Assembly (NCBI GenBank): GCA_037903475.1
Contig: JBAJFG010000583.1
Span: 310,001 to 374,000, forward strand
DNA length: 64,000 nucleotides
Origin: Ancylostoma caninum
Lineage: Eukaryota; Nematoda; Chromadorea; Rhabditida; Ancylostomatidae
Direction of reading: 5' to 3'
Below, one piece after another: positions 1 through 64,000 of the stretch. The translations under genes and the position numbers were made by a program. Below the pieces are notes generated by a model. That model was not told where the DNA came from and searched no databases. It was given only the letters and a program-made list of their open reading frames with translations. Numbering within the stretch: position 1 is the stretch's first letter; each line of letters begins with the position of its first letter.

Positions 1-373
1 GATTCAAAACATATAAATTATTCGCCTCATGTTCCACATATTTTAGAGGAAATGAAGAAGTTTTTATAATGGAACACGAGATGCTGTGCTAGCAACTTCG
101 TAAAGTGATGATCGGTGATAGATTTTGCAACGTATCCATGAAAGAATTTGAACGTAGAAAATAAAGGATCCATTTTTGGCACCATATTTCACTCCGAAGG
201 TCTCTGGAAACTATTTACTGTATACATATTCCTCTAAAAATGCTCCAACCATCGTTATGCCTAATACAGTTATGCACTTCAGGGGATCGGACCTTACATT
301 ACATGGATCGCGGTGGACAACAGCTGCTGTCGAGCAGAACGGTTGCCAGTGTGAGTGGTTGTAATCGCTTAAG

Positions 374-1554
374 AAGAAGGAGCCGTTTCCAACGAGTCTC
401 AAGAGCCAATTATGAGAGGACAACTTCGCTGTTCAGGCTGCCCAGGTGAAATGGACAAATGGGGTGTCAATCGACGTTGTCCTTCCGGTCCACAAGGACC
501 TCGCGGACAAAAGGGAGCCGATGGAGGTTAGCGGCATTGGCTCGTGGATTGATGGCTCCTGCAAAGGCCTGCATCTTTGCCAGAAAGCAAGCTGTTGATA
601 GCTAGATGAAAATGTTCAACACATCATAATAAATGCCCTTGACTTAGTAGTGACTCCTGCAATGAACTGCGATCCTAGCATTTAAGAGCCTGTACTAGCT
701 ATTAAGGGCTAACGCTTGAGCCACATCAACAAGATCTAAATTATTGAAGATCAAGAAAGTTCAGCCATCTTTGTTTTTGCCGAGAGTAGCTGTTCTGTTT
801 CTCTTTTATACTAGCGTTTCAGAACATGGAAGTCCTGGGCAACACGGGGCTACCGGAAGGCACGGAGACGAGTTGGAGAATTATGCCGCCCAGGCGGCAT
901 GCATCCTCTGTCCCAGTGGTCCTCCAGGTTTGCCAGGAGCGGATGGCAAAGTTGGTCCGGCCGGTCCGCCAGGTGCAGCTGGAAGGGATGGAGTACCAGC
1001 ACCTCCTGCGCTGCAAGGTGCTATTGGACTCCAAGGGTTGGCTGGACGAAAAGTTAAGCTTACAACGTTTTGCAACCTTAACTTTGATATTGAACGCAGA
1101 CGTATTCAAGATGGTGTTTCAGGAAATCCTGGTCCGCCTGGACCACCTGGGCCTCCCGGCGAGACCGTCGTGAAGCCCATACCGGTGCGAGGACCAATTG
1201 GTCCCCAAGGCCCAATCGGTTTCGCGGGTCGCCCCGGTATGCCGGGAGACGTGCCTAGAATTGCAATACCTGGTGGAATTGGAGCAGTGGGGCAGCCTGG
1301 CCAACCAGGTGCGCAGGGTGCGCCTGGCATAGAGGGACCGGTACGTTCATTGAGTATGGATGTGCAGTTCAATAATGCATTTCTTTCTGCATAATCTACT
1401 ACCTTAGCCTGGTGCACCTGGAGCGGCCGGAAGAGATGCCGAGTACTGCACGTGCCCAAAGAGATCTGTCGGGGTTGAAGGAAAACAGAAGTACTCGACT
1501 GGTGGCGACTACTACCACTGGATTAGACATTACCTGAGTAAGAGACACTTGTGA
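374..1554 (+). CDS. Nematode cuticle collagen, 3' part (5' end not found)
   Basis: Structural protein of the worm cuticle, secreted and cross-linked extracellularly. Proposed exons are about 374-526, 823-1052, 1111 or 1123-1340 and 1408-1554. Exon 1 carries CxxCPGE followed by [16 protein letters not shown]; exon 2 starts in perfect Gly-X-Y register and has the [13 protein letters not shown] block typical of the family; exon 3 is GPPGPPG-rich; exon 4 ends the triple helix and has EYCTCPKR and a terminal LSKRHL before a TGA stop. Exon 1/2 (phase 1) and 3/4 (phase 0) join cleanly. The exon 2/3 join does not: donor 1053 is phase 0 but both nearby acceptors need phase 1; only a donor at 1018 fits, at the cost of losing Gly-X-Y triplets. 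Two glycines in exon 2 are alanines. No N-terminal membrane anchor or signal domain was recognised before 374. It may be degenerate or mis-sequenced. Confidence 0.8.
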
Positions 1555-2151
1555 GGAACGTGAGAGATCTGCAGGAAATTTTCTTGCTAGGGATCTAGAG
1601 CGTTACCTAGTTACACTTTCTCCTTAGCCAATGCGTGCACAAGTTCAATGTAAAGGTTGTTCACATTTGTTTGCCTAACTACATATTCAGTGTCAGGATA
1701 ATAGGGTAAACCACACAGAATAACATTCTGGCTGTCCAAAGTTTGCTAAACCGTATCCTTTCATTCAATCAATAACTTGCGGAGGTTTCCTTTGCTCAGA
1801 TAAGAGAAGAAATGAAGTAGTTATGGGTAGTAACACAGTTTTGCTGTAGCGTTCCTTTTGGAGTAATTGGCCTCCCACAGACTTCTGAGAAGTGCGTGTC
1901 TGCAGGAAATTTTTCTACCAGCACTCACGGAAGTTCCAAGAAAAAACCTTTGGAAAGGGAAGAATAAGAAGTGTATCTTCCAAGCATACCCACATTCGCT
2001 AATGAAATTGACCTGAGATCGTGGAAAGAAACTAGAACTGGCATGCAAACAAACTGCCACTCAGGCAAGAATCTTGCAGGTTTTATTTCTTAACTTTGGG
2101 AAAAACTCTTTTTCTTTCCTTCACTTCCAGGGATCAACCTGTAGTTTTGCC

Positions 2152-2598
2152 TTAAAGGCACCGTCCCACCTCAGAATCGTTTTTCATATTTGACATGAAA
2201 AGTGTCTCTAGAAGCTATAACAGTGGTGACGTGTTTCCTCTGCCGAAAAAAAAAACCATTCTTGAGCTCCAGTTTTTGGGGACCCTGTGGACCGAGTAAT
2301 GATATGGGGCCAGGGCGCTTTCTGAATAATTCACTCTCAGAAGCGCGTCTTCTGAGAAAATTCGTAGTCATTGCAAGGTTTTCTCATTCAATCCCTAACA
2401 GAATGAAAATTGCGCTCCATGCGTGAAGGGATGGGAATGCACGATGGGAAATCACTGCAAACCCGCCTAGGCTCCGCTCTCAAGATCCCTGGAAAAATGA
2501 GGCTCGAAAAGCTTTCCGGCAATTCTGCATCAGCAGCTACTAAAGATTCTTCACAAATCAAAACATGAAAAACGATTTTGAGGGGGAAGGTGTCTTTG
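2152..2598. mobile_element. Non-autonomous TTAA-type MITE
   Basis: The left end reads TTAA then GGCACCGTCCCACCTCA followed by an AATCGTTTTTCAT block. The right end, about 2553-2598, is its inverted and diverged copy (AATCGTTTTTCATG in the reverse complement), giving terminal inverted repeats of about 45 bp. No coding region is seen inside. A related end (CACCGTCCCACCTCAAAATCG) lies near 42078. The TTAA at the edge suggests a piggyBac-type target, but the right-hand TTAA is not intact. Confidence 0.55.
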
Positions 2599-3242
2599 GA
2601 TACGGTGAGGGTCAATGCTCATGTCAGCTGCTCTGTGCCGGAAGACACAGAGCAGCCGCCACCTGCTGCAATACCCAATCCTAGGAATGATTTACTCTGC
2701 TTTCGTAGTCTTTCATAAATTCCCAGCCTCTTCTGCGCTTTCTCGTCATTAATGTCTCTGCCACGTTCCCATCATGCCCCTCTCTTCTCGTAGCAGTTGA
2801 ATTTTTTAGTTCAGAGAGTATAAAGGAAACCGAGAAAAAAAAACAAGAACAGCGTACGAGCTACGACGAGGATGAAAACGTGGAAAACTAGCGCGGAAAA
2901 AGTGTAGATCACTTCTACAGCGAGCCGAAACAGCGCAGCCGCACGCAGAAGACTGAGTTCTATCAACGCTTTCTATACCTGATAGGGCATTTCAATAACC
3001 CAGGCTTAGGAGCAGTAGCGCCATTTTAGCAAAGATGGGTTCTTTCTTTATATTTCAACAATCATCGTTACTCATAGTGGCACTCAGCGTGCTCGAAAAG
3101 AAACGTACTACCCAAAAATCTCGAATTAAAATTCATTATGCATTCATTATACACTGTAAAAACACAGTCTTGACTATGATTCGTATAAGGTGAGAACCTG
3201 ACTTTTGAGGAAGAAGCAGTAGGATGCCATTTCTGAGCGGGT

Positions 3243-6200
3243 TCAAGGCAAAGCCTTTCTCTTTGTCACCGGCTCGATCAGGAAAATGGCCGCAGTGCAC
3301 ACAGTGAGAAATATGCCGAACATGTAAAGGCAGAGACGATCCAGCGCTATTGCAGCAAACTTCCACTCCTCCTGAAATCGATCGTTTACTGTAGAATGCA
3401 GAAGCGGTCGTTTATAGCCGGCATGGATCAGCGTGAATGTCTTGAATGTCTTCCGTGGATTTCTTGCGTTGCTGTTGCTTTCAATTTTTTCGAGTCGGTC
3501 TCACCATGGATTCGCGCCTCACAACACGTTCGTCGAGATATCCTCGGAGACCTCGCAGTCGGCGAGATATTTGGACGTAGAGGTCAAGAGTGAGCATCGA
3601 GTGCTGCTCCTCAGGCGTGCCTGAACGAAGTCGCAATGGCTACGGATCTCCTTGAGAAAAATCAGAGTAGAGTCAACAGTCTCTCACCGTCCATGGACGC
3701 CTCTCTGCATTTGCTCACGTATCGTTCGCATCGTTCCATCCTGCGTTTTCGTGAGCTCTCACACTTGCGTGGCACGAAGAGTCCCTGCAAAATACACACA
3801 AAGAATTCTAGTGGAAATCGGACGAGCCTGCGGCGCCGCATAATCTGCACTGTGGCACTATGATTATCTGCGCATCCTCATATATTGACGATATCGATGT
3901 ACTCATTTTCGATGGAGACTGCGCAGTAGTAGGGGCGTGCGGATCTGGACCAGTTAACCGTAAAGTGTTAGCATTATATCAGAAACAGAACATGACTTAG
4001 GGCTAATGAATGTCCGTCTTCTGCAGTTACGCAAAAAATTCATCTGCAGAAAAGTCTTGGTCCCCCTCGGTGAATCCAGGCCCTCACATAGTTTTCAGTA
4101 CGTGAGAAATTATTGGACAACGCTTCACATTCAGTGCCCCAAAATATTAAAGGATTCTTCAGTGAAACTTCACATTGTAGAGTTATTTGAGATGTTGAAC
4201 ACAAATATGTACCTTATCCACTCCGTAACGTAACCCCATTTCTGTAGGGTTACGGTCAGTATACGGTAAACTACATAGTTATCTCACAGAATCTCTCAAA
4301 CTTTGCACAATGGGCTAATTTGAGGTGCTGAACACGAATTCGTATTTATTTTGCTCGTTTTCGTGGGATTGTGGTAACACTACTGCTGGAAATCAAGAGA
4401 AATCGTCGATTTCAGCAGTAGAATGGTGGTGAATGATGGAAATAGAGAGCGATATTCATATGTACTCGTAGTCAGCTCCTTTGAATACCTCAACATTTTC
4501 GATAATTCTCAGAAATACAGTATCTACTGCTGTAACCCTACAAAAGTGAGAAAACGGTAAAAATGGACTCGTGTTCACCACCTCAAATAAACCGGATATA
4601 CAATGTTTCAGCAAAAAATGCTCTTTTTTGAAACATTTGAGGCTTCGGATGTGAAATGGTGCTGACGAGTGATCTCCCTATTTTGATATACTGCTACATA
4701 ATTTTTCATTATCATAGTGAACAGAAAAGGAAAACTGCAATACCTCCCCAACTTTCCGGGGCAACTCCAATCTTTCTCCAGGAAGCGCTGAACAGAGAAC
4801 ATCAGGGTTTTCCACATTCAACTCATTGCAGCTAGATGAAAGCTCACCATCTCGCGTGGCGCACTGAATTTTCCAGAATTACTCTTCACCTCACTCCAAG
4901 TTATACTAGCCTGCACACTAGCCTGCACACAATATGTCTCGTCCAGAACGTGCTCGTTCACCGCCTTGGCGGAGGTGAATCTGTACCCAGGCCTTTTCAT
5001 GAGCAACAGCCACGGAATGAACTCCACGAAGATGTAACGCATCTGAATTACCAGGAGTATATTCGACCCATGTGTAAAGCTTTTGATGCTTACGGATGAT
5101 GGCATCTTGTGGTTAGAATGCTGTCGGTAGCGTATGTTGAGTACGCAGACTGTGAACGTTGTCGACATCGTCACGATTAAGGTCACGGACGAGAAGAAGA
5201 TACCTGCAAATATCAAATATGTATTCATACGACATCATGGAACAGCAGAAAAGCACTTGTGAAAGACAGTGTGCAGTAATCATTTTGCTAGCTGGTAACG
5301 TAGGTCAAACAGATCTGCCATCGCCGCTTCTAGTAAACTCTCGTCTATAGCACACTTTATGCTACGTAAATGCGTCGAACATCCACCAATCGCAGAATTT
5401 CACGAAAATGAAGGCTAGTGAACATCGGATGATAGTCCCGCCTCGGTTAAGCACCCTGCTCGCTGTAGCAAAACTCGTCAGGGGGTCACTTATAGTATTT
5501 TGGCCGCCGGCGAGCGCCGACAAAATGCTCCGGATCATTTTTGTCGCGCGCGGCAAAACTCGCCGAGCGTATTTTTCTTCGTAGTTTCGCAATTCCTTCG
5601 AACAAGGTGAACATCATCAATGATGAGCGATCAGTTTTGCCATGATATGTGTTTAGTGCTTCTCAATTGACGTTTTCGTTGCGTGTCTACCCGTAAACTA
5701 GAACATTTGAAGCCGTTTCGTTTATGCTATCTTTTGTATTTCGGGTATTTTGGTCATGGATGACGTTGATGTGGTAGACGAGTACAGAAGGAATTATTTT
5801 ATTGAGGTAAATGAGATACACGTCATCTACCTGGACACCAGGTTCAGAATATTAATGCATAGAATATGCAGAAAACGCGTTCCTCATAGAACTCGTTCAA
5901 TTCTAACAAAGAATTCTCCAGAAATCGGAACGAAATGGAAGAATTACTGGAGATGTGGAAAAGACGCCCTAGTGCTAAGCTGCCGCGCTCCCGCTCAACG
6001 TTGAGTATCGCTGACGTCGCTGAGCGGCAAAGACTTCTCGCGCACCCTCTCGCCGCCCGGCGAGAGCTCGTGCGGCGGGGAAACTCTGAGTGAGGCCTAA
6101 TACTGCAGGTGCAAGAGTCTCATCAGCGTTTGGCCCACGTTAGGAGTGCGCTTCGTCGTATCCTTCATCATACATATAGTAGCACATCTAACGCGTGCAC

Positions 6201-6319
6201 CAGTGGCGGACGCATGGGGGAAGGGGGAGGCGGGGGCGCCCCCCTGACAATGGGGCGTCAAATTTTTGAAACTACTTTACAATACGAACAAAAATCTTGG
6301 TTTAGTTCATCTTTATTCG

Positions 6320-6355
<36 letters not shown>

Positions 6356-9300
6356 TTAATATAATTTTTCAAAATTATTTGTCATTATAATCAATAATTT
6401 TATTAATTATATTTTCCGTCTGGGTCACCAAAACGGCGGAGACACCACTTTTTTCCCATCCTCTCCCTCCCCCCCGCCCACATTCTGAGTCCGCCAGTGT
6501 TGTGCCCCCATCTGTGTGGTAAAAAATTATTCGTAGAATGTTCCGCTATGTAGTTTTGGATTTTACATGCGCGTACACTTCATGAAGGATTGACGTAATA
6601 ATTGGTGGTTGTCAGCCCGCGAAATTTCAATAAACCATTTTAAAAAAGATGGAATAAAAGGGAGGAAGAAGTCAAGTTAGATTTTGAGAATGAAGACAAA
6701 TGACAAAGATTATACACGGGTGAAAATGAAGCTTTCAAAATCTGAATGACAGCAGTCCAAAAGTGTGGGGATACTTTTACGCCTTCTTGTTGAAGCAACA
6801 CGTATTGCTAATGAACGACAGACCTAATAACGGGATCGACTCCGACGTTGTGGGTGTCATCTCCGACAATATGGTCAGGAAGAAGCAAACTGAGAGTAGG
6901 ATAGTTGTCTCTGAAACAGTTCAACTAATAAACAAGAATAGCCATAGTTTAGGCATCTCAACAAAAGAAAGCTTTTCCGCATGTAGGAGCTAAAAAATAG
7001 CTTCAGATCTTGACGTATCGCTTGTGTCAAAGCTGTCAAATGCGACAGCTCACAGCGCGGTTCAGTGGATGTTTTGTTTTTGTGTAGCCCATGCTCAGAA
7101 GAAAAAAACTCTTGCAGAATTTCTTCACTCGCCATGTAATTTTTCCGGAAACTTATTTTCGAAAGGAAAAAAAGAGCAGAACGTGAGAGGTTTCCGCACA
7201 AACTTTGCAAGCTGTGCAGAAGGATTTATAATACTCGAGTTTATCCAGAAAATAATGGAACATTGAATTGGAATTATTTCTGTATTATTTCATCTGGACA
7301 TATTCAGTCAGCAGCTGCATGAGTTAGTCCCTAGAGATCATCCGTAAAACTCCCAACGTGATCCCAGTCTTATTTCCTGAACCTTCGAAAGTGAGCCCAG
7401 TTCAATGCTAAATTGCCTCACTCTGAAGTTCATTAGCGATATGGCAAACGAAGTACGCGAAATGTATCGCCAAACAAGCAGTCCCGCCAAATGTATTGCC
7501 AAATAAACGTTTTCAATTGTATCGCCACGGAAGCTAGCCAGTTTTATCACCACACGAACTTGCGAATCTCATCATAGGGTTATCAACCGCGCAGAAATTC
7601 CGGTGTAGCCAGGAGTTGCGCCGTGATACTAATCTTAGGAGTCCGCTGCCTTACCAGCTGAGCCATCCGGATCGACACCGTCGATGGTTAGGCCTCCAAC
7701 TAAGAATGAAATGAACGCCTTATCAGAACACCCGTAAAATGTATCGCCTAGCAAACCTCGTCAAATGTATCGTCAACAGATTCTCTTGCCAAATGTATCG
7801 CCAAACAGGCTCTTCACTCATCCTCCCGTCAATCATGATGCCATGCAAGATTTTATCCCGTAAAATGTATTGCCAAACACATTCTCTTGCCAAATGTATC
7901 GCCAGTGAACGTCAGAGTATTCTCTAGAGTCTCCTATTGCCGGACACCAGTAAAGTGCATCGCCAACAGATACTCCCACCTTTTGTATTGCCATCCAGAA
8001 TCTTAACCCATTCTCCCGGAAAATGTATTGCTAAGCAGAATTTCATCCCCCAAAATGTATTCCCAAACACATTCTCTCGCCAAAAGTATCGGCAACGAAA
8101 TTCAGAGCAGCATTATCCATACAGTCTCCAAAAAATATTTCGACAAAGTCGGTTCCTCGTTGAGTTCCATCCGACTTTGCATAAGGCCTGGTTTGGAAGG
8201 ACTTGGTGGGCTTTGCTGGAAAATCTGCAAAAGTAAATCTCGCTCATTCTTATGTAGTATTCCCCAGACTTTCCCCCGAAATGTGAAGGAAACCTTCAGT
8301 ACAGGTTCACCAAGATTGCTCCTTGCTCTCGCAGGCAACGTTTTCGTGCCATTAGCTGACTTTTCATTTTATCATTCTATTGATGTATAACAGGAGAAAA
8401 ACTAACGGAACCCGATTTTCTCGCTCATGTCGTGCGCGGGAAGGCAAAACCCAAGCAGCGTCATGCCGGAGATCAGCAGCGACGGAGTGATAATGTTGAA
8501 AATATGGAATAGAGATCTTCGTTTGAGATGCATGTAGAACCTGAACAATGCACGTTTTTTTTCCAATTGTAGCTATGAGTAAATATCAAGTGCGAACTTT
8601 ATGGATGGATAGGGTTCAGGGCAACACTGGTAGTAAGTCACTTCCCTCTCAGCGGGAGCGCTTACAAGCTGCCATTCACCGTTGGATATGTACGTGGATG
8701 TGTCCATCGACGGATCTAGAATGAAATTTGGCTCTTCTGATGTTACCTGCAGCTCTCTGACCTACGGCCTTCGTCCTGCTCAATCTGGAGGTCTAGGGCG
8801 AAGCCGTGGTATGTCCAAGAGCCAAATTTCAGGAAGCAAATCTGAAAGAGAGTAGCAGGAATTTCCTACACCAATGCCATAGCTGTCAATTTCGTGACGT
8901 ACCTGCTCATCAAAAGGGAACATGGTGATATCCATCTTGCAAGTGATTCTGAATATACCAGGAGGAATCCAGTTGACCAGACCGTTGCTGTACACCACCA
9001 AATTGCTCTTGTAAGTTGAGTCAAAGCGTTCATTTGCGCTGAAAAGAGAGCTGCTAGTATTGATTTAGGTTGCGTACCTATCTAGCAGTCTATCGACCTA
9101 AATATATACAAATCTGGAAAGCTGATATAAGGGAATGAAAGCTAAATGATTTCTTGGTTACTTCTTGTCTCCAGTATTCATGTTAACACCTCTAAAGCCT
9201 GGTCCCTTAGCTCGAATTCCCGATACCAGTTCGATATCAGGCCGTTTCATAAATATGTAGGCAGTAGGAACAAGCACAAATTATTTGATGTTTAGCTCAC

Positions 9301-12300
9301 TCCACTCTACAAAAACGAAGGTATCTGTAGAAAAATAACATTAATATTATGGTACGAGCCCCAATTTTCTTGTCTGAGGGCTCAGGCTAAATCCCTCCAC
9401 TCGCCTGGCTTGTCAAATCATTTTCTATATACGACCAGAATGGGTCTCCTTAAAATCCTTATATCTGTGCAGTCAGGATTGAAGGCGAATTTTCCAGTTG
9501 ACATCTAGTTCAACTCTAAAAATGACCCATGAGGCGTACTCTCAATTAAGCACATTCCAAATCAAGAAACTGTGGGATTCTCGTCTCAGATTAGTGAATA
9601 GATTGAAGTTCTAGGCTCATTGTAGTGTTCTAACCAATCAATCGATAACCGCAGTTTAGCGAGCTATTCGAGCGAACATTAAATTTGGGAGATGAGATTT
9701 GGCTGATTCCTCATGTTCACGGGCAGGTACGAGGTGACCTGCCTCCGTTGTGCACATACTAATTTCGATACGGATTGGTCGATAATGATATATCCGTACA
9801 AAAGAAGCAAAATCGGTATGGGCGATGTACACAGTAACCAGAGCTAGTTCGGAAAAGAAGCATTCTTCGGTTGCCACCAAAATTTGGAGTGAGAAGTTCG
9901 GAGACGTCTATTGGAATTTCTCATTCTGGCAAGCTGCAGCTAACTCTCAATTTCCGATGCATGGATGCAATAGAATGCCGGCATGTATTCGCCCTATATG
10001 TTCTGCCATCTTTGGGTGCTGGAACGTCTCAAAGTTACACCTTCCGGCAGAACAATGTCACTGTCTATGGGTACAGCTCCATAAAAAGCTGGTCCAATCA
10101 ACGCAGTATTTGCCTGCTGTACTATTATCTTCTGGTATTGATTTCCCTAATCTCCCGAATGCTGCTTGTATATCCTTGCTCCTTCCAGGAATTTCCTATA
10201 GAGTAAGGATCGAATTATGAAACTACTCGGTTTCCCAGTAATAATGGTTGACAATTGAAACATGATCATTCTCGCAGGACGTCATCATTAATCCTGCGTT
10301 TGTTCTGGCTTAGAATAATCTCTCCAACCAGCAGTGAGATACTCGTTTGCGAAGTTTTCTTCCGGCGATTTCGAACCCAAGCCAACCATGGTCGTGATCG
10401 CTGATTGTCCCTATACGAAAAAGTGCTGAGGAAATTCATGTAAGCAAAGCTGGACCCCACCACTCGGACGTTGAAGACAGGGATGATTGCTCACCATACT
10501 AAGTTTTCAAGAAATTTGATTTCAATCGACATGGGAAGGGAAGTGTAGAAGCGAACACACAACGATCTGACTGATGACCAGCTTTTCATGCTCTACGACA
10601 TCTTCTCTAACATAATTTTTCGCCGCAATAGCGACCTGTTCCTAGTTCGAATAGCTACACTAAATAGAGTTCAAGTTCCGTACGCTAACAGTAAACGCAT
10701 TTGTGTGTGGCTCTCACCATTAAAATTTCTTAAAGCTGATCTTCACTCCAGAGTGAATAGTTTGGAGTTGCTGTAAGGGTGTGATTCAATGCAACCTTCT
10801 ACAACCTAGTCACACACTGACAGCAGGGTCCTCGCACTGTAATTCCGAGTTGTTGCTCAATAATCAGAAACTGTGGCAGGTTGTTGTGAAAAGAACCAGG
10901 TTATCCCCTACTCAGATATAACGCTAAGCCTCGCACGTAGGACATCATCGGACAAAACCTGAGGCAGCTGGATCTCGAGGTTCTCATTCATTCACCTTAT
11001 TTCTCAGACTGAGTGTTATTTTTCCCGAGCTCCAAATGCAACACACAGCAAATTACTGATCTGGAGCATGTTGAAATCATAGAGTTTGCAAATTCTTGTG
11101 ATCTCAATTTTTGTTGGAGAGGCATGCAGTCTTCAATGCATTGCTGGGAAGATCTACCGAATCAAATGTGTGCTGAACTGATGAAAAAGGTTGTGTCTGA
11201 GAAGAGTTTAAGTTGGTTTAACACTCCAGTCCGAAGTGTTATAGCGGAGTGGCTGGGCAGTTGCGTTGAAGGCGGCTCGGGCCCGGCCTCCACCTGTTTG
11301 AAGTGGCCGTGCAGTTGCCTTGATGGCGGCCGTGGCCCGGCCTCCACCTGCTTGACGTGGCCGGGCGGTTGCGTTGATGGCGGCCGTGGCCCGACCTCCA
11401 CCGGCCTGGAGTGGCCGGGCAGTTGCCTTGATGGCGGCTCGGGCCCGGCCTCCACCTGCTTGACGTGGCCGGGCGGTTGCGTTGATGGCGGCCATGGCCC
11501 GGCCCCCACCTGCTTGACGTGGCCGTGCAGTTGCCTTGATGGCGGCCGTGGCCCGGCCTCCACCTGCTTGACGTGGCCGGGTGGTTGCGTTGATGGCGGC
11601 CGTGGCCCGGCCTCCACCTGCTTGACGTGGCCGGGCGGTTGCGTTGATGGCGGCCGTGGCCCGACCTCCACCGGCCTGGAGTGGCCGGGCAGTTGCCTTG
11701 ATGGCGGCTCGGGCCCGGCCTCCACCTGCTTGACGTGGCCGGGCGGTTGCGTTGATGGCGGCCATGGCCCGGCCCCCACCTGCTTGACGTGGCCGTGCAG
11801 TTGCCTTGATGGCGTTCGTGGCCCGGCCTCCACCTGCTTGACGTGGCCGGGCGGTTGCGTTGATGGCGGCCGTGGCCCGACCTCCACCGGCCTGGAGTGG
11901 CCGGGCAGTTGCCTTGATGGCGGCTCGGGCCCGGCCTCCACCTGCTTGACGTGGCCGGGCGGTTGCGTTGATGGCGGCCATGGCCCGGCCCCCACCTGCT
12001 TGACGTGGCCGTGCAGTTGCCTTGATGGCGGCCGTGGCCCGGCCTCCACCTGCTTGACGTGGCCGGGTGGTTGCGTTGATGGCGGCCGTGGCCCGGCCTC
12101 CACCTGCTTGACGTGGCCGGGCGGTTGCGTTGATGGCGGCCGTGGCCCGACCTCCACCGGCCTGGAGTGGCCGGGCGGTTGCATTGATGGCGGCCGTGGC
12201 TCGGCCTCCACCTGCTTGACTTGGCCGTGCAGTTGCCTTGATGGCGGCTCGGGCCCGGCCTCCACCTGCTTGACGTGGCCGTGCAGTTGCCTTGATGGCG

Positions 12301-15300
12301 GCCGTGGCCCGGCCTCCACCTGCTTGACGTGTTGCCTTGATGGCGGCTCGGGCCCGGCCTCCACCTGTTTGATGTGGCCGGGCGGTTGCGTTGAAGGCGG
12401 TCGTGGCCTTGACGTGGCCGTGCAGTTGCCTTGATGGCGTTCGTGGCCCGGCCTCCACCTGCTTGACGTGGCCGTGCAGTTGCCTTGATGGCGTTCGTGG
12501 CCCGGCCTCCACCTGCTTGACGTGGCCGTGCAGTTGCCTTGATGGCGGCCGTGGCCCGGCCTCCACCTGCTTGACGTGGCCGTGCAGTTGCCTTGATGGC
12601 AGCCGTGGCCCGGCCTCCACCTGCTTGACGTGGCCGTGCAGTTGCCTTGATGGCGGCCGTGGCCCGGCCTCCACCTGCTTGACGTGGCCGGGCAGTTGCC
12701 TTGATGGCGGCTCGGGCCCGGCCTCCACCTGTTTGATGTGGCCGGGCGGTTGCGTTGAAGGCGGTCGTGGCCTGGCTTCCACCTGCTTGACGTGGCCGTG
12801 CAGTTGCCTTGATGGCGGCCGTGGCCCGGCCTCCACCTGCTTGACGTGGCCGGGCAGTTGCCTTGATAGCGGCTCGGGCCCGGCCTCCACCTGCTTGACG
12901 TGGCCGGGCGGTTGCGTTGATGGCGGCCGTGGCCCGGCCTCCACCTGCTTAACGTGGCCGGGCGGTTGCGTTGATGGCGGCCATGGCCCGGCCCCCACCT
13001 GCTTGACGTGGCCGTGCAGTTGCCTTGATGGCGGCTCGGGCCCGGCCTCCACCTGCTTGACGTGGCCGGGCGGTTGCGTTGAAGGCGGCCGTGGCCCGGC
13101 TTCCACCGGCCTGGAGTGGCCGGGCGGTTGCGTTGATGGCGGCCGTGGCCCGGCCTCCACCTGCTTGACGTGGCCGTGCAGTTGCCTTGATGGCAGCTGG
13201 GTTCTGTCCTCCACTGGCCTGATTAGCAGGGATTATTGCTCATTGTATGAGGAGGTCCCTAAGGTCCTGCACGGATACTCGGAAGAGCAGAGAAAAACGA
13301 GAAAATTCTCTATCTCGGGTCATCAACTTTGGCAAATCTTTCCTCGTGGGATAGAGAACATGGGAACTGGGAAGAGCTGCAGAAATACTGCAATTTTTTC
13401 TGGGGAATACGGTGGCTATTTGAACGTTTCTTAGCAGAGTCATCAAAATTCAAGCGAGCTCTCGGATGCAAATTTTGTCCTGGATTACTAGCACATGTCG
13501 AGACATATTCAATATGCAGGAATAAAAAATCAATTGGCATGCCTATTGTACAGCAGAATATCAGGCTGCCATATCTGCTGTTCGTCTCCTGGGAAGCGTA
13601 CGGATGAGATGTTGTCGAAGGCCAGTGGTCGCCAGCGTAGTCTGTAGTCGTTCCAGATCTGAACAATAAACCGAGAATTCTGCCCTTGCATGGTGAATTC
13701 TGCACTAGCATGGTTCCTAAAAAATCAGGAATAAAAAGGCAGAGATATGTATATTCACTAGCTTACTTCAGAATGAGCAAATAGTGAGCAATGTCCACGG
13801 AAATTCCAACTACTGAACTGTAAGAGGGAAGGTATTGCGAGTGAAAGGTTAACAGAGTGCCAGAGCTGAGGGAGAATTTTTACGCTTATGGAAAATTACC
13901 ATCTTTCTCCCACATTGTCGCCTGGTTTCAAAAAACAACATCGAGGCTCTGTAGCGTAAGGCCTCTTGCAACCTTTGAAATGGCTTGCAAAAAGTGATTA
14001 TGCAAATAACGACAACAGTTTCAGCAACATAACAACTACATCGAAGAACAACTAATAAGACGCAGTTGTATTAATTATTATTGTTATTACGTATTATTAG
14101 TATTACGAACAATTACTAGTATTACGAATTGAAAAAAAATTCGAAAAAAAAAACTGATAGGGAAGAAAGAATACTGGGGTCATCGTTTTATCAGCATCCT
14201 CTCATGAAGGCTTGTCCTTTTTAGGAAAAGCCAGTTACCCTGATTTCTGGATTCAGGATGGACCCGTGATTTGCTCGATTGACATATTGTTTTCATGAAA
14301 GGCAATGCCCAGGCAATATTTTCGTCGTCTTTATCTTGACACTTTCTAACTTCTTCCGTTGAGATCATCATGAAATTATTGGATTAGAAGTGGGGCACAC
14401 AGGAGCGGGACTAGGGAAGGACCCTCCAAGAATGGGTCTAAATTTTTGAAATTACTTTATGAAACAAATGAAAATCTTGTGTTCGTTTTGATTCTTTATT
14501 TTCAATAAAAATATTCAAATAAAGGTAAAAATAATATTATATGGTCGGCGTTAATCAAGCCTGTTTGTGGGTTGGCGTCGGACGAGATCGAACGATCGAT
14601 CGTGCGAACGAACAGGGGGTTTTTTACCAGTGCTCTACGCACGCTCTTTTTTAAAAATGTTATCATTAATTGCTTAATATCTTAATTAATATTTTTGCCA
14701 TTCTTATTCTCCTTCCGGGTCTCCAAAGCTGCGAGGACAACACTTTTTTCCCCACGCCCCCGCCCATCCCCACATTCTGCCACCTACTTTCTCCCTGTCC
14801 GCTGCTGAGATCGTCTAAGAAAAATTCGAAAATGGCCGGTGGAGAGCTAGGGAATAGACAAGTTCTACGATGGCAAGAGATATGAGAATTTTATGGATTT
14901 TTCCTTATTCAAGGGAATATTCGGTGGTTATTCTGTGCCCTGACGGGCTATTCACTATATAGCTTGAAAAGTTTTGACCATTAAGAGGAGAACAGTTTTT
15001 TTTCAAGGGAGGGAAGGTTTCAACTCCAACGAAACTGAAAATAATGCAAATAATAAGGTATTCCTGTTTTTACTATTCCTGTTTTTACAAAGTTTGTGAA
15101 CAAGAGGCCAGTTCTTACTGACATATTTCAGCCAGGCGTTCACCTCGATCACTTGATCCTGTTCATCGACGTTGAGGATTTGTTGAAGAAATACTTTCAT
15201 AGACACAGTTAGAACCTGAATAATGGATAACCGCAACCGGAAAAATGAACTTTCGAAATATTCTCGAACAAGCATGGTATTTAGGGCGCAAAACCGTACC

Positions 15301-15802
15301 TTATTAGGATTCCTCACTGGCCTCACTATAGCACTGTAATTCTTCATCAGGGTCCTGAAATCATACGTTCGGAAAATCTTTGCAGAAGATTTACCTTCAG
15401 ATTCGTCTCAACAAATGGGCACACTGAATTATATACGTTTCTGGGCGTTTTTTTTTTCTTTCAGTTGTGAAATTTGGGAAGGAGTCACAACTAAGGGTTA
15501 CACCTTTGAGGGGTTGTGGCTTTTATTCTAAATTTGTCATAACTCCGCCCACCCGCCTGACATCAAACTCGAATCAGTTGAATCACCTAAGTAAGTGTAC
15601 CTATAGCTCGTAGCTGTTGCTGCTAGGAATTTAGGCTCAGATTGATGGAGTAGTCTGCTACCTCCCTCCACAGCAGTGATACGATTGTTGAGAATATAGA
15701 CTAGTCTCTCAACTCTCAAAGCTACCTGTACAACTCGGCCTCGACCTGGCTAGCTTCGGTCTGTGACACTGTAGCGATAATCGTCAGAATCAGAAAGAAC
15801 AT
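3243..15802 (-). CDS. Nicotinic acetylcholine receptor alpha-type subunit, complete gene
   Basis: Subunit of a pentameric cation channel at nerve or muscle membranes. Exons, reverse strand: 15726-15802 (signal peptide MFFLILTIIATVS), 15300-15354 (NYSAIVRPVRNP), 15123-15215 (NVDEQDQ, NAWLKY), 13543-13658 (IWNDYRLRW, IWQPDILLYN), 8903-9038 (NERFDSTY, NWIPPGIF, FPFDEQ), 8598-8841 (KFGSWTY, YISNGEW, vicinal cysteines in YYQCCPEPYP), 8407-8540 (TM1, then MSEKIGF), 6824-6910 (TM2, SEMTPTTSESIPLL), 5094-5203 (TM3, NHKMP), 4848-5042, 3719-3784, about 3552-3650, and 3243-3371 (EEWKFAAIALDRLCLY, TM4, stop). Splice phases agree at nearly every junction. Exon 13543-13658 uses a GC donor. Exon 8598-8841 is 244 nt, whereas its neighbours' phases require 3n+2, so one base is missing (or two added) near 8750-8775: a frameshift or sequence error. 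The YxCC pair makes it an alpha-type subunit; the subfamily is not assignable by eye. The cytoplasmic-loop exons are least certain. Confidence 0.9.
6201..6499. mobile_element. MITE with CAGTGGCGGAC ends
   Basis: The left end CAGTGGCGGACGCATGG is followed by a G-rich stretch; the right end, CCCCCGCCCACATTCTGAGTCCGCCAGTG, is its inverted and diverged copy. The centre is AT-rich and contains an (ATT)n microsatellite at about 6322-6355. There is no coding capacity. It lies in the receptor intron between the TM2 and TM3 exons. A second copy lies at 14400-14790. The superfamily is not certain; the termini resemble hAT-type MITEs. Confidence 0.6.
7452..8097 (+). repeat. Dispersed repeat with core AAATGTATCGCC
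   Basis: About 13 degenerate copies of a 12-bp core (AAATGTATCGCC or ATTGCC), usually followed by AAACA, occur at irregular spacing of about 25-60 bp, with starts near 7459, 7482, 7512, 7737, 7760, 7789, 7863, 7889, 7949, 7984, 8022, 8054 and 8084. The best-preserved part, 7737-7900, is roughly a 29-bp period. It is interrupted by a tRNA-like segment at about 7600-7685. It sits in the receptor gene between the TM1 and TM2 exons. No function is recognised. Confidence 0.6.
7602..7678 (-). repeat. tRNA-derived SINE head or tRNA pseudogene
   Basis: On the reverse strand the stretch reads CGGATGGCTCAGCTGGTAAG, a good Pol III A box, then GCAGCGGACTCCTAAG like an anticodon arm (CCT), and later CTCCTGGCTACACCGG like a degraded T arm and 3' acceptor side. 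The T-loop TTCGA is lost, so it is not a working tRNA. A homologous A-box segment lies at about 28378-28415. Confidence 0.5.
9040..10900. other. Long receptor intron, no gene recognised
   Basis: Open frames of 110-131 codons run here on the plus strand (9825-10220 and 9871-10206) and shorter ones on both strands, but none shows a recognisable domain, splice pattern or family motif. The stretch lies within the intron between the receptor exons 13543-13658 and 8903-9038. I treat it as non-coding intron. Confidence 0.5.
10905..11235. mobile_element. Fragment of a mariner-like element (same family as 35798-37082)
   Basis: This stretch aligns with the reverse complement of about 35810-36190: shared blocks include CCGAGCTCCA(A/G)ATGCAA, CTGATCTGGAGCA(T/C)G, GGCATGCA(A/G)TC and GATGAAAAA followed by TTGTGT. 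Homology continues to within a few tens of bases of that element's terminal repeat, and then the GC-rich minisatellite begins at about 11251. The other end of the element was not identified. Confidence 0.6.
11251..13200. repeat. GC-rich 54-bp minisatellite with higher-order structure
   Basis: About 36 tandem copies of a 54-bp unit such as GATGGCGGCCGTGGCCCGG followed by CCTCCACCTGCTTGACGTGG. Because 54 is a multiple of three, four long frames stay open: two on the plus strand (11013-12434 and 12391-13434) and two on the minus strand (11162-12364 and 11208-13214). Unit variants recur in blocks of four or five (216-270 bp), for example the GGRGPTSTGLEWPGS, GGSGPAST, GGHGPAPT and GGRGPAST series read on the plus strand, showing block duplication. 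A shortened unit breaks the period near 12330. It lies inside a receptor intron, so the frames are taken as by-products. Confidence 0.9.
14400..14790. mobile_element. Second copy of the 6201-6499 MITE, with a nested insert
   Basis: The blocks AAATTTTTGAAA.TACTTTA, AAAATCTTG and ACACTTTTTTCCC..CCCCCGCCCA..CCACATTCTG match the copy at 6201-6499. The AT-rich centre is split by about 110 bp (14541-14650) that are GC-richer. Read in reverse, this insert has GCGTAGAGCACTGGT and CGTTCGATCTCGTCC, which resemble Pol III A and B boxes, so it may be a tRNA-derived retroposon. The CAGTGGCGGA ends are eroded in this copy. Confidence 0.5.
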
Positions 15803-16819
15803 GATGTAGTGCGCGGTCGGGCGAAGTGGCCGAAGTTTCAGCGGTGTTCGCCCCTCTCCACAGACTCAGTCGACAAACAAACTCAACCATTCACACAAAT
15901 AACCACACTGCGGCTCTACTTCGCTCTCAGCTAAAGTACACACGGATCTACGCGGCTTTTCACAGCTACCCCACCAAACGAGTTGTTTTGGTAGTGTCAT
16001 TATGTGTTTTCGTTATGCCAAGTAGGAATGAGCCACTCCGCAAATGCAGCTTTTTTGCTAACAGGTTAGAGCTACACATTTACCCATTTATTTATTTATG
16101 TGCACAAAGGTATGTGCACTTACATATATTATATTACATTTATATATTTTTTACATATATTCACTTTCGCTTCCAAATACACATATTTCACTGAAACAAT
16201 AACAGTTGAACACAGAAGCACCTAAATAGATATTATCATATTTTATTCCATTTAATTTTAGTTATACGTTACATGAACGTGCTGTACATTAGAAGTAGGC
16301 AAAACACAGCGAAACCTAGGGAAAAAGTAGGAACTAAACAGAAAACACCTATCATATGTTTGTATAGCAGCTAAACTTTGCTATGAGAATGCCCTCTATG
16401 ACGTAGAGGGTTGAGCAGACACACAAACAGATACAGCAAGAGGTGTCAATGCAAAAATGATCAGTTTCAAAAAAAAGGATTGCATTTCGAGGCGAACTCA
16501 TGCCGTGCGCAAATAATTGACAAGTTCACCATGACAACTTGTCAAGATTTGTATGTTCTTTAAACACACTCGCACCCTCAACAGCGACCTAGGCAGTTAG
16601 GGACCTCGCCTAGCATGATGTCATTGAGTGGGCAACGACATGAGTTGCTATTTTCTTAGAATCGCTACAGATAGGAAGGCTTATGTTCGTAATTGTACCC
16701 TTTCCCGTAACCAAATGTAGTGCTACAAACGGCGAATAACCTATTTCATTTCATTTTCAGAGCAGGTAACCTTATTGCTACAACAGTAATTCATACGATA
16801 TGCTTTACATATGCAGAAA

Positions 16820-19265
16820 CGGACAGGAAGAAATTATGAGTGGCCATATCGACAACGGAACTTTCTGCCACAACTCACCTCTATGGTGAGCTATGGCAAA
16901 AAAATCGATTATGTATTGAGGCTTCACGGGCGCTTCTCGAGAATAGCTTAGCACGGGACACGGTCCATGTTGGATTATTGGACACAAACTTCAACTGCCT
17001 TGGCTTCGAAAGATTTTTCTCTGATATCTTCACTTTCAACCTCGTGCAAATCTGTCGATAATGAACAGCTCACAAGAGTGATTAGTGATCTAGTTACATG
17101 TGAACACCCAGCTATAGTTATTGGTGACTTCGATTTTCCAGAGATTGATTGGACTGATTTGAGTAAACAAATAACACCTACCCTTTTGTCATTTGTCGAA
17201 ATGACTCTTAGCCATGACTTCAAACAGTACGTAGAGGAACCCACTAGAGGATCGCACTTCCTTGATCTTCTTTTTAGTAATGACGAAATGATTCTTGATA
17301 GTGTCTCCGTAAGTTCACCTGTTGGATCAAGCGATCACAATAGTGTGGAGTTCCATTTATCTCTGGCATATTATGAACCGAGTTTCACATTCCGTCAGCG
17401 ATTCTCTAAGTGCGATCTCGACCAAGTTTGCGAATATCTCTCGTCAATTGCTTGGAGTGATTCTTCTGAGACAGTTTCTTCTGTAAATTCGAAGTATGTT
17501 CCTTGTGCTTCAGCATGCCATAGCTATTTTTGTTCTTTGGGAAAAGGTCTACGGTACTCGATGTTATCTACCATATCATCTTCAAAATATGTATAACCAT
17601 CGCAGCTGCTTGTTTTACGAGGCTAAACGAACACAAAAGGGGGCCGATTGGGAGGAATTTAAGTTCTTTTCGAAGAAATTCCTACAGCAACTTGATAAAT
17701 ATAACAGGAATATTGGAAAGAAAGTCTTAGGTGGCGGGGACAAACAAGCACTTTATAGGTACCTGAATCAAAGATCAAAAATTTCTCATCGTCTCCCTTG
17801 CCTAGGAAAAGGAAATAACATTGCAGTGCTTGAAGTCGACAAGGCAAAATTGCTGGCCAATAAATTTTGTGACGTCTTCTCTGAGGAGGTAAACGGAACC
17901 CCGGTGTGGAATATCCTATGGATACTTATCCAGCTGTAACTCCAGATTTTATACCTATATCGTTCGTTGAAAACATCGCTCATGTCATAGCTGCACCTCT
18001 CGCATGTATATTTAATCAATCTTCAGCCTTAGGTGAAGTGCCATTCAGGTGAAAACATTCGTTCATTACTCCGTTACTGGAAAAAGAACCAGCAACTAGT
18101 GAGTATCACATCATTCTTGTGCAGAGTTTTCAAGAAAGTTATGAAAGCTCACTTGTTGGCTCATTTGAAGGAAAATCAAATTTTACCACAAAATCAACAT
18201 GGGTTTATTCAGAGTAAATCGATTGAAACCAATTTGCTAGAATGTCTTAACGATTGGAGTGCTTACCTGATGACAACAAATCTAGTTACATTACATATTT
18301 CGATTTTTCTAAAGCATTCGATCGGGTCAGTCAAAGGCTGCTACTTCATAGGGTTTCTCAGCTTGAACTTCACCCAACGGTATGCAAGTGGCTCTCCGAC
18401 TACCTCACTAACAGAACATTTCAGGTAAGGTTAATTCCTGTTTTTCCTCTTGCAAGAGTGTCTCTAGTGGGGTGCCGCAGGGAGGTGTTTTGTCCCCCGT
18501 ATTATTTGCGCTTTATACTGCTGAACTACCGGGACGTTTGGAGGGATGTGGCGTTATTTCAAAACAGTTTGCTGATGATGTCAAGATTTACAAGAGTCTC
18601 GACTCTGAGGATGAGCTTATCAATGTCCAATCTGCGTTAGATCAGATTTCGGAGTGGTCTAGGACATGGAACCTACCTCTTGCTCCTGATAAAACCCTCC
18701 ACATGCGATTGGGTAATGCATCTCTTCAAACCACCTATACCATTCAAGGTTATGTAATAAAGACTCTGGACAATGTAGTGGATTCGGGTTTCCGTTTGAC
18801 AACAGATTGAATTTCTCTGAACATAACAGAAATCTTCATAGCAAGGCAGTTACCCGCAATTATCAATTCTTTAGAAGGCTATCTGTCAAAGATAGGTACA
18901 TTCTTTTGAGAGCATATAAAACATATGTTAGACCCATAGCTGAGTTCGGTGCCGTGGTTTTCCATCCCCATAGAAAACAGGACATATATTTGCTTAAGAG
19001 GATTCAGAACAATTTTACAAGAAAGATGCTGATAAGGACTGGGGGTTTTTTGTACTCCAGAAGAAAACCAGGGGCGGGATAAGGAATGCTTACTACGGAA
19101 TCCATACATTAGAATCGAAAAGGAAAGTGTTAGATGTATGTATACTTTACAAAATGTTATGTGGTATGCTCAAGGTTGATCTTAGCAAGTTTTTCAAGAC
19201 TGTTCAGTCAAAAACCAGAGACAACAAAATTTCGTATGCAGGTCCAAAAAACAACAATTAGACGT
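16820..19265 (+). pseudogene. CR1-like LINE, endonuclease plus reverse transcriptase, broken
   Basis: A non-LTR retrotransposon relic. The endonuclease part has IVIGDFDFPEIDW (normally GDFN), VEEPTRGSHFLDLLFSND and SSDHNSVEF. The reverse transcriptase part has ALGEVPFR followed by a stop, FDFSKAFDRVSQRLL, GVPQGGVLSPVLFALY split across frames, and QFADDVKIY, the FADD form of the catalytic box. After it come RDRYILLRAYKTYVRPIAEF-like text and LESKRKVLDVCILYKMLCG, the usual C-terminal tail. At least five frame changes and stops are needed to read it, so it is dead. The 5' end is uncertain and no poly(A) tail is clear. It lies about 1 kb upstream of the receptor's first exon. Confidence 0.9.
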
Positions 19266-19283
19266 GTATGGTCTGTTAGCCCA

Positions 19284-19490
19284 AAGGTGGCACCTAAAGT
19301 GACTTTGTCTGCAATTACGACCTTATGCGCAGAATGTGTCTTGGAGGAGGTTTTACTAAATGGCAGTAGGGAAACATCAGAGTGGAAGGAACCACACCGA
19401 ATACGTATCAAAAAAGTGTAAAAACTTGATTATTTGGCCGACTTCGGGACGAGGTCGTAATTGCGGACAAAGTCGACCCAGGTGCCACCT
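19284..19490. repeat. Short inverted repeat, arms of about 40 bp
   Basis: AGGTGGCACCTAAAGTGACT with the following TTGTCTGCAATTACGACC (19284-19321) is matched in inverted orientation by GGTCGTAATTGCGGACAAAG with TCGACCCAGGTGCCACCT (19453-19490). The spacer is about 130 bp. It lies just beyond the LINE relic and could be a small fold-back element or its 3' end. No target duplication was identified. Confidence 0.6.
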
Positions 19491-20377
19491 CTGCCCTACC
19501 GGACTGTAGGTTTCACATGCCGAGCTGGTTTTTCTTGCTTATCATTGAGATATGGTTGTACTCCCTCCACTTCTAACTTCATCGCTTTTAAGCGCATGGC
19601 TTCCAAACTTTGGATTGCTGACCTATTAGTTCCACTGAATGTAACCGTCAAATGTTGCGTATTGAGTTTGATTTCTATGTTCGCGTTCTTTTCTGTAACG
19701 CCGTTGTAATTTCCAATTTTTCACGTATGCCTCAAGCAGCGTAATAAATTATTATTATAACCATGGTAAAAAAAGAACTGATATACAGGAAGCGTCAAAA
19801 CTTCACACCCACCACAAAAAATTTCTTTTCGCATGCAGAACAGCGACTTCCCGTTGGTTGTGTTGACTATCGTTTTCAATGGTTGGGAAACCCCTGTGAA
19901 AATCAACTAAATTTGTTTTAGCCGATTATAAGAAATACCTAAATTGGTATTTCGAGAGGAACTAGAGCGGTTCAAAACTATACGCCCATTTTCGCACAGT
20001 GAAGGTCGATGGAACTAACTCAGGCTCCTACGCCGCGCGTTTAGGGCGATGCAATGGTTTTCCTCGTGCTTTCCGTTGAAGGTGTGTTGTATAGAAAAAA
20101 GAACAACAATCAACCTTGTTACATCATGCTTGAGCAGAGTGCCAGCATGTAGAGGGAAAGATGGCGCCCGTTATCAAAGCGAGCGAAGTGAGCCCCAAAA
20201 GAAACCTGAGAGTCTGGGTTTACCCAGACGATCAGGCGAGTATTCACTAAATGTGCTCGAATCTGATGATGATGAGATATGCACAGATATCCTATCCCTG
20301 ATAGCGCCTAGAATGGTGATAGCAGCAATCAAGCAAATCATTCTCTGCATTTCTCAGTTTTTACTTATTCTTTCACG

Positions 20378-20704
20378 ATGCGGTTGCAAATAATTGTTCT
20401 CTTCCTCATTACTGCCCCGGTTAACAGTATTTATCCCCAATTAAATTCGGACCAGTTGTCAAATGCTTCCTGTGGGTGCCTGCTACCTTCCTCCATCTTA
20501 CCCGCAAAAAAAAAACAAAAAATTTCAGCAGTTCATTTTGATAACCACAGCAATGCTGAGGAGTTGCCTGCTCGGAATCCTGAGAGAAAGATAATCAGAT
20601 GGAAGCAGTACAACAAATTCATTAAGAAACTCGTGAAAATAGTGGAAGGCATACAGCGTGAGTTAGCCAGAGAAGTTCAAAGGTTCATTAAGCTGATCTG
20701 GTGA
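20378..20704 (+). CDS. Candidate small secreted protein with amphipathic C-terminal helix
   Basis: No family is recognised. The ATG at 20378 follows TTTCTCAG at 20349-20356, which could serve as a trans-splice acceptor. Residues 1-17 (MRLQIIVLFLITAPVNS) look like a signal peptide. The last 36 or so residues alternate hydrophobic and charged positions (KIIRWKQYNKFIKKLVKIV, then EGIQRELAREVQRFIKLIW), predicting one long cationic amphipathic helix ending at the stop. A possible 57-nt intron, 20472-20528 (GT...TTTCAG after an A-rich run), is in frame and free of stops, so the product is 108 or about 89 residues. The design resembles membrane-active or lipid-binding secreted peptides, but that is inference. 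It may also be a chance open frame. Confidence 0.4.
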   Translation: MRLQIIVLFLITAPVNSIYPQLNSDQLSNASCGCLLPSSILPAKKKQKISAVHFDNHSNAEELPARNPERKIIRWKQYNKFIKKLVKIVEGIQRELAREVQRFIKLIW

Positions 20705-21500
20705 ATTCCAGTAGCTGGTGTATCGCAATGCTCCGTAGACCTATCATCGCTTCTCAGCGGTGCCAGTGCTGTACTTGCAGCTGCGCCTCTCTGTGCCTTG
20801 TATCCTCTTCAGCAATGCCATAGTGAGAGATTTTAGCTGCGAAGGCTAGTTTCGTAACAGCAATACAACATCACTACTACAGACGATCTACCATACTGGA
20901 AGCTCTGGGCCATTGATTCCTGGCCTCGCTTACCATCAGGCGTAACAAGGAAAGGACCGTTGTTCTTCTTGGGAGACTACGACATGTGTTTGAAAAGTTG
21001 GACGCAGGATTTTGAATCTGCGGAGAATACGACGTTCCAGACACACTATTGTAGAGCACAAACTAAGATGAAGCTACCACAAGCAGCTGCATCAATCACC
21101 AGTGGTGAGTTAGGATGCGGGTGTGCTTCTTAAGGAGTAAGCACCCAGCGTCGCTCCTGCTCCGGCAATTTCATTTTTGATACATATTAATTGTGGGTGA
21201 GCAATGGTTGGCCGCCCACATTCAGTAGATTCTAGAAATAAAGTCGCCGAGGAAACTTCCTTCAATTATCCAATGCGATTTGCTCAAAAGTGTGGCTACT
21301 GGTGTGATGTACGAATCACACCAAAAATCACTAGCGGGACTCTGCTATTTCAATTCCAAAAAAAATTAAAAATAAAATTTCAAAACTAAGAATTGAACAC
21401 TGACCATTGACCTATGTTTTAATAGAAAATTTTCCTAAAGCGCTCCGAGTGGAATGTGCTGGTGACTCAAAGTAGAATAATCCTGAGTTCTCCCTAATCC
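20705..21500. other. No gene recognised
   Basis: A plus-strand stretch around 20880-21060 looks weakly protein-like with several stops (IRRNKERTVVLLGRLRHVF), perhaps the tail of a degenerate retroelement, but no diagnostic motif remains. Nothing else was supported. Confidence 0.4.
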
Positions 21501-21527
21501 AATTGCGCCTCATCTCCCTCTAGAGCC

Positions 21528-21727
21528 ATGGGTAAGAGCAACCCTTTCATTTTGACTAATCCAGAAAAGAAGGCTTTTCCTGGAAGTGTCAAAAAGTTTG
21601 AGATTCGAAATTTCATACAGAAATTTCGAATGGGTAAGAGCAACCCTTTCATTTTGTAATCCAGAAAAGAAGGCTTTTCCTGGAAGTGTCAAAAAGTTTG
21701 AGATTCGAAATTTCATACAGACATGCA
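21528..21727 (+). repeat. 102-bp tandem duplication
   Basis: ATGGGTAAGAGCAACCC begins at 21528 and again at 21630. The two units, each ending in GATTCGAAATTTCATACAGA, are almost identical apart from a 2-bp gap (TTTTGACTAATCC versus TTTTGTAATCC). The junction AAATTTCGA links the copies. It is a recent local duplication. Confidence 0.85.
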
Positions 21728-22562
21728 GTTCTGCTTTGAAAATGTGCACCGAGGCAGGTGTTCCAAAATGTTCCAACAAAATTACTTCATCCTTTCTTCT
21801 CTCTAAAAACGATAAGTTCCCAAGAGGCGTGAGTTTATGATGTCAAAACAACTCAGCAGACTCTCAGCAAAAGCAGCTGCTACGCTCTCTGTGAATATTC
21901 ACGGTTCGACTTTGGATAAATACCTTCACTAGAGCGAAAGCTTAACTTACTTACCACCACTTTCTCGTTTCAACCCAAAAGATACTTCTCAAGGATTACA
22001 CAGAGTTGATGAAAACCACAAGCCGATACTGCGACGAGCGATCCAACGACAGCTAAATGGGTTCCGCAACCTTCCCTGCCTTGTGTTGTGGTCCTGATTT
22101 GTGACGGGATATTTATACGACATAAATTTTTATCTCTGAGATTTTGAGGTTTTTGGGAACGTTCGAACTTTCCCATGAGCTCTGAGGAAGAACAGCATGA
22201 AAAAAAAATAGGCGCTTCCAAGATGTGACAAGACGAGTGTTAAAGATCCGAGAGCGTATTGGTCTTTAGAATGAGTTTTACATAGTGGCGACAGAGTTTT
22301 GCCGCCTGCTGATTGGTTCTGTGGTCTTTTTTTGCTGTTTTTATGAATTTTTTATAGGTTTTTGACTTTCCTCTCACGCAACGTTGAGCACAACGAATTT
22401 CAAAAGGCAGACTTACCTTGATCCAACTGGAGACGATCTTTTCTCTCAACCAGAAATTGTGCGCTCGCTTACGTTGCCAGGAACGCGCCCGTCTTGCGAG
22501 GGAGTCTGAACATTCACGAGCAAAAGTCCGACCACATACTTGATCGAATTTCAACAAAATGA

Positions 22563-23890
22563 ATGCTGTTCCTCCCAATCGGTACACTGCTATTGGCGCA
22601 AAAGAAATCGATGATTATATCGACAGCGGTGCTAAGTCTTGGTCCTTCTTTCGCTGCATCTCCGAGAGTTGGCAGTTCCACCATAGACAGAGTTCTTTGT
22701 GGGCCTCATCAGTTTGCCCTTCGATTGCGTTGGAGGTTGCAAACTGGGCCGACATACTTGATGGACAACCAACTATCATTTCCAGCGAGAGGAATCAAGC
22801 TTCCAAGACCAGCTTCTGAAGTTGATGCAAGAATAGCTGGTCTAGAGATTGCCATACACCGAATATATTCAAGCGAAGCAACACAAACCTATCGCTCTAA
22901 TCTAACACCAAGCGAGCAAAGAGGCATCATAAAGCTTCTCCGTTCCAGGAAGCAAAGATGCACGATTGGAGAGCGGCTCCTTGTAGTCATGCCACAGTCG
23001 ATGGATAAGATCATTACCAACAGTGTACTCTCCGATTGCTCGACGTACTACGAAAACACTATGGCTGCATTTAGCAAAGCATGTGATGTTGTAAAACAGG
23101 CAATAACAACTGTTGTGAAATCAAAGTTGGGCGCACTCTTTGCAAAACAACTCTTGAATTCGCATCCGATGGTTCCTAAGTTCTACAGTGTCAAAAAGAC
23201 GCACAAACTTCCTCCAGCAAATGATTTCATTACGATACTTCCAGATGCGATTGAAATTCGTCTAGTAATTCCATCTTGCGGAGGTCCATCTGATAGACTA
23301 AGTTGTTGCTTATGAAAGTTCATTGCCACTAATCCAATTTGTTAGGGCTCATATTGTGAACGTAGAATCATAGCTTGCCTCGTTATCTCAGTGCCAGATA
23401 CCATCAACGGCTCACGATGCAAGTTTTGACGTTGCTCATGATGGAAAAACCTGATGGAGATACCTTTTCTGAACACGAAAATCAGGGTAGTGGGCGGTCA
23501 TATTGAATGTCTACGGTATAAGAAATCTGCCTCACGTAACATCTTGGTGAACTCTAGAAGTGCCCATCTCATTTTTGTGACAACGAACATTGTGCGGAAT
23601 TTCTTGAAGACGAAAGAGACTATGCACGACAACGAACATTTACGAAAACAGATGCCTCGAAGCAAATTGCCGGTACTGTACTGAGAAGAAAATCTGCGGA
23701 CTTCGAGGCACAGTCTATATTGGAGGATGAACTGTGGGGGTGCGATGTGGAGGCCCGAAAAACCATCGGTACTTGCAGAGGATATAGGCGGGGGTGCGAC
23801 GTACCCCCGAACTTTGATAAGAGCTTCGGATGGGGGCGGAGGAACATGGCAGGTAATCCGAGATCTCCTCGATGCATTACCTCACAGAGC
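22563..23890 (+). pseudogene. Penelope-like reverse transcriptase relic
   Basis: The open frame 22563-23315 has NLTPSEQRGIIKLLRSRKQ, then LSDCSTYYE, PKFYSVKKTHKLPP and IRLVIPSCGGPSDRLS, matching the N-terminal and finger region of Penelope-like elements (family FYGLPKIHK and RPIVS motifs). After a stop, the frame at 23454 has IPFLNTKIRV, ECLRYKKSASRNIL and SRSAHLIF, matching their later FLNTxI and KPxxxNxYL...SxHP blocks. The catalytic YxDD segment between them is missing. No GIY-YIG endonuclease was seen. The element is truncated and frameshifted. Confidence 0.7.
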
Positions 23891-24162
23891 AGTGAGTTCT
23901 GCCTAATTTTCCACTACTTGTAGACCTGCACTCTATACTTCTCCTATGATAACGTATAATACGCTTTTTATAGTCATAATCACTCTGGGAATTCCTTTTA
24001 TATTAATGTACGTTGAGTTTCTCATTGTCACATTCTCTCTGGAAACGGCATTCACCGTTTAAGTCTCTGAAGTGTCTCTTTTACAATTTGACCGGACTTC
24101 CTACTCACAAGAGCATCTATTTCGCATCTATTTTGGTTCCTGACACAGAATATAGCGTTTTT

Positions 24163-27100
24163 AAAGGCAGCGCCCACGGAAATTTTCGACCAGAAAAATT
24201 CAGCGTATTCCAACGGTATTGGAGGTGCTGAACATTCGCATGATGTCGAAACTTTCTGATAGCACCAAAAACACTGATTTTAGATGCTCCTGACCAAGTT
24301 GGGTGTAGCAGCTATGGTCAAGTTGCACGAGCCATGCGATGAGGATTGACATCAAAAGATCGATAATATCGTTTTTTTTTCACCAGTTGGATATTTGCGC
24401 AATCATTTATTTGTTCTAAACTACAGCCTTTCTACACCTCATCAGGATAGATAACCACTGGGAAATGTGTAGCACCTGGCAGAGAACTAACTGAGAAATC
24501 AAAACATCAGGAAATCCTCTAGTGGAGGAGAATTTGGAGAAAATTGAAATTTCAACGATAAGTAGTTTGAACACTTACCAAAGAGCTTCACATACCGTAA
24601 AATGCAAATGAGAAGTTCGAGCTAATATAAGTAGGGAAAAGTGTAAAAAATCATCAAAAGAACTCACGAAGACAAAAAATTACTGAATTTCACCGAGATC
24701 GCAACAAAACAGCTGTTTCTATTGCAATTCGCGCAACAAACAGCTAACGGAAAACTTGTCCAAATTTGCCGCTGGCACAAAGATGTACCAGTTACTGCAC
24801 TGAACGCAGTGGGTTTCCGTTGTTGTTACTGTATAGGAACCATTCAGTAGAGTGTTGACCGAATCGAATAATATTCGAATAATTATTCGAATATTCGAAT
24901 ATTCGTTTATTCGAAACATTCGAATATTCGAAAAATCAGAACATTCGGATTACTCGAATATTCGAATATTCGACGCTTTCAAAATATTCGTTTATTCGAA
25001 TATTCGAATACTCGACGCTTTCAAAATATTCGTTTATTCGAATATTCGAATATTCGATCACTCTTAATTATTCGATTACTCGAATATTCGCATATTCGGG
25101 GTGGATACATTTGAATATTAGATCATTCGAATAATCGAGCAGTCATTTTCAACAGCACCTTCGCTCTCATAATCATTCTCGAGACCCACCAACAAGCACC
25201 TACTGTCGCTAAATTTGTGATTGCTAAAATTTCACCCACACATCGCCAGTATGCGTTGCTGCCGTTGTCAGCACGCCACATTATCATTTCGGCGGTCTGA
25301 CAGCGGACTTTCTCCAGGCTCACCACACATAGATAATTTAATGACCGCGTTCAATTACTTGGTTGAGTGTAGAGTTGCCTACGCCAAATATTTGTACCGC
25401 GGTTCACCCGCACATTGTCTGAGAATACCTGCTGACGTAAACAGATCGCTACAATTTTGTGTCAAGTCTTGAGCCTTCAATTTGGTGAAAAAACTCCAGA
25501 AAAGACAAAGAGCTTACTGGGAATTTCCAATCTTTATGATACTAGTCTGCCATGGAGGCTCCACGCCTCCATTTCGAGTAATCCTACTTTTTCCAACCTC
25601 ATCCCGCAACCTTACCACCAGCATGCCACTGCAACTTCTGTGCACAAAATTTGGGAAATTAACTTCATTTATTTATACAATACAAAGCACGCGTTCTGAG
25701 AAACGATCTCGAGATGTTGGATGGAAACCCAGCAAAGCGATTAGCAAGTACGTACAAGTTTGACGTACTAGTTTGCTGAGTCAAAAACTCCTAAAAATGC
25801 TCCTATTTGTTTTCATTACCTAGAAAGAAACTCATGCTGACTTATCATATGGCTGTAACATTCTACGTATGTTGCTGTAGCAAAAAAAAACTTATGCAGA
25901 CTCATTACAGAAACGAGTGCAACACTATGTACATATCTTGAGGTTTCAGTGATTTGGGATTGGGTTAGTTCTTGCAATTGCTAGTAGCTCCAATACTGAA
26001 CCCGTCAGCTGAGAACTGGGCTCACTTGAAATTAGGTTCGAAACACCGGTTCTTAACTCTATTCAGTGTTGTCTATTTTATTAGACGTCGCGAAAGTTTC
26101 AGCCATTTTTGGACGTCTTTTCGGGTTAATTCTTTTTCTTCAATATAACAAGCATCTACACAATGTAAACGAAATCATTATTCTGCGCAAACATTAAATT
26201 TTGTTGGCAGCAGCTTTTAACAAATGGTTCCTTTGTACTTTCTGAGGAGGTAGTTCTCGTTTATGCAGTAGTTTTGGCAGTTATTGGCTTAAGAGTCAAC
26301 CACATTTCCTTGCGTGAATTACATAAAGAACCCTCTTCTCGTCACCGGTAACCAAGATGGCTAGCTGAGCGAAGCTCTGTTGAAAACTCAAAAAGTTTAT
26401 GCACGCACTCTACGCACTTGAAACTGGCGGTCACTCAGATCATGAGGTATCCACACGTCGTATTTCGTTGCCTCCCCGTGGAGAAGCAGGTAAAAAATAC
26501 TGTGTCGTGATGTCGTTGGAGGTCCTCTGCCAGGTCAAGGATACCACTACGCGGATTCTATTCAATCAGTTCCAGGAGGCGCTCGCTTTTGTTGCATCCC
26601 TTGAGTTGCTACATTTTCTGAATTATCAAACCAGGAGCAGCCGAACATGCTTGTAGTCAGTGACGATATTTTCAGTCATAATCGCAACGGAATGATAGGA
26701 GAAACTGGATATAGGTAGAGCATTGACTAACCCTTGTATAAGTTTTGGACAGGAAATTCCAAATCAATTTCGAAAAAATTAGCAACACACAAAAGTAAGT
26801 GATTTCGACTAAGTAAGTAGTAGTAAATAGTGGTAAAGTGAATAAGTAACTTTCGCGGCAACCTAATGAGTAATTGTTCTATTCAGAGAACTTCCCTTTG
26901 CATACTCAGCCGAAATAAATGTAGAGCAACTTCCCAAATATTCGAAATATTCGAATATTCGAAGCAGATGATCGAATATTCGAATAATTCGAATATTCGA
27001 GAGGTTGGAATATTCGAACTATTCGAATATTCGAATATTCGGAGACGTCGAAAAATTCGTTTACTCGAATATTCGAATATTCGGGCGTTTCAAAATATTC

Positions 27101-27267
27101 GTTTATTCGAATACTCGAATATTCGGCCATATCGAAATATTCGATTATTCGAATATTCGAATATTCGAAAAAATTTTTCGAATGCAACACTCTACCATTC
27201 AGACTCCAGTAAAGAATCAGGAAGTGTGAAAATCTGAGAAGCGAAAGTTTCCGTGGGTGCTGCCTCT
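24163..27267. mobile_element. TTAA-type element (copy of 30182-30935), split by a hAT-like insertion
   Basis: The left end is TTTAAAGGCAGCGCCCACGG at 24160-24179 and the right end is TTTCCGTGGGTGCTGCC at 27248-27264. Between them, 24166-24847 and 27195-27264 align along their length with the intact copy at 30186-30930. The flank has decayed on the right (TCTAA instead of TTTAA). No transposase is encoded. Confidence 0.8.
24848..27194. mobile_element. hAT-like non-autonomous element with ATTCGAATA subterminal arrays
   Basis: Terminal inverted repeats are TAGAGTGTTG (24848-24857) and CAACACTCTA (27185-27194). The 8 bp CCATTCAG flanks both ends (24840-24847 and 27195-27202), and the paralogous element at 30182-30935 shows the unfilled site (AACCAATCGGAGTG...), so the duplication is a true target-site duplication. 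An 8-bp target and TAG-type termini fit hAT. Both subterminal regions (about 24862-25135 and 26935-27180) are packed with ATTCGAATA-like palindromic units, including longer units containing TTTCAAAATATTCGTTTATT. The interior (25140-26930) shows no recognisable transposase. Confidence 0.8.
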
Positions 27268-28369
27268 AACTCTGTGTGTGCCCTAACAGAGTCTTATCTC
27301 AGAAATCGCTTCCGAGATTTTTATAGTGAGAAAGTCAGTGTGAACTGGCGTGTACAGTGGTATACATGACAGACCTCAAAAAGGGTGACCCTGTTTCTTA
27401 AGAGGCCACGGCTGATTCAGCAATTCCTTATGTTACTCGGAGAAATTATGGGTCAACACCAGAACTTACTCAAACCTAAGCTGTTGCCTACACGGATTCC
27501 AGGCCTCGCTGTTTCCAGACCAGGCTACGGTCAGGTTATATCTGATCAGATGACGGATATGAACTGTTGGCTGGCCAGGAAACGAGTATCGCACGAGGAA
27601 ATCGAGAGTTGAAGTTTTCTAATACTTTTCTATGAAGTCGAAAATTGCGCACTTTTGCAATCAGAAAGATTTTCTCTATATTAACGTATAAGTCGAAACC
27701 TGCCGCAAGTACGCATCACAGAGAATACTCGTAGTGAGACTGCTGTTTAGTCTTCGAGACCAGAACTATGGCAAAAGTTGGCTAAGCCCACGAAACCAGC
27801 GTGGAGTTGCTCGTCTCTGCGATTTTTCAAGGTAGATTTCCATGGGTTCCATGAGATATTACATTTTATAGAATCATGCCATTTGAAAGTGGGTAGACGT
27901 TTCATCCTGAACGAGAGCTGAAAAATAGTTCGAATAAAAAGACTAATAAACAGTCGATGAGCCGATATTTTGCCGAAAATTTTCGTCATATTTGTGTTCA
28001 GCGCATTGGAAAACCTCAGTGGGCGTGTGCTCAATATCCCCCGATCAAAAGCGTAAAACTCGATTAAGTCAATGGTTTAATCTATAATGTTATACAAAAC
28101 TGTAGATATATTTGTGTACAGCGTATAAACACCTCAATAGACATGTCATCAACGATTTCTGGACAAAATTGAGCAAAATTCAATGAAATCGGTGTGAACG
28201 GTAAAGCAGTCCACAGTTCTTGGCGGAAAGAGTGCTAAAATCTCCATCGCCCTTAGGAGTTATGGATTCAACGTTTGGTCGTGATTGGTATAAATAGGGC
28301 TCTGTAACATTTTCTTCTCTTGGGAATGCACTGTGATAAAAACATTAGTGGATGCCTCGAGTAGTCCCT

Positions 28370-28665
28370 CCGCTGTGGGCACGGATGGAGCAGAGGTAAA
28401 GCAGCGGACTGTGAAGCAACCGAAGAGCAATGGTAAATGATCGGTAGGTCAGTTCAGAAGCCACGACCGGTAGTGGGGGTGATAAGTTTTGTTCAAAAAC
28501 CCCCATTCCGGTACATGCGGAGGAAGGTACCGGGACTTGCGGAGGACTAACAATAAGTCGGGAATTGTGGTCTGTCACAGACCGGATCTCCTTACCAAGC
28601 CCCCCGGGAGCCCTGCAATAGCCCTACGCATCGGTGCGTTACTATGTCTGAGTCGGCGAGACAAT
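28370..28665 (+). repeat. tRNA-derived SINE candidate
   Basis: CACGGATGGAGCAGAGGTAAAGCAGCGGACTGTGAAG matches, over about 35 bp, the tRNA-like segment read in reverse near 7640-7678 (split here: the A-box part is GGATGGAGCAGAGGTAA). The body that follows contains ACCCCCATTCCGGTACATGC and CCAAGCCCCCCGGGAGCCC and has no coding motif. The 3' limit is uncertain. Confidence 0.4.
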
Positions 28666-29160
28666 GAGACGTCTTCGCAGCAAATTAAATGAACACCGAA
28701 GAGCTTTGGCTACCACGGCCTCCTATCCTAGTGAGAGTTTTTCCAGGCATCGAACCCCAAAACACACGCAGGAACCACCACCAGCGTTCGCGGTTCCAGC
28801 AGTTCCAGTAGTGTTCCACCGCTACTTAGCTGGGACGCTGGAAAGGAAAATGAGGGAGGAAAAAGAGATAAGAATACATGAGCCAGAGATAAATAAAGAG
28901 AGAAGTTAAGAGAAGTGTTGCGACTAATCACTTGATTCCTTCGGCTCTCGGGCACTCACTCGCTCTATACTTGCCACCCACTAGAGGAATGAGATCTATC
29001 CCCTTCTTGTCGCTTGTGCTCTGCAGCTTCAATAAGATTTGTATGTATAGATCAGCCGCATCGTTGGATTTAAAATCATTCATCATCACCTTTCCATACG
29101 GTATGTCGCTCTTTTGTTGTTTGCCTGTGATGATGATGATGTTGCATCGTTTTTGAAATA

Positions 29161-29585
29161 TTAACACGTTCGCGACACACGCGCTTTTGCGTACTTCGGA
29201 CCCGTGCTCGACCTGTTGAGCACGTGGTCCCACGCGGTCGCATTTTTTTCTTTCCTATATAAAAACTACGATTTTTCGCTAGAGTTATCCTTTCTTTTGT
29301 AGTTCTCGAAGATTCCTTTCATTTCTGTTGTCTAGTGATTTGTCGTTGTTAGAATTATTTTGGAAGTTTATTATTCTTCTATCTGTTATAGTAAGGAAAA
29401 TCTGATGAAAAAGTTTGAGAAAAGGTCTGTTTTGCCCACTGCATGTGTGATACTCTAGCATCTCTCTTACTACGCTACTACGAAAGAGTTAGCTAACTGC
29501 AGACATTTCGCAAAGATATGGTCAATTACTAATTACTAAATTGGTAGTGCACGACCGGTCGTGCACGCGGTCGCGAACGTGTTAA
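29161..29585. mobile_element. TTAA-flanked MITE at the 3' end of the RTE LINE
   Basis: The left ed reads TTAACACGTTCGCGAC and the right end its exact inverse GTCGCGAACGTGTTAA, so TTAA duplications flank a 12-bp terminal repeat CACGTTCGCGAC. The right subterminal part contains the perfect palindrome GTGCACGACCGGTCGTGCAC. No coding region is seen. The RTE tail begins immediately to the right. TTAA duplication is typical of piggyBac-type elements; assignment is inference. Confidence 0.7.
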
Positions 29586-30181
29586 GGTCTGACGAAGGCA
29601 TTAATTCTTCTTCATCTTTGCGTTTGTCCCGCTCGTTGGCGGAGTCCGCTTTCCTGATCTTCTGACGCCATTTAGCTCTATCGTGAGCCTGGTTTGGGTG
29701 GGCCCCACGTGCTTCAGATCCGCATGCAGTGTGTCCAGCGACCGTTGCTTCCTTTTGGTTGTTTTCCTGATACCTAGAGATCAAGGCCTACTTTGCAAAC
29801 GGTGTCATTGTTGGTGAGCGGCCGTACCATCTAAGGCGGGTTTAGTGGAGCTTGTTAACAATCGTGGCGATGCCGAACCGCTCTCGGATCTTTTCATTGC
29901 GTATGCGGTCCACACGCGTGATACCAGCCATCCATCGGAACGTCTTCATCTCCATCACACCCAGGCAGCGTTCCACTTCTTTGGTGGCCGGCCAGCATTT
30001 TGCACCATACAGTGCGACGGGTCTAATAACTGCTCGATACATCTTCAACTTGAAGCGATCCGAGATCTTCTTGTCGCACAGCACTCCTGTCACCGAGCGC
30101 TACTTCAACCATGTAGCGTTGATACGACTGACAACTTCATGGGCTAGGTTGCCATCGGTTGAGATTGTTGAGCCGAGATAT

Positions 30182-30935
30182 TTAAAGGCAGCACCCACGG
30201 AAATTTTCGACTTGAAAAAAGTCAACAAATCCCAAAGCTATCGAAGGTGCTGAACAATTGCATATACTCGGAACTTTCCGATAGCACCAAAAACCCTGTT
30301 TTCAGAAGCTCACGGTAAGGTTAGGTGCAGCAGGTGTGGTCGAGTTGCATGAGCTCTGGGATGGGGATTGACAGCAAAAGATCGATAACGTCTTTTTTCA
30401 CCGGTTGGATATTTGCGCTATCAGTTATTTGTTCCATACTGCAGGCTTTCCGTACCTCATTAGGAAAAATAACCATTGGAAATTGTGACGCACTTAGCAT
30501 ATATGTCATTTGAAAATCAAAACCTCGGGGAATCTTCTAATAGGAGGAAATTCGGAGAAAGTCGAAATTTCAACATAAAATAGTTTGAACTTTTGCTAAA
30601 CAGCTTTAATTTCTGTGAAATACAAATGAGAAAGCATTCCATCTAATAGAAGTAGCAAAAGTACAAAAAATCCTCAAAATGACTCACGAGGAGAGAAAAA
30701 CGACTGAATTTCACCAGAACCGCAGTGAAACAGCTGTTTCTGTTGCAATTCGAGCAACAAACAACTAACGGAAAACTCGTCCAAATTGACCGGTGGCACA
30801 AAGATGTACCAGTTACTGCGATGAGCGCAGTTGGTTTTCGTTGTTGTTATTATAAAGAAACCAATCGGAGTGCGCTAAAGTACCAGAAAGTGTGAAAATC
30901 TGAGGAGCGAAAGTTTCCGTGGGTGCTGCCTTTAA
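30182..30935. mobile_element. TTAA-type element A, intact ends
   Basis: Terminal inverted repeats AGGCAGCACCCACGGAAA (30186-30203, and inverted at about 30914-30931) flank about 715 bp without a transposase. TTAA lies at each edge (30182-30185 and 30932-30935). The copy at 24163-27267 is homologous along its length. It interrupts the RTE coding frame together with element B. The piggyBac-like assignment rests on the TTAA target and is inference. Confidence 0.8.
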
Positions 30936-31402
30936 AGGCAGCAGGAGCTGAAATCCTCGACTCCGAGCTGAGCTGTGGGTGATGAAGTACAGACTCAGCA
31001 CATCATAAATGTGAAACGAACACAGACAATTATGGCTTACCTGCAGAGAAAATGGAACATTCGTCGCGAACACGCCTGGCCGTGTTCGTGCGCGGACGAG
31101 TTTTCCCCGGCGCAAAAAGCCATTGCGATGCGTGTTTGGCGCAAAAGGAAAACGAAATGCATTCAATTCACAGGGTTTCATGGCGGGACTCGGCCAAAAC
31201 CACGCGCCGCAATGGCTTTCGCGCCGGGGAAAACTCGTCCGCGCACGAACACGGCCAGGCGTGTTCGCGACGAATGTTCCATTTTCTCTGCAGGTAAGCC
31301 ATCATTGTCTGTGTTCGCTTCACATTTATGATGTGCTGAGTCTGTACTTCATCACCCACAGCTCAGCTCGGAGTCGAGGACCTCAGCTCCTGCTGCCTTT
31401 AA
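30932..31402. mobile_element. TTAA-type element B, fold-back palindrome
   Basis: Two arms of about 190-200 bp, 30936-31135 and about 31200-31398, are near-perfect inverted copies. Each starts at the outside with AGGCAGCAGGAGCTGA, passes CTCGACTCCGAGCTGAGCTG and CTTACCTGCAGAGAAAATGG, and reaches GCGCGGACGAGTTTTCCCC near the middle. The spacer is about 65 bp. TTAA lies at both edges (30932-30935, shared with element A, and 31399-31402). There is no protein; transcription would give a long hairpin. Confidence 0.85.
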
Positions 31403-33699
31403 AGAAGTCAGTTCTCGGAAGGTCATTGCCATCAACCTAAATGGTGGCGGGCTCATTCATATCGGTCGTCATATACTCAGTCTTCTTGACACTGAGCCGA
31501 AGACCAAACCGCGCTAGACGTTCGCTCCAGGCCTGTGTCTGTCGTTCAAGGTCCTCCTTTTGTTCAGATGTGAGCATGACGTCATCTGCGTATAGCAGAG
31601 TTCATGGTGTCGGCCTCTGAAGGTCTCTCGTAGTAGCGTCCATGACGACGATGAAGAGAAGCTGTGAGAGGGCTGATCCTTGATGAAAGATGGGAAATTG
31701 TGCTGACGTGCTCGCGGCCGCCTGCACTCGACTCCTCGGGTCCGCATAGAGAATTCTAACCCACTCAATGGGCTCCTCTGGAATGCCGTGCCACCATACC
31801 GGATGACATCATGTGGCAGGTTTTCTCCAGATCGAGAAATGCTAGATGCAGTAGCTTCTCCTTCTCTCGATGTTTCTCGATTATCAGTCGAGCTGCATGG
31901 ATTGCATCCATAGTTCCGCAGTTGACTACGAACCCACACTGGTTCACGGTAACTCGGATGATGTCGCGTATTCGGTGGTCGTTCGAATATCTTCATACTG
32001 TGAGACAATATACGTATTGGCCGATAGTTTGAGCAATCCGCAGGGCTGCTTCTCTTCTTCCAGATCGGTATGGTGGTACTCCTCTGCCACCCCACAGGGA
32101 TCTTCTTCTCTACGATAATCTGGTTGAGGAACAACGTCAGCCATTCAGCTGAGTTCCAGTGTCTCGACTTCCATAGTTCCACCGCTACGTCATCAGGACC
32201 CGTCGCTTTTCCTGGTTTCATCCGCTTTAGCGCAGCCATGGTTTCATGCACGGTGATCGGCTAAATAGGACCGTAAGCTGGCGGTAATTGTGGAATGTAT
32301 GAGAGGACCGTGTTCGTCGTTCCCTCCGTAGGACTTTTCGACCTCTTCGACTTGTCGCTCGCCAATCGGTAGATGAGGCGTTCCGCGCCATCTTTCTCAT
32401 CTAGCTTCTTGCTAGCATTGTCGTAGTGCTCAGCCTTCGTGACAGCCACAGCCTTCTTTGCTGCTTTCTTCGCTTCTAGATACCTTTGCCAGTTATCATC
32501 CGTCTTGCTACCGAGGAACACGTGGTAGAGGCGTTTCTTTTCGCGCACCTTCAGTTTCACTTCATCCATCTATAGCCACGCCTATCTGTCAATCCTCCGG
32601 CGACCTGGTTTAGTCGTGTCAAGCTCTAAACATGCCACACCTTCAATTACTCGGGTTGCGTTCTTCCAGGTCTCATCGACGGTTGTGACCGGCGGCAACT
32701 TGATGGCGGAAGTTACTGTGGCTTCCTTCTCCTTCAACCGCCACCAGTTGATTCGTGCCGGTCCGCACTGTTCGTCACGCATCCTCCTTGGCGGCATGAG
32801 TTTCGCGGTTGAGATAAGCGGACGATGTTGCGCGGCACGGTCTCGTAAGGTACAACTTTCGCATCGGTAACTATTAATAGCTTTTGATCGCTGTGTCGTA
32901 CGAGAACGAAGTCGATCTGGGTTTTCACGGTGCCACTGTAGAAGGAGACGAGGTGAGAAGAACGCTTTAGGAACTTTGTATTCATTATGACGAGATTGTG
33001 AGAGTCAGCATATTCCAGGATGCGCTCGCCATCTTCACTCCTTGTCCCGTAGCCAAAGCCTCTATGGCATCTGTAACCGTCTTTTGCCACTCCTACGTGG
33101 CCATTTAGATCTCTTGCGACGACGATTGTGTCTTCCTGTGGTACTTCCGCGGTCTTCTCGTCAAGCAGCATCCAGAATTCATCTTTGACCTGGTCAGAAC
33201 AGCCTGTCTGTGGTGCGTACGCCGGGAAGAAGGGAAGGCGTTGTTTGCAGTGGTGATGACAACCGTCAAGAGGCGGTCATCGAAACGCTTCACCTCGGCT
33301 ATCGAGTCACGGAAGCGTTGAGAGACCACTACGCCCACACCGTTCCTGGTCTTCGGACTACCGTTGTAGACTACCTTGGAGCCGTGACCTATCTCCTTTG
33401 ACTTGGCACCAGACCGCCTCGTTTTTTGCACAGCGCCCAGTTCAGTTCGAGTTCGACGATGCTCGAGTGCTGCTGCCAGTTCACCCTGTCAACGTGCCGA
33501 CGTTCAGTCGCAATGCGCGTCTTGGCTACGTTGTGATCCTTAACGATTCGCATGCCTCCTCCCCTGATGCCACCGTTCGAGAAACAACGGGACCCTCGCA
33601 TATTTTTCACACTAACCGAGCTCCGAAAGTGCGCGTCGATTCCCGTGGACGCCGTAGCTTTTATCTTAGAATCATTTTTTGTCATTGATCATATGGGTA

Positions 33700-33800
33700 T
33701 GACTGGGGTCTTCCTGAACCGGCCTGTCCGCTCGAATACGGGACGCAGTGGCGGGATTCGAACCTGAGACATCGTGGGGACATAGTGCTCTGAAGGAGCG
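33700..33800 (-). repeat. tRNA-like segment with intact B box
   Basis: On the reverse strand GGTTCGAATCCCGCC is a perfect Pol III B box, preceded by GGCGCTCCTTCAGAGCACTATG, which is only loosely like the D arm and anticodon arm. No full cloverleaf closes, so it is probably the head of a tRNA-derived SINE or a tRNA pseudogene. It lies just outside the 5' end of the RTE relic. Confidence 0.4.
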
Positions 33801-34131
33801 CCAAACGCCGAAATCTAATTGTGATAAAAGAAAAATAAGAACAGAGTCTCCGCATATCAAGATTAGTTAACAACGAATTTTTCTTTTTCCTATTTTACAA
33901 CGAATGCCCCTACTTAGAAATTTAGTTACAGAGTAGATTTTCTTTGATTTTCTTTGTTTTTCGAATTGTTTCTTTGTGTTGGAATCGTTTTAAAACTTGT
34001 TTATTTATTTACTTGTTTATTTGTCAGCGCCGTAGTGGTCAGTTACTTTAAGTTTTTCAATATTCGAAACAAAACAAAACTTCTACTACAAAAAACCGGA
34101 GCTTCAGAGAAATTATGAAGATCGTGTTCAG

Positions 34132-37100
34132 GTTTCTGCTTGCCCTCGTCTTGCAATGAAGGCGCTGTGAGATCGCTCGTCGACCGCTTCCTGGATGAGT
34201 TCTTAGTCGCATCTGACAAAGTTGAGCCGATGTTTGCCCTAGAGGGAATCAGTTGCCATGGAACAGATGAGCACTGGCCCTCAGTGAAGGTTAGTTTAGG
34301 AAAAGCTAGCTTTTATCTCTTGCAAATTGTTGTGTGCGGTCTTCAGCGACTTCTGGCAGCTGTCTGTACAGCAGTACTAGTACTATTACTTGTCGCTACA
34401 ATAGTCGATGTCTACGTGGTGAACAGGGAGTCCGCAAGCGTCATCGAAAGCGTCAACGATGGGTGCACCATAGCAGGGAGCGAGCTGACTGTTTGTAAGA
34501 ATTCTCGCTGATTCCGACTTCCAACATTATATTAGGTTGGTGCAAAAATAATGCGCGTTTTCATGCTTTTGATTCCGAACCTCATAACTCCTTTCAAAAT
34601 CACTGTTTTTCAATAGGCTTAGAACTATTGTAATCCGCAAATCCTTAGCAATAAGATAGATGTTCTCAGACTACTGTGCAATTCTGACAGGACCTTCTAG
34701 AATCGACAAACTTCCGGAGGGCAGTTTTGGTATCACTTTGGTCTCTGAGAAAATTCTCCCGGAAGAAGTCGTCCAGGTTTTCGGGGAAGCCATAGTCGGT
34801 GAGCGAGAAGCTTGCTGATTATGATATAGGAGTCCGAGCTTCCTAGCTCAGTTGCTCGAACCTGTGAAGAATCTGTCGTGCAGGGTGTGCCTGGACGGTA
34901 CCGTGTAGGAGTGAAGAATCCATTTTATTGAGCAACGCTGGGGTCACACCGTGAAGTTTCTAATTTATTTCATTTACGTCTTGAAAACATTTCCAGATTA
35001 GGAAGAATAAATGAGCTGCAGTGAGCAATTTTGGCAGCAGTTCACCACAAAGTCGCCGTGACCTTATTTTGGTGTTGCTTCGGTTTCTGGGAGCATTTCG
35101 GTGCATGTTCCTCGTCCAACTGTTAAGCAAGGCACCTCATTTTGTCGAAGAGGGTCTATACTTCATTTCTAATCATTAAGCGACCGACTGTTTGATCGCA
35201 ATTTTTTTCACTACAAAGGTGCGAAACACACCTCTCAACGAGGATCAATGTGGTACTCATTCAGTGCGCGACATTAACTCGTCGAGCTTTTTCATCCTCC
35301 CATTTTTACTGAAGGGAGGGATGGTCTGACGACAATCACCGGCAAACCGAATATGTTGTTTTGGATGGGTGCTGTTTGATAAATGTCATCAGTTGGGGGT
35401 CGCAAACCCCAGGAAGACCTGTGCGACATTCCTTACTTTCGAAGCAAGGCACACTAAGCCGAAAAATCCGGGAGCAGCTCGGGGGAATCTATTCGCTCAC
35501 ACGTCCTTCGCCAAAACTACGGTGGTATTCTGAGCGATTAATGCTGCGATGCCGTCGAGTATCAGCTCGCTGAAAAGAGTTTGGCAAAAAACTTGTTTTA
35601 GCGCCTTTCGTTCCACAACTAAAAATTCGCCGAAAACATGAACTTCGCTCAAAATGCATAAAATAGTTAAAAAGGCCATGAAATTTTACAAAACCATGTG
35701 CAACTTCTCATACAGATGATAAGAAACACCGGAAGTTTTCTGCACCGAAGATGAAGCAGCGAAAAACGCGCATTATTTTTGCACCAACCTAATAGTATTA
35801 GGTTGTTGCGAAATTACATAATTGCCGAAGTGGACACACCAGTTCAAAGTGTTTTAACTCGGCTCAAACACAATTTTTTTCATCGCTTCAGCAGCCGTTC
35901 AAGTCAGGAGATCCTCCCTGACAATTCTATGAGGATTGCATGCCTCCACTACTAAAACCGAGATCACAAGGATCCGCAAACTTTTGGAAGGCGATTTCAG
36001 CGTGCTCCAGATCAGCAATCTGCTGCTGTCGCGACATTGCATCTGGAGCTCGGAAAAAAGACGTACAGTGGAGTAATGGTCTGAGGAATGAGGTCAATGA
36101 ATGAGAGTCTTGATGCCTTTTTACATCAGTTTTGTCGTGTGAATTTTGGAGAGTGAGGCTTAACGTTACTTTGGAAAAAGGAGAAATCAGTTTTTGTTCG
36201 CCACTGCCGACCACGTCTATAGCAGATTTGCTGGTATCAACTCGAAATTACAATGCCAGGACTCTGATGTTAGTGCTTGAGTAGCTTGGAGAAGACTGTA
36301 GTGGATCACACTCTTACAGCATCACCACACTCCTGACACAACCTCTCTAGTGCGAAGACTTGATTTAGAAAAAGTTGGAGATGGGGGGAAGTGTCTACCG
36401 AAACGAATTCACGTTTCTTTTTATCGCACAGCGACCGAGCTCCATTGATAGCTGTTACGCGGTGTAGAAATGGGTAGTTTTTGAGGCGAGAAATCAAGTT
36501 AGAAAAGATGACACAGCGGGTGAGACGCTGGTCATCTGTCCGATCGTGGGGTGTTCACTTCCGCACCTTTCTAGTCATGTCGATTGAAGTCAAATGTTTT
36601 GAAACTGTAGCATAGTGAGCCCCCATCCCTGCCCTCAAAGTCCAAATGGTTGGAGCCGGATTAGGTTCCAAGACTCTTCTCAACGCTTCATCGTCAGAGA
36701 ACAACCTGTGATCACCACCATGGTTGCTTTGGGGATCAAAATCGACGGAAGAAAAATTTGCGACCGAATAGCTCACTGCCCATTTGGAAGGCGATTCGAA
36801 GCGAAAACAAATGCAAGATTACCGCAGGCATCTGAGAAAGAGTGACCGACTTTGAAGTCATGGACCATAATCACCCGAAAATCACGTCGCTCTTGATTTG
36901 TTCGGGACTTCACAAAAACCCTCAGAAAAGAGCTAGCCAGAATATTCAAGCAGCATTCGGAAGAGCAGAAAAAGCTCTATCAGGAGGTCACATAAATTTG
37001 GCTGAATTTGCTCAAATCGGGCAGAAGAGAAAGGTTCAAGTGAGTATACCCCAAAACGGCAATTAATTTCGCAACAACCTGATATTTGCTAGAATACACA

Positions 37101-40100
37101 CATGAACGAGACTCCACTGGTTCAAGCGTACTCGCACGCACTACGTCATGTCCTTTTTGCCATCATGATTGTCTGAGCACATTCTATTAATATGACCGTT
37201 GTCTTTCTCGATCCTGTGATATCGCAAGCGGGTCCGGACCACTGAAGTTTGTCGTACATATGCGGCTAGTTTTGAGTTTAACTCCCAGAAAAAACCGCAT
37301 GTAGATAGTAGAAATCTTCATGGCTAAGTCGATCCTGCCAACTGTTGATGGCAATTACTATCAATTTCGAGCTCAAAATCTCCAGTAGTGTCTTTTCTGT
37401 CCTACCTCTTCCGTTAAGCTTTCGACGGAAATGATGCACTGAGAAGGATAAATTGCTTCAACGCGCCGTCAATAGCGCTCACCTATAAACGTGTGCTCGA
37501 CCTGCCACTGTCATTAATGAGACCTGCAATAGTGCTTGATATTGTAAGTTATTCTCTGCAACTCACCTTTACTGTTCCTAGAATCATGAAAGCCACTTGT
37601 GACAGCAGTGATGTCATTTCAGCTGTGCTCCTTCAGCTTACGAGTCTCGTTGAATCACCTCTCCAGAAACACGGCCAGAGAGATTCCTTGTCTCAATGGC
37701 ATCAAAGTCCTGAGCACTATATGGGTGAGGTTTTGGTACAGCTCTAATTTGAGAAAAGTCTCTTAGACGCGCGTTATTTCATTAAACGAGAAAAATCATA
37801 TTTCACTGGATTTCTGTTGGATGGTCCTATATGAAATCCTCATTCGACTGCATTATCAGTATGTGGTGTCTCCACTTCCGGAAAAGTCGACAGTTCCTAT
37901 CAATATAATCTCTGCCCTGGCCCGATATTAGACGAGCATTTTCAAAGATTGAGAGAGGCATCGCTCAAATTTCGAGCAAATTTTCATCAATTTTCGCATA
38001 CTCCGTTGACGTGTTCCACTCTCTCCTAAGAATTACACAAGGTGCCGCAGGTGTAGGGCAGAGGTTTATTTATTTATTTATTTATTTGCATGCACATAAG
38101 CGCACTGTACAATGGTGAATCACGTGCACGGAGAACTAAATGAGAAGCTCTTCAGAGACAGTGAAAAAAGTCCAAAAATATTCGAAGGTGTACCCCTGGT
38201 GCCTGAGGTATGAGTGGCAGTACGTTTGAAAATTTCTGATCAGCAAAATCAGTGAGGCTTCAATGCATTGCGGCCAGAACTGCTCCCCAGAAAGGATATT
38301 GACACACCGAATATACTTTAAGCCTGAGCAATTCAATTTCTTTGTGATACTTCTGCTCAAGTGGGATAAAAATCGTAGGTTTCTCCTCTGTCAGTTTCTC
38401 ACAGTATCCATTTTCTCCTTGTCTCATGATTTGCTAGCAGAAAATAAGGTATTGAATTAATAAAACAGTAGATAGTAGGAAAATCAGAACGGGCATCAGG
38501 GAACCAAATGTCGGAGATGACTTTAACTACATAGAGAGCCTCTCGTATTCAGGAAAACCCTAATAAAAGCTAAGGGCAGTCTGAGACAGAAGCGAAAGAC
38601 AGTTTATTATGGGTGTGTTGGTGCCATTCGGTAATTGACGAAGCCATCTAGCACCTCAGATGAACAACGTACTGAAAACCCTAATATTGAATCTGCTGTC
38701 AATTTTCTCGTCGTGCAGTGTAAACGTACCTGAGCAGCCATTACATGACCTAAAGATCCATTATTTACTAGCCCTATATTTGGAATTTATTCGTAAAACC
38801 TTAAAGCAAAAAACGAGATCGTTGGAAGTGCGTCTTTTGAGAAGGCTTCCAGTTTGAATTTTTTGAGTCTACTATTATAAGCAGGAATAAGATGGTAGCG
38901 ATAGGGATTGTGTAAACATCTATCAAGAGCAATCTTGATAGGCTTGCTGGAAGATTACTATCTGGTTTTTTCGAGCTTATGTGTAGTTTAGAACATCCGT
39001 GATATTTCCATGTCTAAATCGATAAGTGTTAAGGTGATACTCGGTCACTCATGTTTGTTCACACTATCATACATGGACAACATCACCACATTCCTCCCTG
39101 AATTGGCGAAGTCACAATGGCTCGCACCGGTCCTCCTCAATTCATCGCTGGCCGTCGATTCGTTCCTCTTCATCTCCGGAGCTGTCGTGGCGTTCACTGT
39201 ACGTAAGCGCATTCTCTTCAGGTATGTTTGAAAACTTCATGCTGCTTACCATCCTTCACTCCTCTCGCATGTGATTTCCAGAGAAAGTGACAAGATTTCA
39301 TTTTTTCGAGTTGTCCACCGCTTGTTTATGTTCTATTTTCACCGTCTCTCTCGCCTGTGGCCAGCATTGCTGATGACGACATTGTTTGTCCGCTATGTGT
39401 ATAACCATCTTGGTGATGGTCCAATGTGGTCAACTCGAGGTAAATTCCGGAAGCACAGTTAGTAAGGGAATTTGGCATTTCGTCCCTGAAGCATGTAGAT
39501 CCATTTACAGTGTCTCTTTCGAAGTAGATTCGTATAACTGGATGATCTATTTTATGAATCACCCTAAACGTATCCGATAAATGAATAATAATTGGCTGAG
39601 TAAATAAATAAACGAATAGATAAATAAGTGGATAAAAAATTTATTACAACAATTGCAGGTGTGTTTGGTACAACGTGTTCATCTGAAAATATTTGGCATC
39701 ATTTATTATTTGTTTCGAACTGGTTTCCATCACACTGTCTTCCATGGCTCTGGTACACTGCGGTCGACTTCCAACTTTACCTTGTTTGTTTTGTTTTTAG
39801 TCTTCTTAGGATTTATGGTTGAGTTCCAAAAAAAAAAGACGAAAACACGACCCAAAACAATGCACTATTAGTATGTGCAAGCTGCCAATTCTACTGGTCC
39901 TGTCGACAACCGAAAGCCTGACCAACTCATGTAGCAGCTATAAAGACTGTTAGAGTGCCAAGCAGCGGCCTGTTCAGATGCAGCTAACCATAATAGGCTA
40001 CTTTTCATTGACTTATCCATATCTACAGTGATGGTCAATCGTTATTGCACTACAGGAAACTTGGCCGCGCCGTGCCGTCAACGCTGCGCAAAAAACCAGC

Positions 40101-43100
40101 TGAGCGCTGGTAGGGTTTGCCGCGATTGTTGCTTTTTTCCATAGCTTCCATGGCTGGTTATGTGTGGTAACACTTACATAGACTTAAGGGCAATTCATAC
40201 TGGATGCGTACGACTGACGAGCGTGCGTCTATATGATGAAGAATAGAGCCCAGTCGCATAGCAATCGCATCGCAGTCGCAGCTCATACGCACGCGTTTAC
40301 GGCCTCGCGGCGGCCGCGAGTTCTTTTCATTGAGGATGTACATGCCGTGTTGACCGGTCTTCATGGAAAATCTCTTGCAAATGGATGCGTGCGACTGATG
40401 CGCGACTGACGCACGCAGCTAGTATAAATTACCCTTTCCTCTGTTGTATACGAAAGCAAAAATCCCGACAAGGGCAGTTAATTATAGCGCCCAGTAAGTC
40501 GGCCGCGCAGCGAAGGTAGCGCGAAGCAGCCCCGTTTTATGTGGTGCAGTAACCACTGAGCATCACTGTAAAATTGGAGCACCCCTAGATCCACCGGGGA
40601 AATTACTCGAATAGCTTGTCTGTGTTCCGACCACCCCACTTTTGACTATTCAACGTGTGTGGAGACGTACAAAACGCTGGCTCGGGAAGATAAGCACTTC
40701 AGATGTCTATCGGGATCAAAGTTACCATAGCTTCTACAACAATTCATTCAAAGTTGCACTTAGTGGGTGCTAATAACAGGCATAAAGCGCAAGCAACAGA
40801 ATGAGGTAGCATCCGCTGAAATTCTCGAGTCCAAGTTAAGGCCCTACTGGCAAAGCGCACTGGCACCGCATCATCGATGTTATACGAACAAAACAAATAA
40901 TGACTTACCTATGAACAATCGCAGTCGTGAACCCAGCCCTGTTGCTCGTGCTTCCACAGCGACGACGCGCCAGCTAACAAAGACTCGTCACATTCACTAG
41001 CGCGTGACCGCGCCCTTGTAGCGGGACTCACAAGTGTCAATGGAGCGCGACAAGACCCACGGAAGAGGACATTCCAATTTCGCGGACTTCCCATAAGTTT
41101 CTCGCAATTCATTGTCAGATATGAGCTCTAGTACTCTAAAAACCGCAAAATCAAGGAAAATATCAGGCACAAAGATTTCAGTGGGTCCTGCCTTTAAATG
41201 TTGCCCCTGTACCCAACCAGGGACTTTCGGTAACAACTATGCTTATGTCTGTCCTCGTTATCAACAGAGGAGAAGAGGTCGAGCCTTCCCCACTTGATAC
41301 CTGTTGATAGCGCACTTGATCTCAGCAATGATAGATGCTGAATCTGTCATAATAATCTAACATCTAAGGCGAACTTAATGAATAACAATCACTCTCAGCA
41401 TACCATTTCCTAAACAGGATCTACCGAGACTCAATTGGCTGCCAATGATGATTATTTATCCCCAACCTCGACATTATTTTGCACAAGAAGTCCTCTATTT
41501 AGGTGTCGCCATTTTTTCTTGTTCTCCTTCCACGATTTCGCCGCTGTGCATTCGTCATCGGAGTCGTGCTTGTCATTGGCTCAATGGTCTACTCAAGTTC
41601 TGTTTACGCGGTTCACTCGTGAGGAGCATAACCTTGCCGTGATTCCTAACTCCACCGTTATTTCCACCTCTAGACTTCCTACGAACATCTTCACAACCGC
41701 GCTGAGCCTACAGAACCTTGATACAGCTGAATCGACATTCCGTCTGCTGTACGCTTCTCCAGTCGCGAGAAGCTCTCCCTTCATTATAGGTATGTATACA
41801 TACTCCTTATTTCCCGCCGCATTGAATAGGATATCACTTTAACATTGCAGGTCTCCTCACTGGATGGACAGTCTCTGTTCGGAAGCAGAAGCGACCGAGT
41901 GCAGGCATTTGTCTATTTTTGAAAGTCATCGCCGTCTCTTTCCTCTATTTCGCACTGTTTGCTCCGTTCTGTAAGGAGGTTAGCCATGCTTTCGACTTCC
42001 ATACTGTTGAAAAGGAGGATTATTCCCTATTGGTCAGGGTTGGGCCTATTTTCCCTGAGGTGAGGAAATTGTATTCACCGTCCCACCTCAAAATCGTTTT
42101 TTTTTCCTTATTTCCAACGAAAAAATCTCCAGGAGCGCTGATCACGATAGAACACGTGACTCCGTGTAAGTTGCTGAAAAAAGTCCGTTCTCGAACCCCA
42201 ATTCTTAGTGAGCTTGTGAGCGGTGCTGGCGACGATATTAAGGCGATCACGATAACGTATATCATTGTGATACGAAGCTCCTCAAGATTCTTTTCATGTG
42301 AAAACATTGAAACCTTCGAACAGATAAGAATCAAAACATCTTCAGCCGCATGCGGAGTTTAGTCTACCTTGGATACGTAAGGGGTTGCTCGTCAAAAGGA
42401 CAGATGTTTAAAGAAACCTCACTTCAACCTCAAAAAAAAAACTTCATATCAGAGCCTCCCGTATTCATCTCATCCAGAATTTTTAGAGTCAGCTTAATTT
42501 TTGTGATAAGAAAATGAACTTTTTATAATGAAATTCATGGGCTTCACAGGCAGTGCCTCACCTCAGAAATTGCTCTCGAGATTTGTACAGTAATAGTATC
42601 GTGAGCTGCCCAGAGCGATTGCACAAGTGAAATGTCTTGTAACCATCGGGAACCCAGGATTGTAAAGGATTGTTTCCCACATTCTATTGGCCGAGTGTGA
42701 GAAATGATCGGTGCCCCATCGAAAAGAAACCGTGATTACTGCGTTGTTTTTTTTTCGACATGATTACACGGACTATTGGCACAGAGCAGAATTGGTTGGG
42801 CTCTCGTTAGAAGGTTTACTAACCATTTTGAAGTTTACCACGTTCATCACTGGAAATAGCTCATCGAGTTGGTCTAGAATCTATCAAAACCTCTGAATCG
42901 AAATGAGTTTACACTCTGCCTTTGCCATAATTTTTATGATAATCTCAACTTGTGGTTTCCCCTTCCCCTCGCCAATCTAGGTAGTTATTGTTCCAATTTT
43001 TACGATATTAAACTGTCATCTTGTTTCGGTCTTTACAATAAATACTTATAGGGCCCACGGTCCTACATTCATGCTGTCCTGCACCGGACCACGTGGTCAG

Positions 43101-44759
43101 TAGCACTCGCTATTCTTGTATGGCTCTGCGAAAATGGACTAGCACCGGAGATTTCTTATCTGCTATCCAGTCATCGGCTTCTGCTTTTTTCGAGGTGATG
43201 CTTCCAGAATGACTTCTTCAAAGGGCTTCTCCGCTGTGATTTTCACGTTGCTGTTTCACGGAGCTGAATCTTTTTTTAGGCTGTCCTTTGGCGTCTTTTT
43301 GGCGCACGAGCCAATTCTTCTGTTCTACATCTGGACATCCAGACAAGCACATACGCCTCATTCGTTCATGCACTTTGTAGTGTTGACGCTGACCGTGTTC
43401 ATCCTGTCATTGATTGTCGCCTTGATCATCACAATTACCATAGGTACAGTGCGTTTCATAAACAAGTAGGCACTCCAAATTTGTAGGTATCACAATATTT
43501 CGGGAAGCGCCGATTTTCGGAAAGTCCCCCTAAGTTTGTTGAATTTAACATGTCACAAAACCCCTTGTCCGTTTCATAAATGTGTAGACACTACCAGTAA
43601 GTTTGAATTACTTGATATTACTCTCACCCAAGAGTATAAAAACGAAGGTATGAGTAGTGGAACCTTTATAGCGTCGTGGTGCCAGGCTTACGTCTTTCTC
43701 TTGTGGAGCACAAGGTATAGATCTCCACGCTGCTGGTTTTTCAAATCGTGCCATAGCCGAGCACTTTCGACGCTCAGCCAGTCGTGTCAATCGATTTCTG
43801 AAGGATCTCCCCTTATGGTCGGAGGAAGTCTCCTGGGCGCCCACAGTTGCTGTCTGTCTAGGATAGAAGGCGAGTTGCCAGCGAATCAGGTACCCAACGG
43901 GAAGTCCTGAAAAGTCCCCAGAATCATGGACAGACCTAGAGTGGCCCGTCTCCAAGTCCTGAAAAGTCCCCAGAATCATGGACAGACATAGAGTGGCCCG
44001 TCTCCATTCGCGTATTCCAATGTAAGCGCGAACTGATCAAGAGTGATATTCTATGACGAGAAAAAAGTGGAATCTGAACGGATGCGACTCTGCACATAGT
44101 TACTGAAGGGATTTACGGGAAGAGCCTCTCCTCTTCTCGTGCCGAAATTTTGAAGATTATCGACGCGGGATGCCTTCTGTAGGTCTACAAAGCAGTAGCT
44201 GGCGTCACTTCTTGTCGCATGGACGCAGCAGAATATCAGAATGTGTGACGCATGCATCTCTGGCCGTTTCTGAGCGGCGGAAGACGACGAATGTACACTT
44301 TTCAACAGCACAACGCCACAGTCCATGTGGCCAGCTCTACAAGAAGTTGGTTTGATCCGCCCTAATGGACTGGCCGGGCGTACCCCAGATGAATAGGCTA
44401 TATCTATGAAACGGTCTGATACCGTTCTGACATAGATTTGATACGGTGGAGCAGGATTTCGAGCTTGTGAAATGAAATTTCCGGAGAAGGGGTTCTGTGA
44501 CATGGCAAATTCAACAGAGTTGGTGGAAGGTCCCAAAAATCGGTGCAATATTGTGACAGCCAAAAGTTTGGAGGTGCCTACATATTTATGAAACGCACTG
44601 TAGTTCTTGAATTCGTTGCATTGCTTTGATATCAACATAACGCCCAATGTTTCAGAAATTCCAATCTTGTCTATGGAAAGGAAGCTGCTCAAAACAACGG
44701 ATCGAGGGTATGAAGAAGAAGATCATCCTGAGGAGGAACAGGGGTTCGTGCGGCTCTAG
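34132..44759 (+). CDS. NRF-6-like membrane acyltransferase (acyltransferase family 3), 5' end not found
   Basis: Multi-pass membrane protein of the nose-resistant-to-fluoxetine type, thought to transfer acyl groups. Exons: 34132-34289 (CLPSSCNEGAVRSLVDRFL), 34347-34494 (membrane helix AVLVLLLVATIVDVYVV), 39034-39221 (VILGHS with the family histidine, AVDSFLFISGAVVAF), 39282-39439 (HRLSRLWPALL, LGDGPMW), 39659-39783 (WHHLLFVSNWFP, LPWLWYTAVDFQLYL), 41503-41618, 41674-41789 (SPVARSSPFIIG), 41851-41978, 43052-43194 (TWSVALAILVWLCENG), 43280-43443 (RLSFGVFLAHEP) and 44656-44759 (EIPILSMERKLL, stop). All joins from 39034 onward agree in phase. The exon or exons bridging 34494 (phase 1) and 39034 were not found, and the N-terminal NRF domain lies further upstream or is lost. 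Introns hold two mariners and a Tc3-like element. An alternative tail skips the stop through donor 44710 to 44786-44939 and 45233-45274. Confidence 0.88.
34532..35792 (-). mobile_element. mariner relic M1
   Basis: Inverted ends of about 30 bp, TTAGGTTGGTGCAAAAATAA at 34532 and its inverse ending at 35792, are flanked by TA (34530-34531 and 35793-35794). On the reverse strand degraded mariner transposase text remains: KPKQHQNKVTATLWWTAAK near 35050-35120 (family KpxxxxKVM..WW) and further down FLRDQSDTKTALRKFVDS. The transposase is broken by stops. It lies in an intron of the acyltransferase gene. Confidence 0.88.
35798..37082. mobile_element. mariner-like element M2
   Basis: Ends are TTAGGTTGTTGCGAAATTA at 35798 and its inverse TAATTTCGCAACAACCTGA ending at 37082, flanked by TA (35796-35797 and 37083-37084). 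The ends are clearly a different family from M1. The interior has only unrecognised open frames. A second, partial copy of about 330 bp lies at 10905-11235. Only the bases TAGTA lie between M1 and M2. Confidence 0.75.
37085..39033. other. Intron of the acyltransferase gene, missing exon expected here
   Basis: The family needs one more exon between the membrane helix at 34494 and VILGH at 39034. Candidate segments such as 38402-38450 (SIFSLSHDLLAEN) and 38680-38750 (LLSIFSSCSVN) faintly recall the expected FS...N pattern but lack convincing splice phase. A (TTTA)n run lies at about 38068-38090. Confidence 0.35.
40795..41208. mobile_element. Degenerate member of the TTAA element A/B family
   Basis: The right end CAGTGGGTCCTGCCTTTAAA (41189-41208) matches the inverted terminal repeat of element A, and the left part GCTGAAATTCTCGAGTCC (about 40816) matches the outer arm of element B (GCTGAAATCCTCGACTCC). 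The left TTAA is not preserved. It lies in the acyltransferase intron between 39783 and 41503. Confidence 0.45.
43447..44600 (+). mobile_element. Tc3-like transposon relic at a splice donor
   Basis: The inverted ends CAGTGCGTTTCATAAA (43447 and, inverted, ending at 44600) extend for about 33 bp through GTAGGCAC; a further partial copy of the end (CGTTTCATAAATGTGTAGACAC) lies internally near 43571, like the internal binding sites of Tc3. TA flanks both sides (43445-43446 and 44601-44602). Inside, HFRRSASRVNRFLKDLPLW recalls the helix-turn-helix linker and VIFYDEKKVE the second acidic block of Tc3 transposase, with many stops. A tandem duplication of about 55 bp lies at 43907-44010. Confidence 0.85.
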
Positions 44760-44785
44760 ACGGCTATTTTAGAAATTGTTTGCAG

Positions 44786-45355
44786 CTTTCAAAGATTTTA
44801 CCTGCACAGGGAGGAACGCAACAATTTACTGAAGGAGCCCAATTACCACGAAAAAGCCACTTGTTGGCTGCGCTCGCCTGAATTTCAGGAGGCTAGCGCA
44901 CCTCCATTCCAGGAAGCTGATGCGCCTAATTTCCAAGAGGTGTGTTCCTTCCCGTCGAACCCGGTCATGCCACAGAACATCGGTCTTTCCTGCGGTCCTT
45001 CTTCTTCTTATGTAAAGCAGGCATTATCCGTCATCTTTTCAGTATCGATTACCAGCAAGTGGAATCCCCAATGTCATGGAGTGTGCATCAACGTTTTCTA
45101 TGGATTCCTTTTTCTGGTGCGGAAAAGAGGGGTAACTGTGCTTCAAATGAGTGCTCTGATCTAATCATTCCTGTCTGATTCAATCGTTCAAATGACTATC
45201 TCAGCAATAGGCCATCAGCACTTCTTTTTTAGGCATCAGGAAAACTGGAGCAGAGAACTTTCACTCGTAGATAAGTTCGACAGAGATGCGGAGGAGCCGC
45301 TGATCCCACAAAAGCCTATTGATCTGGAAAAGTGGGAGAGGTCACTTTTCAGTAC
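44786..45355 (+). CDS. Possible alternative C-terminal exons of the acyltransferase
   Basis: If the last exon ends at donor GTATGA (44710), phase 2 leads into 44786-44939, which reads on as FQRFYLHREERNNLLKEP and then a short repeat FQEASAP, FQEADAP, FQE. The phase-0 join to 45233 continues with ASGK and stops at 45274, extending the repeat pattern. The other open frame from 45233 (HQENWSRELSLVDKFD to LEKWERSLFSTC, stop near 45362) also looks protein-like but needs another phase. Either is inferred; they could instead be untranslated. Confidence 0.35.
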
Positions 45356-45364
45356 TTGCTGATG

Positions 45365-47170
45365 GTATCCACTCTTAAGTCTACAGCTGTGTCCTTGTAC
45401 GAATGAAGAGTAGCGTGAAATTTGTGAAAACATCAACAGATTCCACAAATACTTCTCGAAAAAAAGTTAGCGAAAACATAGCCCGTCGCTCCAGAGCGTC
45501 ATATCTTGGATCTTATTATGCCTCGTTTTTGCGTGGTATTACAAAGAACGAATTTCACCAGATGGGAGCCTTCCTTCCTGGTGCTGTATAACATTGTCAT
45601 TCTGGACCTGAAATGACTGCTAAGGATGTCCCGGATTGTACAGGCTTCTGCGACTGTTGCTAGCAATTTTCCGGTAGAATGTGCTAGATCGAATTCTTTA
45701 AACCAGTTTCGCCCGCTATGTTTATTTTCTTGCCTTTAGCTTAGGGTACTTCAAAGAAAAAATATGGATGATTGCGATCAATCACTCAGAAAGAACTCAC
45801 TAGACTATGCCATCTCGAACTCAGAGACTCGGGGAAAGCAAAGACAGGGCGAACTACTTTCTCCAACAGTCACACCACCAGATCAAAACCTATTCAAGGC
45901 TATTCTCCTCCTCGTACACGCTGCAATCCACCCTTCAGATGCTCCTGAAAGGGGCGAAAGTTTAGGAGATGATGGCAGCGATTGAGGGAAGTTTGGCCAC
46001 AAGTGGGGAGAAGCTCTAAATAACCCTTTGACCTCATTGTGCAACTGCCTGAGGAACTCTTTGGCCTCTGGAGAAGGACCTGATCGATTTGGAATGGAGC
46101 TTCGAAATCACATGAGCTGCGAATCACCTTTAGAAGAGGATGAGGAAGGGCCTCAAAGCGAATGGGGAACATTTTGTGGATATCTTTTCACAGAGGTACT
46201 CGTCTTCCTTTGATAAATGTCATCATTCGCTGGAATAGTAGGCACAGTTCTAGAACTCTCCCACAATTTCTTTCTCACGTCGTTTCAAGCATCCACCGTC
46301 ACAATAAATGTGTCTCCCCACTTTAGGTTTTTTTAATTCGTAATATTCTCTCGTAAGCCAAATCCTAGCAATGACCACAGCAGGAAAAATCTACAACTTC
46401 CACTAGTACGGGTTCCATATTAACTGCTCAGCCCCTTTCTTTGAGACCCCACTTCATTCGCATCCATCAAGTCAGTAATGCTAAGACCAATGCATGGCTG
46501 TTATCCGGGAAAAGTTCATGGATGCACCACTGCTCCTTCGCTGTGTTTCTGCTCAAGAGTTGCATTGACAGCTGTGTTGTCGCTCGGAGGGAAATGACAA
46601 ATGAGGGTACATCGCCTCACGTGAATAGAATTCTCAACAATAGTGAGTCATCAAAATAGGTTGGATTTTCACTTCGAGTTCCGCGAAGGCGGAAGGACAG
46701 ACGAACAAGCAGCGGGACTTATGGGGGAAAATTCTAGTCACTTTTACTAATTGCTATTATCCTTAGCTAGTAATGTAGCGACAAAAACAAAAGGGAAATC
46801 TGAGATTTCTGGTCTTAGGAATATCAGCACTTGTATACTTGAGAAGGACAAAGAACTCGAACTGTAGGAAGTCGACTGACAATCCTTTATAAACATTAAG
46901 GATTACTTACATCTCCTTTGGCTCTGCCACTCCGAAAACAGGGAAGCTTTTCACCTTATCAAAATTGCCATCATATCTGAATTCAAAAAGTCACGGCAAA
47001 AAATTCAGGCAGTCAATAGTATGAATCTATTTTATGTACTGGCAATAATTCAGGACATTGCACATAACAACCATAATTAACGTGAGAAATACAGAGCACC
47101 AGTTTCCATAAGAACAGGCGAAATCCAGGGGTTGCCTGCCACAGCGCACGACCCCATCTGAATATAGTTT
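45365..47170. other. Intergenic, no gene recognised
   Basis: Short open frames occur on both strands (for example 45764-45985 and 46028-46213 plus, 45900-46172 minus), but none has a recognised motif, signal peptide or convincing splice signals. It separates the plus-strand acyltransferase from a minus-strand secreted protein. Confidence 0.45.
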
Positions 47171-47173
47171 CAT

Positions 47174-50100
47174 TTATTTGCACTTGTAAGAGATGGAAAT
47201 CTCCGCGCCTCCCCAGTATTCCGGCCGCAGACGCTCGTAGCCGGAAGGACACGTGCAGAACACGGCCGTCGAACTCACTGTCGTCACTGTCTCACCTGAA
47301 AAGGAACGTTTTTAGAGTTCAGTATATTTGCTTTCTAATTACTTGTCTTCAGCAAATGAAGGATGGGTCTTATAATGAGATATGCCACTGTTGTTATTTC
47401 TTCGACTAGCATGGAGAAATAAAGATATTGGAGGAGAGTGGTAAATAGAGACAGAAAGACTTCTTTATCCTCACCAGAGAATGATAACCACTATATACAC
47501 GCTTTGAATTAGAGCGTACATAGTTGAAAATAGCAAGGCAATAAGTCGCAAACAAAAACGGAGCTGAAGTCGCAGTGTAGCGACAAATTTCAAAGATATA
47601 GAGTATCATCTGCGCGTTTTAGGAAAAAATTTAACTTATACGAGAAGGGGACAGAACGACAGCAGCCACGATGCTTTACCAATTTATGAATCTTATGAAG
47701 TATTTCTCAGGTTTTCTAGCCGAAGAAGTGGTAGATAGTTTCCCCTGCTTTGCACATGGATTCGCATTACCGTCGCAGATCACCTGCAGAAGGGTTGGAA
47801 GATGGGAGAAAATCGATGACAACTTTTTGTACGCTTGAGACATCCCTCGTAAGCTTTCTCAAGGCGATAAGATTATATAGGGAAAGAGTATTGGAGTTAG
47901 AAGTTGTATTTATTATACTTAGGTTCGAACAAGGTATTAGATGTATTCGAACTTGAGGATTCAACTCCGAACAGCTTTAGAATTCGAATGTTGGGACAAG
48001 AGTGAGCAACTTAGCCCTTGAGGAAATACAGAAAGGGCTGCACGGCTTTGATTTTCTCGGATTAAGATTCTATTGAAATTTAAAGAAATGTAAAAACCAC
48101 GACTTTGCAGAAATCGGTGAAGGTCCTGACTGGATAAGCGAAATTACACGTAACAGTTCAAACGTTTCCTCGTATAGAAGCCTCAGCATGGTTGTACAGG
48201 GGTCTAAAAACGTCTCCGGCCTCCGCTCGCCTGTTCCATATTTCTGTACATTCTTGAGAGCGCCATATAGGGTGAAGCCTTTCATGCTAGTTTGCACTAT
48301 TTCATGAGATTTCCTTGAACATCTCAGAAATAAGAACAATTTATTCAAGCCAATGTATGGTTATCGACCAAAAAATCTGTATCCAGCGAGAAGCAACCGA
48401 TGAATTTTCGTTTTGCAATGGAACTTCATTGACAAAATCTAAATCCGCACCTAAATCCTGAACAGAGAGGAATTCTTCTAGCATTCCCACAAAGAATTTT
48501 GAAACAATATTTGTAAAGGAGTGACAATCGGCCAGAAATGGAGCGACATTTGATAACGAGCAGACAAGACGAAGGCAGATTACTGCCGCTGTAGAAAAAA
48601 TTATTGAGCATCGCAGAAGGACTTCAGGAGCAGAAAGTGTGCAAGGATTTAGGCTATTCAAAACTTGCTTCGGAAATTTTCTAGGCAACCATCTAATAAT
48701 CTTAACCTTCGCAGAACATTGAGTCTCTGCAACCTTTTCGGCGTTCACCAAAAATAAAAAAATCCAGTTGGATATTCGAAGAAGATTTTCAGAGGTTTTG
48801 TAGAAAGCGGGAAGGACATTGTGTAGTATCGTGGCTGTCGATAAGTGACAAATTCATTGCCAAGATTTGAAGTCTTAAGCGCGGAGTAATGGGTCACTAC
48901 GGGCACATCTTCGAGACCAGTGTGATCTAACACGGAACTGGGGGTGAAAAGTTCTTGCCCAAATTCCGTGCAATAGAGAAAAGATCGTGTCACCTGAGCA
49001 CATGCACGTAAACGCAAATGAAGTAAATAATTAATGTGATACTTTGTTTCACCTCTTCTGGAAACGATCCGAGAAAAATGACTGCAGAAATTCAACCATG
49101 GAATCCAGGCCCTTCAATGAGACATCTTTTTTTCACAAAATCGTACTGCTTCATGACAATGAGAATGCATTTCGCTAATTCAGCCAGTTTGTAGACGGGG
49201 TCTAGGGACTAGCTACTAGAATCCATGAAAAAATCTGAAACGGCACTTCAGCGCAACTAAACAAATAATGAAAAAAGTCTACGTTTGGTATTTATATTCG
49301 GGTGATAGAATTTCTTATAAATTTGGGTAAGTCTAATATAATGACAAGATGAAGAGTGTTTTGGTCTTCGAGGGATGCACATTTATTTCTCTTAAAATTC
49401 CACTGCGGTAGCTAATTTGCAAGTGGTTGAGGCCGGAAACCTATCAACACTCATGTGCTTGCGTATTATTCTTCTGCCACAGGGATTTTTTTAGATGGAA
49501 AACTTTATTGGACCCTACTTTTCTTTCCTTTTTTCTTTCTTACCTTAGCTTAGCCATAAACATAATTGGAATACTTAGCACTGAAAAGGAACCACATGAT
49601 TTTTATTTGTTGAACGATCTAAGAAAACATTTGAACTATAACGCATAATAAACATACTATTAAAAAAAAACGTATTATACGTATAATTTCACTTATTCAT
49701 TCAGTGGATTGTCTAATAAATCGAAATTATATGGTACTTTCCAGCCCTAATTGTTGTATTTATGCTCATGACTAAGCTATGAACAGATCTATAACTTCTC
49801 AGTTTCCTTTTATCCGTGTTTCGAGCTAACGATTCCAAGGAATTTTAGCACAGTCTGTACGTGCATCGCTCGCATAAACGATTGTCAATGCGTCGGCATG
49901 TTGTTAATATCAATCAATTGTTGAAGCAGATGTAGGGGAGCAGTTGTCCGATGGACGCCAGTTCTTAATTGATCAACACTGCTCTTCCGGTGATGTAACA
50001 GCATTGGAAGGTGGCAACTGCAGCAATCGCAAGTAAGGAAAAAAGCGGTGCTTGCCCAAGGAAAAGGGCATGTTTGTGCACACCAAATGAAGTGAGTCAC

Positions 50101-53100
50101 GAAGAATCCAAATGAGCGCACTTTCAATGATGTTTTTCCTGCGTTAAGCTGTTGACAATATAAAAATTACCAGCAAGATCGGCGTCACAAAGCAAGCAGT
50201 TTTCTTTCGAGGGTCAGAAAGTTTTCATCTGGAAGAGCTCACTTCAATGAAGGCTACCGAAAAGTTAATTTGCTGCTAATGGAAGCTACTATAAGCCGAG
50301 TTCGTCTGCATTAGCTATCCAGCGAGCCGCTACAAACCTTGTTCTAAATGCATCACTGAGATTACTCAAGGTAAACGTGTTGACGCCAGTGTTAGCAATG
50401 GGTAAATTTGAGTGGTTTCAGTACGTTTACCAAGGGTAATGATGCATGCGGCCCCACGCCTTGAGAAAGTCAGTGCTTCGGCCCCAGCAAGACCGTCCTC
50501 GAATAGTTGAAACTCTCATTTGAGCCCTGGGCAGGAGCGGAAGTAAGTAACTGATACTATAATTTTTCTTTCTCCTTCAAGAACAAATCTGGGCATTTGG
50601 TTAACTACAATACCCGCGCTAACTTCGTTAAAAAAGAACACGCGGCACGCGAAGTTGCGTTCTTTTCGTTCCATTGCTATAACTACGTTACAACCTAAGG
50701 TATTGCAAAATAAAATTGATGGTAGGAACAGTATTTGATCCCTCGTCAATCCCATGAGGCACTGACTGAAAGTTTTCATTTTCAGCACAAAATTTTGAAT
50801 GTTTTCTGTTCGCCGCAATTTTGCCGCACATCGCGCGCGCGGCGAAGCCCGCGAAGAATCGCGCGAAAGTCTAAAAATTTGCTAGGCAAGTTTTTGAACC
50901 CTTCTGTTGCGATGCCATTCTAAAATCGAACAAGAGCTGCACCTACAAGAACTTATTTGTTGTTTTTGCCTAAATTTTTGGAGTTCTTCCCACGTGTTGC
51001 GGGAACAGTTCCCTCCTACGCCCTTTCAACCCCTCTCTACTCAGGGTCAGGAATGAAAACTGAAAGTATAAAATGAAGACCAAAAAGTCGAGTGAGGGAG
51101 TTGAATGTTGTATTAGCTCTGGCCAATTCATCCTTCAGAAAATGAAGCTGTAATGGTTGTTTCGTGCCTGCAAATGTGTACCCTCAGAGGACTGTGTACC
51201 CTCAGAGGACTACAGTGCAACGGTTCTTAAAACTTGAAGAAGAGATTCGAAATCATCGTAATTCCAGTAAAAATGTGAGTATGGCGTTTGCTATTAGGCC
51301 AGCCTCACAAATGACTAAGGTTTCACGACATCGACGATCACTGAAAACTTCGAGAAATTTCATGAACTTGCAAGTTTAGAGCATCGCAGCACCAGAAATA
51401 TGATAGATCAGAAACTCCGATTTTGCGAGATCAAAGTATTATTTCCTTTTCATAAAAATCTAATAAGAGGCCAGCAAATCTTAATTTGGCGCGCTACTTT
51501 GAGGTGTGACAAATAGTAACTTTCACATCCGTAACGACTTGTGATGCCTCATTCGGCACATCACTGCACGTCCCCCAAAAGAGGAATTGAAGCCAAATTT
51601 CTATGAGAAATACAGAATTTTCCATTCTTGCAAACCACAAACAATTATGCAATGAACCCTCACCATCGCTTAGATTGGATCTTTTAAAAATGCAAGAATA
51701 CACAAGAAAACCCTAAAATGTGCAGTCATCAGCTTTTAATCACTGTATAAAAAGATTTTATGAACTGGGGACCCTGTCATTGGCCTCATTCTCGTCTTGT
51801 CTTATCATGATCCAAAAACTGGCAAATTTGGATTCAATCGATTTTTTTCCCATTTTTCACCGCCGCCGATCTGTCTTCAAGTGCCAAGATTAGACGGCTG
51901 AGGGGACAGCTCTGAAGCGGTGAAAAATGGGAAAAAATCAATTGAATCCAAATTTGCCAGTTCTTGGATCATGATAAGACAAGACGAGAATGAGGCTAAT
52001 GACAGGGTCCCCAGTTCACAAAATCTTTTTGTACAGTGAATAAAAGCTGATGATTGCACATTTCGTAGTTCACTTGAGTATTCTTGCATTTTCAGAAGAT
52101 CGTATCTAAACGATGGCGGGGGTTCATTGTGTAATTGTTCGTAGTTTGCAAGTATACAAAATTCTGTATTGCCCTCGGAAATTTGGCTTCGATTCCCCTT
52201 CTGGGAGCCGTGCAATGACGTGCCGAATGAGGCATCCGAAGTGGTTACGGATGTGAAGGTTGGTACTTGCCACATCTCAAAGTCGCGCGCCAAAATGAAA
52301 TTTGCTGGCTTTTTCCTAGATTTCCATAGCAAAGAAATAGTACTCTTATTTCGCAGAGTCGGAGCGTATCAGCTTTCATAAAGCTGGATCTGTGATACCC
52401 TAAATTTGCAAGTTCGCGAAATTTCTCGAAATTTTTAGTGATCACCCCTATCGCGAATTCTTGGTTATTTGTAAGGCAGACATACCAGCAAACGCTATAC
52501 TTGCGTTTTTACCAGAAGTTCTACGATTCCAAACATTCTTCTTCAAGTTCTAGCGGTCGCAGCAGAGCAGAAGTCAGAGGGCATACATTTGCAAGCACGA
52601 AACAACGTCTATAGCATCATTTTATGAACGTTGAATTTGCTGGAGCTAACGCAACCGTCAGATTTTTCACTTAACTCGTCTAGTTCTTACTTCCTGTTCC
52701 CGTTTTTCATTTCTGACATCAAGAAGAAATGGACGGAAAGGGCGTAGGAGAGAACTATTAAAACAGCACGTGAGAACTCCAAAAATTTCAGACAGAAATA
52801 ACAAATAAGGTCATTAGATGCAGCGATTGTTTGGTTTTGTAACGATATCGCACTGGAAAGCTAGGAAAACGTACTTTTTAGCAGAATTTTAGGTCGTCGC
52901 GCGACTTGTCGCGGGCTTCGCCGCACGCGACATGCGGCAAAATTGCGGCGAAAAGAAAACATTCAAAATTTCGTGCTGAAAATGAAAACTCCTAGTCAAC
53001 GTCCCATGGGACTGACGAGGGATCAAATACTGTTCCTATCATCAATTTTATTTCGCAATACCTTAGGTTGTAACGTAGTTATAGCGATGGAACGAAAAGA

Positions 53101-56100
53101 ACGCAACTTCGCGTGCCGCGTGTTCTTTTTTAACGAAGTTAGCGCGGGTATTGTACGTGCCTGTGGACGCAATTCTCAGTGACAATAAAGTTATAAATAT
53201 TTGTGAAATAATTGATTTTTGCGTGCGTAACTGTTAAATAATCCCGGAGAACGGAAGTCAACTACGTACCCACGTTAAGCTAAGGATAACTGCCTGTATA
53301 TTTTTGATGCAATGATGCACGCGGCCCCACGCCTTGAGAAAGTCAGTGCTTCGGCCCCAGCAAGACCGTCCTCGAATAGTTGAAACTCTCATTTGAGCCC
53401 TGGGCAGGGGCATTAGGGACACAGGGACGATCCCAAAATCACAGTCATTGATCGTTGACCTGACCAACGACCATTCGCACAGCATTACCTCTCGAAAAAT
53501 ACAATTAGAAGCATATCAAAAGCGGATGTTTTTCTTTCCTTGTGGAAATGGTCACTCCAACACTTGGCGAACAAACCGAACAAAAGATGGGGCGAACCCA
53601 AAAGGGTGTCTTGGCCGTGAATAATGGAGTTACTGCATTATCAGTTTCTACATACTTAACATAACCAACTTTGTGCAGTGAAATATCAGAATTTCATCAT
53701 GCTGAACTTGTGGGGTACCCTTTCCCGAGTGTGGCTGATTAGTAGTCCTCAATTTCGACAAAATAATACATAGCAAATACTACTGACAATGAATATTCGA
53801 CAGGTAGAATTTGCAAGAAAGCGAAAATTAATTGTCAATAGTAGTTGAATCCAAATTACATAGAAAAGCAAAGGTGTGCACAAAAAAGAACGAGGCTTGA
53901 AGATCAGCACCGCATTTGTAAGATATGACAGCACCTGAATTCCATTTGTAGAAGGTCTTAGATGGAATGATAATTCAAACAGGAGAGCCGTATAGTCTTG
54001 CCTCAGAAATGGCGTGGCTGTTGTACAATTACGTAGACGCCGCAAAGAAATAAAAGTCCAGTAAACAAAATCTACCTCTTATCTCATATACTGTCTCACA
54101 TTTAGTTATGAGAGAACTTCTTCTTTTCACCTTGTGACTGTTAAAACTATAAATAGAAAGGAAGCCAAGCAACTACTATATTGAAAGGAGTTCGAGTCCT
54201 AAACAGAGACTACAGAAAGTGAGTGGATGTTCAACTCCCAGCACCAGGCCCGTAGTAAAGTGTCCTGGTGGTGAGATGAACTCCAAAACTCATCACCACC
54301 CTTTAGGCGATGATTGCTTGCCAGCTCACATCCATGGGCTATAGGATAGCACGCCTTTGAAGCCCACATAGTCAAATCACGATAAGATGAGCCCTCTCCA
54401 AATGATGAACAGAAGTGTGAATGATGCAACAGACAGTATAGCAGAAGAGTAACTTGTAACGTGAGAAGAACGGCATCAGGTCAGGCGCGAACTTGAGAGC
54501 AACCGCCAAACACGACGAAATCAATCGCTCACCTGAAGGATGAGCTATTCCTATTACTCGCGGGATTCCTCTGTGACCCTTGCACTGCAGCGGCAGCTGT
54601 TGTTGGACTTCGTCACAGAACGTCAACTTCACAGTGTCATCTAGCCGCAGATTCCTGAATTAGACGCTTTCTTTCTCCAAACTCAATGCAGCAATGATAC
54701 GAAACAATTTCAAAAGCTGCTCCACAGCAAATGAGAACAAATTCTACCAGATTTTGCTGGGATGCTCGCTTTGTTCAACAGATTTCCTCAAATAGCAGGT
54801 CACAATCTGAACGAGTTCCACAGAATGCACCGTTTTGTCGTTCTGTGTCAACTCATTGGCCAACCTTGACTTCGCTTTCGTTTAGGTATGCAGGGATGAA
54901 ATATGCCGCAAAAAAATTTATCCACAACTTTGCATTAATTAATTCAAAGAAGAGATGTTCACTTCTATTCAAGAGGCACATAATTCCAAATAAGATCGTA
55001 CACATCAAAATGACCCCCTTTAGCTTCAGTACAAGCATCCGTTCTCTTCCGGAAATTCTGGAGGATGCCGGCGATCATCTCCAGCTACATTTCGTCCTAT
55101 GCGTTCATCAGAGCTCTTTTTAACGAATCCAGTGACTTACGTTTAAAAGAACAGGCTTTTTGCTCAGGATCGACCAGATAGCAAGATCCAAAGGATTGGG
55201 CGAGTTTGAAGGTCAAACATCCTTGGTCCAGAAACACGGAAGATTGGTCTCACATCATTTCAGTGTCTGCCTTGCGCTGTGAACTGATACCCAGTCTTGT
55301 TGGAAGGTTCAGCAAATGCACTGAGCGTTTTCCTTGGCTCAGGGAATCACCGCTTCCTCCAAAAATGTCAGAAAATGGGTTTTCTGCAGCTCATCACATT
55401 TCACACTGGACACTCTCCATTTGCGAGCTGCTAACATCCACAACTCAATTCGCTACTGCACAATCTTGACCTTTATGTTCCCTTATTCTTGAACTAGGAA
55501 ATTCCGCCATTTTCTTCTTATATTGATTCTGTTTTCCCAGAATCAATAGTTGATTACTGGTTATAGTTCGACATCTCTACAAGAATGCTTTTTCCCAAGA
55601 GGCTGAATTTGGTATAGGATTCAAATTTAAATTCAAAACAACCAAGCCTCCCAATCACCTTTGTGTTCCTTATCGTTCCATATTAAAACAGGTGGCTTTA
55701 AAGTTTTATACATCACTGAAGGTTTTCCGTGGTGGGTTCGAAAAGCTATTGGATTACTGAAAGATGGAGGAGGCACTTGCTGGCTTAGAACGAAGTTTTA
55801 ATCCAATATCATTCTCAAGCGTTTGAAGTACACGTTTACACCGAAGTTCGAACATCTAATAATCGCACACATGCAATGATAGACAGTAGACATTTTATAA
55901 TTATCAAATGCTGCAGCAAGAAATATTCAGGTGCTTTAGAGTCTCGTGAGATAAAGCCGGTTTCATTATAGCTCGTCGATGATGTAGCAGTCGTGCTCAT
56001 TTGACGCTTTGCATGCACAAAAGCTCATCTAATAATCTTCTTGTACTTCAAGAGTGAGATACGGGGAAAGCTATTAGCGCCAATGGCGCTAGTAGGAAAA

Positions 56101-56501
56101 TCCAGACATTTCAACCCTGGCAGCTAATAATCGAGGAAAACGATGATGGGAGGTTGCACAAAAGGAACGATGCCAAATATCGAGCTATATTATTGCTATA
56201 ACGGGATAAATTGCAATGATTACCTCTGATCGACATCACTGTCGCAGGTCCTATTGTTCGCACATTCGCACAGTTCAAACGTAGTGGTTTCAGGCGTCTG
56301 TGTGTAGTCAAACGTGGTGGGTTCGAACGCCTCGTCGTAGAGGGGCACAAGGCCTGAACCCCATCCTGACGAGTCCTCTTCCAGGAGTGGGTAGATGTCC
56401 AGACGAGCCGCACACGCCTGTACACGAGTGCAGACCGGAAGTTGAGCCACAGAGAGCAGGGGGAGAATACATAGTAATAGCGCCGCCGATCGCCACAACA
56501 T
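47174..56501 (-). CDS. Secreted ten-cysteine protein, three exons
   Basis: Family not named. Exons on the reverse strand: 56224-56501, 54533-54654 and 47174-47295, joined at phases 2 and 1 with GT-AG borders, giving 173 residues. The start is the ATG at 56501 (another in frame at 56510). MLWRSAALLLCILPLLSVAQ is a clear signal peptide. The mature protein has ten cysteines, including paired LCEC and FCTC, and an acidic, threonine-rich stretch between the first two. The end YERLRPEYWG..YKCK closes at TAA 47174. The spacing recalls nematode secreted proteins with a CEC...CxCP core. The introns are huge and hold a palindrome (50610-53153), a transposase relic (54980-55480) and other repeats. The role is unknown; likely extracellular. 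Confidence 0.72.
48070..49095 (-). other. Run of unrecognised reverse-strand open frames
   Basis: Three successive frames, 49095-48745, 48751-48341 and 48348-48070, nearly abut on the reverse strand. Segments such as EDVPVVTHYSALKTSNLG and NEFVTYRQPRYYTMSFPLST look protein-like, but no family, domain or splice phase was convincing. It may be a decayed gene or element nested in an intron of the secreted protein gene. Confidence 0.3.
50438..50535 (+). repeat. 98-bp direct repeat, copy 1
   Basis: This stretch, beginning AATGATGCATGCGGCCCCAC and ending GAGCCCTGGGCAGG, recurs at 53311-53408 in the same orientation with a single mismatch. It lies just left of the long palindrome. It is GC-richer than its surroundings and ends in a small GCCCTGGGC hairpin. 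No known RNA gene was recognised. Confidence 0.9.
50610..53153. repeat. Long palindrome, arms about 1.25 kb
   Basis: The arms 50610-51863 and 51917-53153 are inverted copies of each other. Matched landmarks: TACAATACCCGCGCTAACTT at 50608 against its inverse near 53135-53153; the GGTATTGCAAAATAAAATTGA block near 50699; GTAAAAA(T/C)G(T/C)(G/A)AGTAT.GCGTTTGCT near 51270 and, inverted, near 52495; CTGGCAAATTTGGATTCAAT near 51820 and, inverted, near 51940; and CCCATTTTTCACCGC against GCGGTGAAAAATGGG at the centre. The spacer is 53 nt. By eye the arms differ at roughly one base in eight. It lies in an intron of the secreted ten-cysteine gene. Confidence 0.88.
53311..53408 (+). repeat. 98-bp direct repeat, copy 2
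   Basis: This is the second copy of 50438-50535, in the same orientation, differing only at AATGATGCACGC versus AATGATGCATGC. It lies about 160 bp to the right of the palindrome's right arm. It is far better conserved than the arms it flanks. Confidence 0.9.
54980..55480 (-). pseudogene. Tc1/mariner-type transposase C-terminal relic
   Basis: On the reverse strand FQQDWVSVHSARQTLK is followed by NLPCFWTKD, then SNSPNPLDLAIWSILSKKP, then THRTKCSWR. These match the D-containing FQQD block and the NSPDLNPLDY..W block of eukaryotic DDE transposases. Stops and frame changes break it. No terminal repeats were recognised. It lies in the first intron of the secreted ten-cysteine gene. Confidence 0.75.
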
Positions 56502-57951
56502 CGCGCACATATGACTCGGGGCGGAGCCAACCCAGTACCCACGTAATATCTCGCAGAGACTCCGATCTTCCGGACACGCATCGCTTGGACGCCTGGAATA
56601 ACTGCCCAGCAGCAGCACGCCTGGAGAACGCTCAGATCCTGGTTTTTCTTCATTCTTGCGGCAGCTGGTTAGCGTCGCTTCGCTATGAGACTTTGCTCTG
56701 ACAGGGAGACTGCGATTTTCGAATGTAGCAGCTGGCCGTGAGGTGACTTTAGCAGGACCCATGTTCATCCCCGGGAAGATAATGAGAAATGGAAGTGATA
56801 TAGCAGAACAGATTACTCTTCAGTGCAAAAGAATTTCTTCTCCAAGATTTCCCGGAATTAGCTGTCTCAGATGGAACAAATAACGGGGCTATGTAGCTAT
56901 GCTCTTGGATAAATGCAGCGGGATCCATGGACGTCTCCGAAAAAGTTGTCCCTCACGCTCATTCAAAACAGACCAGTTTTTTGGGCAGTGCTTATTTATC
57001 TATTATATCACACACCTTACCATCTTTACTATTCCTCATCAGCACTGAAAGATACGTGTTGCATCTACAAAATATGCGATGGGTTCATGAACCAGAGAAA
57101 GATTCACCAACCTTAACGGTGACAGATACCTCCAGCTCCTACAACTAGAATTTTGTTTTAGTTTGAGCTCCTATAAGTGTAAATTCGTGAGGAAACGTTC
57201 CAAGGGTTTCAAAGAGGGCCTGCTAGACGCATTCCGAGCTCGAGAAAGTGCAGTAATTGAAATAAAACCGGGAGCAAGCTGGGCTTGGACACCTCACAAA
57301 TGAATAACTAATTCAGGAAATCTGGAAACCGTGTTTTGTAACGTTCTGCAGAGAATCTAGAAAATCGTGAGTTTTTCGTGGGTTTTGCACCGGATTTGGA
57401 GATGCATGATTTCTGCATGGATATGCACAAGTTTTGCAAGGATATCACCTTTGCTAGTGTAGGAAATTGATTTTAAAAACCGTGTTCTGGATGAGGGCGT
57501 ACGTCTCAATCAGAGGGAAGTCATTCTTATGTTTGGTTTTCTTATGAGATTCATGCACGGAACACCAACTGAGTAGAAAACAGTAGTATGGAAATCTGAA
57601 ATAGCTTTGGAATTTTGTCGTCGATTTTCATCTTTTAACCTCACGCTGGAAACGAGGTAGCAGATGTACACGTACACGTCCGAGAAATATTCACAAAATC
57701 AGTAAACGACATCGCTCCCTCACTCTGCGATTCAACTCTCCATCCTCCGTGTTGACTGCAGTGATCAATCAAAAGTCATATGAACGGAGCGAGCGCGGTT
57801 CGAAGCTATCATTTATTTCTACGTTAAGCTCAAAAACTCGCGACAGAAAAACAACAGCACAACACAAGCGAATGGTGCAAAGCAGTCAACAGCCTCGTCC
57901 AGGACCACGTCCGGGAACTTTCGGAGCGCCAGCGGGCCGCTGCTCGCTGCG

Positions 57952-60900
57952 TCACGAGGCCACTTCGCAGGACGAGCTCAGCTTGACGCCGTGTCTCTGT
58001 GGAAATCGACTGAGAATCTCTGACGTGTTCAAAACGATGTTCTTCAGGCATGCCGGTGGCAGAAGTGAGTACGGTGAGTGAGCGGAGCGAAGGATCTGCA
58101 ACGCTCGGCGATCAACTCGTCGTCTGGACACACGGCTGCGAGAGAGCCACTCACCTGGGTGCGATCGTATTCGACTCTCACATGAATTTGGCCCTTCTCG
58201 TCACGCGATGAGACAATCGTACCGCCTCCAGGAGCGTTCGTGGACGAAACCACCTGAAAACAAAACCACTACTCATGCTTTAGACCCATGTTCCTCATTT
58301 CTTGGACGCGGTTCCCGCCAATGGGGGCACTCCCGGTGCTCGCTGTCCTCGTCGCATGTCGGAAGGCGGTAGTCGTTGTAGTAAATAATTGTGACATCTG
58401 TTGCTCAGCCACGTTTACTACCGCAGATGACAGACATCCGCTGGCGTCAGGCAACATTCACGCAGATCCTACACCGTAAAAGGCTCTGTTCGAGAGAGGA
58501 TCAAAGGAATGATTAGCAGGGATTGTTGAACGAGATATTGCGCGCAATGTAAATATACACTTTTTCAGCATGAAGATATATGACGCTGCCAACTAATCTG
58601 TCCTCGCACAAATGCAAAGTAGAAAATGAATGGCAAAATCCGAACGGTTCGAGTTATGCCACCATTCCATTTTCACTGTGCCATACCCCGAACGGTCCGG
58701 ATTGTGGCCATTCATTCCCAACTTGCATTTTTACGCGGACAAATTAGTTGGCAGCGTCACATATACTCGGGTAAATTTCGTGCATATATGTGCTTACAAA
58801 ACCCTTCTTTGCCTCTAGGGAGCCTAATTCTATGCATTTCCTATAATTTGACCAAAGCACAAAAAAGGTTTAAGTTCTATTTTAGGTGGTATTAATTTTA
58901 TGTGTACTACAAAAAATTTACGTAAAAGATCTATTTCTTTGGAGCATATAAGTTTATTTGTTTGAACTGTATTTGTAACAGTGTTTTTGTTAGTATTGTC
59001 TTTACCTGTTTTAGATGGTGCTACTGCTATTTTATTAACAGATCGTAATTTAAATACTTCTTTTTTTTTATCCTATACAGTTACATCGGAATATAAGTAA
59101 AACTAAAACCCTAGACGGATTTATTCTTCATTTTCAAGGAACATCTCATGTACGGAAACCAAAATAATCAAAAGTAAAGTGAGATCGAACGTTCTTCCAG
59201 CACAACCACTATCGACTGTGGTTCTTTCGTCTGGATTAGTAAATGCGAACTAAAAACCTGTGACAAAAAATATTGGGTTGGGAAATTCCGTGCGTTTCCC
59301 TGGGCATAGAAACCATTATTTTTCGCGAACAGTACCTATCACAATGAATGATTCATATAGCTACGTTCCTCATCTTGTAATGCTGGCAGGGACAAGACAG
59401 CTTCTTACTTACATAATTACAAAAAAAAATGAAGCGACTCAATTTGTGGCATTCGTTGCAACTCCTGGATCGAACTCTATGAAATGCATTGGGAACTTAA
59501 CAAAATAGGCGGTGTATGACTGTCCCAGACACGTAGAGTCAGCAGAAGAGGAAATCCCTCTCATTCGAATTTAATGGTAGTCATTTTGGTGAAACTGGTA
59601 AAAAGAATCATTTTGGTGAAACTGGTAAAAAGAAATCAAGCATACCCAGGATGAGTGATTACCTCATATCGACAACCACATAGGAACGCTTAGAACCAAT
59701 GCCGTGCAAAATGTTGAGATTGCACGGCATTGGTTCTACGCGTCTCTATGCCCACATACTGGGCGGCCAGAAGAAGGGTATTCTCAAGGCCAAAATTACC
59801 CTGTATGAAGCGGGATCAGCACTTCTGTACGGTCCTTATAGCAATAGAGGTTTCCTTACAGACGTCGTTGATTGTATCCCTAGCCGTATGAGACACATTT
59901 GATCTGCGACTGAAGTAAGTAGGCGCGGAGGCGTCCACTCTTGTCCTCTTCGCTTTCATGCAGTAGAGAAAAAAGTGCAGCGAGAATTAAGGCTGCGATA
60001 ATGGCAAAGAGCAGAATAAGACCTACAAAATACTCCGTGACCTGCAATCAAGCAAAGTGGAAAAAACTTATTTGAACGGACTTATTCCCCGACCTAGTAT
60101 CTGATATTTTCAATGGGATGGCAGCTGTCAGTAGCCACGGAAGTGAAGGGGGTTCAAATGCAAAACCAGGAACAGAAATCGTGTTTTGCATGGGACTGGG
60201 TGGAAAGAATTTTGCGTAATTGCGCACATCTTGTCGACGGAGCTGCATCTTTCAATCCGATGCAATGATGATCTCATTTTATCCCATGCAAAGAACGGTT
60301 TCTAGCTTTACTCGACTGCCGCGTCGCATCGCCTTTGATCGCTTTACATCTCCCCAATACTTCCAATCACCTATAGTTCTAGTTTTTTCTTCCGATTTCT
60401 CTCCAACTGTCGTACCTGCTGAGACGAAATACGCCAGGTTTTGCTCGGTCTTCATCTTTGTCCTGAGCCAGAACCAGAGATTAATACCTTTAATGCGTAT
60501 CATTTGGTGCGTCTATGTGATCGAACGGACTATCGGTCTCCCAAGGGATATCCTGGATCGTGCAGGCAAAGCTAAACCCCCCGTGATTGTTCGGTCGTAC
60601 TAACGGAATTTGAGTGGTCAAAATGGAATTGAATGGGAAGAAACCAGTCAGAATCAGTCTCACAATCAACTGAAAGGTCAGGTGAGGTTGTGCATTTTTT
60701 CCATTCCGGGGGTTTTTAGGGGTGGTTCTGCGACGTTCTCGCACTTGTAAACTTATTGTAAAGTTTTGAACTCATATTTTCTAATGGTTTCCTAAGCCTG
60801 TAGAGAGAAACAATGCGATAAAACAGCTACTATGAAGTAGCGATCGTAAGGTTAATTGAAAATACGCAAGCACTTACCACCTGACTGGGTGTGATCGGTG

Positions 60901-61412
60901 CGGTGGCTGGGGTCGTGCCGCCGGTCGAGCTGGCGTTCGCTTGTCGTTGAACACCGCGCGATTTGTTGTGCTGGTTACGCTTCTTCTTCCTCACCTCTTC
61001 TGGAGGCGACTTCACGGGGTTAGACGGAGGCACAACGTGGCGTATTTCCGGATGTAGTGGGTGGATTTCGAAGTTGCTCGACGTCTGAAGTAGCAGGAAC
61101 TGCTGATCTGTCGTTGAAAGCTGAGACAGATGTTCTTACCTTACGCTGCTGGTTCTGCAAACTACCATTCACGTGCGCAGCATGGTTCGAACGGAGCATA
61201 AGCATCGACAAAGCGTTCGGGAGCGTCATCCCCTGGGGAGGACCGGCGTGAGGTCGAAGCGCTGGCGGCACTGGGTAGCCGTACTGCGCTCGCGGAATCT
61301 GCAGCACACCTCGTCACTTGGACGAATACTGCCGAACTGAACTTACCTGAGGTGGGTTTTGAGAGCCAGGCGGTTGCGGAAACAATTTTGAGAGCACAGG
61401 ACTCAGCTCCAT
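57952..61412 (-). CDS. Proline-rich single-pass membrane protein
   Basis: No family recognised. Exons on the reverse strand: 61347-61412 (start ATG 61412), 61140-61298, 60878-61084 and 59895-60041, all phase 0 with GT-AG borders. The N-terminal 144 residues are rich in proline and glutamine, with a basic patch [12 protein letters not shown], so they are probably cytosolic; then comes one strong membrane helix ([20 protein letters not shown]) and a short tail [19 protein letters not shown]. The frame can stop at 59880 (198 residues), or splice at a weak GTCTCA donor to 58155-58253 ([19 protein letters not shown]) and 57952-57996 (stop 57952) for about 240 residues. The last two exons have good phase but may belong to another gene. 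The topology, basic cytosolic N terminus then helix, suggests type II or tail-anchored. Confidence 0.6.
58577..58764. mobile_element. Small fold-back element
   Basis: The left arm, starting ATATGACGCTGCCAACTAAT and reaching ATCCGAACGGTTCGAG, is mirrored by the right arm, which ends ATTAGTTGGCAGCGTCACATAT. Each arm is about 85 bp with some mismatches and the spacer is under 20 bp. No coding is possible. It lies next to the NUMT, in an intron. Confidence 0.75.
58866..59082 (+). pseudogene. cox1: NUMT: nuclear fragment of mitochondrial cox1
   Basis: Read with the invertebrate mitochondrial code, the stretch gives [45 protein letters not shown] and [12 protein letters not shown], the middle of nematode cytochrome oxidase subunit I. 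It uses TGA for tryptophan (58963) and ATA for methionine and is strongly T-rich with TTA/TTT codons, unlike its surroundings. Differences from the usual sequence (DGATAI where AGAITM is expected) and a frame loss at about 59070 show decay. It is flanked by nuclear intron DNA, with a fold-back element just to its left. Confidence 0.93.
59686..59743. repeat. Perfect short hairpin (24-bp stem, one mismatch)
   Basis: TAGAACCAATGCCGTGCAA (59691-59709) pairs perfectly with TTGCACGGCATTGGTTCTA (59720-59738) across a 10-nt loop. The stem extends four or five more pairs with one mismatch. The stem length is near that of a small-RNA precursor but the loop and flanks are short. The function is unknown. 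Confidence 0.8.
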
Positions 61413-62355
61413 GGTGATATGATGGTTGGAATGACTCTTGGGATGTTCTTATACTCCTTTATCAGTACCGATGAAGCCACATCATAGAACTTGCAGAGAC
61501 TTGCTCGGTGTTCCAACGCGTCTCTACTGTAGTACCGTGAGGGTTAAATGATAATTAGGTGTATAGACAAAAGCAACTAACACCCATCGATTGAAGTTAG
61601 GTCAATATGCTATAGGTACGCCCTATTGAGGATCTTGAAGTACACTCCTATAGTGCACTCTGCTGTACAGGTTTCTTCACCAGTTCACCTTTTTGAGGCA
61701 GCCCTCAGAGAGATTTCTGTGTCAAAATTGTGCTATTTTCTGGGATACTGAAAGACATAAAATACAGATCCAATGGTGAAATTGCGTGAAACACGCGAGA
61801 AATTCAAAAGACCAAGCGTTGTTTTCGTGCGTTTGAATTCGCAGACAGATATCCGTACGTAAAAAAAGTTAGCCGTACGTAAACTGGCGTGTCATCAAAG
61901 TGCTCGCACGAATAGGATAGCTAGGTTTGCGGTCGCTGCTGGAGTATCATCGCAGGTAAGTCACCATTAGTAAAGCTCCCGTTCGTCCAGTGCTCCCACT
62001 AAAAAGGCAGAACGTAAGTCACCCTTTTCACCAATTCTGCTTTTGACCCCTCTGCCGAAAATAGCTGGGAACATCGAAGAATCGTTGGATGATAGAGCAT
62101 TTATAGCTGCCGTCACCCTAATTTTTTTTTTATCTCCTAGTCGATCCATTGTACAGCATGTCACGAATTCCAGAATTTAATCTGACCAACAATGAAACAA
62201 AAACAAAAATAGAGTACAGGTGAAGAAAAAACAGCGCAACAATTTAACAAAGACCCCCGAGTTCTAACTCACACGCAACAAGTTAGAAAGGTGCAGTAAT
62301 CCGCATTCAAATACAACTAGAGATCTTATTTACAGCCACTGCAATCAACAGGTGA

Positions 62356-64000
62356 CTATTTTGTGGAAGCCGGGGTAGCTACTTTTACAAACGAAGCAGA
62401 TGAAGAGAAATATGTTGATGATGAGGTAGCAGTCTTTTCGAGCGCCGTTGGATTGATAATTTCTAGCCCTTGTACGGGAGTGAAGGTCACAGATGAAGCG
62501 GTACCAGCAGTCTGAAAGAAGAGAACATAAAAAGAAAACAAAAAAAAAAGAAAATAGTTCTATTCTTTGTTGAATAATATTTTCAAATTACAAGTAAAAA
62601 TGTACACTGTGTCACAAATATTCTGTTCCGATCTTCGGAAAATACTCCTGTAAGGCGGCTACAAATCATACCTTACTACGAATGCTCGTAACTCCTCCTT
62701 GAGCACGTTGGCGCTCCATCTGACGTTGCATTTTCTGCGACATCCTTACTCGCGTCTTACTGTCCACAACTCCAGCTCTTATTCTTCCACCAGCAATGTT
62801 TCCAGTTTTCACCTAACAATACGAATAAAAATCAATTTATACAAACCTCATATATCAAGGAAAGCGAGCTCAAGATATGGTCTTGAAAACAGGTAACTGG
62901 GAACAAAACAGTGGAAATTACAAAGAAAACAGCTTCCTACCTGACCCAAATCGAAACCAATGTGGTCTTGCAGCACATCTTCAGCCAACTCTCCGAAATT
63001 CATTCGGTTGGCGCTCTTACGCAAGTCCGTCATACCCATCCTCTCCTTCATTTTACGAACGCGACGTCCTGAAACTTCTGCCTTTCAAACTTATCACCTC
63101 TCATTTAGATGTAAGCTCACAGACCTCCTCTTTTCTTGCTGGCTTTGTCCAATGGTTTCGGCAGAGCTTTACTAGCCTTTACAGGTGGAGGTTCCAGGAG
63201 CTTCTCCATTTTACTTCGCACCTACAACTGCAACAGTCCGGTTGAAAAGTGATTCAACGAAAACAATGCCACAACATTGACGAACCTGTTCAAGCAAATG
63301 TACTCCTATGGCGCCATTTGGAGACTCATGAAGAGAGTCGACGCGAGCAGCAAGAGTGCATTTTGCGGCTAGTATTTTAGCCGCTTTGCTGAAAATCAGA
63401 GGCCACCCTACTTAGTTCGGAGCAATGGTTTAGGAAAAAGATGCATTCAACGATGGATATAAATGCGCACAGAAACTTACGACTTAAGATCCGGCGGCAT
63501 GGATTGTACAAGTGGATGGAAATACACGAATCCAGCATGAGGAAGTGCTGAGGTTGACGAAAACCCTGCCAGCGACCTCCTTTGACGACCAAGAACTTGA
63601 ATGTTGCATGCAGGCATTCTGGACAGGGGAGCCAGTCCACCCGCTTGTGATACCTTCAAGTTCCAAAGTAGAATGGCAAATCCACATCACAAAACAAACA
63701 AGGAAACAAGGGCTACCAAGAGTGCAGTGGTTGCTGCGCCCAATAAGTGCACAAGGTTTGGAGCAATCAAGGACATCCGAAGCTCGACTAGTCGATGCAT
63801 TGAAATTCTATCCTGAAGTGCTTATGCATTTTTTTAAAATTCAGTCAAGTAGACCAAGGACGACATACCGTATGCAGCTTTTCAGCGAGATCACATGCCT
63901 CTCGCACAGCATTCAGCTCATCGGGTTCAAGCGATTTTCCTTGCGTGGTTGAAGCCGTTACCGACACAACAATGCATGTCGCTGGAGCCAGAATCTGACC
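62356..64000 (-). CDS. prp-31: PRP31 pre-mRNA splicing factor, 5' end beyond window
   Basis: Component of the U4/U6.U5 tri-snRNP that binds the U4 snRNP 15.5K protein and is needed for tri-snRNP formation, in the nucleus. Exons on the reverse strand: 63869-64000 (SVTASTTQGKSL), 63717-63812 (ELRMSLIAPNLVHLLGAATT, Nop domain), 63481-63653 (LSRMPACNIQVLGRQRRSLA, GFVYFHPLVQSMPPDLK), 63286-63388 (AAKCTLAARVDS), 63125-63221 (LEPPPVKASKALPKPLD), 62941-63068 (KMKERMGMTDLRKSANRMNF), 62672-62812 and 62356-62511 (GTASSVTFTPVQGLEIINP, stop 62356). All eight exons join in phase with GT-AG introns of 55-160 bp. Order and motifs match PRP31 from the Nop domain to the C terminus. The N-terminal coiled-coil part lies beyond 64000. 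Confidence 0.97.

What the first reader, a model, noticed from the sequence alone, without database searches (positions are those of the whole stretch)
43440..44605. A Tc3-like element inserted exactly on a splice donor and re-supplies it
The exon of the acyltransferase gene ends at 43443 and the intron starts GTACAGTG. The TA at 43445-43446 is the element's target duplication, and its terminal CAGTG follows. Removing the element leaves GTAGTTCTTG, so the ancestral donor was GTAGTT and the insertion split it at +2/+3. The element's own end now provides GTACAGT, so splicing may have survived.
Basis: partly seen in the sequence, partly recalled or inferred. Interest (0 to 1): 0.75.

Follow-up and report, generated by a model that had tools for sequence, protein, structure and literature searches.

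The report
Dead transposon sitting on splice donor
In the dog hookworm, a dead Tc3-like jumping gene sits exactly on the start signal of an intron in an intact acyltransferase gene; its duplicated target letters keep the essential GT, so the intron can probably still be spliced, but no RNA data were available to prove it.

Summary
A 1,154-bp Tc3-like element (43447-44600) with ~125-bp inverted repeats and a TA duplication begins at +4 of an intron of a nose-resistant-to-fluoxetine/OAC-type acyltransferase gene. The species is evidently Ancylostoma caninum: protein ANCCAN_20250 equals the spliced window over all its 170 residues. The gene is intact (20 inferred exons, 887 aa), and joining 43443 to 44656 restores a motif conserved in nematode relatives. 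The ancestral intron was 56 nt and older than the insertion. The interpretation needs correcting: the element does not supply the GT. G is host and TA is target duplication, so GTA survives automatically; only +4 onward (CAGTG) is new. In the canonical register this donor is weaker than the ancestral GTAGTT. If C+4 bulges, U1 can pair with GUA(C)AGUG, the best predicted U1 duplex of 93 GT sites in exon 16 and the intron. A second GTAGTT is re-created at the right end, in a poor exon context. Against easy splicing, the repeats fold over the donor, and cryptic donors inside the element score higher by matrix. I think splicing at 43443/44656 survives (~0.65). No RNA, empty allele or genome-wide copies could be tested.

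The parts
20378..45362 (+). Whole acyltransferase gene (nrf-6/OAC type), ATG to stop, 20 inferred exons, 887 aa
43280..43443 (+). Exon 16, ends ...ATT ACC ATA G (phase 1)
   Evidence: aligned to relatives
43444..44655 (+). Present intron 16, 1,212 nt; ancestral length 56 nt without element and one TA
43444..43449 (+). Present donor GTACAG: G host, TA target duplication, CAG element end
   Evidence: scores
43445..43446 (+). Left copy of TA target duplication (+2/+3 of the intron)
43447..44600 (+). Tc3-like element, 1,154 bp, degenerate
   Evidence: TIRs; HTH_23 E 6.7e-5 on the stop-free piece 43672-43866; colinear Tc3-transposase-like pieces (recalled query)
43447..43571 (+). Left terminal inverted repeat, about 125 bp
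44482..44600 (-). Right terminal inverted repeat, about 119 bp
43672..43866 (+). Relic of the transposase DNA-binding helix-turn-helix
   Evidence: HTH_23 6.7e-5, HTH_38 1.9e-4, both below the curated cut-offs
44007..44353 (+). Relic of the DDE domain in broken frames, with stops
44601..44602 (+). Right copy of TA target duplication
44600..44605 (+). Re-created ancestral donor GTAGTT at the right junction (last G of element + TA + GTT), exon context ACT
   Evidence: matrix score -0.06 and U1 -1.1 kcal/mol
44656..44743 (+). Exon 17, starts AA of the split GAA codon; gives ...TITI|EIPILSMERKLLK
43597..43604 (+). Matrix-strong cryptic donor inside the element, CCA|GTAAGTTT
   Evidence: second of 93 GT sites by matrix; U1 -5.6

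Best explanation
A dead Tc3-like DNA transposon inserted at the TA of an existing GTA splice donor (intron 16 of an OAC/nrf-6-type acyltransferase gene of Ancylostoma caninum). Because TA is duplicated, exon-AG|GTA stayed intact on the left side, and the element's terminal CAGTG replaced +4 to +8. Shown by sequence: element, duplication, intact gene, exact position, conserved junction in relatives. Inferred: the junction 43443/44656 is still the main splice, with U1 pairing across exon AG|GUA and, with C+4 bulged, AGUG of the element end; the element is removed inside the now 1.2-kb intron. The insertion is probably near-neutral rather than an adaptation.
For: Anatomy. The species' own public protein ANCCAN_20250 equals the spliced exons over 170 of 170 residues across this junction. 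Of 12 proteins read (P0001-P0009, P0018-P0020), 10 run through the junction as I-E-[IV]-P; P0009 ends before it; P0003 (ANCCEY_12324) lacks exon 16; the other 8 hits, P0010-P0017, were not aligned. The intron is ancestral: ANCCEY_12324 has INVKPNIS directly before EIPILS, resembling the window's intron end read in that frame (INITPNVS), while the other A. ceylanicum model Y032_0296g1684 has TLTI there. The gene is open through all four exons downstream. Left donor U1 duplex -7.5 kcal/mol, best of 93 GT sites in 43290-44650; empty site -6.2; 4 of 18 other donors of the gene are stronger. +5G is also missing in 3 of those 18, all three with G at -1, as here.
Against: No transcript was seen. ANCCAN_20250 is a predicted protein, and its contig may lack the element. 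By the matrix from 18 inferred donors the left donor scores 1.06: below the empty site's 2.95, below 17 of 18 leave-one-out scores, and rank 36 of 93 GT sites; donors inside the element score up to 6.29. The bulged pairing is not rare: 164 of 1,024 random 5-mers after TAG|GTA reach -7.5 (14.8% weighted), and the duplex program was free to choose its register at each site. The minimum-energy fold pairs 43445-43462 with the right repeat, and even with only 60 to 900 nt downstream G+1 is predicted about 97% paired, though A+3 and C+4 are mostly open.
Confidence: 0.65

Rival explanations
1. The insertion weakened or broke the intron: donors inside the element (43597, 43648, 43449) or retention are used. 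With 43597, 43648 or retention the reading frame stops at TAG 43467-43469, and most mRNA is degraded because three introns lie downstream. The allele is a hypomorph or null, perhaps not fixed.
For: 43648 and 43597 score 6.29 and 6.12 against 1.06 for 43444. The read-through frame ends ...TITIGTVRFINK*. The donor is buried in the repeat-repeat stem, duplex -143.8 kcal/mol.
Against: Gene otherwise intact, 81% to A. ceylanicum. U1 duplex ranks 43444 first of 93, with 43648 and 43597 at -5.7 and -5.6. The public protein uses 43443/44656. An allele that arose recently would still look intact, so intactness alone does not exclude this.
Confidence: 0.25
2. The element acts as its own intron: donor 43449 (ACA|GTGCGTTT, inside the repeat) to acceptor 44603 (CACTGTAG), turning the old 56-nt intron into an in-frame exon that adds 19 codons (GTFLNSLHCFDINITPNVS).
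For: The pair is in frame and open; it scored third of the pairs listed for this intron (93 against 122 for 43444-44655). The donor matrix score 4.03 exceeds that of 43444. Tc1 is known to be spliced from C. elegans pre-mRNA (title of Rushforth and Anderson 1996 seen in reference lists; details recalled).
Against: U1 duplex only -1.6. The acceptor, aacgcactgtag, has no run of T. The 10 proteins that span the junction lack such an insert. The normal acceptor TTTCAG is 52 nt downstream.
Confidence: 0.06
3. The intron itself was created by the element (introner-like intron gain).
For: Donors taken from the target duplication are known for introners (PMC9860276, passages).
Against: Removing the element leaves a complete 56-nt GT-AG intron. 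A. ceylanicum appears to have homologous noncoding sequence just before EIP.
Confidence: 0.02
4. Assembly or haplotype artefact: the element is joined to this site wrongly.
For: The public A. caninum protein does not tell whether its contig holds the element; the genome search did not complete (and eleven earlier calls).
Against: TA on both sides, matching repeats and a clean intron remainder are what transposition gives, not misassembly.
Confidence: 0.02

Closest known systems
Tc3 / Tc1-mariner superfamily DNA transposons of nematodes
   Same: TA duplication, CAGTG...CACTG ends (recalled as typical of Tc1/Tc3), long inverted repeats with an inner copy of the end motif (43567-43596), HTH and DDE relics
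   Different: 1,154 bp, frames broken, no match found after residue 245 of the recalled Tc3 transposase except chance-level pieces, and the place of an Asp recalled as catalytic reads His (QQHNATVHV): non-autonomous
Tc1 insertions removed by splicing in C. elegans (Rushforth and Anderson 1996; title seen in reference lists; text not held)
   Same: A Tc1-family element carried within pre-mRNA and removed by the spliceosome
   Different: As recalled, those are mostly insertions spliced with sites in or near the element; here an existing intron's own donor core survives by target duplication
Introners (PMC9860276, passages read)
   Same: Some families recruit the 5' splice site from the target duplication
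   Different: They create new introns in many copies; here one old intron was enlarged
Bulged-register 5' splice sites (PMC9311317, passages read; Roca 2012 cited there, not held)
   Same: U1 pairs with a bulged nucleotide in the donor
   Different: Here only a computed duplex, and the downstream part of the pairing comes from a transposon end
bandit, mariner-like element of A. caninum (PMC2041818, passages read)
   Same: TA-targeting element of the same species
   Different: 1,285 bp, 32-bp perfect repeats, mariner transposase; this element has about 125-bp repeats and Tc3-like relics

Membership tests
Tc1/mariner superfamily | TA target-site duplication | tested here: met
   43445-43446 and 44601-44602
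Tc1/mariner superfamily | Terminal inverted repeats | tested here: met
   About 125 bp; 25 of 27 outer and 72 of 91 inner aligned positions match
Tc1/mariner superfamily | Transposase with HTH and DDE domains | tested here: inconclusive
   Relics only: HTH_23 6.7e-5 below the curated cut-off, no DDE family in Pfam, but DDE pieces align to a recalled Tc3 transposase
Tc3 clade | Transposase closer to Tc3 than to Tc1 or mariner | tested here: inconclusive
Tc3 clade | Long repeats with an inner transposase site | tested here: met
   Inner copy of the end motif at 43567-43596; that this marks Tc3, and that it binds transposase, is recalled
Active/autonomous element | Open transposase frame | tested here: not met
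   Stops and frame changes
OAC/nrf-6-type acyltransferase | Acyl_transf_3 domain and NRF N-terminal domain | tested here: met
   PF01757 E 1.7e-17 on a draft of exons 9-17; orthologue P0018, aligned end to end, carries PF01757 and PF20146; PF20146 not scanned on the window model
Introner | New introns created in many copies | tested here: not met
   A 56-nt intron pre-existed; copy number could not be tested because the genome search was unreachable
Functional 5' splice site | Use in RNA | not testable with these tools
   No transcript data

The most novel reading that the evidence does not exclude
Tc1/Tc3-type ends (TACAGTG) are pre-adapted to act as 5' splice sites whenever they land on a G-TA donor: target duplication keeps AG|GUA, and the element end adds (C)AGUG, which pairs with U1 when C+4 bulges. 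Insertions on GTA donors would then be tolerated more than insertions elsewhere in the donor, and hookworm genomes should hold an excess of such donor-riding elements, possibly with the repeat stem bringing donor and acceptor close together.
Probability: 0.15. Interest if true: 0.6.

Novelty: new member of a known kind. Interest (0 to 1): 0.35.

Why it matters
It is a clean single case of a general rule: a TA-duplicating transposon cannot destroy the GT of a GTA donor, and its own end then decides the rest of the splice site. It gives a natural minigene pair (GTAGTT against GTACAG with a buried donor) to test whether bulged U1 pairing or RNA structure dominates in a nematode. It also gives a full 887-residue model for a gene of which the one A. 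caninum record found here covers 170 residues.

Tried and rejected
Looked for orthologous or allelic DNA without the element: none was reachable. One viral-contig scan for an exact 22-base end motif gave 0 matches. Solved-structure searches of the transposase pieces gave no Tc3 match. Pfam on the DDE pieces gave nothing. Rfam on the window at gathering cut-offs gave 0 matches. Dating by repeat divergence was rejected: about 18% of aligned repeat positions differ (97 of 118 match; gaps left out), but whether the arms were identical at insertion is unknown, and the outer/inner difference is not significant (Fisher p 0.15). The 440-aa draft scanned therefore has 27 extra residues there, and at its end it reads four residues into the next intron before a stop. 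For the intron after exon 17 the best-scoring acceptor was 44794 (98 against 97); I took 44809 because the public A. caninum protein reads that way. Paper searches near the exact case showed no matching report among the titles and abstract openings listed: 20 of 63, 11 of 11, 0, 15 of 34, 12 of 906, 2 of 2. Most subscription papers are not held, so this is weak evidence of absence.

Full report
WHAT IS THERE. The window reads ATAG|GTACAGTGCG at 43440-43453. The inverted-repeat search finds arms 43445-43473 and 44574-44602 (29 nt, 93% complementary), followed inwards by arms of 27 and 65 nt. Together they make a repeat of about 125 bp; in a gapped alignment 97 of 118 aligned positions match, 25 of 27 at the outer end. 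The element is therefore 43447-44600 (CAGTG...CACTG, 1,154 bp), flanked by TA at 43445-43446 and 44601-44602. The finding's end, 44605, includes three host bases. A second motif like the repeat end lies inside at 43567-43596, and a partial relative of the same family lies at 9242-9330 (73%).

THE ELEMENT. The stop-free piece 43672-43866 matches HTH_23 (E 6.7e-5) and HTH_38 (1.9e-4), both under the curated cut-offs. The pieces hold stops and frame changes, nothing beyond chance level was found after residue 245, and the place of an Asp recalled as catalytic reads His. Pfam and PDB sequence searches found no DDE or Tc3 match. So: a dead Tc3-like element; the clade label rests partly on recall.

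THE GENE AND SPECIES. A first search returned 17 proteins, nematode acyltransferases at the top; a second found the A. ceylanicum orthologue Y032_0296g1684 (P0018); a third found a 170-aa A. caninum protein, ANCCAN_20250 (P0020). Enumerating GT-AG pairs against P0018 gave 19 introns. The 20 exons from 20378 to 45362 give one open frame of 887 aa, 81% identical to P0018. P0020 is contained exactly in the spliced window (170 of 170 residues) and crosses 43443|44656, so the window is evidently A. caninum and that public record uses the same junction. The record is a prediction; whether its contig carries the element is unknown.

THE JUNCTION. Joining 43443 to 44656 (phase 1) gives TITI|EIPILSMERKLLK. 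Of 12 proteins read (P0001-P0009, P0018-P0020), 10 run through this place as I-E-[IV]-P; P0009 ends before it; P0003 (ANCCEY_12324) lacks exon 16 and instead has INVKPNIS before EIPILS. P0010-P0017 were not aligned. P0003 also lacks exons 11-13, so it is a rough model, but the window's intron end, read in that frame, is INITPNVS, which suggests that P0003 has read the end of the homologous A. ceylanicum intron as exon. Hence the intron is probably older than the element. Independently, without element and one TA the window itself keeps a complete 56-nt intron, GTAGTTCTTG...TTTCAG.

WHO SUPPLIES THE DONOR. The G at 43444 is host and TA is the target duplication, so any TA-duplicating element entering a GTA donor leaves GTA. 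The element supplies +4 onward. Because the element ends in G, its right edge re-creates GTAGTT at 44600-44605, but behind ACT instead of TAG.

IS IT A GOOD DONOR? With a matrix from 18 other inferred donors of this gene, the present donor scores 1.06, the empty site 2.95, the right copy -0.06. 17 of 18 leave-one-out scores exceed 1.06, and the present donor ranks 36 of 93 GT sites in 43290-44650 (exon 16 and the intron), where 43648 (6.29) and 43597 (6.12) lead. By U1 duplex energy the picture turns round: present -7.5 kcal/mol with C+4 bulged and AGUG paired, empty site -6.2, right copy -1.1; the present donor ranks first of 93, and 4 of the 18 other donors are stronger. The program chose its register freely at each site. 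The value is not improbable by chance: 164 of 1,024 random 5-mers after TAG|GTA do as well (14.8% weighted). Bulged registers at 5' splice sites are described in PMC9311317 (passages), which also says they go with more alternative 5' splice-site selection.

STRUCTURE. The minimum-energy RNA fold pairs 43445-43462 with 44585-44602, so +2 onward of the donor lies in the repeat stem (repeat duplex -143.8 kcal/mol). With only 60-900 nt of downstream RNA, G+1 is predicted unpaired with probability about 0.03, while A+3 and C+4 are mostly open. This speaks against easy U1 access, unless U1 binds early or the fold is not formed in vivo; the same stem would bring donor and acceptor close together.

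CONSEQUENCE IF IT FAILS. Read-through gives ...TITIGTVRFINK* with TAG at 43467-43469, upstream of three further introns, so the message would be a likely decay target (inference). An alternative in-frame splice, 43449-44603, would remove the element almost exactly and add 19 codons, but its U1 duplex is -1.6.

VERDICT. Real, exact and well explained: an ordinary dead transposon with an unlucky, or lucky, landing place. 7 of 1,241 TA sites in this gene are donor TAs, so such cases should occur where TA-targeting elements are common (inference). Continued splicing is likely (0.65) but unproven. Introners that take their 5' splice site from the target duplication (PMC9860276, passages) and spliced Tc1 insertions (title only) are the nearest known phenomena.

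Noticed in passing
window 44600-44605: The right end of the element re-creates the ancestral donor hexamer GTAGTT, because the element's last base is G.
   Followed up: yes
window 43449-44603: An in-frame alternative intron bounded by the element's own ends would add 19 codons made mostly of the old intron.
   Followed up: partly
window 20378-45362: The A. caninum protein ANCCAN_20250 covers only the last 170 of 887 residues of this gene; a 13-kb intron (21105-34131) lies in the gene. Other A. caninum records for the rest were not sought.
   Followed up: partly
P0003 (ANCCEY_12324): One of two A. ceylanicum gene models lacks exons 11-13 and 16 and seems to read an intron end as exon; the cause (weak donor, rough prediction or something else) is unknown.
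   Followed up: no
window 11249-13222: Long tandem array (self-matches at steps of about 54 bases) of about 2 kb.
   Followed up: no
window 50606-53155: About 2.55-kb self-complementary stretch, 78% identical to its own reverse complement.
   Followed up: no
window 30930-31404: Palindromic stretch, 89% identical to its own reverse complement, inside the 13-kb intron.
   Followed up: no
window 9242-9330: Partial relative (73%) of the same Tc3-like family.
   Followed up: partly
window 10289-11211 and 35853-36821: Two inverted copies (67%) of another unidentified repeat; the second lies in an intron of the same gene.
   Followed up: no
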